Assembly: GCA_947494715.1 (NCBI GenBank)
Contig: CANLWG010000027.1
Coordinates: 1 to 33,284, forward strand
Length of the DNA: 33,284 bases
From: an uncultured Flavobacteriaceae bacterium
GTDB lineage: Bacteria; Bacteroidota; Bacteroidia; Flavobacteriales; Flavobacteriaceae
Direction: 5' to 3'
The position numbers and the translations under genes are program-made. Numbering within the stretch: position 1 is the first letter of the stretch; the number at the start of each line of letters is the position of its first letter. A model generated the notes under the pieces. That model worked only from the letters and a program-made list of their open reading frames with translations, was not told the DNA's origin and searched no databases. Shown here one piece after another: positions 1-33,284 of this stretch.

Positions 1-68
1 TTAATTTACGGATTTCCGCACTTTGGTAAAAGCAAAAACTGATGTTTATCGGAGTTCTGCAACAGCCA
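1..68 (-). mobile_element. Outer end of an IS1182-like element, continuing left of the window
   Basis: The first 68 bases align without gaps to the reverse complement of the left end of the complete IS1182-type element at 23617-23684, about 50 of 68 positions identical. The terminal part TTCTGCAACAGCCA (55-68) matches both terminal inverted repeats of that element with one or two differences. By this alignment the transposase start codon of the left element would lie a few bases outside the window, reading leftwards. The copy is therefore a diverged relative in the opposite orientation to the one at 23.6 kb. No coding sequence of it is visible here. Confidence 0.75.
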
Positions 69-568
69 CGAACGTTTTACGGGACTATTGAAAATATGTT
101 GTTGTCCATAAAAATCGGGGTTTTGACCCAGTTCTATTTTGCAAACAGGTATTGTTTAGTTCTATTCTTCGTTCTTGAGTCTATTGTTTAAAAATTTCCC
201 CGACTTGATTAATCATAAATATAACCATATCCCTAAAGAAAAAAATCAATTAGAAAAATAAACATTCTGAAGTTTACTTAACATTGAAGTAAATCGAAAT
301 TCACTTAAAAGTTCAATGATACTTATCCTAAATAGGGGTCTACCGACAAGCCGTCTCAAAAGTTGTCACGAGTTAGAAATCACAACGTTTTTTGTTTTCA
401 CAAGGTCGGATTTTAATCCTTGCCAACTTGAATAGTACTTTGTTGCCCTTGGGTGAGAGGAGGTTAGAATCTCACCCTATTCCAATTAAAATAAAACATC
501 GGCTCAAATTAAGTTTATGGGATATTGATTATCTTGTTCTTTAAATGTATTAAGTTGGAGTTTGTTGT
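69..568. other. 500-bp gene-free stretch with two hairpins, leader of the usp gene
   Basis: No convincing gene is seen. Two perfect hairpins stand out. GGATT-TT-AATCC is at 408-419. An 8-bp stem GGGTGAGA (451-458) / TCTCACCC (470-477) has an 11-base loop, about 95 bases before the usp start. The second could be a leader structure or the terminator-like end of a lost gene; no U-run follows it. AT-rich sequence at 180-340 holds several TTAAC/GTTAA-like words but no clear operator. No copy of the GCTAC-N4-GTAGC palindrome is present before usp. Confidence 0.5.
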
Positions 569-1414
569 ATGAAACATGTCTTACTTATAGGAAATTTAGA
601 CGGACACTCGGTTCCATTACTGCGTTATGCTAGTAAATTGTGTAGAGATCTGAAATTACGTTTACACATTCTTAAAATTGAACCAAACAATGACCCATTA
701 TTCCTCTCATCACCCTACTATGTAAACAAATTTGGCATACTTGCGAATCAAGAAGTTTCTTCAAAAAAAAGGGAACTGGAGGGATTTGTTCTGAAAAACA
801 CAAAAGGACTTATCGATTCAAGCTGGATAGCATTCAAATTAATGCGAGGCAATATTGAACCTACCCTCAATTCATTTATTAATGAGGAAAGAATTGATCT
901 AATTATTGCCCGACAAGCCATATTCAAAAAGTATAGGATCGAGGAGAATGAAATTTTTAAAAAAATATTTCTGAATATTGCAGAGGTTCCAACTTTACTT
1001 ATTCCGGAAAATCACTCTTACGAACCTATCGAAAAGTTGGCTTATTTCTTAACTTTCGAACAAGACGACTACGATAATATTCAGTGGATATCGAACAGTT
1101 TCCCTAAATCGACCCACATCGATATCATTCATTTTTCAACGAGACAGGATACCGTGGACCAGCAGAAATGGATCAAGTATTTAAAAGCAGAAATTGGCAT
1201 TACGAATGCTTTTTATGAACGGAAAGAAGAAGTGATTGAGGATTTCATTCGTAAACAGGTTGACACCCTTGATCCTGATTATAACTGTTTAGGACTAACA
1301 ACCCATAAGAGGAATTTTTGGCAGAGAATTTTTGATCCCAGCACGGTACTCGATCTTTTGACAAAAATAGAGACACCTACACTAGTTTTTAAGTATACAT
1401 CGGATAGGAAATAA
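569..1414 (+). CDS. Tandem-domain universal stress protein (UspA family)
   Basis: A 281-residue cytosolic protein with two Usp-type alpha/beta halves: residues 1-146, opening with the beta strand KHVLLIGNLDGHSVPLLRYA and ending in a PTLLIPEN strand, and residues 155-281, ending in TPTLVFKY. The length is typical for Bacteroidota two-domain Usp proteins. The usual ATP-binding signature (G-x2-G-x9-G-S/T) near the C-terminus is not evident, because the equivalent stretch reads GLTTHKRNFWQRIFDPST; nucleotide binding is therefore doubtful. The ATG at 569 has a modest GGAG about 9 bases upstream. The gene stands alone, with mscS converging on it. Such proteins are general stress, persistence and low-oxygen survival factors, often under Crp/Fnr-type control in this phylum. 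The family call is good; the precise role is unknown. Confidence 0.85.
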   Translation: MKHVLLIGNLDGHSVPLLRYASKLCRDLKLRLHILKIEPNNDPLFLSSPYYVNKFGILANQEVSSKKRELEGFVLKNTKGLIDSSWIAFKLMRGNIEPTLNSFINEERIDLIIARQAIFKKYRIEENEIFKKIFLNIAEVPTLLIPENHSYEPIEKLAYFLTFEQDDYDNIQWISNSFPKSTHIDIIHFSTRQDTVDQQKWIKYLKAEIGITNAFYERKEEVIEDFIRKQVDTLDPDYNCLGLTTHKRNFWQRIFDPSTVLDLLTKIETPTLVFKYTSDRK

Positions 1415-1570
1415 AAGGGTAAGCTGCTACTTAGGAGGAATTTGTCAAAAGCTATTCTAATATTTAATCAAACCAAATGTAATCACCTTCTCTTCAATAC
1501 ATGTACTCTAAATAACGACTTCTATTTTAAAAAAAGACATTTTATGGGATTTTGTCGTTTTAAGGTCTCA

Positions 1571-2422
1571 TCATTCACCCTTACTTTTTTCCGCATTTGA
1601 TTTAACATGTAAGTCCAATTGGGGAAAAGGTATAGCGATACCGTTTTTAGCAAATTTTTTATCAATATTTCTACGGATATCGCTTTTTACCTTGTTTATT
1701 CTGAATATATTTTTGCTAAAAAATAAAACTTGAAAATCCAACGATGAATTACCAAAATTCACTAATCGTGCTTCCGTTAATTCCCGGTTCGATATATCCG
1801 GATGTTCAAATGCGCTTTCTTCCAAAACGCGTATAACTAAATCTACATCAGTGCCATAAGCCACCCCAACATCAATTCTAAAACGAGTTTTCTCAGTCTG
1901 ATGGCTCCAATTGATTACTTTATTGGTCGTTATCAAGGAATTCGGGATTATAATAGAAATATCATCTGTATTTAAGGCTTTAGAAGTTCGCAGTCCGATA
2001 CTTTGAATTTTTACCACATCGCCATCTATTTGTAAGACATCCTCAATTCTTATGGATTTTTCCGAAAGTAGGATTATACCAGAAACGACATCATTAAATG
2101 TTTGCTGTAATCCTAAGCCTATCCCAACAAGTAAGGCAGCCGACCCCGCTATTAATACCGTTACCTTAATGCCGATAGTTTCTAAAATAAAGCCAATTGC
2201 AATTACCCATATTAAATACTTAATGATTTGAAATAAAGCATAAACATTCCCCTTGCCAATCTTTTTAAGCTTATTTGTACGAAAAAGTGTTTTTTTAATT
2301 GACCACAATATAAATTTGGTAATTAGAAAAATAATTAAAATTGTCACGAGTGTATAAACCCGTATAGTGTATCCTCCAATACTAAGTAATTCAAATTCCA
2401 AAAATGCTCTTAATGTTTCCAT
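1571..2422 (-). CDS. Small-conductance mechanosensitive channel (MscS family)
   Basis: The 283-residue inner-membrane channel opens under hypo-osmotic tension and releases solutes. Three membrane segments are visible at about residues 23-42, 64-84 and 90-116. The third carries the Gly/Ala-rich pore helix (IAGSAALLVGIGLGLQ) followed by the conserved FNDVVSGIILLSE turn. The beta domain follows with IRIEDVLQIDGDVVKIQSIGLRTS and the IIIPNSLI motif, then the alpha/beta C-terminal domain. The frame is open upstream to a TTG at 2446, but the ATG at 2422 (METLRAF) is preferred. It is the short MscS class without an N-terminal periplasmic extension. It converges on usp and has its own upstream region with a degenerate copy of the local palindrome 53-66 bases before the start. 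Confidence 0.9.
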   Translation of the reverse strand: METLRAFLEFELLSIGGYTIRVYTLVTILIIFLITKFILWSIKKTLFRTNKLKKIGKGNVYALFQIIKYLIWVIAIGFILETIGIKVTVLIAGSAALLVGIGLGLQQTFNDVVSGIILLSEKSIRIEDVLQIDGDVVKIQSIGLRTSKALNTDDISIIIPNSLITTNKVINWSHQTEKTRFRIDVGVAYGTDVDLVIRVLEESAFEHPDISNRELTEARLVNFGNSSLDFQVLFFSKNIFRINKVKSDIRRNIDKKFAKNGIAIPFPQLDLHVKSNAEKSKGE

Positions 2423-2474
2423 GTCTTTTTGTATTATGTGACGCAATGATTAGTCCAAGATCAGCCTGTGGGTT

Positions 2475-2488
2475 GCCTGTTAAGTAGG
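2475..2488. promoter_or_regulatory. Degenerate copy of the GCTAC-N4-GTAGC palindrome before mscS
   Basis: GCCTGTTAAGTAGG matches GCTACTTAAGTAGC at 10 of 14 positions, with a perfect right half TTAAGTAG. It is 53 bases upstream of the mscS ATG. It may be a weak or decayed site; on its own it would not be called. Confidence 0.3.
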
Positions 2489-2574
2489 TTCTCAAATCTT
2501 CCTAAATTAAAGTATATAAACAACGGGGTCAGCTGTTCGATCCTAATTATATTCTTGAAAATTATTAAGAATAA

Positions 2575-2709
2575 CTAAAAGAATAGAAGTTCAATTCCCG
2601 TCCTAAAGGACAAATCATCAGGTGCTAGACCAACATGTTCTTTGCGTTTTTGTACAAATCTTGCCATAGTTTTGGGCTGTTTGAAAATTTTATTGGTGCT
2701 GAAACCCAT
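2575..2709 (-). pseudogene. Truncated N-terminus of a CorA-like Mg/Co transporter (remnant)
   Basis: A 44-residue frame starts at the ATG at 2709 and stops at 2575. It reads as a CorA N-terminal segment: basic start, then KRKEHVGLAPDDLSFR, which resembles the KR.K..GL.PD.L.FRG opening of Bacteroidota CorA proteins. It then hits a stop where CorA should continue into its large cytosolic domain. No further CorA sequence is seen between 2447 and 2575. I infer a deletion remnant between mscS and the aspartoacylase gene. It could instead be an unrelated small protein; the similarity is from memory of the family, not a search. Confidence 0.4.
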
Positions 2710-2761
2710 CTTCTTTTGCTTTAGAATAATTGCTTGAAACTAGTCTCTGCATATAGAAACC

Positions 2762-3727
2762 CTATTCTCTTGAAACATGAAAAATACCATCGCCTTGATT
2801 GACGATAGGGGATTGATTGATACATATAACATAGCCAGGGAACAAGGCTTTTATATTTCTTTCAAAATAGCCAAAAGGATCGGAGATACTGCCAAGAACA
2901 TCCCCCTTATTTACCTTACTTCCTAACCGGACCTTTGGATGTAACATGCCCGAGTATTTGGCTCGGACCCAACTTGATCGCTGTACGATTTTAGGTTTCA
3001 TGATCTTGCTCTCCAGCGCCTCTAGCTCTTCACTAAAATCCCGCATGCCTAGATGCTGCATTACACGGAGTGCTCCGGCAACTCCAGCCCTTGATACTTT
3101 GTTATCTATATCTAAAGATTTTCCGCCTTCGAAAAGTAATACTTTTTTATTGAGCTTATGCATGGTCTGTCGAAGGGATTTATCCCTGTGCTCCCTTTGA
3201 ATTACAAATCGTGTGCCGAACACTTTGGCTAACTTTAGGCTCTCCTTATCCCCTTCATTTATTCTTATTTGGGGGATATTAAATCGGCCATCCCCGCCTG
3301 TATGGTAATCAATACAATAGTCTATCAAAGGGGCAATCTCCTTTACAATATGATAAGCAAATCTGCTTGCGAGTGAACCCCGCGGACTTCCCGGAAATAC
3401 CCTATTTAAATCCCTGCCATCCGGAAATTGTCTTTTTTGATTTAAAAAGCCAAATACATTCACCACGGGTATGCAAATAACCATCCCGCATTCTGGTTTA
3501 TTATATTTGTTGGATATCAACTGGCGTACGATTTCGATACCGTTTATTTCATTGCCATGAATGCCTGCAGTGATTAACAAAGTAGGGCCATCTTTTTTGG
3601 CTCTTTCCACAATGATCGGCACCTGAATTTTGGTTCTGGTATGTAATTTGGCGATGTCCAAATTGAGTTGTACCCCTTTTCCATTGGAAATGGCATGCCC
3701 AAGTACCTCAATTTTTTCACTCTGCAT
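2762..3727 (-). CDS. Succinylglutamate desuccinylase / aspartoacylase-family zinc hydrolase linked to RimK
   Basis: A 321-residue M14-like zinc carboxypeptidase-fold enzyme of the AstE/AspA group, hydrolysing an N-acyl or isopeptide-like amide. Zinc ligands are visible as H57-x2-E60 in GIHGNE and H142 in DYHTGG. The [10 protein letters not shown] substrate loop lies at 104-113 and the catalytic glutamate is E200 in LLFEGG. The C-terminal part (about 245-321) is a lipoyl/barrel-sandwich-like domain, with motifs such as [20 protein letters not shown]. The start is ATG 3727; a TTG at 3736 lies further upstream. It overlaps the rimK stop by 11 bases, so it is translationally coupled to rimK. Enzymes of this family are repeatedly encoded beside rimK, and a role in trimming or removing RimK-added glutamates is a reasonable inference. 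Its substrate is unproven. Confidence 0.88.
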
Positions 3728-4592
3728 TTCTTTCAACGTATTTAATTATTTGTCCAGCGATATCTTTTCCAGTAGCGGCCTCGATGCCTTCCAAGCCTGG
3801 TGAAGAATTTACTTCTAAGATTAGAGGACCTCTTGCCGATTGCAATAGATCTACTCCGGCAACCCCAAGACCCATGGCTTTGGCTGCTTTGATGGCAGCA
3901 TTCTCCTCTTCATCACTAAGTTCGATAACGTCCGCGGTTCCCCCCCGATGGAGATTTGAGCGAAACTCTCCCTCCTTGCCCTGCCGCTTCATGGAGCCTA
4001 CTACGACGCCATCTACTACAAACGCCCTCAGATCTGCACCTTTGGCTTCCTTTATAAATTCCTGTACGATTACACGTGCCTGTAATCCGTTAAAAGCTTC
4101 GAGGATTGATTCTGCCGAATTTCGATTATCTGCTAGCACAACACCTAGGCCTTGGGTTCCTTCCAATAATTTAATGACTACGGGAGCTCCTCCTGCCTTT
4201 TCAATAATCGCACTTACATTTTTAGAGTAGTTGCTAAAAACGGTCTTTGGCAATCCAAGTCCTGCCCTGGACAAAATTTGAAGGCTTCTTAATTTATCCC
4301 GAGAACGAACTAAGGCCTGGGACTCGACGGCCGAAAAAACCTTCATCATCTCAAACTGTCTTACAACGGCCGTGCCATAAAAGGTAATGGAAGAACCAAT
4401 ACGGGGAATAACGCCGTCAACCCCTTCTATTTCTTGACCTTTATAAATAAGTCCAGGTTTTTTTCTTTCAATTATCAGGTCGCATTTCGAATGATCTATA
4501 ACCAACATTTGGTGACCTTTCTTGGTGCCGGCCTCCATAAGGCGTCTGGTGGAATACAAATTTGGATTTTGGGAAAGAATGACAATTTTCAT
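3717..4592 (-). CDS. rimK: RimK, ribosomal protein S6:glutamate ligase (ATP-grasp)
   Basis: The 291-residue cytosolic ATP-grasp ligase adds glutamates to the C-terminus of ribosomal protein S6, and in some species makes poly-alpha-glutamate. It closely follows E. coli RimK along its length: MKI.ILS start, [21 protein letters not shown] (62-82), RDKLRS (98-103), the ATP loop [11 protein letters not shown] (144-154), RSNLHRGG (211-218) and the Mg site [13 protein letters not shown] (259-271). It ends at the usual core length without the C-terminal tail of the E. coli enzyme. It is the first gene of a two-gene unit with the aspartoacylase-like gene. A perfect 12-bp CTACTTAAGTAG palindrome lies 128 bases before its ATG. 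Confidence 0.93.
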
Positions 4593-4719
4593 ATGTAAAA
4601 GTTTTAACCCGGAGTTGGGACGCTACGTTGAGTTGAAATGCGGTCTATTCGCTAACGAAGCGATATAATACGAACAGAGATTAATATCTTATATTAAGAT
4701 TTATGGTTGTAAACAGCAA

Positions 4720-4731
4720 CTACTTAAGTAG
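4720..4731. promoter_or_regulatory. Candidate Crp/Fnr-type operator (CTACTTAAGTAG) before rimK
   Basis: CTACTTAAGTAG is a perfect 12-bp palindrome in the 168-bp gap between rimK and the CNNM-like gene. Only rimK (start at 4592, minus strand) has its promoter here. It matches the 14-bp consensus at 13 positions. Confidence 0.6.
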
Positions 4732-4760
4732 CTTACAAAGCCATTTTCTTATAATAGCTT

Positions 4761-5794
4761 TTAAAAGACTTCAAAAACCAGTTGCCATTCTTTCAGGATG
4801 TCCGGTATGGCTAGTTCTGAAGCAAGCTGTTGCATATCATCAGTTTCATCTAACTCATCAACAATTTCCAACCTGATAATTTCTTCGATAACGTCCTCCA
4901 AAGTGGCTATCCCTGTAAAAGTGCCAAAAGAGTCATATACAGTTGCTATGTGAATTTTTGCTTTAATAAAGTGATTCATCAGATTATCCAATAACATGGC
5001 ATCATTCACCGCGATTGGTTTTTTATTAGTCAAAATATCACCCACAGTATTCGTTTCTGTGAAAACTCCTATAAGGTCTTTTGCATTCAGTGTCCCTATG
5101 ATATTGTCCTCTTTTGAATCGTAAATTGGTATTCTAGTGAAGCCCTTATCCCTTATTTCCAGTAATTTAGATTTATCTAGAATGGTATTCTTATCTAACG
5201 TGTAAAGCACGGTTTTTGGGGTCATAATTTTTTTTACGGTAGTCTCCGAAAACGAGAGGGCTCCTAATAATATGCGTTCTTCATCCTTATCAAGATCTGC
5301 GTCTTTGCCTTTTCCATGGTCTTTGATGATTTCTTTAATTTCCTTTTTACTCCATAAGGTTTGCAATTCTTCTCCTAGAAGTTTATCCAATGCAAGGGAC
5401 AAAGGATATGCAATGGGATACATTAAAAAAATAAAAATTTTGACCAGCCATACCGTTTTGGAACCTAGGGTAAGTGCATGGCGAGAAAAAAATCCTGTGG
5501 TAAAATTTCCCAAAAAATCACAATTAGTACGGTAGATATAATACCGGCTATCAAACCACTTGTGATTTCCCCAAGGAATATAGCAGCGGCCGAGTTTACT
5601 GCTACATTCCCAACCAATAAGGTACATAGCAGAAGATTACCCCGTTTACGAATTGGATAGACTTTTTTAGCGCGAACATCACCAAGCTTGATTTTACGTT
5701 TTAGGCCGGTTAGATTCAAGCTGAAAAAGCCAAGTGTTAAACCGCTAAAGCAGCCTGATAGGATTACTAAGCTGAGGACAATTAAATATTCCAT
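4761..5794 (-). CDS. CNNM/HlyC-CorC-like DUF21-CBS membrane transporter, split by a -1 frameshift
   Basis: The two halves join into a protein of 344 residues. The first half (from ATG 5794) is a DUF21/CNNM transmembrane domain, with a signal-like first helix, GCFSGLTLGFFSLN, LLVGNVAVNSAAAIFLGE and IFWEILPQ. The second half starts in another frame with SRHALTLGSKT. It holds the last membrane helix (about 112-137), the MTPK linker and two CBS domains, which end in GIATLEDVIEEII..EIVDELD. The CorC_HlyC C-terminal domain is absent. The join is at a run of seven T on the coding strand (5486-5492), in frame as T TTT TTT. A one-base slip back at that site restores the family sequence exactly; otherwise it is a one-base deletion or sequencing error. 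Family members export Mg or other divalent cations. The unshifted product would stop six codons later. Confidence 0.8.
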
Positions 5795-6002
5795 TCAGAG
5801 CGCTACTATTTTTTATTTAGATGAAGGTTTTGCCGAAAAATGTCTTAGTAATAATTTTATATGCCTTTTTTAGACAGCAGGTTTTCAGCGTTTTTCGCTT
5901 TATACATATAATCCGTTTATTCAAGAAATCTATCCCTTGTTAAGGATTGCCTATAAGAAGCGATTCAGCGACAGTAAACTAATTTTTGAAGATGTTAAAA
6001 AA

Positions 6003-6425
6003 TTACTTGTCAAGCAAATACTGGTAATCTTCAAATGAAAGACCTCCACCAAAAATCTGAACTGATTTTTGAATTACCATGTTAGCCTTTACTGGGGTAC
6101 AACCAAGCCCTACAGCATACTTTCGAATTAAGCTTTCCTCCACAGCATCAATGTAATGATCCGCATAGATAATTTTAAAAAGGTCGTAGATATGTTGAAG
6201 TTGTTCTTCCCTTGTATTTGGAAGATTTACCGGGTGCTTTTCAGGGTTTTTGAGAATGTATTCATATTCCTCATCTGAAATATCAAGTTTACTTGCAAAC
6301 CGCAGAATGCTGGCTTCCTCTTTTTCATTGATTTCCCCATCACTTAAGGCAATGCAGACGATGGCAGAAAAGTGTGCTACATTTTTTCTGTGTTCCGATG
6401 ATTCGAGCAAATCTCTAAAAGACAT
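6003..6425 (-). CDS. TerB-like tellurite-resistance / stress protein
   Basis: A 140-residue soluble all-helical protein of the TerB/DjlA-N superfamily. It shows the paired acidic helical repeats of the family: ALSDGEINEKEEASILRFA at about 27-45, and IYADHYIDAVEESLIRKYA at about 89-107. The second repeat carries the acidic loop presumed to bind metal. There is no signal peptide or membrane segment. It is divergent from the zinc-ribbon metallopeptidase gene. The intergenic region holds a GTAC-type palindrome centred 58 bases from its ATG, with TACTTTTA 33 bases closer. The molecular role of stand-alone TerB proteins is not settled; links are to metal and envelope stress. Confidence 0.8.
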   Translation of the reverse strand: MSFRDLLESSEHRKNVAHFSAIVCIALSDGEINEKEEASILRFASKLDISDEEYEYILKNPEKHPVNLPNTREEQLQHIYDLFKIIYADHYIDAVEESLIRKYAVGLGCTPVKANMVIQKSVQIFGGGLSFEDYQYLLDK

Positions 6426-6445
6426 TTTATGTTTTAAACGGTATA

Positions 6446-6487
6446 TAAAAGTAGACCGAAAGTATCGTCAAGTCCATTACTTAAGTA
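6446..6487 (-). promoter_or_regulatory. Candidate promoter of the TerB-like gene: palindrome plus TACTTTTA box
   Basis: ATTACTTAAGTAGC (core palindrome TACTTAAGTA at 6478-6487) lies in the divergent region between the TerB-like gene and the metallopeptidase gene. Reading towards TerB, the octamer TACTTTTA (complement of 6446-6453), a variant of the Bacteroidota -7 box TAnnTTTG, is centred 33 bases downstream of the palindrome centre. The same octamer is at the same distance from the palindrome near 15.0 kb. This is the spacing expected for an activator bound around -40. The site may also serve the rightward gene. Confidence 0.5.
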
Positions 6488-6610
6488 GCACAGATCATAA
6501 TATTTTTAAAACTTGTAAATCCCTAGAGAATATGCACCATCTTTGCTTAAGAGAAACAAACGATAGTATTTTCGTTATTAATTCAGTCGATGATTCTAAG
6601 GTAAAAATGT

Positions 6611-7666
6611 ATGAAAGTTTTTGAATGCGGTCATTGTAAGCATGCCTTATTTTTCGAGAATGATATATGTGAAAATTGTGGTCATGTCTGTGGTTATCGA
6701 GACGATGACCGTAAAATGTTGACTTTTGACACCCAAAGTACAGCGCTGATTTCTGATCGCGAAAAAATTGAATATAAATACTGTAAAAACAAAAATTATG
6801 GCGTTTGTAACTGGCTGCTGAAAAAGGACTATGATCATGATTATTGTAGAGCTTGTCAGCTCAATCGTACCATACCCAATCTTTCCGATAAGAAGAATTT
6901 TCCAAAATGGCAAAATTTGGAAGTAGCCAAGCATAGGCTCATCTATCAACTTCAAAAAATAGGATTGGATATTCCAAGCAAATTGGTCAATAAGGAGGGG
7001 TTGTGTTTTGATTTTATTGTTAAAATGGACAACTCTAAAATCATGACCGGTCATGCCAATGGGGTCATCACCATACTATTGCGAGAAGCAGACCCCGTTT
7101 TTAGAGAGCAGATAAGAGAAGAGTTGCACGAGCCTTACCGTACACTAATCGGGCACCTTAGGCATGAAGTAGGCCACTATTTCTGGGACCGATTGGTTTT
7201 CAATAACCAGAATATCCTATCGGAATTTAGAACCATCTTTGGGAATGAAGAGGCAAACTACGCTGATGCATTGCAAGACTACTATGAGCACGGTGCGCCA
7301 GCCAACTGGCAAGACGAGTTCATTAGCGCCTACGCCACATCGCACCCATGGGAAGATTGGGCCGAGACCTGGGCCCATTATCTGCACATTATGGATATGG
7401 TAGAAACCGCCCATTTTTTTCGTTTAAGGGTAAACCCGGCAGATATTTCGAAAAATATGAAGACAAAAGTAACACTTGACCCATATAGGATAAAAGACTT
7501 TCAAACAATAATCGATACCTGCGTACCCTTGTCTTTTGCGGTTAACAGTATAAATCGGGCCATGGGTATTCCCGACGTTTACCCGTTCGTTATCAATCGA
7601 AAAGTGGTAGAGAAAATGACCTTCATTCACGAATTGCTTTTACCGAAACGCTGTATCGAAAATTGA
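6611..7666 (+). CDS. Zinc-ribbon putative zinc metallopeptidase of the CP-ATP-grasp neighbourhood
   Basis: A 351-residue cytosolic protein. An N-terminal zinc-ribbon holds CxxC pairs at C6/C9 and C20/C23, with further cysteines at 58, 66, 79 and 82. A metallopeptidase domain follows with HEVGH at 185-189 and D193 in an HExxHxxxD arrangement, then HPWEDWAETWAHYLHI at 245-260. This matches the putative zinc-binding metallopeptidase family (zinc-ribbon_6 plus Peptidase_Mx). The family is commonly encoded with circularly permuted ATP-grasp, alpha-E and transglutaminase genes, as here. The next gene starts 275 bases on with its own candidate operator, so they may be separate transcripts. The peptide substrate is unknown; an amidoligase product is the natural guess. 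Confidence 0.85.
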   Translation: MKVFECGHCKHALFFENDICENCGHVCGYRDDDRKMLTFDTQSTALISDREKIEYKYCKNKNYGVCNWLLKKDYDHDYCRACQLNRTIPNLSDKKNFPKWQNLEVAKHRLIYQLQKIGLDIPSKLVNKEGLCFDFIVKMDNSKIMTGHANGVITILLREADPVFREQIREELHEPYRTLIGHLRHEVGHYFWDRLVFNNQNILSEFRTIFGNEEANYADALQDYYEHGAPANWQDEFISAYATSHPWEDWAETWAHYLHIMDMVETAHFFRLRVNPADISKNMKTKVTLDPYRIKDFQTIIDTCVPLSFAVNSINRAMGIPDVYPFVINRKVVEKMTFIHELLLPKRCIEN

Positions 7667-7761
7667 AATTTTATCCGATACTGCCATTCCAGAGATTCAT
7701 AAATTCAGAAATTGGATTTCAACGTGAAAGCCAAACTAATACGTTCCGATTTCGCAGATAG

Positions 7762-7773
7762 CTACCTAGGTAG
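7762..7773. promoter_or_regulatory. Candidate operator CTACCTAGGTAG before the CP-ATP-grasp operon
   Basis: A perfect 12-bp palindrome, CTACCTAGGTAG (GCTACCTAGGTAGT in context, 7761-7774), lies 169 bases before the ATP-grasp ATG. The centre changes from TTAA to CTAG while symmetry is kept, as expected of a binding site under dyad constraint. No good -7 box is seen at the expected spacing. Confidence 0.55.
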
Positions 7774-7941
7774 TAGATAAAGTCAACTAAACGGGCGATA
7801 TTACAGGAAATCGTAAAATACTTAGGCTGGAATTCAAGATTTCACCATTTTTATTCTGAAGAGGGCCGCACGATACATAATAAATTAATTAGAAGTATAT
7901 TTAAAAGGATTGACAATCCAATAATTTAGAAAACCACGACT

Positions 7942-9381
7942 ATGTCCAAAATAGATTTTTCCAATTATGAAACCAAGGGTTTTTATGATGAAATGTTCGC
8001 TGCCGACAATGAGGTTCGACCAAGCTATGCGTTGTTTAGAAAGCGATTGGAAAAATTAAGTAGAAACAAGCTTGAATTCCTGCAGCATGCGACCGATAGG
8101 GCGCAACTGTCGCTAGGTATGACTTTCAATGTTTATAGTGATAATCAAGGTGTAGAGCGTATTCTTCACTTAGACATTATTCCTAGAATAGTTAGTGGAG
8201 AAGATTGGGAAGTTCTTGCCAAGGGCCTTGAACAAAGAATAATCGCACTGAATATGTTCATCGATGATATTTATAACGACCAAAAGGCATTAAAGGATAA
8301 AATAATACCCAAGGAATTGGTTTTCTCGAGTGCTGGCTATCTTAAAGAATGTGTTGGACTGAAACCGCCCCAAAACGTGTGGAGCCATATTTCTGGAACC
8401 GATTTAATACGGGACGGAAAAGGAAATTTCAATGTGCTCGAAGACAATCTTAGATGCCCATCAGGGGTGTCATATATGTTAGAGAATCGAGAAATTCTCA
8501 AACGTACTTTTCCAGAATTGTTCGAAAAATTACATGTAAGGCCCGTTCATGATTATTCACATTATTTGAGGGATATGTTGGAATCGCTGACGCAAGAATC
8601 CCCAGCCTCAATAGCGGTTCTAACTCCAGGAATTTACAATTCGGCCTATTTTGAACATGCCTATCTGGCTCAGCAAATGGGAGCTGAGTTAGTAGAGGGC
8701 AAGGATTTGGTCGTTAAGAACAATTTCGTATACATGATTACCACGAAAGGCTTGCAAAAAGTGGACGTTATTTATAGAAGGGTAGATGACGAATTCTTAG
8801 ACCCCTTGACTTTCAACAAAGATTCTTTGCTTGGTACCCCAGGTTTGTTCGGAGCCTATTTAAAAGGAAACGTAGTTCTTGTAAATGCCCCAGGAGCTGG
8901 TGTCGCCGACGACAAGGCCGTTTATGCCTATATTCCACGATTGATAAAGTATTACCTGGGAGAGGAAGCCCTGGTAAAAAATATCAAAACCTACATTTGC
9001 GCAGAAGAACAGGACCTGAAGTATGTTGTTGAAAATATAGCTAAGCTGGTCGTGAAACAGACCGATGGTTCGGGTGGTTATGGGATGTTGATTGGTCCAA
9101 GAGCGACCAAAAAAGAAATTGAGGAGTTTTCCTTAAAAGTCAAAAACAATCCAAGGAATTATATCGCCCAGCCCATGATCAATCTTTCCAGGGTGCCCAC
9201 GATGACCGATGATACAATTGAGGGTAGGCATGTAGATCTCAGGCCCTATGTCTTGTACGGGAAAAACGTAAAGATAATTCCAGGTGCCCTCACGCGCGTC
9301 GCGTTAACGAAAGGTTCTTTAGTAGTCAATTCATCGCAAGGTGGTGGCAGTAAGGACACTTGGGTACTAGATAACAAATAA
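7942..9381 (+). CDS. Circularly permuted ATP-grasp type 2 protein (amidoligase)
   Basis: A 479-residue cytosolic protein of the CP_ATPgrasp_2 (former DUF404/DUF407) family. Hallmarks are LEDNLRCPSGVSYMLENRE at 166-184 (the acidic/Asn metal-ATP motif moved forward by permutation), YRRVDDEFLDP at about 278-288, and VKQTDGSGGYGM at 371-382, the glycine-rich ATP loop. HVDLRPYV lies near 430. The length is normal. It should form an amide or peptide bond at the cost of ATP, but the substrate of this class is unknown. It is the first gene of a tight operon with alpha-E (11 bases on) and transglutaminase genes. Comparative genomics has long linked these families to synthesis of an unknown peptide or protein modification. 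Confidence 0.9.
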   Translation: MSKIDFSNYETKGFYDEMFAADNEVRPSYALFRKRLEKLSRNKLEFLQHATDRAQLSLGMTFNVYSDNQGVERILHLDIIPRIVSGEDWEVLAKGLEQRIIALNMFIDDIYNDQKALKDKIIPKELVFSSAGYLKECVGLKPPQNVWSHISGTDLIRDGKGNFNVLEDNLRCPSGVSYMLENREILKRTFPELFEKLHVRPVHDYSHYLRDMLESLTQESPASIAVLTPGIYNSAYFEHAYLAQQMGAELVEGKDLVVKNNFVYMITTKGLQKVDVIYRRVDDEFLDPLTFNKDSLLGTPGLFGAYLKGNVVLVNAPGAGVADDKAVYAYIPRLIKYYLGEEALVKNIKTYICAEEQDLKYVVENIAKLVVKQTDGSGGYGMLIGPRATKKEIEEFSLKVKNNPRNYIAQPMINLSRVPTMTDDTIEGRHVDLRPYVLYGKNVKIIPGALTRVALTKGSLVVNSSQGGGSKDTWVLDNK

Positions 9382-9392
9382 AATAGGAGTTT

Positions 9393-10355
9393 ATGTTAAG
9401 TAGAGTAGCGAATACCATGTATTGGATGAACAGGTACATCGAAAGGGCCGAAAACTATGCCCGTTTTATGGACGTGAACTTCAACCTCGCCCTAGAATCT
9501 CCATCTGATAGCACGGAACAATGGAAGCCTTTGGTCGTCATTACCGGGGATTGGCCATTGTACGAGTCGCTCTATGAAAAGGTAGATAAAAAACAAGTTA
9601 TCTTTTTTTTGGGGTTTGACCCTGAAAATCCGAATTCTATATACAACTGTATTACCAAAGCGAGAGAAAATGCACGGGCGATACGTCCCGAAATCACTAA
9701 AGAGGTATGGGAACAAATTAATTCGATTTATTTCTTTGTTAAGGAAGGTTTGGAGAAAAAACGATGGAAAACAGGCGACCCAAGATATTTTTTCAAGAAA
9801 ATCAGAGAAGACTGTCAACTGCTCTATGGTATTTTAGATTCTACCATCTCAAGAAATGAGGGTTGGCATTTTGGGAAAATAGGACAGTTGCTCGAACGTG
9901 CCGATAAAACCTCGAGGGTCATAGACGTGAAATACTACATTTTATTAACCTCAACAGAAGCTGTGGGCACGCCTTTAGATTTGATGCAGTGGGCCGCACT
10001 GTTAAAATCAGTAAGTGCCTTCGATATGTACCGAAAAAAATATGGCAAGCTTACGGCCCTGAATATCTCCGAGTTCTTGATTTTGGACAAAACCTTTCCG
10101 CGGTCTATGCTGTGCTGCCTTATTCATGCAGAACAATCGCTATATGCGATTACTGGAAATTCAGGCGGTTTTACCAATAGTGCCGAAAAACAGTTGGGCA
10201 AGCTAAAAGCGGAATTGGAGTTCGCCGATATCGAAGATATTTTCAACAGCGGACTTCATGAATATATTGATGGTTTTCAGCAACGGTTGAATGCGATTTC
10301 GATGCACTTTTATGACTCCTTTTTTACCACACAGATTAATCAGATGCAACAATAA
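9393..10355 (+). CDS. Alpha-E domain protein (former DUF403)
   Basis: A 320-residue, mostly helical soluble protein. It begins with the very typical MLSRVANTMYWMNRYIERAENYARFMDVN and later shows IGQLLERADKTSRVIDVKYY at about 166-185, the two glutamate-containing helices that name the family. Alpha-E proteins always keep company with CP-ATP-grasp genes and are presumed partners or accessory enzymes. An AGGAG is found 4 bases before the ATG, an unusually good ribosome site for this organism, supporting the start. It sits 11 bases after the ATP-grasp stop and 32 before the transglutaminase gene, so co-transcription is very likely. Confidence 0.9.
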   Translation: MLSRVANTMYWMNRYIERAENYARFMDVNFNLALESPSDSTEQWKPLVVITGDWPLYESLYEKVDKKQVIFFLGFDPENPNSIYNCITKARENARAIRPEITKEVWEQINSIYFFVKEGLEKKRWKTGDPRYFFKKIREDCQLLYGILDSTISRNEGWHFGKIGQLLERADKTSRVIDVKYYILLTSTEAVGTPLDLMQWAALLKSVSAFDMYRKKYGKLTALNISEFLILDKTFPRSMLCCLIHAEQSLYAITGNSGGFTNSAEKQLGKLKAELEFADIEDIFNSGLHEYIDGFQQRLNAISMHFYDSFFTTQINQMQQ

Positions 10356-10387
10356 GTTGCACATAGCCAAATATCCAATTTAGACAG

Positions 10388-11233
10388 ATGCACCTAAGGA
10401 TTGTTCACGAAACGGAATATGCTTTTACCGAACCAGTTTTTCTGGAACCACATTATCTCAGGTTCAAGCCAAAAAGCATGCCTTTTTTTGGTATGGAATC
10501 CTACGAATTGAATCTCTCCGTACTGCCATCGGGAATTTCGGAACAGGAAGATGCAGAAGGAAACACCATACATTTTTGTTGGTTCGATGGTATGCATAAT
10601 AACATCCATATTAAATCGGAAGCTTTACTAAAAATCACCCCTTTTAAACCATTCAATTTTTTAGTGCACCCTGCGAATTGCAATCTAATTCCGTTCAGGT
10701 ATCCTCAACAGTTGTTTCCACTATTGCAAAATAATTTAACAGTCGCGAAAATCAGTGATTCGTTACTTGATTATGGACAGGAAATTCTTAAAAATGTCGG
10801 ATCAAGTACCATTTCTTTTTTGTTAAAGTTGACCATACGAATACATGAAGATTTCAACTTGGAAATTAGAGAATTTGGCGTTCCATTACACCCCAATATA
10901 ACCTTTGAAGGTAAAACAGGTTCTTGCCGTGATTTAAGTTGGATGCACATACAACTCTTACGTAATCTTGGCTTAGCAGCTAGATTTGTAAGTGGTTACT
11001 ATTATGTTGATGCAGAAGACCCACAATATGAACTGCACGCTTGGGTGGAGGTTTTTATTCCCGGGGCCGGCTGGATCGGTTTTGACCCCAGCAATGGTAT
11101 CGCTACCGCCAATATGCACATACCAGTTGGTTCTAGTTGTCATTATGAGAACACAATGCCGGTTTCAGGCTCGGTTCGAGGGGATGCACGGGCATTATTG
11201 AAGACCGATTTAAAGATAGAGATGATAAATTGA
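10388..11233 (+). CDS. Transglutaminase-like cysteine peptidase of the CP-ATP-grasp operon
   Basis: A 281-residue protein. An N-terminal beta-rich transglutaminase_N/BTLCP domain covers about 1-90 (MHLRIVHETEYAFTEPVFLEPHYLRF). The core transglutaminase domain has catalytic C180 (GSCRDLSWMH), H217 (ELHAWVEVF) and D233 (GWIGFDPSNG). No signal peptide is seen, so it acts in the cytosol. Such papain-like proteins usually hydrolyse or transfer peptide amides, and in this operon they are thought to process the product of the ATP-grasp enzyme. It is the last gene of the operon; the following gene is 240 bases on with its own candidate operator. Confidence 0.9.
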   Translation: MHLRIVHETEYAFTEPVFLEPHYLRFKPKSMPFFGMESYELNLSVLPSGISEQEDAEGNTIHFCWFDGMHNNIHIKSEALLKITPFKPFNFLVHPANCNLIPFRYPQQLFPLLQNNLTVAKISDSLLDYGQEILKNVGSSTISFLLKLTIRIHEDFNLEIREFGVPLHPNITFEGKTGSCRDLSWMHIQLLRNLGLAARFVSGYYYVDAEDPQYELHAWVEVFIPGAGWIGFDPSNGIATANMHIPVGSSCHYENTMPVSGSVRGDARALLKTDLKIEMIN

Positions 11234-11351
11234 CTTTTTATGCGCCTCTTTGATTATTACTTCTTGCTTTTTTCCAAATCTAGATGTTCGTTCTGGTATA
11301 AAAACCCTTTTTAAGGGTGAACAGATGCAACTTCTGATTTTTGTCAATACT

Positions 11352-11365
11352 GCTACTTAAGTAGC
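11352..11365. promoter_or_regulatory. Candidate operator GCTACTTAAGTAGC, best copy
   Basis: GCTACTTAAGTAGC is a perfect 14-bp palindrome and defines the consensus, with 5-bp arms and a TTAA spacer. It lies 110 bases before the small exported protein gene. TATTTATG at 11390-11397, one base off the TAnnTTTG -7 box, is centred 35 bases downstream. Confidence 0.65.
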
Positions 11366-11474
11366 GGTTTGAGCTTGCATAAGCTATTTTATTTATGGGC
11401 AAGTACAATAACTTGAACAAACACAATACAGTTGGAAGAAACATCGCCAATATTGACTTAATATACGAAAAAAC

Positions 11475-11783
11475 ATGAAAACACTATTTGTATTTTTAGT
11501 TGCTTTTGCTTCAATGGCAACAACAGTAGTCGCACAAGAAACCGAAACTGTAAAAGCCACTTTTAATGAATATTCTGAAGGCACTTATTATTTTACCGAT
11601 TCGAATGATTTTTCCATTGAATTCGAGCATATATCAAAAGAGGTATTGTCTCAGTTCAACCTAGCAGGGGAAGAGTTTAAAGGAAAACTTTTTCAAATTA
11701 CCTATGAGGTAGATGCTGAAGAAGACGAAGATGGAGATACAATCGCGGTCAATACTATTGTCGGATTAAAACTGGTGGAATAA
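11475..11783 (+). CDS. Small exported acidic hypothetical protein
   Basis: A 102-residue protein with a clear signal peptide (MKTLFVFLVAFASMATTVVAQ, cut after about residue 21) and an 81-residue mature part. The mature part is rich in Glu and Asp, with a run YEVDAEEDEDGDTIAV at about 78-93 that could bind divalent cations. The remaining pattern suggests a small beta domain. No lipobox is present. I do not recognise the family. It follows the best copy of the local palindrome and stands alone between the transglutaminase and the next small gene, so it may be a strongly induced envelope protein of the same regulon. Confidence 0.7.
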   Translation: MKTLFVFLVAFASMATTVVAQETETVKATFNEYSEGTYYFTDSNDFSIEFEHISKEVLSQFNLAGEEFKGKLFQITYEVDAEEDEDGDTIAVNTIVGLKLVE

Positions 11784-11950
11784 TTTTTCCAAAGATTATT
11801 TGATAGAAGAAATTGAATAGTTGTGTACTCAAAATATAGAGGAATGCTCTATCACTATAGTTTTTACTCAGAAGAGCTATCAAAGTGGCCGTTGTGAAGT
11901 TTGAAATGATCTACTTTAAAAATCGGTCGATATTTTTTTGCAATCAGTTA

Positions 11951-11956
11951 GCTACC
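11951..11956. promoter_or_regulatory. Possible operator half-site GCTACC
   Basis: Only the left arm GCTACC is present, 66 bases before the ATG of the 89-residue protein gene. A six-base match is expected by chance at this rate, so this is noted only because of its position. Confidence 0.12.
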
Positions 11957-12021
11957 CATATAATCCTATATCGTTTTAGTTCTGTTGGAAAGTTGATACT
12001 TATTAAACGTTTTACCATTCC

Positions 12022-12291
12022 ATGAAAAAAATAGCCGTTAATTTTGAAGATATTACCACTGAAGTAATAAATGAACTAGCAAAACAGTATCCATGTGGAT
12101 TTGTGGAAAGTGATATTATAAGTTTCAGTAGTTTTAACGATGAATTGGAAGATCGGGTAAAACTAATATTTAATGAAACGGTTTACCTCATTAAGAAATC
12201 CACTATTGAAGATTGGGCAACATATAGATATGAAGAGGGCTATTTCAAGTCCATGGGCAATGAAGGGGAACAGAAAGATGCTGACTTATAA
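12022..12291 (+). CDS. Small hypothetical protein, 89 residues
   Basis: A soluble 89-residue protein with the mixed alpha/beta pattern MKKIAVNFEDITTEVINELAKQYPCGF and an acidic, lysine-containing tail. It has no signal peptide, membrane segment or known motif. Codon use and composition fit the neighbours, and nothing on the other strand competes with it. It lies 109 bases before the Kef-type antiporter gene, in the same direction, and could be co-transcribed with it. I do not recognise the family. Confidence 0.6.
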   Translation: MKKIAVNFEDITTEVINELAKQYPCGFVESDIISFSSFNDELEDRVKLIFNETVYLIKKSTIEDWATYRYEEGYFKSMGNEGEQKDADL

Positions 12292-12400
12292 TTAATTATT
12301 CCAATAGCATAATTTCATTTTTCATAATAACTTCCTGCCTCCCCTTTTTTATATACGGTTCTTATTATTTAGGCATATCTTCGGAACAATATCAAAATTA

Positions 12401-13621
12401 ATGATTCCATTAAGTACAGCTTTCGACCCAACAATCGGGCTTATCTCAATTATGGCCATAGTCATAATGGCCGTAGGTCTGCTTCTAAAAAAATTAAAAC
12501 AACCATACATAATTGGATATATCCTAATTGGTGCCGTCCTTGGCAAATACGGGTTAGGTTATATTGAAGATTCTGAAATGATTCACAGTCTGGGAGAAAT
12601 CGGAATCATTCTTCTATTGTTCTTCGTTGGCATGGAGATCAGTTTACCTGAACTGATAAAGCAATGGAAAGTCGCTGCCATAGGGACTTTTTTACAAGTC
12701 TCCGCAAGTGTATTATCCCTAATAGGTATCGGCTTTTTTTTTGATTGGAAAATCGAACGTTCTATCATCATCGGATTTGTTATCGCCTTGAGCAGTTCCG
12801 CGGTAATCATAAAATTACTTTCGGATAAAAATCTGATAAACTCGCGTATCGGCAAGAATGTTTTAAGCATTCTACTGATGCAAGATATCATTATCGTTCC
12901 GTTGTTAATCATCACCTCTGCCATTTCTGGTAAAGAACAATCGTTGGAAAACATGTATATTATGTTGGTTGGGGGCTTACTTATCGTTGGCACACTAATT
13001 TATATTTATCAGAAAAAGACAATTCATCTTCCGTTTTCGAAAGCCATTGAAAAAGACCACGAACTTCAAGTTTTTCTGGCGATTTTATTCTGTTTTGGTG
13101 GAGCGCTGTTGTCCTCGTTATTCGGATTGTCAGCGGCACTAGGGGCATTTGTGGGTGGAATGGTCATGCATACTTCAAAGGCGACTCATTGGATTTTTAA
13201 TACTTTAGATTCGTTCAGGGTGCTGTTTGTAGCCATCTTTTTTATTAGCATTGGATTGCAATTGGATTTTGGTTTCATCTACGAACACGCCTTTGCACTT
13301 TTATCAGTTATTCTTGCGGTTTACATCACGAATCATTTTATCAACGCAATCGTTCTTCGCCTATTCTCTTGCCCTTGGAAAGAAGCATTTCTAGGAGGCG
13401 CCCTGCTCGCTCAGATTGGTGAATTGAGTTTTTTGATTAGCGCATCTGCCTACAGTTTAAATATAATAGAGAGCTATGGTTATAAATTTACGATTAGTTT
13501 GATCTCGCTTACCCTTATAATCAGTCCTTTCTGGATAACACTTACCGAGAAACTAATAGCATATCAAAGAATTCAAAAAGTAAAGCAAGCCAAAAATACA
13601 CCGACGGGGCTTGGCAAGTAG
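12401..13621 (+). CDS. Kef-type / CPA2 monovalent cation:proton antiporter
   Basis: A 406-residue inner-membrane protein with about 12 hydrophobic segments, covering the complete Na_H_Exchanger domain (residues about 12-390). Typical stretches are QPYIIGYILIGAVLGKYGLG (29-48), LLLFFVGMEISLPEL (70-84), ALSSSAVIIKLLSDK (128-142) and GLSAALGAFVGGMVM (243-257). The C-terminal RCK/TrkA_N regulatory domain of KefB/KefC is missing. The protein ends in a short basic tail after the last helix, as in many Bacteroidota members. It should exchange K or Na for protons in pH or electrophile stress. No operator copy is seen immediately upstream. Confidence 0.88.
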   Translation: MIPLSTAFDPTIGLISIMAIVIMAVGLLLKKLKQPYIIGYILIGAVLGKYGLGYIEDSEMIHSLGEIGIILLLFFVGMEISLPELIKQWKVAAIGTFLQVSASVLSLIGIGFFFDWKIERSIIIGFVIALSSSAVIIKLLSDKNLINSRIGKNVLSILLMQDIIIVPLLIITSAISGKEQSLENMYIMLVGGLLIVGTLIYIYQKKTIHLPFSKAIEKDHELQVFLAILFCFGGALLSSLFGLSAALGAFVGGMVMHTSKATHWIFNTLDSFRVLFVAIFFISIGLQLDFGFIYEHAFALLSVILAVYITNHFINAIVLRLFSCPWKEAFLGGALLAQIGELSFLISASAYSLNIIESYGYKFTISLISLTLIISPFWITLTEKLIAYQRIQKVKQAKNTPTGLGK

Positions 13622-13666
13622 ATGCTTGCCAAGTGGTTGTTCAACCTAATGTAAGGGTAGGAAAAG

Positions 13667-14353
13667 CTAAACTTTGTCTGCATGAGTGGTGCCTCCGAAG
13701 GAGTCAACATACTTAAAATTATGGAACCAGTACGCTGAAGAGATGACCGAAAAAATAACTTCCTTATCACTCTTCTTCTCAGAAGTAAGCTGCCAAATAA
13801 TATCTTTTGCGTCCTTAAAGTCTTCGCCTTCTACTTGTTCTTCAAACAACCGGTAGATTAAAGTATTCTTAGGAAGACCTTTAACTAACAAACGAATTAG
13901 AGCGGATTCTGAAAAATCATTAAAAACTGATATACCGTCATTGGTGGTGCCCGTAACTTTTACTTGGAACATGATTGCTTCCGGATGTGGAAACTTCCCG
14001 TTGAAAGCTTCATATAGCAATTGATTTACATTAAAAAATTCTTCATGTAAGGAAAGATCTGCATATTCCTCCCATATTTTTTCATCCAACATTTCGCTGG
14101 ATAAATTTTCGATTTGACCGTTGGAGAGTCTATCCTTGAAGACATATTCTAGAACAATTTTAGCCGCATCTTCTGGGTCATTGTCCGTTAACGACATTAA
14201 GCACATTTCCTTTAACTCTTCTGGTGTCAGTTCAGAAGTGTCCCCATAATCCATCAAATCAAGTAAGTCTAGATATTTTTGTTGGTTCCATGAATTAGGT
14301 AATTCCTGAATAGAAACGAATTTCAATTTCACTACATTAAAAGATGCCTTCAT
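13667..14353 (-). CDS. Hypothetical acidic protein, 228 residues
   Basis: Soluble and acidic with no signal peptide, starting at ATG 14353 (MKASFNVVKLKF). The frame is open further upstream to a TTG at 14383, which I reject because the extra residues look random. Visible blocks are an N-terminal strand-rich piece, a helical acidic middle (about 33-90, with DDPEDAAKIVLEYVF-like sequence), a beta stretch PEAIMFQVKVTGTTNDG, and a C-terminal helix ending in FHNFKYVDSFGGTTHADKV. I do not recognise the family, though such proteins are conserved hypotheticals in Flavobacteriia. It faces the Kef-type gene with 45 bases between stops. Confidence 0.65.
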   Translation of the reverse strand: MKASFNVVKLKFVSIQELPNSWNQQKYLDLLDLMDYGDTSELTPEELKEMCLMSLTDNDPEDAAKIVLEYVFKDRLSNGQIENLSSEMLDEKIWEEYADLSLHEEFFNVNQLLYEAFNGKFPHPEAIMFQVKVTGTTNDGISVFNDFSESALIRLLVKGLPKNTLIYRLFEEQVEGEDFKDAKDIIWQLTSEKKSDKEVIFSVISSAYWFHNFKYVDSFGGTTHADKV

Positions 14354-14475
14354 ATTAAGACCTGAATTTAAATTTATAATCAAAAAGTTGAAATACTATG
14401 TCATTACACAATAAGTTTACCTATCATTTTTCCTGAAATATCATAAAGAAGTTTCCAATTAAAAATTCCGTTCGT

Positions 14476-14787
14476 TCACTTAATCTCATAAATGGTATTG
14501 TTGATCATTTCTACCTGACTAATATCTTTAATTCCATCTTTCTCAAAACTTTTTTCGAAGTTTTTCAATACAACTTCAGGAATTGCCTCGGTGGTTATTA
14601 AGTTATTCGTTTCCAACCAGTTACCTTGAATATCGAATAAAGCAGAGTAACACTTTTTTATCAAAATAAAGTCGATGTGCCACCTTGATACATCTATTTG
14701 TTGCCATTGAACGGCAGTAGTATTAGGGTATTTTATTTTGAATGCACTAATCACAATGGGGCTCGCAAAGTTGTGCTTGTTCTGCAT
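14476..14787 (-). CDS. PepSY-like / BLIP-like small protein (DUF2874-type)
   Basis: A 103-residue protein matching the pattern of the putative beta-lactamase-inhibitor-like PepSY family: FKIKYPNTTAVQWQQ at the front, a central FILIKKCYSALFDIQGNWLET, then IPEVVLKNFEKSF and a closing NNTIYEIK strand. Family members usually have a signal peptide and two such repeats. This one has a single repeat and no signal sequence, so it may be cytosolic or shortened. The start ATG at 14787 is the only reasonable one. A near-perfect palindrome lies 219 bases upstream, with a TACTTTTA box between. Confidence 0.7.
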   Translation of the reverse strand: MQNKHNFASPIVISAFKIKYPNTTAVQWQQIDVSRWHIDFILIKKCYSALFDIQGNWLETNNLITTEAIPEVVLKNFEKSFEKDGIKDISQVEMINNTIYEIK

Positions 14788-14975
14788 GAACCTTGTTGGT
14801 GCGGATAACGTATCCTTAAGTTTTTGAATCCACTCACGTTCCGTTAGGATTTTGGTCAGTAAATGTTAGGTATCACGTTATAAGTATACAAAGGCTACTT
14901 GCTGATATTAAAAGATGTTACAAAACAATGCAGAAAAAACCCTCCAATACCTAAAGCACCCTTTAAAGCAATACA

Positions 14976-15019
14976 TAAAAGTACTATTCAATAGCTTCTT
15001 AGACAGCTACCTAAGTAGC
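14976..15019 (-). promoter_or_regulatory. Candidate promoter of the PepSY-like gene: palindrome plus TACTTTTA box
   Basis: GCTACCTAAGTAGC (15006-15019) is a 14-bp palindrome with one central mismatch. Reading leftwards, TACTTTTA (complement of 14976-14983) is centred 33 bases downstream of its centre, exactly the arrangement seen before the TerB-like gene. The following gene on this strand starts at 14787, giving a leader of about 185 bases. Confidence 0.5.
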
Positions 15020-15078
15020 ACTTTGAAGGTGAAACATCAAAACAAGAAAGTAAGAAATGAAGTGAGATGGTAAAAGCG

Positions 15079-15786
15079 TTAATTGCTGTATTTTTCCTCC
15101 GCAACGGCAAGAAGTAACTCTAAATTTTTAACATTGATTTGTTTTCGGCTGACCGAAATAGCCCCGCTTCTTTTTAACTCTTGAATATGTCGACTAACAA
15201 CTGCGCGGGTGGTTCCGATTAGACCGGCTATCTCTTCATTTGGTAAATCGTTGATTAATTCAAGTTGGCGTGTTGCTCCATTTACATTTTTAAGCAACAA
15301 ATTTGCAAGGCGCACAAGGGTACTATGAAGGGTGACATCGGTTGAAACATCCATTAATTGACTCATTCGTTCCCCTAAATAATGCATAATCGCTTTGTGT
15401 ACCTCCGGATTCTGATTTATCCAATGCCTCATATGGTCCATAGGAATCTTTAAGACCTCGACAACATCAAGAGCTTCCCAATAGACATCATGAGGTTTTG
15501 TATCCAATAATGACAACACATCAAACACGCTGCCTTTAGTTAGTATAAAAACAGTGTGTTCGCGCCCTGAATCTGGATTTGATTTAAATACTTTAAGCCT
15601 ACCATTTACGATAATATGAAAGGTAGATGAGAGCTCTAATCCGCTTTTGAAGCTTTTTACTTTCCAATGGTCTAATGTCATCGAATGGAGTAAAGATTCT
15701 ATGGCTTCAGTATTTGAATCTTTAAAGAATGGGGAATTCAATAAAACTTCATGGCATCTCAAATAATCAGTGTGATCAGGTGTCAT
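15079..15786 (-). CDS. Crp/Fnr-family transcriptional regulator
   Basis: A 235-residue regulator. The cyclic-nucleotide-binding-like barrel covers about 15-125, the dimer helix about 125-160, and the Crp-type winged helix-turn-helix about 160-225 (LPNEEIAGLIGTTRAVVSRHIQELKRSGAI at 181-210). It lacks the N-terminal and central cysteine cluster of Fnr (only C11), and no cAMP-contact RxS motif is evident in the barrel, so the signal is unknown. The recognition helix has Arg at the positions equal to Crp R180 and R185 but Ala where Crp has E181. A site other than TGTGA-N6-TCACA is therefore expected. It is the obvious candidate to bind the local GCTAC-N4-GTAGC palindrome. Confidence 0.88.
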   Translation of the reverse strand: MTPDHTDYLRCHEVLLNSPFFKDSNTEAIESLLHSMTLDHWKVKSFKSGLELSSTFHIIVNGRLKVFKSNPDSGREHTVFILTKGSVFDVLSLLDTKPHDVYWEALDVVEVLKIPMDHMRHWINQNPEVHKAIMHYLGERMSQLMDVSTDVTLHSTLVRLANLLLKNVNGATRQLELINDLPNEEIAGLIGTTRAVVSRHIQELKRSGAISVSRKQINVKNLELLLAVAEEKYSN

Positions 15787-15875
15787 TTGTTACGCTGTGG
15801 TTGAACCGCAATTTATGGAAATTTAAGTAATTAGAGCGGTGTTTTACATATTGAGTAAAGTACAGGAATACAGAA

Positions 15876-15915
15876 CAAAATAGAAGTATTCGTAATAGTC
15901 TTGTACTTAAGTTTC
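15876..15915 (-). promoter_or_regulatory. Possible autoregulatory site of the Crp/Fnr gene
   Basis: TGTACTTAAGTTTC (15902-15915) matches the consensus palindrome at 10 of 14 positions, including the core TACTTAAGT. Towards the gene, TATTTTG (complement of 15876-15882), one base short of the TAnnTTTG box, is centred about 30 bases away. The distance to the ATG is about 116 bases. Confidence 0.35.
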
Positions 15916-16102
15916 TAAGGTTAGCTCAACAATTACATTCTATTCAAAAGAGGATTTACACAGTTTTTGCGTGGAATGATCTTCGGGAAGAATTCAAGAT
16001 TAATATGTGATAAGAAACCATATCATGTGTCAATTTTTTACTATGCATTTTTAGGTTCCATTGATCTGCCGTTTTAAAGAACTGAGGAAAGAAAAAGGGA
16101 AA

Positions 16103-16130
16103 GTCTTGAAAAAGGTTCTTTATATGGAAC
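16103..16130. repeat. Dispersed 28-bp repeat, copy A
   Basis: It begins GTCTTGAAAAA and ends TATGGAAC, and matches copy B (20338-20365) at 22 of 28 positions without gaps. It lies 20 bases past the stop of the cyanophycinase-like gene, whose transcript would read its complement, including GAAC followed by a run of five T. It may act as a weak terminator. Confidence 0.4.
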
Positions 16131-16150
16131 TACTTCAAAAATGAAGAATT

Positions 16151-17353
16151 TCATTCAGCCGCTATTTTTTTGTCCATTCTCTCCCATACCAAATTGTCGG
16201 CGGGTAGGGCAAAACGATTTATTGACCCATTTCCTTCCAACTGAAACTTGAACAACAGTTGTCGATCATAGAACTCCGTCTCCGATTCCGGTAAGATCGG
16301 ATATTTGTTAAAGTGCCCCCACTGTTGGATAACTTTTAAGGTATCATTTTCAATTACCAGTTCCATTTTCAAGTTTCCATTGGCCTGATATAGCCCTTCA
16401 TATTTTTGTAATTGCCCGGCCGATAATTCTATAAATTCCCTATCTTCAATTGTTATGACCTTTCTTTTGGTCAAGTCATACTCCTGTCCGTTTTTTAACA
16501 GGTAAAAAACCCTTTCTCCTTTTTCGGCAACGTAGATACTGTCCTTTTCCTCTGACCAGATGGTTCCATCGTAGATTGCCACATAGCTAGGACCCAATAC
16601 GGTAAACCTATCCTGCTTGACCACGATTGCCGTGTACTCGTCTATCCCTATTCCCAATAGTTCCGGGTGTTCCTCCAAAATTTGGAACATGTCGAACAGT
16701 CTGTTCCTAGGTAATATATGTTGATCAATCGCAACATTTGTCATAAAGCCAAGACCGACTTGATGGTCACCGATCGGCAACAGGTTGGTCTTTGAATCGC
16801 CTCTTGCCAAAAAAGAGCCTTGAATGGTTGCTCCGGCGGATGTCCCGGCTATTACGCCGCCCCTTTCCAATACTCCTTTGAATGCGCTATGGGCCTTGGT
16901 GTTCAAATAGGAATCGGCGTGCCTCCATTGCCGGCCACCACTGAACCAAACCCCTTTGGCTTCCTTAATGGGAGCCACGAATTCATCTGTATTGGCAACC
17001 TCAGGATTTCTTGTGTGCAATACGGTCACATTTTGAAAACCTTTATCAAGAAATTCCCTTTTGTAGTTTTTTAGATAATTCGAATCCATATGATCACTTG
17101 TCTCGGCAGTTGGAATCACCACTATGGGCGCATCTGGGCCACCTGCCAATTCCATAAACCGAGCATCGAGCATTTTTGACCCCTGTCCACCTATGATCAA
17201 CAATGTACCATTGTTCGGCCCCGATGATTTTACATAGGTGTTCAGGGATTCGAATCCACCAAGTTTTTCGGTTTTTGTATTTTGGCATCCCCACAACAAA
17301 AGAAGGGCATATAATAAGGCATATTGCATACAATTAATTTTTGGATTCTCCAT
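16151..17353 (-). CDS. Cyanophycinase-like lipoprotein (peptidase S51)
   Basis: A 400-residue exported lipoprotein with lipobox LLLWGC (Cys23). The start could also be the second ATG at 17329 (MQYALLY), which gives a tidier signal peptide. The S51 domain spans about 48-275: FSGGRQWRHADSY (137-149), the nucleophile elbow AGTSAGA with S172, DQHILPRNRLF (210-220, His212) and GIDEYTA (Glu239). S51 enzymes split beta-aspartyl dipeptide or cyanophycin-type bonds. A C-terminal domain (about 305-395), with YEGLYQANGNLKMEL and ILPESETEFYD, resembles the DUF3471-type lipocalin-like domain. The protein at 32.2-33.0 kb carries a similar YEGNYQA segment. It is the last gene of a three-gene operon with a membrane regulator and a coiled-coil protein. 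Confidence 0.85.
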   Translation of the reverse strand: MENPKINCMQYALLYALLLLWGCQNTKTEKLGGFESLNTYVKSSGPNNGTLLIIGGQGSKMLDARFMELAGGPDAPIVVIPTAETSDHMDSNYLKNYKREFLDKGFQNVTVLHTRNPEVANTDEFVAPIKEAKGVWFSGGRQWRHADSYLNTKAHSAFKGVLERGGVIAGTSAGATIQGSFLARGDSKTNLLPIGDHQVGLGFMTNVAIDQHILPRNRLFDMFQILEEHPELLGIGIDEYTAIVVKQDRFTVLGPSYVAIYDGTIWSEEKDSIYVAEKGERVFYLLKNGQEYDLTKRKVITIEDREFIELSAGQLQKYEGLYQANGNLKMELVIENDTLKVIQQWGHFNKYPILPESETEFYDRQLLFKFQLEGNGSINRFALPADNLVWERMDKKIAAE

Positions 17354-17384
17354 TGTAATTATAGATAATCGATTATGCTACTTG

Positions 17385-18365
17385 CTATTTCCAATCGATG
17401 GCTTCCTTTCGCGATTTGATTTTCAGTTTCGAAAAAATACTGCTCACATGTGATTTTACAGTACTCAATTCAATATGGCATTCATCTGAGATTTGCTGAT
17501 TACTGGCTCCTCGTTTCAAGAGTTCAAAAATCTTGCGCTCCTGTACGGAGAGTTTTTTTACGTGAAGCTTCTTTCTACCTCCCAGGACTTTACCAAAAAC
17601 AACACCTGCAAATAATGTCAATACACCGTACAGAAGTATTCGCCATGGGATTTTATCATCCTTTATTTCCTCTCTGAATTCTTGAAAGTACGGTGTATCG
17701 ACAGCATCCCACTTTTTTAAGAAGGACTCATAGTACTCCGGGCTTTCTTCTTCATTCGTTTTGTAATCACTGCTTTTAAGAGCGTAAAGGGCAATTAACG
17801 GATTGGACGAAGAATCCGCTATTTTCCTTAGATTCTCATTGACGGCCTCGACCACAAATTCCTTTTTCAAAATGGAAGACTCATAATCCAGGGAATTGGG
17901 ATAGATACGCAAAGCAGAAATCTGATGGAAGCCTTCAGTAAATGGCGAACCGGACACGGTCAAATTCTCGGAAATGGGCAACCCCTCGCTATAGACCAGA
18001 TTTATAACCGATTTGTTATTGACTATCAAAAACCAGTGATTTTCCATCTTCCCGCCGATAACCAGGGAAGTTGGAGGGTCTCCTTTTTTCACCAAATGCA
18101 GACGCACTAAATGGTCCCCTAGAGGTAAAAAATCCAAATCCAGAACAAAACCGCCTAAGCTATCTATTGTATCGGATGCCACAATCATTTCGGCGGACAT
18201 GGAATTCATCGCATCGAAACTATCTATATAGGACAAATATATAATCGGTTCCCAGGTATCCTGAATAGGTATGGTACCAGAGATGCTACCCACACCGTTC
18301 TGCTCGGGATATGGGCTATTCAGTAAAAGGAAAATAGCGGACCATAAGATTTTTTGAAGAGCCAT
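17385..18365 (-). CDS. Membrane-anchored LuxR-type regulator with periplasmic sensor domain
   Basis: A 326-residue protein with a signal sequence at 1-17, a periplasmic region of about 220 residues resembling the DUF4369-type sensor seen in thiol and anti-sigma systems of this phylum, one membrane helix at about 240-262 (IPWRILLYGVLTLFAGVVFG), and a cytosolic GerE/LuxR helix-turn-helix at 268-326 (LSVQERKIFELLKRGASNQQISDE..IELSTVKSHVSSIFSKLKI). There is no receiver, kinase or PAS domain, so it is a one-component sensor that reads the periplasm directly. It lies 7 bases after the coiled-coil gene and 31 before the cyanophycinase-like gene. It probably controls this operon or the substrate supply. 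Confidence 0.82.
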   Translation of the reverse strand: MALQKILWSAIFLLLNSPYPEQNGVGSISGTIPIQDTWEPIIYLSYIDSFDAMNSMSAEMIVASDTIDSLGGFVLDLDFLPLGDHLVRLHLVKKGDPPTSLVIGGKMENHWFLIVNNKSVINLVYSEGLPISENLTVSGSPFTEGFHQISALRIYPNSLDYESSILKKEFVVEAVNENLRKIADSSSNPLIALYALKSSDYKTNEEESPEYYESFLKKWDAVDTPYFQEFREEIKDDKIPWRILLYGVLTLFAGVVFGKVLGGRKKLHVKKLSVQERKIFELLKRGASNQQISDECHIELSTVKSHVSSIFSKLKIKSRKEAIDWK

Positions 18366-18372
18366 ACATCAT

Positions 18373-19128
18373 TTAATTCCGGGTTAAATCCTCAAGTGCA
18401 ATGCCCGCTTTTATGGACACGAATCCTTTAGCGTCCCGCGGAATAATTCGAATTTTCCATTGACCGGTCAACGGTTTTTTAAACTGCTTGTTCATCGACC
18501 CGTGCACATCCTTATGAGGTCTGTCCCTGGTCCTTGATGGGCCGTTAAGGGAGAAATCTCCCTGCTTGACCCCATTGGGGTCGTACAGTTCTATTGAAAT
18601 AATTCCCGATGATATGCCGCTTGACACATTCCAGAATAGGGCATGCACCTCTCTTTCCAGTTCCAGTGGGATTTCCTTGACTTCTGCTTCCTTGTCCAAA
18701 GATATATTTGTATCCAACTTTTGCTCATAATTTTTCTCTAATTCGATTTGTAAGGCCCCCTTTTCCTCTTGCACCTGTAGTTTTACATCTTGTGCATTTT
18801 CGAGCTCCAATTGTTTCAACTCCTTTTCTTCCTGAACCCTTATTGCTCTCTCTTCTTTCTCAAAATGCTGCAATTGTCTTTTTAAAGTATCTTTTTGAGC
18901 TTTAAGATACGCTATCTGCTTGTCAAAGGCTTCTTGCCTTATCTTTCTGGACAGTTCTTGTTTTTCGGCCAGTTGCCCTTTTTTCCTTATTAACTCTTTT
19001 TGCTTGGCATCTGCAATTGCCAAAGACTTCGATAGGCTGTCCTTTTCCTTCGCCAAGCTCTGACCTGGGGATTCATTGGCAAGAAAAATTACTAGGCCAA
19101 TGAAGATCAATATTTTGGTCTCTTTCAT
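18373..19128 (-). CDS. Exported coiled-coil protein with C-terminal beta domain
   Basis: A 251-residue protein with a signal peptide of about 22 residues (MKETKILIFIGLVIFLANES). Residues about 25-135 form one long charged heptad-like coiled coil rich in Lys, Glu and Gln (KEKDSL..AKQKELIRKKGQLAEKQE). A compact beta domain follows at about 160-251, with SGIISIELYDPNGVKQGDFSLNG and LTGQWKIRIIPRDAKGFVSIKAGI, a pattern like the proprotein-convertase P or pre-peptidase domains that cap other proteins. It is the first gene of the operon with the membrane regulator and the cyanophycinase-like lipoprotein. It may be the periplasmic partner sensed by the regulator. I do not recognise a named family for the whole. 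Confidence 0.72.
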   Translation of the reverse strand: MKETKILIFIGLVIFLANESPGQSLAKEKDSLSKSLAIADAKQKELIRKKGQLAEKQELSRKIRQEAFDKQIAYLKAQKDTLKRQLQHFEKEERAIRVQEEKELKQLELENAQDVKLQVQEEKGALQIELEKNYEQKLDTNISLDKEAEVKEIPLELEREVHALFWNVSSGISSGIISIELYDPNGVKQGDFSLNGPSRTRDRPHKDVHGSMNKQFKKPLTGQWKIRIIPRDAKGFVSIKAGIALEDLTRN

Positions 19129-19460
19129 GATAAATTGATTTAATGATTACTAATCCATGGCAAGAGTAGTTTTTCCGTTTTGAACATACAACTGAAGTGG
19201 GATTGATAATAGGATGAACGAGGTATGAAAAAAGTAGTATAGCGCTTGAAAGTGTAATTTACATTTTTTTTGGCTCGGTACCCATCAAGATATTCCTTTG
19301 GGTGTTTTAAAAAATCGACACGACAGGGATTTGAAGGTTTTAGATCCAAGCATCCTAGTAAATAGCAGTTCGCGTGATTCGGACAAAAACTGCTAAAATA
19401 GTGTCGTTTAAAACGGCTGTTTTATGGGATTGTCGGTTTATCGTGGTTAGTGCTTTCCCC
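19129..19460. other. Gene-free stretch, promoter side of the coiled-coil/LuxR/S51 operon
   Basis: 332 bases without a convincing gene. A 69-codon frame on the minus strand (19140-19349) is composed of unlikely sequence and has no start signal. The part next to 19128 must hold the promoter of the minus-strand operon; I see no strong TAnnTTTG box or dyad there. GTTTAAAAC near 19406 is a small AT-rich palindrome. Confidence 0.4.
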
Positions 19461-20255
19461 TCACTTTCCCAATTTCAGTATCCGAAGAGCACCTTGAATT
19501 ACCAAAACAAAAACGATTGTTCCTATAATTAAATCAGGTTTGCTCGAAGACAACCAATTAACCATAACTCCGGCTAGTATTACCCCCAAATTGATAATCA
19601 CGTCATTCGAAGTGAAAATCATACTCGCTTTCATATGGGCCTCTTCTTTGCTCTTTGACTTTTGCAAAATGTAAAGGCAGATTCCGTTTGCGATAAGTGC
19701 AAAAATAGAAACGATAATCATTGTTGAGAAATCAGGAAGTTTCTCGGATCCGAAGAACCTCCTTAAAACTTCCACAAATCCGATAACCGCAAGTGTTATT
19801 TGGAAATAACTGGCAAGTTTGGCAATCCGTTTTTTCTTAATTAAAGTTCCGCCAACCGCAAACAAACTAATTCCATATACAAAACTGTCGGCAAGCATAT
19901 CCAGACTATCGGCAACAAGCCCCATTGATTTTGAGATAATCCCTGTTGTCATTTCGATAATGAAAAAAGCAAAATTGATTAAAAGTACAGACCAAAGTAG
20001 CTTTTTTTGGTTCGTATTTTCTTCAAAGTCCGTTTGTTCGGTTTGTTCGGCCGAAATTTTTTTTCCGCCCAAATTCAGCTCGGTAACGGACTTTTCGATT
20101 TGATTGATTTCTCCGTTGTGAAAAACGGTCAATTTTCGATTCGGAATATCAAAGTCCAAATTCGCAATACTTGAAATTCCGTCCAATTTCATTCGGATGA
20201 GGTTTTCCTCAGACGGACAGTCCATTTTAGTGATTTCAAATATTGTTTTTTGCAT
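19461..20255 (-). CDS. CDF-like cation transporter with N-terminal HMA-like domain
   Basis: A 264-residue protein from ATG 20255 (MQKTIFEITKMDCPSEENLIRMKL). The frame continues upstream to 20300, but that part looks like leader sequence. Residues 1-65 form a heavy-metal-associated-like fold in which the usual CxxC is replaced by MDCPSEE, with a single Cys. Five or six membrane segments follow. The CDF signature region SMGLVADSLDMLADSFVYGISLF lies near 115-137, and SNDVIINLGVILAGVMVN near 215-232. Members of this Bacteroidota subgroup are annotated as cation transporters and often occur with copper or zinc resistance genes. No such partner is visible here. The exported ion is unknown. Confidence 0.82.
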   Translation of the reverse strand: MQKTIFEITKMDCPSEENLIRMKLDGISSIANLDFDIPNRKLTVFHNGEINQIEKSVTELNLGGKKISAEQTEQTDFEENTNQKKLLWSVLLINFAFFIIEMTTGIISKSMGLVADSLDMLADSFVYGISLFAVGGTLIKKKRIAKLASYFQITLAVIGFVEVLRRFFGSEKLPDFSTMIIVSIFALIANGICLYILQKSKSKEEAHMKASMIFTSNDVIINLGVILAGVMVNWLSSSKPDLIIGTIVFVLVIQGALRILKLGK

Positions 20256-20337
20256 CCTCAAAACTAAGACAAAATTTATTTGATAGTTTAGTTTCATCAA
20301 ATGGCGGATAGAAGAAACGGTTTTGAAAATAGGTGAA

Positions 20338-20365
20338 GTCTTGAAAAACGTTCGCTTTACGGGAC
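20338..20365. repeat. Dispersed 28-bp repeat, copy B
   Basis: It begins GTCTTGAAAAACGTTC and ends TTTACGGGAC. It lies 27 bases past the stop of the 892-residue permease (minus strand) and before the cation transporter. It matches copy A at 22 of 28 and copy C (32061-32088) at 21 of 28 positions without gaps. A shortened relative, GAACGTTTTACGGGAC, abuts the left-edge IS at 70-85. Confidence 0.45.
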
Positions 20366-20391
20366 AGCTGGTAATTTAGAGATATTTCAGG

Positions 20392-23070
20392 TTATTCTGA
20401 CTTCAGGGCGTCCACAGGATTAGCCTTAGCCGAACAATAGGTTTGATGGCCAATCGTTAAAAGAGAAATAAGTGCCAAAACAAATGCGGGAAATAAGAAA
20501 AGGTCAAACCCAACGCCGATTCTAAAAGCATACTGCTCAAGCCATGAATTTGCTCCTATAAGAATTGTTGGTAAGGCCAAAAAAATTGCGATAATTAGAA
20601 GCAGTAGGAATTCTCTAAACAACAATACCATTATGCTGCCAATACTGGCTCCAAAGACTTTCCTTACCCCAATTTCTTTTTTTCTAAATGTAACTGAGAA
20701 TGAAACCAATGAAAACAACCCTATGCAGGCTATGAAGATTGCGAGGAGGCCAAAAGCAGAAAACAATTTTCCGAATCGTACTTCGGCCCGGTACTGATCG
20801 TTGAATTCATCCTCCAGGAAAAAATAGTCAAATGCCTTGCCGGGGAAAAATGACATATAGGTTTTTTCAATGTTTGCGAGTGATTCCTGTATGTGGGCCA
20901 GATTCACTTTAAATGAAAAGTAATTATCCTCGTCCGGTGAAAAAATAAATAGATATGGCATATGTTTCTCTCTCAACGAGTTCCAATTAAAATTTTTGAC
21001 CACACCTATTACTTTATATGGCCTTAGGACATCAATACCCTTTATCCTTATAAGTGTTTCTCCGACGGCCTTTTCTGGGGTGCCCAATCCAAAAACCCGG
21101 ACAGCCTCTTCATTAATAATGATATATGATTCACGATTTGATATGTCTTCCGTAAATGAACTTCCAGCTAGAAACTTAAGATCATAGGTTTCCGGAAAAT
21201 TTAAACTGGCTGGAACCATACGGCCGTGCTGATTTTTGCTTACTGGATCTCCCAATTTCCGGAAATCAGCACCATTATAACCCTTCCCGGGAACTGAATG
21301 TGAACTCGCAATGTCGGAAATCGAAGAATGGCGAGCTAACGCGGTTCTGAAAGCCGGAACAATAGATTTAACATCGGTGCCCAAATTTATTCTTGGGCCT
21401 TTTACAACCAATATTTTTTCCATATCAATACCCAATTCCTGGTTTTTCATGAAGGTAACCTGTTTGTATACCAGATAAGTTCCTGCTATAAGAAGCAATG
21501 AAATCAGGAATTGAAAAACGATTAGCCCTCTGCGTAAGCTGGCATTTCCGACCTGACCTGTGCTATTGGCGCCTAGCATGCTGATAGGTTTAAAAGACGA
21601 GAGAATAAAAGCAGGGTATAATCCTGAGAGCAGCAGACCCAAAACAATGATTATGAAAAACCACATCCAAAATATCGGTATTTGCAGAAAGCTTAATGTC
21701 AATTCTTTGCCTAGGATATGGCTCAAAACAGGTAATGCTAAAGAGGCTATAACTACTGATAAGGTCGCCGCTATTAAATGGTCCAAAACAGATTCTATCA
21801 TAAACTGACCTATCAACTGCTTCCTGAATGCTCCTATTGTTTTACGGACACCCACCTCTTTTGCCCTACGAATGGAACGGACAGTCGATAGGTTGATATA
21901 ATTGACCCATGCCATAATAAGAATGGAAATGGCAACAATAAAATAAATTCGAACGTCACGAATACTCCCTTTGTTGGTTACAATGTCCCCAGACAGAGCA
22001 CTAGATTTCAAATGAATATCCGTTATGGGTTGTAATACTACTTTCTCACTGATATTCTCAGAACCTCTGTATTCAGCGATTAGCTGGTCTAATTTTTTGC
22101 CAATAGGTTTGGAGTCGGCAGACCCATCTATTGAAATATATGTGACAAACAAATCCTGCTCCCAAGCCTCCCGGTTCTTGTATGAGTCGGTAACATCTGT
22201 ATAGGAGTTTTCAAGGGAAAGCAAAAAATCAAATTGCAAATGACTATTGAGAGGTGGATTTTCCAATAAACCGCTAACCTTATAGTTTCCTTCTTCTACG
22301 GCCCCTCCGCCTAATAGCTTCAATGTCTTACCAATCGGATTATTCGTGCCAAAATATTTATGGGCGATCTTTTCGGTAATTACAATATTGAATTTTTCAT
22401 CGAATACAGACTCCTTATTTCCAAGTTTGAGAGGGAAATTGAATACGTCTAAAAATGTGGTATCTACAAGGTGCATAATAAGAAATTCCTCATTGAAAGG
22501 TTCGCTAATATCAAGATTAGGCGTTACCACTTTTATACCTGCTTGGAGAAATCTTACATACCTCCTAATTTCAGGAATTGTTTCTTTACCACCTGGGCCC
22601 ATTCCATAGGTGGTGAATGGATTTATAAGATTTCCTCCGTTCTGTGTTTTATCGATAGTAATACGATAAGTATCTCGAGAATTTTTATGAAAATTGTCAT
22701 AGCTTAATTCAAAATGGATGTATTGAAAAATTGTTAGACAAATGCCCATTCCTACTGCCAACCCACCTATTGTAATCAGTGAATACCACTTGTGGCGTAA
22801 AAGGTTTCGATATCCTATTTTTAAGTGACTTCTATACATACCATAGTTCATTGCAGCAAACGATGTTGATTTCCGTATTGCAAAAGGCCTTAGGTAATTC
22901 AGGACCTGGCACCAATAATTGAGCCTGGCGCGAAAAGAAGATTTTTCTGTTTTATCTTGATAAAACCTTTCTTCCAGATCGCCCAACACCTCTTCGGCCA
23001 AATCGTCCCTTATAAACCAGTGAAGTAACCGTTTGGCCAGTTTGGGCGGAATGTTTTTATTATAGACCAT
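20392..23070 (-). CDS. FtsX/MacB-type ABC permease with PadR-linked prefix domain
   Basis: An 892-residue inner-membrane protein. Residues 1-75 form the permease-prefix domain 2 (PKLAKRLLHWFIRDDLAEEVLGDLEERFYQD), found in permeases encoded with PadR regulators. Two MacB-like halves follow. Each has a first helix (about 98-118 and 505-525), a large periplasmic domain and an FtsX block of three helices. The FtsX motifs are VNYINLSTVRSIRRAKEVGVRKTIGA (near 390) and FSVTFRKKEIGVRKVFGAS (near 795). The length fits the eight-helix family. These permeases take part in antimicrobial-peptide or lipoprotein export, or signalling. No ABC ATPase is adjacent, so it must borrow one. It follows the PadR gene by 29 bases. 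Confidence 0.9.
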   Translation of the reverse strand: MVYNKNIPPKLAKRLLHWFIRDDLAEEVLGDLEERFYQDKTEKSSFRARLNYWCQVLNYLRPFAIRKSTSFAAMNYGMYRSHLKIGYRNLLRHKWYSLITIGGLAVGMGICLTIFQYIHFELSYDNFHKNSRDTYRITIDKTQNGGNLINPFTTYGMGPGGKETIPEIRRYVRFLQAGIKVVTPNLDISEPFNEEFLIMHLVDTTFLDVFNFPLKLGNKESVFDEKFNIVITEKIAHKYFGTNNPIGKTLKLLGGGAVEEGNYKVSGLLENPPLNSHLQFDFLLSLENSYTDVTDSYKNREAWEQDLFVTYISIDGSADSKPIGKKLDQLIAEYRGSENISEKVVLQPITDIHLKSSALSGDIVTNKGSIRDVRIYFIVAISILIMAWVNYINLSTVRSIRRAKEVGVRKTIGAFRKQLIGQFMIESVLDHLIAATLSVVIASLALPVLSHILGKELTLSFLQIPIFWMWFFIIIVLGLLLSGLYPAFILSSFKPISMLGANSTGQVGNASLRRGLIVFQFLISLLLIAGTYLVYKQVTFMKNQELGIDMEKILVVKGPRINLGTDVKSIVPAFRTALARHSSISDIASSHSVPGKGYNGADFRKLGDPVSKNQHGRMVPASLNFPETYDLKFLAGSSFTEDISNRESYIIINEEAVRVFGLGTPEKAVGETLIRIKGIDVLRPYKVIGVVKNFNWNSLREKHMPYLFIFSPDEDNYFSFKVNLAHIQESLANIEKTYMSFFPGKAFDYFFLEDEFNDQYRAEVRFGKLFSAFGLLAIFIACIGLFSLVSFSVTFRKKEIGVRKVFGASIGSIMVLLFREFLLLLIIAIFLALPTILIGANSWLEQYAFRIGVGFDLFLFPAFVLALISLLTIGHQTYCSAKANPVDALKSE

Positions 23071-23099
23071 TTAAGTGAACGACATAGTTTGATAGTATG

Positions 23100-23438
23100 C
23101 TATGCTATAAAGGCAAATTTTGCAAACGCCGGATATTGATTCCAAAGGGAAATTCTGAGTTTCTTGGATGCGGTAAGTGCCTCTTGACCACTTGCTGAAA
23201 TGGTATATATCCTTTTTCTACGGCCTCCTCTTACCGCGGTCGGTTTGCCCAATTCAGAGGTCAGGAAACCTTTTTTGCATAATCGGTCCAGCGTAGAGTG
23301 AGTCGCTCCGATAGAAACCGATTTTCCGGTTTGGGACTCGAATTCTTCTGCAATTTTAAAAGCGTAGGCCCCATCTTCCAGAATGCCTACCAACAAAAGT
23401 ATAATCTCTTCGAATTCCCCTAGGCGTGTCTCTTTCAT
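23100..23438 (-). CDS. PadR-family transcriptional repressor
   Basis: A 112-residue winged-helix protein, the size of a PadR-s1 regulator that has lost most of the C-terminal dimer helix. It shows LGEFEEIILLLVGILEDGAYAFKIAEEFE at 6-34, the wing VSIGATHSTLDRLCKKGFL at 41-59 and GGRRKRIYTISASGQEAL at 70-87. It is the first gene of a two-gene unit with the prefix-domain permease and should repress it. The IS1182 element is inserted about 180 bases upstream, which leaves the near promoter intact. Confidence 0.88.
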   Translation of the reverse strand: MKETRLGEFEEIILLLVGILEDGAYAFKIAEEFESQTGKSVSIGATHSTLDRLCKKGFLTSELGKPTAVRGGRRKRIYTISASGQEALTASKKLRISLWNQYPAFAKFAFIA

Positions 23439-23465
23439 ATTGAAAAAGGTAAAATATTACTTAAT

Positions 23466-23485
23466 TGTACAACTAATGTACTAAG
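23466..23485. promoter_or_regulatory. Possible PadR operator with two GTAC steps
   Basis: TTGTACAACTAATGTACTAA holds two TGTAC steps 11 bases apart, about 30-45 bases before the PadR start. The PadR family is known to use dyads with two short arms one helical turn apart. The match is loose and no copy elsewhere supports it. Confidence 0.25.
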
Positions 23486-23614
23486 AAATATTTTATTTAT
23501 TCTACAACTTAGTAATTAATCAAGAAAAAGAATTTTTCGACAATTGAGGTCGTGCCGAAAAACGGCCATTAAAAAGGACGAATGAAGAAAATTGATAGTT
23601 TCCTATTAAACGTT

Positions 23615-25281
23615 GGTGGCTGTTGCACAACTCTGATTTACATCAATTCTTGTTTTCATAAGCCTTAGGAAATCGGTAACTTATGGTATGCAAGGCAGAA
23701 AGAACTACACCGAAAAACTGTTCCTCAGCTTCAGGCTGTCGGACCGTGTTCCCAAGGACAACCTTTACAGAAGGCTCCGGGAAACGCTCGAACTGGGTTT
23801 TCTTTATCGGGACACGAAGGAACTTTATGGCAGGACGGGCAACCCCTCCATTGACCCGGTGGTCTTCTTCAAGCTGTTGATCACCGGATACCTTGAGAAC
23901 ATCACCTCCGACCGGAAACTGGTGGAACACTGCAGTATGCGGATGGACGTGCTCTACTTCCTGGGCTATGATCTGGACGAGGAACTGCCATGGCACTCGA
24001 CGATCAGCAGGACAAGACAACTTTACCCGGAATCCCTTTTTGAGAAGCTGTTCAACAAGATATTTGCCCTTTGTGTCGACAGCGGGATGGTGTCCGGCCA
24101 CACCCAGGCCGTGGACTCGGCCCCGATAAAGGCAAACGCATCCATGGAAAGCGTGGTGCCGAAAATGCCCGCCACCCCCATGGACGACCACTTGAAAAAA
24201 GTGTCGGAAGAAAACGGGGCAACCGAACAAAGGCAAGGGAAGATTGATTCCCCCGCACATATCTCCGCTCCCGAACATGAGCTGAAGCGCATGGAAAAAC
24301 ATCACCAAAACCTGCGGGAGAGTCCGGTACGCCCCTCTGGTGCATCACACAAAAGAGCACGCCTGCTGAGCAACAAGACACACTACAATCCCCATGACCC
24401 GGACGCCCGTATATCGGTAAAGTCGGGCAAGGCCAGAAAACTGAACTACCGTTGCAGCATGGCGGTGGATACCGCGGAAGGGGTCATCTCCCATATCCAG
24501 GCGGACTTTGCCGACGGCAGGGACAGCCAATACCTGAAGGGTATCGGCCTAAAAGTCCAGAACCGTTTATGGAAGAGCGAGCTTATAATGACGGATTTAC
24601 TGGCGGACGCGGGGTATTCCAATGGCGGGAACTACGATTTTCTTGAACAAAGGAAGGTCACCGGATGGATACCCGTCTTCGGGAAATACAAACCCGAATT
24701 GGAAGGTTTCCCATACAACAGGGAAAGGGACGAGTACAGTTGTCCAATGGACAGACCGCTGCCCTTCAAGCGGCTCAGTACCAACAAGGACGGCACCGTG
24801 CTGAAAAACTACTGGGCGGCACCAAGGGACTGCAAGGCCTGCCCCATGAAACCCCAATGTGCGCCAAAAACCAAATGTAAAAAGATAGCCAGAACGATAT
24901 ACGACGAACCATACCTGAGGGCCTACGCCCGACAGCACAGCGAAAGGGGCTGGCAAATGAAAAGACTCAGGCAAAGTACAGTGGAACCCGTGTTCGGCAG
25001 CCTGACCCAGTTCTACGGCCTGAGGAAAATAGGAGTACTGGGCAAGGCCGGGGCGCACAAGGTAATGCTCATGGCAGCGATAGCCTTCAACCTGAAAAAG
25101 TACCTCAAGAAAGGGGAGGGAAAACCCTCCATTGGTATTTTAAGGACCATTATGAGCACCCTACAAGGCTTCCTGACCGCTTTTCACCAGCAAATCCAAC
25201 CAAGCAGGTTGTCCTAATGGCCAAGTGAAAACGGCCTGCTTAAATCCATATCTTGTACACAGACCTCTTCTGCAACGGCCA
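23615..25281 (+). mobile_element. Complete IS1182-family insertion sequence
   Basis: One transposase gene lies between imperfect terminal inverted repeats TGGCTGTTGCACAA (23617-23630) and the complement of TTCTGCAACGGCCA (25268-25281), 12 of 14 identical. Taking GG before the left repeat as part of the element, CGTT flanks both sides (23611-23614 and 25282-25285) as a possible 4-bp target duplication. The interior is plainly GC-richer than the flanks, with codons such as CTG, GGC and GCC that neighbours avoid, so it is recently acquired. The right end sits at the foot of a small hairpin (25283-25299). Confidence 0.85.
23688..25217 (+). CDS. IS1182-family transposase
   Basis: A 509-residue DDE transposase, full length. 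The N-terminal DUF772-type domain includes SIDPVVFFKLLITGYLENI and LEELPWHSTISRTRQ-like sequence. The catalytic triad is D143 (TQAVDSAPIKANAS), D307 (DLLADAGYSNGGNYDFL) and E433 (STVEPVFGSLTQFYGLR). The usual insertion domain lies between, with a cysteine cluster DCKACPMKPQCAPKTKC near 381-397. The frame is intact from the ATG at 23688, so the element may still be active. Its reading frame is clearly unlike host genes in base use. Confidence 0.92.
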   Translation: MQGRKNYTEKLFLSFRLSDRVPKDNLYRRLRETLELGFLYRDTKELYGRTGNPSIDPVVFFKLLITGYLENITSDRKLVEHCSMRMDVLYFLGYDLDEELPWHSTISRTRQLYPESLFEKLFNKIFALCVDSGMVSGHTQAVDSAPIKANASMESVVPKMPATPMDDHLKKVSEENGATEQRQGKIDSPAHISAPEHELKRMEKHHQNLRESPVRPSGASHKRARLLSNKTHYNPHDPDARISVKSGKARKLNYRCSMAVDTAEGVISHIQADFADGRDSQYLKGIGLKVQNRLWKSELIMTDLLADAGYSNGGNYDFLEQRKVTGWIPVFGKYKPELEGFPYNRERDEYSCPMDRPLPFKRLSTNKDGTVLKNYWAAPRDCKACPMKPQCAPKTKCKKIARTIYDEPYLRAYARQHSERGWQMKRLRQSTVEPVFGSLTQFYGLRKIGVLGKAGAHKVMLMAAIAFNLKKYLKKGEGKPSIGILRTIMSTLQGFLTAFHQQIQPSRLS

Positions 25282-25282
25282 C

Positions 25283-25299
25283 GTTCCTTAAGTAGGAAC
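25283..25299. other. Hairpin at the IS insertion point
   Basis: GTTCC (25283-25287) and GGAAC (25295-25299) form a 5-bp stem around the loop TTAAGTA. With the IS and one CGTT copy removed, the restored target reads AAACGTTCCTTAAGTAGG, so the element entered at the base of a hairpin. Related elements are known to favour structured targets. Confidence 0.4.
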
Positions 25300-25365
25300 T
25301 AATCAAAAAGGCGCATTAATCTTTAGGAGTTTTAGGAATTATAATCAGTGCCAAAAAATATATAT

Positions 25366-26216
25366 CTACTCTACTCTGATGGAAAAATTATCGACAAATA
25401 ATTCCACATCACCAGCTGTGGGATTGGCAGTGGCCCCTATCTGAACGCGTTCATAGAAAGTCGGCTCTTGAAGATTGAACTCAATGCCCTTCGTAGCAAA
25501 AACATCCCTGAAAATCTGCGCATTGGGCATGTTCATGGCGTTTTCATTGATAACCTCCATCCCATTTATCAATAATTTGTTTTGGCCATTGTCATTGTCC
25601 GACAAGGTCATTTCCCATTCTATGGATACCCATTGGTTCCTGGGAAAGATCAAATCAGTCTGTTCCAAAGTTGTGCCGGAGATCTTGCCCCTTTCGATGG
25701 ACAGATAATCATTTCCTCCCGACATCATCAAACGTACGCCCGGACATTGGTTTTCGGAGCCATAATTGTCTCCGACGTTGGGGTCCCAACAGGAGCAGCA
25801 TTCCAGATCAATGAGCAGCAGATTCTGCAAAGGTTGGGTCCCGCTTATATAGAAATCGGCCTTGATTGTCACCTTATCCCCAGATCGTATGTTAAGCCCA
25901 TTTTTCTCAATGTCCATTTTTGACAATTGACTATCAGATTGATATGCGAAAATCCTTAGCGCGTTTTCTCCTTCGGAGAATTGAGAATCGGTAATTGAAA
26001 TCTCGTTGACTGCATTCGTGGGATCGGTCTGCTGTATGGTTGATCACCTTGAAGCGTTCAGGGAAAAAGTTCTTCCAAAAAGCCGTTCTGGGTCTCAAAT
26101 CCGTCTTCGAACAAGAAGTTTTCCATTAAAGGTTCTTCCGAGCTATTGTCATCCTTATCACAACCTAAAAAAAATATAAGGACAATGACATAAACCAAGT
26201 ATTTGAGTTTATTCAT
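25366..26216 (-). pseudogene. Decayed lipoprotein with a jelly-roll/polysaccharide-lyase-like domain
   Basis: The frame opens at ATG 26216 with a lipoprotein signal (VLIFFLGCDKDD, lipobox Cys19) and an FEDGFETQNGFLEELFP segment, then stops at 26060-26058 after 52 codons. The family-like continuation, LNASR-stop-STIQQTDPTNAVNEIS, is in another frame reached by one missing base near 26061. It is broken again by TGA at 26046-26044, where Trp would fit. From there it is open to 25366, with the domain KNGLNIRSGDKVTIKADFYIS, DLECCSCWDP, GVRLMMSGG and FYERVQIGATANPTAGDVELFVDNFSI. This is a concanavalin-like beta-sandwich resembling polysaccharide-lyase or heparin-lyase accessory proteins. The two lesions and the neighbouring IS support decay. 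A distal restart at 25926 is possible but would lack export. Confidence 0.7.
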
Positions 26217-26430
26217 ATGTATTTAACGTTAAGGCACCTGTCTTGTTGTACAGATTATGTCAAATCCCCTATGACGTGGAGGTACTAATAATTGATTTCG
26301 ATGGTACAAGGAATTTGACTCTTGGAGACGTAAGGGGTCAGAATTTTTGGTTTATGGAAAATGGACACAAGTAAATACAATTACCTTTTAATGTTCGTTT
26401 TATGTTACTGCCTGATTTCTAATTGCAGAA

Positions 26431-27237
26431 CTACAACTCCTTCTCCCTTATTGCGAAATAATATGCAATTGAAAGAACACAAATTCCAGGAATACCAATA
26501 CCTAAAATAATCTCTTCCAAGCTATAATCTGATGTAAGGTGGTACTCCTTTAAAAGGTTGGAATTATCCGTGAGCGTTACCCCATAAAAGGGAATAAACG
26601 ACCCTCCTGTGATGCTTCCGTCCAAAAAAGCGTTGATAATGAAATAACGGTATACGATGGTAATTACAAAAAGTGCCAGTACACTGAGCAAAGAATAGAC
26701 CAGACTATTTTTTCTGAAATGTAAAGAACCTATAAGAACGCTGAGGGCCAGTATAATTCCGAAAATGAGTGGCATAAAATAATACATCTTGTCAAAATTC
26801 AATACTTCCAGATTCTCAATTAAATATGCGATTCCCGTCGAATCATATTTTGCATGCAGACCCGTGACGAACCAAGTGTCGAACAATCGAAACGAGGCCG
26901 TAAAAATCAGGCAATACAGGCTTATACCCAATACGGTGTTCAACAACCATTTTTCAAATGTGGAGTTCGGGAGCATCAAATATGAGATGCCCATCGAGTT
27001 GCTCTGGAATTCTGATGAAAGGACCCACGCGTACATGATCGGCCCTAGCGTCAGACCGAAGAAGAGAAACATTAACCTGGTCTGATGGTATACACTTGGC
27101 TTGATATACCCGGCGTACATAAAAAAAATCATGCACATCAAAATAAAAAGAACGCTACCAAGTATTTTAACGCCCCGCTCGGAGAGGATTCTACGGATCA
27201 ACAACGTAAATCTTCTAAAATCAAATATTTCTTCCAT
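26431..27237 (-). CDS. ABC transporter permease, ABC-2 type
   Basis: A 268-residue inner-membrane protein with six hydrophobic helices and the cytosolic start MEEIFDFRRFTLLIRRIL. The ATG at 27237 is 2 bases after the stop of the ATPase gene; a TTG at 27243 would overlap it. A polar segment of about 40 residues between helices 5 and 6 faces out. The order ATPase then permease, plus the following exported-domain protein upstream, is the standard small exporter operon of Bacteroidota, often run by a GntR regulator. None is visible here. Confidence 0.85.
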   Translation of the reverse strand: MEEIFDFRRFTLLIRRILSERGVKILGSVLFILMCMIFFMYAGYIKPSVYHQTRLMFLFFGLTLGPIMYAWVLSSEFQSNSMGISYLMLPNSTFEKWLLNTVLGISLYCLIFTASFRLFDTWFVTGLHAKYDSTGIAYLIENLEVLNFDKMYYFMPLIFGIILALSVLIGSLHFRKNSLVYSLLSVLALFVITIVYRYFIINAFLDGSITGGSFIPFYGVTLTDNSNLLKEYHLTSDYSLEEIILGIGIPGICVLSIAYYFAIREKEL

Positions 27238-27239
27238 GT

Positions 27240-28079
27240 TCAAGCACTTTTAAAGATTTGTCGGATTTTATTGGGGTCGGTTATACAGGCGTTGAACAAT
27301 TGCTCGATATTGACTTCCGTATCTGTGTTATTCAGATTTTCGCACATAACGGAATATCCACCAACGGACGGCTCAATGTGTATTGTATTACTTTCATTCG
27401 GGATTTCCCTTTGAACCTGAAAAACGATTTTTTTCGATATTTCCGATATATCCCTGTTCAGGAGCAGTTCCCCGTTTTTTACCACAAGGACGTGGTCTAT
27501 CATATTGTCCAGATCCCGTACTTGATGTGTAGATATTATAAATGTTTTATCCTTGGACGTTACGGATGCGATCAGTTTTCTGAACAAGCCCTTTGAGGGG
27601 ATGTCAAGACCATTGGTCGGCTCGTCCATTATTAAAAGACCTGTATTGCAGGCAAGGGCAAATGCTATGATAAACTTCTTTTGCTGTCCAAAAGATAGTT
27701 TGTTGAGCTTTTTCGTATCCGGCACTTCCAACACCTCCAAATGTTCACGGCAACTTGAAAGCGAAAAATTTGGATAGAAGGAACCGTAAATCTTTAAAAA
27801 ATTATTCGGCCCGATAGCGGGTACGTAAACTTCGTCGGGTATGATGTAGATATCCCTTAAAAATGCAGGACTTTTGCTGCTCGGGTTTTGTCCATTGATA
27901 GTTACCTTACCGCTGGTAGGACTGTTCAATCCGGTAATATTGTTCAACAAGGTGGATTTTCCCGCACCGTTCCTTCCCAAGAGACCATAAATTTTGCCGG
28001 GTTCCATGCTTAGGTTCAAGTCTGTGTACAGAGGTGTCTTTTTGTTATAATAAAAACTGAAGTTCTCGAAGTTTATCAT
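27240..28079 (-). CDS. ABC transporter ATP-binding protein
   Basis: A 279-residue cytosolic ATPase. Walker A is GRNGAGKST (35-43), the Q-loop region lies near 80, the signature LSFGQQKK is at 128-135, Walker B LLIMDEP at 148-154, and the H-loop STHQVRD near 183. The signature has F in place of the usual SGG, as in many ABC-2 exporters of this phylum. The C-terminal 60 residues are a regulatory extension. It is coupled to the permease and preceded, 37 bases away, by the DUF2807-like gene, so all three form one transcript. Confidence 0.92.
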   Translation of the reverse strand: MINFENFSFYYNKKTPLYTDLNLSMEPGKIYGLLGRNGAGKSTLLNNITGLNSPTSGKVTINGQNPSSKSPAFLRDIYIIPDEVYVPAIGPNNFLKIYGSFYPNFSLSSCREHLEVLEVPDTKKLNKLSFGQQKKFIIAFALACNTGLLIMDEPTNGLDIPSKGLFRKLIASVTSKDKTFIISTHQVRDLDNMIDHVLVVKNGELLLNRDISEISKKIVFQVQREIPNESNTIHIEPSVGGYSVMCENLNNTDTEVNIEQLFNACITDPNKIRQIFKSA

Positions 28080-28116
28080 CGTCTTGTTTTAAGTTATGGA
28101 GTTTTGTTTTTATAAA

Positions 28117-28851
28117 TTATCGGGATTGGATAGTATCGATTACGGTTACTGGCTTAATTACGTTATGTCTAGGCAACCTAATCCCGCTACCAATCCCCAT
28201 TTCCGATTTCCCGGAAATTTCAGGCAGGAATGTTTCCGCCTTGATACTTGTAAAATCAACGAAACTACTATTTGTTAGTTTGGCCTTCAAAAAGTTAATC
28301 TCGATAGGATTTTCAGTATCCCTAAAAATAGCGAAGGCGTTTTCGGACATTTTCATTTTTAATGTGTCCAGCCTTGCTTCGTTGCTTTCTATCTTTAATG
28401 TGGTAAAACCCTTGGTCTTTATTTCCAATCCCTCCATGGTTTCTAGGTCAAAATCCAAATAAGAATCGTTCGTTGATACCGATTTTAACCCATTGTAGGT
28501 AATCTGAATTTTGTACCTTCGAAACTGTCTCTGGTTCACTTTAGGGGTAAACAGATCTTTTTCGAATTCGATGATAAGTGTATCGTTGACCACCGAATAT
28601 TTGAATTGGGTCTCGATTTCACTTTTATAGAACAACTTATTTTCAGTCCCTGGGGAGATATTGGTATAAGTCCTATTTCCACCCTCTATCCGGATATGGG
28701 AAAAATCCAGAGCTTTTTGTACAGGATATTCCCAGTATTCATCGGTTTTGTCGATCTTATCGAATTGTTTTTTAAGTTCAAATCCGTTGTAGATTATTCC
28801 AACGAAAAGCACTAGAATAAGACCGTAGATTATTTTCTTGCTTTTTTTCAT
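28117..28851 (-). CDS. Membrane-anchored beta-helix-like protein of the ABC operon (DUF2807-like)
   Basis: A 244-residue protein with one N-terminal membrane anchor (KIIYGLILVLFVGIIYNG, 6-23) and an exported remainder. The remainder is built of short beta repeats (LKSVSTNDSYLDFDLETMEGLEIKTKGFTTLKIESNEARLD), the pattern of the GIN / putative auto-transporter adhesin head-like DUF2807 domain. No lipobox is present. It is the first gene of the ABC operon, 37 bases before the ATPase. Its job is unknown; such proteins may sense or bind the exported substrate. Confidence 0.7.
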   Translation of the reverse strand: MKKSKKIIYGLILVLFVGIIYNGFELKKQFDKIDKTDEYWEYPVQKALDFSHIRIEGGNRTYTNISPGTENKLFYKSEIETQFKYSVVNDTLIIEFEKDLFTPKVNQRQFRRYKIQITYNGLKSVSTNDSYLDFDLETMEGLEIKTKGFTTLKIESNEARLDTLKMKMSENAFAIFRDTENPIEINFLKAKLTNSSFVDFTSIKAETFLPEISGKSEMGIGSGIRLPRHNVIKPVTVIDTIQSR

Positions 28852-29201
28852 TGTTCAATACTCATTTGAATTTATCCTGTAACCCGGCACATTTGTTTAT
28901 TGAATAATTTAGTGCCTCTAACAAATGGAAGACTTAAGTTTGAGGATGTTCCTATATTTTTGAGACGATTTAAAACGGAAGCTGTTACAATCTTAACTTG
29001 AAGTTGATTGAAACCCTATAATAACTGTTAAAGATTGTTCTTATTTGGATTTGTCATAAGCGACTAGGAGTGGGTTTTTATAAGCCCCATAAACTGCAGA
29101 TTAAAAAGACTAAAGAACAGAATTCTCAGATTCCCAGAATACCTTCCTTTTACCGAACTTGATTCTTACACTTCTCATAGTTGCCAAAGACATTCTATTA
29201 T
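28852..29201. other. Gene-free stretch between the ABC operon and the amidohydrolases
   Basis: 350 bases with no supportable gene. It must carry the promoter of the ABC operon (minus strand, start 28851) and the end of the amidohydrolase transcript. I see no strong dyad, terminator hairpin or repeat. Confidence 0.4.
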
Positions 29202-30584
29202 TCATTCAATCCGAGTTTGGGCTTTACCATTTTTAAACACGCTATTTATTTTTAAGGTATTGCTAATCGATTCTAGAGGATTCGCATCTAAAAGTACCAT
29301 ATCCGCAACTTTACCTTCTTCAATAGATCCGAGTCGATCTTCAACTTCTAACATTTTAGCGGCATTTAGAGTCCCCATCTTGATTATTTGCCCAGGATCC
29401 ATACCACCTAGTTCCAATAATTGCATTTCTTCGTGCAAACTATACCCTGGCAAAATAAAATCATTTCCTGTATCTGTTCCAAGTACCATGTTCACTCCAT
29501 TTCTAGATAATTGAATGAAATCCTCCACCTGAAAACCGATCACTTGCTTCAGCGTAGGATTATCGAAGTCGTAGTATTCCTGAAAGAATTTCACAAATTC
29601 CTCGGCCCGGAAAATATAATCCGGATTGTTCATTTTCTCGAATTCTTTGGCGGGAAAAATATCTTTAAGCCCCTCAAAATCAAACCACTCAGGGTTTTTA
29701 GGGGACATCATGCTCTTGTCTAACATTAGGGTGGTCACCCAGGAGACACTATCGCGATATATTTTTTGGATCAGTTCTTTATCCTTCTCGAAATCCAAAT
29801 CCACACCAGTGTAATGTAGCAAGTTCTTGATTCCTGCGTCAATAGCCATTTTAAGTTCAAGATTATCACTGACATGTGCGAATACCTTGGTCCCATTCTT
29901 TAACGCCTCTTTGTTGACGTGATCGACAAACTCTTGTGGCATACGTTCAACGTAAGGCGGGTATGGTCCATCTTCGATGGTCAACTTAATACCTGAGATG
30001 GGATATTCAGAGACTTGCTTTACCAGTTTTGAAATTTGTGCGGTATCCTTTAAAATGAAGTAAGTCGATCCCTCTTTCCAATTACTGCTAGTATACGTTT
30101 TCACCGGATGGCTGCCTTCTGCGATGAGGTGCTGACTCGTATGAAAAACCCTTGGGGCCGGAACGGAATCCTGTTCGCCCATTTCCCGCATTTGACGAAA
30201 ATAATCATTCGTACAAGTGCTTCCCCCTGTTATCAATATAGAGGTCACTCCGTAATGCATGAATCTTGGGAAGTCGCCTTTAAAATCCCCGGTATGCGCA
30301 TGACAATCAAACAGCCCGGGAATAAGATATTTACCGGTGCCATCGACAACCTTCTTTTGCCCCGAGAATACCACCTCTACGGTATCCATTTTAGAAATTT
30401 TTGAATCCTTGATATAGATATTTGCATTTTTTTGTAAGTCTTTTCCAGTGCCGTCGATTAGGTTGACGTTTGAGATTATTAGGTCATAATTTGTTTTGGC
30501 TTCTTTTTCCTTTTTACAGGAAGAGATAGCTATTATCGATACCAAGAGAATGATATTTGATGTTGTCTTCAAAAGCTTTCTCAT
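29202..30584 (-). CDS. Exported amidohydrolase lipoprotein (imidazolonepropionase-like)
   Basis: A 460-residue metal-dependent hydrolase with lipoprotein signal IIAISSCKKEK (Cys23). TIM-barrel amidohydrolase marks are the first strand FDCHAHTGD (HxH near 95-97), the FAHVSDN loop, LLHYTG and the active-site LGTDTGNDF near 390. It closes with RLGSIEEGKVADMVLLDANPL, the strand typical of the imidazolonepropionase / prolidase-like subgroup. The carbamylated lysine is probably within ISGIKLTIEDG. It follows the second amidohydrolase gene by 10 bases. The substrate is unknown; exported members hydrolyse dipeptides or cyclic amides. Confidence 0.88.
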   Translation of the reverse strand: MRKLLKTTSNIILLVSIIAISSCKKEKEAKTNYDLIISNVNLIDGTGKDLQKNANIYIKDSKISKMDTVEVVFSGQKKVVDGTGKYLIPGLFDCHAHTGDFKGDFPRFMHYGVTSILITGGSTCTNDYFRQMREMGEQDSVPAPRVFHTSQHLIAEGSHPVKTYTSSNWKEGSTYFILKDTAQISKLVKQVSEYPISGIKLTIEDGPYPPYVERMPQEFVDHVNKEALKNGTKVFAHVSDNLELKMAIDAGIKNLLHYTGVDLDFEKDKELIQKIYRDSVSWVTTLMLDKSMMSPKNPEWFDFEGLKDIFPAKEFEKMNNPDYIFRAEEFVKFFQEYYDFDNPTLKQVIGFQVEDFIQLSRNGVNMVLGTDTGNDFILPGYSLHEEMQLLELGGMDPGQIIKMGTLNAAKMLEVEDRLGSIEEGKVADMVLLDANPLESISNTLKINSVFKNGKAQTRIE

Positions 30585-30594
30585 AACCTGATTT

Positions 30595-31908
30595 TCATTT
30601 TAAGGTCGATTTATAAACCTTGCCATCTTTCATCACAAAATTCACTTTTTCAAGTACGGTAATGTCTTCCAAAGGATTTCCCTTTACAGCAATGATGTCA
30701 GCCCACTTTCCTTCTTCGATGCTTCCCGTTTTATCTTCAATTCCTATAAGCTGGGCAGCTAAAATCGTAGCCGATTTGATGGCATCGATTTCGGTCATTC
30801 CAGCTTGAACCATCAAATTGAATTGCTCTGCATTACGCCCATGTGGGTATACCCCAGAATCCGAACCGAAAGCCATTTTCACACCTTCGTTATAGGCTTT
30901 CTGAAAATTGTTAAGAAATCGAGTATATAATTCATTGTTACTCTCCCCTAACTTTCTATCACTGTAATCTTTGTTCAGTTCGATATGGGAGTAATGGGCC
31001 GCAAGTAGATCCATCACAAGATAAACACCCCGTTCCTTCATCAATCTGATGGCTTCTTCGTCCATCAAACTTCCATGTTCAATTGAAGTGATACCCACTT
31101 TTACGGCATTCTTTATTCCATCGGCTCCATGGGCATGGGCCGCTACTTTTAAACCTTGTTTCTTTGCTTCATCTACGGCTGCCCTAATTTCTTCTTTGGT
31201 ATAAGTGGCAGCTCCCGGTATGGACCCGCTCGTCCCAAAACCACCCGTCGCCGTAATTTTTATAAGATCGACTCCCTGTTTGATATGACGGCGCACTTGT
31301 TTTCTTACTTCATCAACTCCATCGGCAATGGCTGCGGGATTCTCCTCTAATAGGAGATGGGGGGCCATCCAGCTCTCCCAATCCCCGTGGCCCCCGGTCA
31401 TTGTGATGGCCGGGCCACTGGCATACATTCTAGGCCCCGGGATTATTTCCCTGTCAATAGCATCTCGCAAGGCGACATCGCTATAGAAAATGCCCCAAAT
31501 GTCCCTGACCGTTGTAAATCCCGCATCAAGCGTTTTTTTTGCATTTAATGTGCCCATTATACCGTAATTGGCAATGGGTAGTTCCCATTGGTCAATGGAT
31601 TTATCATAAAAGTTCAACACGAGATGGGTATGGCAATCGATGAGTCCCGGAAGAATGGTGTATTCAGAAAGGTCTATAATGTTTTCATAATCATCTTTGG
31701 TGTCTACTCCATCGACCTTAGCGATTTTTCCAGCCTCTATTATGATAAGTACATCTTTAGTTATTTGGCTTTTTTCCACATCGACCATTGCCCCCGCATG
31801 AATTACTTGGGCGGGAGTCGATTTTAGGGAATCGCCCTGCTGCGAAAATGTTTCGGAGCCAAATAATAGGATAGACAGTAAAAGGAAAAAATTTCTGGAG
31901 CACCCCAT
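30595..31908 (-). CDS. Exported amidohydrolase (Xaa-Pro dipeptidase-like)
   Basis: A 437-residue protein with a signal peptide (FFLLLSILLFGSETFSQ) and a complete amidohydrolase barrel. Marks are LPGLIDCHTHLVLN (HxH), LIKITATGG with the metal-bridging lysine, VAAHAHGADGIKNAV, SIEHGSLMDEEA and AFGSDSGVYPHG, then TGSIEEGKWADIIAVKGNPL. The closest family is the exported imidazolonepropionase-like / prolidase-like group found widely in Bacteroidota. It starts the two-gene unit with the lipoprotein amidohydrolase. The two enzymes are similar in design but not near-identical, so they are likely ancient duplicates with different substrates. Confidence 0.9.
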   Translation of the reverse strand: MGCSRNFFLLLSILLFGSETFSQQGDSLKSTPAQVIHAGAMVDVEKSQITKDVLIIIEAGKIAKVDGVDTKDDYENIIDLSEYTILPGLIDCHTHLVLNFYDKSIDQWELPIANYGIMGTLNAKKTLDAGFTTVRDIWGIFYSDVALRDAIDREIIPGPRMYASGPAITMTGGHGDWESWMAPHLLLEENPAAIADGVDEVRKQVRRHIKQGVDLIKITATGGFGTSGSIPGAATYTKEEIRAAVDEAKKQGLKVAAHAHGADGIKNAVKVGITSIEHGSLMDEEAIRLMKERGVYLVMDLLAAHYSHIELNKDYSDRKLGESNNELYTRFLNNFQKAYNEGVKMAFGSDSGVYPHGRNAEQFNLMVQAGMTEIDAIKSATILAAQLIGIEDKTGSIEEGKWADIIAVKGNPLEDITVLEKVNFVMKDGKVYKSTLK

Positions 31909-32060
31909 AAATAAAATATTTAGTAGTCTAGTTCTTGGGGGAAGTACGTAACAAGGTATTAAAAATAATTATTCATGGGTTCTTTCCGTAGAGTATTTCA
32001 TGGATAGGTGTTTATAGTGTATGATTGGTCTTAAATCAGCTGAAGAAGGGATTAGCCAAT

Positions 32061-32088
32061 GTCTCAAAAACTGTTCTTTTTACGGGTC
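32061..32088. repeat. Dispersed 28-bp repeat, copy C
   Basis: It begins GTCTCAAAAACTGTTC and ends TTTACGGGTC, matching copy B at 21 of 28 positions. It lies 8 bases left of the structured repeat at 32097-32224 and about 150 bases past the stop of the DUF4440-like gene. Confidence 0.45.
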
Positions 32089-32096
32089 AAGAAAAA

Positions 32097-32224
32097 ACTT
32101 AACGGTTTGTGTATGGTTAGTTGCGTGGCTTACGCATCTAATTTAACAAAAGGAAACCGAACCTTAGGAAAATCCTGCGGATTTTCCGAGTAACACAGAC
32201 CCAAGCAATTAATTATACACGGTT
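32097..32224. repeat. Three-stem structured repeat next to the DUF4440-like gene
   Basis: The outer arms GTGTATGGTTAGTTGC (32109-32124) and GCAATTAATTATACAC (32205-32220) pair with three mismatches. Inside lie two perfect hairpins: TGCGT-GGCTT-ACGCA (32122-32136) and GGAAAATCC-TGC-GGATTTTCC (32167-32187). The whole folds as a long imperfect cruciform that ends 15 bases after the gene stop. The ends do not show both integron core motifs: ACTTAAC fits RYYYAAC, but no GTTRRRY is present. It resembles the gene-flanking repeats common in Flavobacteriia genomes. Confidence 0.55.
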
Positions 32225-32238
32225 TTACCACACGTTTT

Positions 32239-32997
32239 TTATTCTTCTTTTATAGCTTCTTCGATTAATTTCCCATTTTCATAAACAACTAATTTTTTAA
32301 TTTTCCCTCTTTTTTTTAAAAACTTGATTTGAATATTATTCTGGTTCAAATAGAATGTATTCTCATTTTCTGCAAGCATTTCAGCACTCCATACATCTTT
32401 TTTGTCCACTATGTCCGTCATTTTGAGAGCTTCTCCTTCTTTTTCTATGTTGACCATTCTATCAGAGGCTTGATAATTTCCTTCGTATAATCTCAGAGTT
32501 TTATCATCAAGCTGAATTTTTCCATATGGAATGTGGTTATAACTTATTGTTCTTGCAAGTTTCCATTCATCATTGTCAAACCTCCATATACTCGTAAATT
32601 TAGCTTTTGATATAGGCTTACTAGTGTTATTATCTATTACGAGATGAAAAATATGTTCTCCATTTTCAATAGCTCCGTAATTTGTAATAGGGTATACTTC
32701 TAGACTCTCATTTATGAGTATTCTTTTAATTTGTTGTCTTTCTCGTTGTTCTCCGCAAAACAAGTTCATTGACTTCATTTCATTTTCTTTGGAGACTGTT
32801 AAGCCCTGCTTATCGTGATAAAACTCATAATCAAAGGCTAAAAAAGACTTATATTTTTTGAGGTCACAGTCATTAAGTGCTTTAAAAAATGTACTGTCAA
32901 GTTCTGAAATTGTGTTATATAGTTCTCCACTTCTTTGAGCAAAACTTTTTACACAAATTATCAAGACGAATATTGTTATTAGTTTTAATTGTATCAT
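32239..32997 (-). CDS. Exported SnoaL/DUF4440-like protein with DUF3471-like tail
   Basis: A 252-residue protein with a signal peptide (MIQLKLITIFVLIICVKSFAQ). Residues 25-155 fit the NTF2-like DUF4440 fold, with TISELDSTFFKALNDCDLKKYKSFLAFDYEFYHDKQG, then INYGAIENGEHIFHLV-like strands and IWRFDNDEWKLARTISYNH. Residues about 165-252 form a second small beta domain, LRLYEGNYQASDRMVNIEKEG, similar to the C-terminal tail of the cyanophycinase-like protein. The inverted repeat TTACCACAC (32225-32233) and GTGTGGTAA (33007-33015) brackets the gene. A twin-operator promoter precedes it. The function is unknown; DUF4440 domains are small-ligand or enzyme folds. Confidence 0.8.
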   Translation of the reverse strand: MIQLKLITIFVLIICVKSFAQRSGELYNTISELDSTFFKALNDCDLKKYKSFLAFDYEFYHDKQGLTVSKENEMKSMNLFCGEQRERQQIKRILINESLEVYPITNYGAIENGEHIFHLVIDNNTSKPISKAKFTSIWRFDNDEWKLARTISYNHIPYGKIQLDDKTLRLYEGNYQASDRMVNIEKEGEALKMTDIVDKKDVWSAEMLAENENTFYLNQNNIQIKFLKKRGKIKKLVVYENGKLIEEAIKEE

Positions 32998-33022
32998 TTT
33001 TTAAATGTGTGGTAACAATTGG

Positions 33023-33082
33023 ATATAGTTGCGAGTAACTATATACATCAAATTTAAGAAATATAGTTACCAGTAACTATAT
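33023..33082 (-). promoter_or_regulatory. Twin-operator promoter with perfect -7 box
   Basis: Two 22-bp dyads with arms ATATAGTTAC and GTAACTATAT around a 2-base spacer lie at 33061-33082 (perfect) and 33023-33044 (one mismatch), 38 bases apart. Between them, on the minus strand, is TAAATTTG (complement of 33049-33056), a perfect match to the Bacteroidota -7 box TAnnTTTG. Transcription would run into the DUF4440-like gene, with one operator upstream of and one just below the start point. This is a standard repressor layout, as used by HxlR-, MarR- or TetR-type proteins. The repressor gene is not in the window. Confidence 0.7.
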
Positions 33083-33284
33083 TCCCATTATATCCATAAC
33101 CATGAAGTTTAAGCTTTTAGAGCTGGTTTCATTCATGAATGTTACGGTGCCACAAAACGGCGAGTTAAAGCAACGGAATGAGTACGAGGAGCGGATTTCC
33201 AAGAATTGTTCGTTTTCTGGGATGTCAATACGGAAAAGTGTTTTGTTCAAGAAATCCTGCCATCGGGCGATAATTAATTCAAGG
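33077..33284 (-). CDS. Possible 3' end of a gene entering from the right, or start of a rightward gene
   Basis: The edge holds two mutually exclusive open frames. On the minus strand a frame runs from the window edge to a TAG at 33077-33079 for 68 codons, with protein-like composition (ARWQDFLNKTLFRIDIPENE near its start). On the plus strand an ATG at 33102, 20 bases after the second operator, opens a 61-codon frame to the edge (MKFKLLELVSFMNVTVPQNG). I cannot choose; neither is recognised. The operator position favours the rightward reading, the composition slightly favours the leftward one. Confidence 0.3.
   Translation of the reverse strand, partial: LELIIARWQDFLNKTLFRIDIPENEQFLEIRSSYSFRCFNSPFCGTVTFMNETSSKSLNFMVMDIMGI

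Follow-up and report, generated by a model that had tools for sequence, protein, structure and literature searches.

A candidate Crp/Fnr-family regulator and its predicted TGCTAC-N4-GTAGCA operator in Flavobacteriaceae

Members of the Crp/Fnr family recognize short dyads, with the half-sites TGTGA for CRP and TTGAT for FNR; the FNR site consensus has a 5-4-5 design, and a class II activator is centred at position −41.5. The cAMP-dependent CRP carries Arg-Ser/Thr in its phosphate-binding cassette, while in FNR four conserved cysteines hold a [4Fe-4S] cluster, and NtcA recognizes GTA-N8-TAC. To our knowledge, few transcription factor-operator pairs have been assigned in Flavobacteriaceae. Here we analysed a 33,284-nucleotide stretch of DNA from an uncultured member of this family (contig CANLWG010000027.1; hereafter the window), for which no plasmid match was found. 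Judging from sequence comparisons, it is highly probable that the Crp/Fnr protein encoded at 15079-15786 binds a GCTAC dyad and activates in the class II manner, running a compact regulon that adjoins its own gene. The relevant features of the window are as follows.

15079-15786, minus strand: Crp/Fnr-family regulator with a cNMP-binding domain and HTH_Crp_2 (Pfam PF00027, PF13545), proposed class II activator.
15005-15020, minus strand: operator with a perfect 14-mer core for the PepSY-like gene, −7 box TACTTTTA at +36; same placement in 42/54 regulator loci.
14476-14787, minus strand: PepSY-like protein gene (PF11396, E 2e-8), predicted target of the 15006 site; same place in relatives.
13667-14383, minus strand: 238-aa ORF from the ORF list, probably in the PepSY operon; its L025 relative has its own site.
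6476-6489, minus strand: operator before terB with 2 mismatches; the −7 box facing this gene at +36 is TACTTTTA; a same-gap site is at L183:5599.
6003-6425, minus strand: TerB-domain protein gene (PF05099), predicted target.
4719-4732, minus strand: operator before rimK-astE, with 1 mismatch; the −7 box is degenerate in the sense direction (TAATATAA) and reads TAGCTTTT in the antisense direction.
2762-4592, minus strand: probable operon of rimK (3717-4592) and an AstE/AspA-type hydrolase gene (2762-3736) (PF08443, PF18030, PF24827).
7761-7774, plus strand: operator before the CP-ATP-grasp genes, with 1 mismatch; the −7 box is poor in the sense direction (GATATTAC) and reads TAGTTTGG in the antisense direction.
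7942-11233, plus strand: probable operon for a circularly permuted (CP) ATP-grasp protein, an alpha-E protein and a transglutaminase (PF14403, PF04168, PF01841).
11352-11365, plus strand: operator before the gene of the small exported protein, a perfect 14-mer; TTTATTTA at +36 is one base off the box.
11475-11783, plus strand: gene for a small 102-aa protein with a signal-like start (export read from sequence), predicted target.
11876-11889, plus strand: degenerate sixth operator GCTATCAAAGTGGC upstream of o89-kefB, −7 box TACTTTAA at +36.
12022-13621, plus strand: 89-aa ORF (12022-12291) and a KefB-like Na+/H+ exchanger-family antiporter (PF00999; 12401-13621).

The regulator is a new member of a well-known regulator class. 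Both of its Pfam domains matched above the cut-off (PF00027, E 4e-10; PF13545, E 2e-12), and it also matches Crp/Fnr proteins among the PDB sequences. Its AlphaFold model is mediocre (pLDDT 70) and plays no part in the conclusions. The recognition helix is IGTTRAVVSRHIQ, in which R194 and R199 are invariant in 55/55 aligned regulators, a set from which L103 alone had been dropped. The replacement of a Crp Glu by Ala in this helix, pointed out in the earlier note, agrees with the alignment to M. tuberculosis Crp. In the phosphate-binding cassette the regulator has His-Asp where M. tuberculosis Crp has Arg-Thr, so that the Arg-Ser/Thr of cAMP-dependent CRP is absent from it in this one alignment. 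The FNR-type cysteine set is missing as well; the regulator has one Cys (C11), and no Cys falls in the columns conserved at ≥85% among the 55 regulators. The best named NCBIfam matches, NtcA (TIGR03697, 58 bits) and FtrB (NF006901, 52 bits), were rejected as family assignments because they lie far below the curated cut-offs of 245 and 211 bits.

The placement of the 15006 dyad behind the regulator gene recurs across the family. Once L103, from the locus of L027, and L021, almost identical to L022, had been dropped, a site with ≤2 mismatches was present at 42 of 54 regulator genes in the interval from −10 to +300 bp around the stop codon, where the background is 0.010 per 310 bp; the remaining 12 have none at this stringency and in this interval. 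These 42 regulators share 34-100% identity with the protein of the window, and, relative to the end of the stop codon, their dyads are found at −2 to +181 bp. In 41 of the 42, a TAnnTT −7 box, which played no part in selecting the sites, has its first base exactly 36 bp from that of the site. Information content is 0.01-0.14 bits per position from +17 to +35 and rises to 1.4-1.6 bits at the T, A, T and T of the box; no −33-like element is conserved at the sites by this measure, and the operator occupies that region. The same +36 peak was observed at 36 further sites remote from a regulator stop, with 28 boxes at 24 sites, 4 of which have one in each direction, compared with 6 boxes at +37 and ≤4 at each of the other offsets from 20 to 60. 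The −7 box of F. psychrophilum covers −12 to −5 (PMC9723704). With the box at +36, this published placement centres the dyad on −41.5, where class II activators bind, the start sites being inferred from the box. Behind 15 regulator genes (12 loci), a search for altered dyads with the box at +36 gave five where ~0.1 per gene were expected; three of them, at L104 (+64), L074 (+266) and L076 (+110), were judged convincing, and the two at L104 (+337) and L085 (+93) were not.

The operator itself extends to a 16-bp dyad, within the ~14-16 bp expected of Crp/Fnr operators. Over 41 sites from other genomes, which were also used to train a weight matrix, the promoter-distal outer positions are T in 41/41 (a position unused in selection) and G in 41/41, and the promoter-proximal ones are C in 29/41 and A in 31/41. 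The proximal flank correlates with residue 198 of the regulator, in that S198 goes with 8 T and 1 A and N198 with 29 A, 2 T and 1 G. However, the S198 set is one close clade; therefore, ancestry may explain this correlation. In two genomes of a single genus, TTRTMxGR helices are paired with a GTGAC half-site.

The earlier note assigned the dyad to the local regulator, and across genomes the two do occur together. Among 397 genomes of the family, the exact 14-mer was found in 15 of the 42 with the regulator and in 2 of the 355 without it (Fisher p 2e-14, which overstates independence because the genomes are related), whereas a reversed control pattern occurred in 1/42 and 18/355. A composite pattern was present in 23/42 regulator genomes and 10/355 others, although its reversed control was also somewhat commoner in regulator genomes (7/42 versus 17/355, p 0.008). 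At 1 mismatch in 44 genomes it gave 122 matches versus 82 for the control, indicating that many of these are chance. Two other genomes of the genus contain neither a regulator ortholog (best E 2e-12) nor an exact 14-mer.

These data bear on whether the dyad might be the operator of another transcription factor, with the Crp/Fnr gene merely a constant neighbour of one target. In line with this, genome G039 has three exact composite sites and no close regulator ortholog (best Crp relative E 1.5e-12), the site is missing beside 12/54 regulators, and a second Crp-type protein of the window's genome (L039) has a partly similar helix, SRVVVSR, which keeps the R, S and R and replaces Ala195 by Val. 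We nevertheless consider another factor improbable, since the exact motif tracks the regulator over the 397 genomes and is absent together with it from the two genus mates, the regulator-site pair persists while the neighbouring genes vary between genomes, a 5-4-5 dyad at −41.5 is the class II geometry of the Crp/Fnr family, and the recognition helix of the regulator keeps its Arg pair. The dyad is thus most likely the site of the local regulator, in view of this co-occurrence, the adjacency at 42/54 genes and the box spacing at 41/42.

A regulator that binds the dyad might also repress, or only modulate, these promoters. At the 4719 and 7761 sites the full −7 box faces the antisense direction, which leaves the direction of control uncertain at some copies. 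Repressors commonly bind across the core promoter itself, at positions that vary; the one fixed distance upstream of the −7 box in 41/42 cases counts against repression, as does the lack of a conserved spacer or −33-like element, and we regard this reading, too, as improbable. Far less credible is an RNA hairpin such as a terminator behind the regulator gene. An inverted repeat does lie near the stop codon of 42 regulator genes, but this reading was rejected because no constant T-run follows the dyad; moreover, at L025, L027, L093 and L094 the dyad sits in a gap between genes and is flanked by a −7 box on each side, and a hairpin leaves the fixed distance to the promoter box unexplained.

Within the window, five intergenic copies of GCTACYTARGTAGC lie in 4.7-15.0 kb with 0-2 mismatches, placement being judged against genes read from the ORF list. 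The five copies of the earlier note are real, with three coordinates refined to 4719-4732, 6476-6489 and 7761-7774 and with perfect matches at 11352-11365 and 15006-15019. They are the top five places of the weight matrix (24.9 to 12.9 bits; next place 7.6). The pattern GCTACNTANGTAGC at ≤3 mismatches had 13 matches versus 5.2 expected, a number reached by 0/100 shuffles, while a looser 12-mer at 2 mismatches was not enriched (9 versus 7.4 expected), indicating that the signal is carried by the strong copies. In the 5.97-Mb genome, exact CTACYTARGTAG occurs at 4 places, every one inside the window (reversed control, 3 places), and all places with 0 or 1 mismatch to the 14-mer also fall there. 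At ≤2 mismatches there are 32 places versus 91 for the control, so that 2-mismatch copies outside the window look like chance; at this stringency the 14-mer is not enriched genome-wide. The unusual feature is the clustering of the copies, not their genome-wide number. The absence of copies right of 16 kb holds at ≤2 mismatches. Two weaker copies proposed at 2475-2488 and 15902-15915 did not hold up at ≤3 mismatches; the latter scores 3.1 bits and the former does not appear in the list of 15 places. Chance or a mobile palindromic repeat, which the unenriched loose matches would fit, is the right view for these two and is refuted for the strong copies, given their confinement to the window, their flanks, unrelated by eye, and the placement and spacing that recur at 42/54 regulator genes.

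Several proposed targets are conserved. Maribacter sp. IDS-26 keeps five sites with a sense box, before terB, the CP-ATP-grasp gene, the small exported gene, o89-kefB and the PepSY gene, all but o89-kefB being targets that the earlier note had proposed; control of a metallopeptidase gene by the 6476 site was not borne out, there being no −7 box in the direction of that gene. Control of rimK and the CP-ATP-grasp genes is plausible, although their sense −7 boxes are weak in the window. Sites with a sense box precede the CP-ATP-grasp gene at L183:4228 and L100:5506; three CP-ATP-grasp genes (50% identity) of regulator genomes, the L194 relative (33%) left out, have no convincing site within 1.5 kb. 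The operator of the small exported gene is conserved at L182:3142 with TATATTTA, and a strong site precedes the o89-kefB genes at L182:1989. The window's own o89-kefB site at 11876, overlooked by the earlier note, has 1.4 bits and combined rank 10 among the places listed. The suggested autoregulation is not supported, as the 15006 copy lies on the 3' side of the regulator gene and the motif (≤2 mismatches) occurs within 300 bp upstream of 0/54 regulators; the looser GCTACN4GTAGC at 2 mismatches is found within 250 bp upstream of 2/55 regulator genes (L106 and L094). The most constant target of the subfamily is probably the gene of an exported or PepSY-like protein. PepSY_like is matched by 8/36 members of the target alignment, and the exported target has a good predicted fold (pLDDT 89), whose best PDB matches are Bacteroides and Parabacteroides periplasmic proteins, including DUF2874 and BLIP-like ones, at low TM-scores (0.30-0.36).

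In summary, the site, its spacing, its co-occurrence with the regulator and its conserved placement were computed directly, and from them we infer physical binding and activation as the direction of control. The regulator, assumed to be a dimer as in its family, would bind the 16-bp TGCTAC-YTAR-GTAGCA and is predicted to bind TGCTACYTARGTAGCA. It would activate sigma-A promoters in the class II manner from a dyad centred at −41.5, with a TAnnTT(T/A) −7 box beginning 36 bp away from the initial G of GCTAC and no conserved −33-like element. The regulon here would include terB and the genes of the PepSY-like and small exported proteins; probable further members are rimK-astE, o89-kefB and the CP-ATP-grasp/alpha-E/transglutaminase genes. 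Together, these genes might serve an envelope, osmotic or general stress role. Flavobacteriaceae thus probably have a Crp/Fnr subfamily that activates via TGCTAC-N4-GTAGCA. A wider view, which we hold only tentatively, is that of a family-specific subfamily without cAMP or an iron-sulphur cluster, with a self-contained regulon by its own gene, a PepSY-like output, lineage-added stress genes and helix-operator covariation. In this view, an envelope signal may be subject to feedback from the exported PepSY-like output, and lineages would gain the dyad at exactly −41.5 before TerB, RimK, CP-ATP-grasp, KefB, MscS/MgtE, DUF308 and UspA genes.

The operator was described in no title or abstract start found in the open-licence literature, alternative operator spellings included and the search by family name being a weak one. 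Flavobacteriaceae gain a candidate factor-operator pair that comes with an operator of 16 bp, a list of targets and a predicted geometry of activation, and the poorly characterised CP-ATP-grasp/alpha-E/transglutaminase, TerB and PepSY-like exported proteins are tied to one predicted switch. Measured against the unusual −7 box of Bacteroidota, a centre at −41.5 suggests that class II activation keeps its E. coli spacing there.

The enzyme types resemble those of the Pseudomonas rim/rlo operons (RimK, ATP-grasp, transglutaminase), whose rlo proteases are linked to low-osmolarity survival (PMC12239564). However, the gene sets differ, and the available part of that source mentions no Crp/Fnr regulator for rim/rlo. 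As in Bacteroidota sigma-A promoters with their TAnnTTTG −7 box, TAnnTT(T/A) is present at the sites; unlike in those promoters, no −33-like element is conserved and the operator sits there. The His-Asp of the regulator differs from the Arg-Thr of M. tuberculosis Crp, and the TGCTAC dyad from the NtcA site. Compared with E. coli CRP/FNR, the half-site is TGCTAC, a Glu of the aligned Crp is replaced by Ala, no Cys is conserved and the regulator would work with the Bacteroidota −7 box, while the Crp/Fnr domains, the 5-4-5 dyad as in FNR sites and the centre at −41.5 are those of the E. coli class II arrangement.

The dyad (16-bp form TGCTAC-YTAR-GTAGCA) occurs in the window as perfect 14-mers at 11352 and 15006, with one mismatch at 4719 and 7761 and with two at 6476. 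These five main copies of the earlier note are therefore real, and all are intergenic. The exact CTACYTARGTAG was found at four places in the 5.97-Mb genome, all inside the window (three places for the reversed control pattern), and all 14-mer matches in the genome with at most one mismatch also fall within the window. At ≤2 mismatches, there were 32 places genome-wide versus 91 for the reversed control; therefore, the motif is not over-represented genome-wide, and its unusual feature is that a single 10-kb stretch contains all the good copies. With a weight matrix built from 41 sites of other genomes, the five window sites scored 12.9 to 24.9 bits and the next place 7.6 bits. The main claim, a local regulon of a Crp/Fnr regulator, held up, while the weak copies did not: neither 15902 nor 2475 has a match at ≤3 mismatches, the former scores 3.1 bits with the matrix, and the latter is absent from the weight-matrix list.

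The regulator gene (15079-15786, minus strand) is followed by the site at 15006, and this arrangement recurs. Named genomes (labelled Eudoraea, Maribacter, Muriicola, Dokdonia and Gillisia) yielded 10 regulator loci, each containing a copy with 0-1 mismatch 47-79 bp past the stop codon. Together with 46 genes from the search of 397 family genomes, these made 56 loci, or 54 after removal of one duplicate and one near-duplicate. In 42 of the 54 genes, a site (≤2 mismatches) lies in the interval from 10 bp ahead of the stop to 300 bp past it, at −2 to +181, where the background expectation is 0.010 per 310 bp; these 42 regulators share 34-100% identity with the window's protein. No such site was found within 300 bp upstream of the regulator start in any of the 54, and with a looser dyad pattern, 2 of 55 genes showed an upstream match at 2 mismatches.

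At a presence threshold of E 1e-25 or better, 42 of the 397 family genomes (31/237 genera) contain the regulator. In a class-wide sample, 2/395 genomes have it, both Flavobacteriaceae. The exact 14-mer is present in 17 family genomes, 15/42 with the regulator and 2/355 without it (Fisher p 2e-14), while the reversed control is in 19 (1/42 and 18/355). Within the window's genus, the other two genomes have neither a regulator ortholog (best E 2e-12) nor an exact 14-mer.

When the 42 sites were aligned by the dyad, the promoter having played no part in their selection, TAnnTT began at a distance of exactly 36 bp from the dyad's first base (+36) in 41; at locus L108, the only exception, it begins one base farther away. 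Information content is 1.4-1.6 bits at each T, A, T and T of the box and ≤0.14 bits per position from +17 to +35. This block is the Bacteroidota −7 box. One study places the Flavobacterium psychrophilum −7 box at −12 to −5 (PMC9723704), and on that placement the dyad is therefore centred at −41.5. Another 36 sites off the regulator stops also peak at +36, with 28 boxes (24/36 sites, four in both directions), six boxes at +37 and ≤4 at each remaining offset between 20 and 60.

The exact composite (dyad plus box) occurs at 47 places, 35 of them in 23/42 regulator genomes and 12 in 10/355 others; the control composite is in 7/42 and 17/355. Three of the 12 are in one genome, G039, and the other nine have centres unlike YTAR, two of which (TTTG and AAAA) are also found in a site cluster of genome G191. 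Two of the 35, in G015 and G000:C1, look like chance too. Allowing one mismatch is too loose (122 matches versus 82 for the control, 44 genomes). The G191 cluster (L113, G191:C10:1300000-1319500) has five exact composites that lie around the regulator within ~12 kb. Their halves fit GCTAC-N4-GTAGC, their centres are for instance CAAA and TTTG, and the genes that they precede include two DUF308 genes and one for an exported protein of PepSY-like type. In G039, an NDH-2-type gene and a DUF6600 gene are among those preceded by the three composites (L096, L098); the genome, 99% complete, is without a close ortholog (best Crp-type match E 1.5e-12).

Among the five window sites, those for PepSY (15006) and terB (6476) have a complete −7 box at +36. 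The box of the small exported gene (11352, TTTATTTA) differs from it by one base, and the sense boxes for rimK (4719, TAATATAA) and CP-ATP-grasp (7761, GATATTAC) are degenerate. The last two sites also have a full antisense box at +36, which points into the 3' ends of neighbouring genes. In Maribacter sp. IDS-26, the gene set is retained, spread over three contigs, and rimK lacks a site of its own. Sites in the relatives are as follows.

L183:5599, Maribacter sp. IDS-26, site and sense box before terB-rimK-astE
L183:4228, Maribacter sp. IDS-26, site and sense box before CP-ATP-grasp, CCTATCTAAGTAGC
L182:3142, Maribacter sp. IDS-26, site and sense box before the small exported gene
L182:1989, Maribacter sp. 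IDS-26, site and sense box before o89-kefB
L023:1421, Maribacter sp. IDS-26, site and sense box before PepSY
L100:5506, M. arenosus, site before CP-ATP-grasp

From this comparison, 11876 emerges as a sixth candidate site in the window, of degenerate sequence; it stands before o89-kefB, with TACTTTAA at +36, and its operator score alone is only 1.4 bits. The Maribacter sp. IDS-26 terB (L183 5671-6065) aligns as two pieces in different frames and may be frameshifted in that assembly. The CNNM/CBS (CorC-like) gene of the window (4761-5794, minus strand) is split into overlapping ORFs, 4761-5627 and 5465-5794, which suggests a frameshift or sequencing error. Right of the regulon, a 509-aa ORF (23688-25217, plus strand) is presumably an IS1182-type transposase.

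The target found most consistently is the gene directly behind the regulator, which mostly encodes either a PepSY-like protein or an exported-looking one of ~170-190 aa (PepSY_like match in 8/36 aligned members); the predicted model of one member resembles Bacteroides periplasmic DUF2874/BLIP-like proteins with a low TM-score. Sites in other genomes precede MscS-MgtE, a SET protein-kefB cluster, UspA, DUF308 and DUF6515/M1 peptidase genes. We infer a stress and envelope theme of the regulon.

Across 55 aligned regulators, the typical recognition helix is IGTTRAV(V/L)(N/S)RHIQ, with R194 and R199 invariant. The Ala noted earlier in place of the Crp Glu was borne out, as A195 faces Glu in the alignment with M. 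tuberculosis Crp. The sensor domain is without the Arg-Thr of that Crp, and no Cys is conserved across the 55 regulators. Regulators of two genomes (L076 in G162, L083 in G341) have the helix TTRTMxGR; behind one regulator gene each is a site with a GTGAC half-site (GCGACCCAGGTCAC, GCTACCTAGGTCAC), with TAATTTCA at +36.

The dyad could instead be the operator of a different transcription factor, which we consider improbable. Among the four other Crp-type matches of the window's genome, two have clearly different helices (GTATESCIR and GTATETAIR) and one was not alignable at the helix; the partly similar helix of the fourth, L039 (SRVVVSR), favours a different factor, and because of it we rate that explanation slightly higher and the main reading slightly lower. 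Judged from sequence, the regulator very probably uses the dyad for class II activation, a mechanism beyond the earlier note: the centre at −41.5 is the canonical position of class II Crp/Fnr activators.
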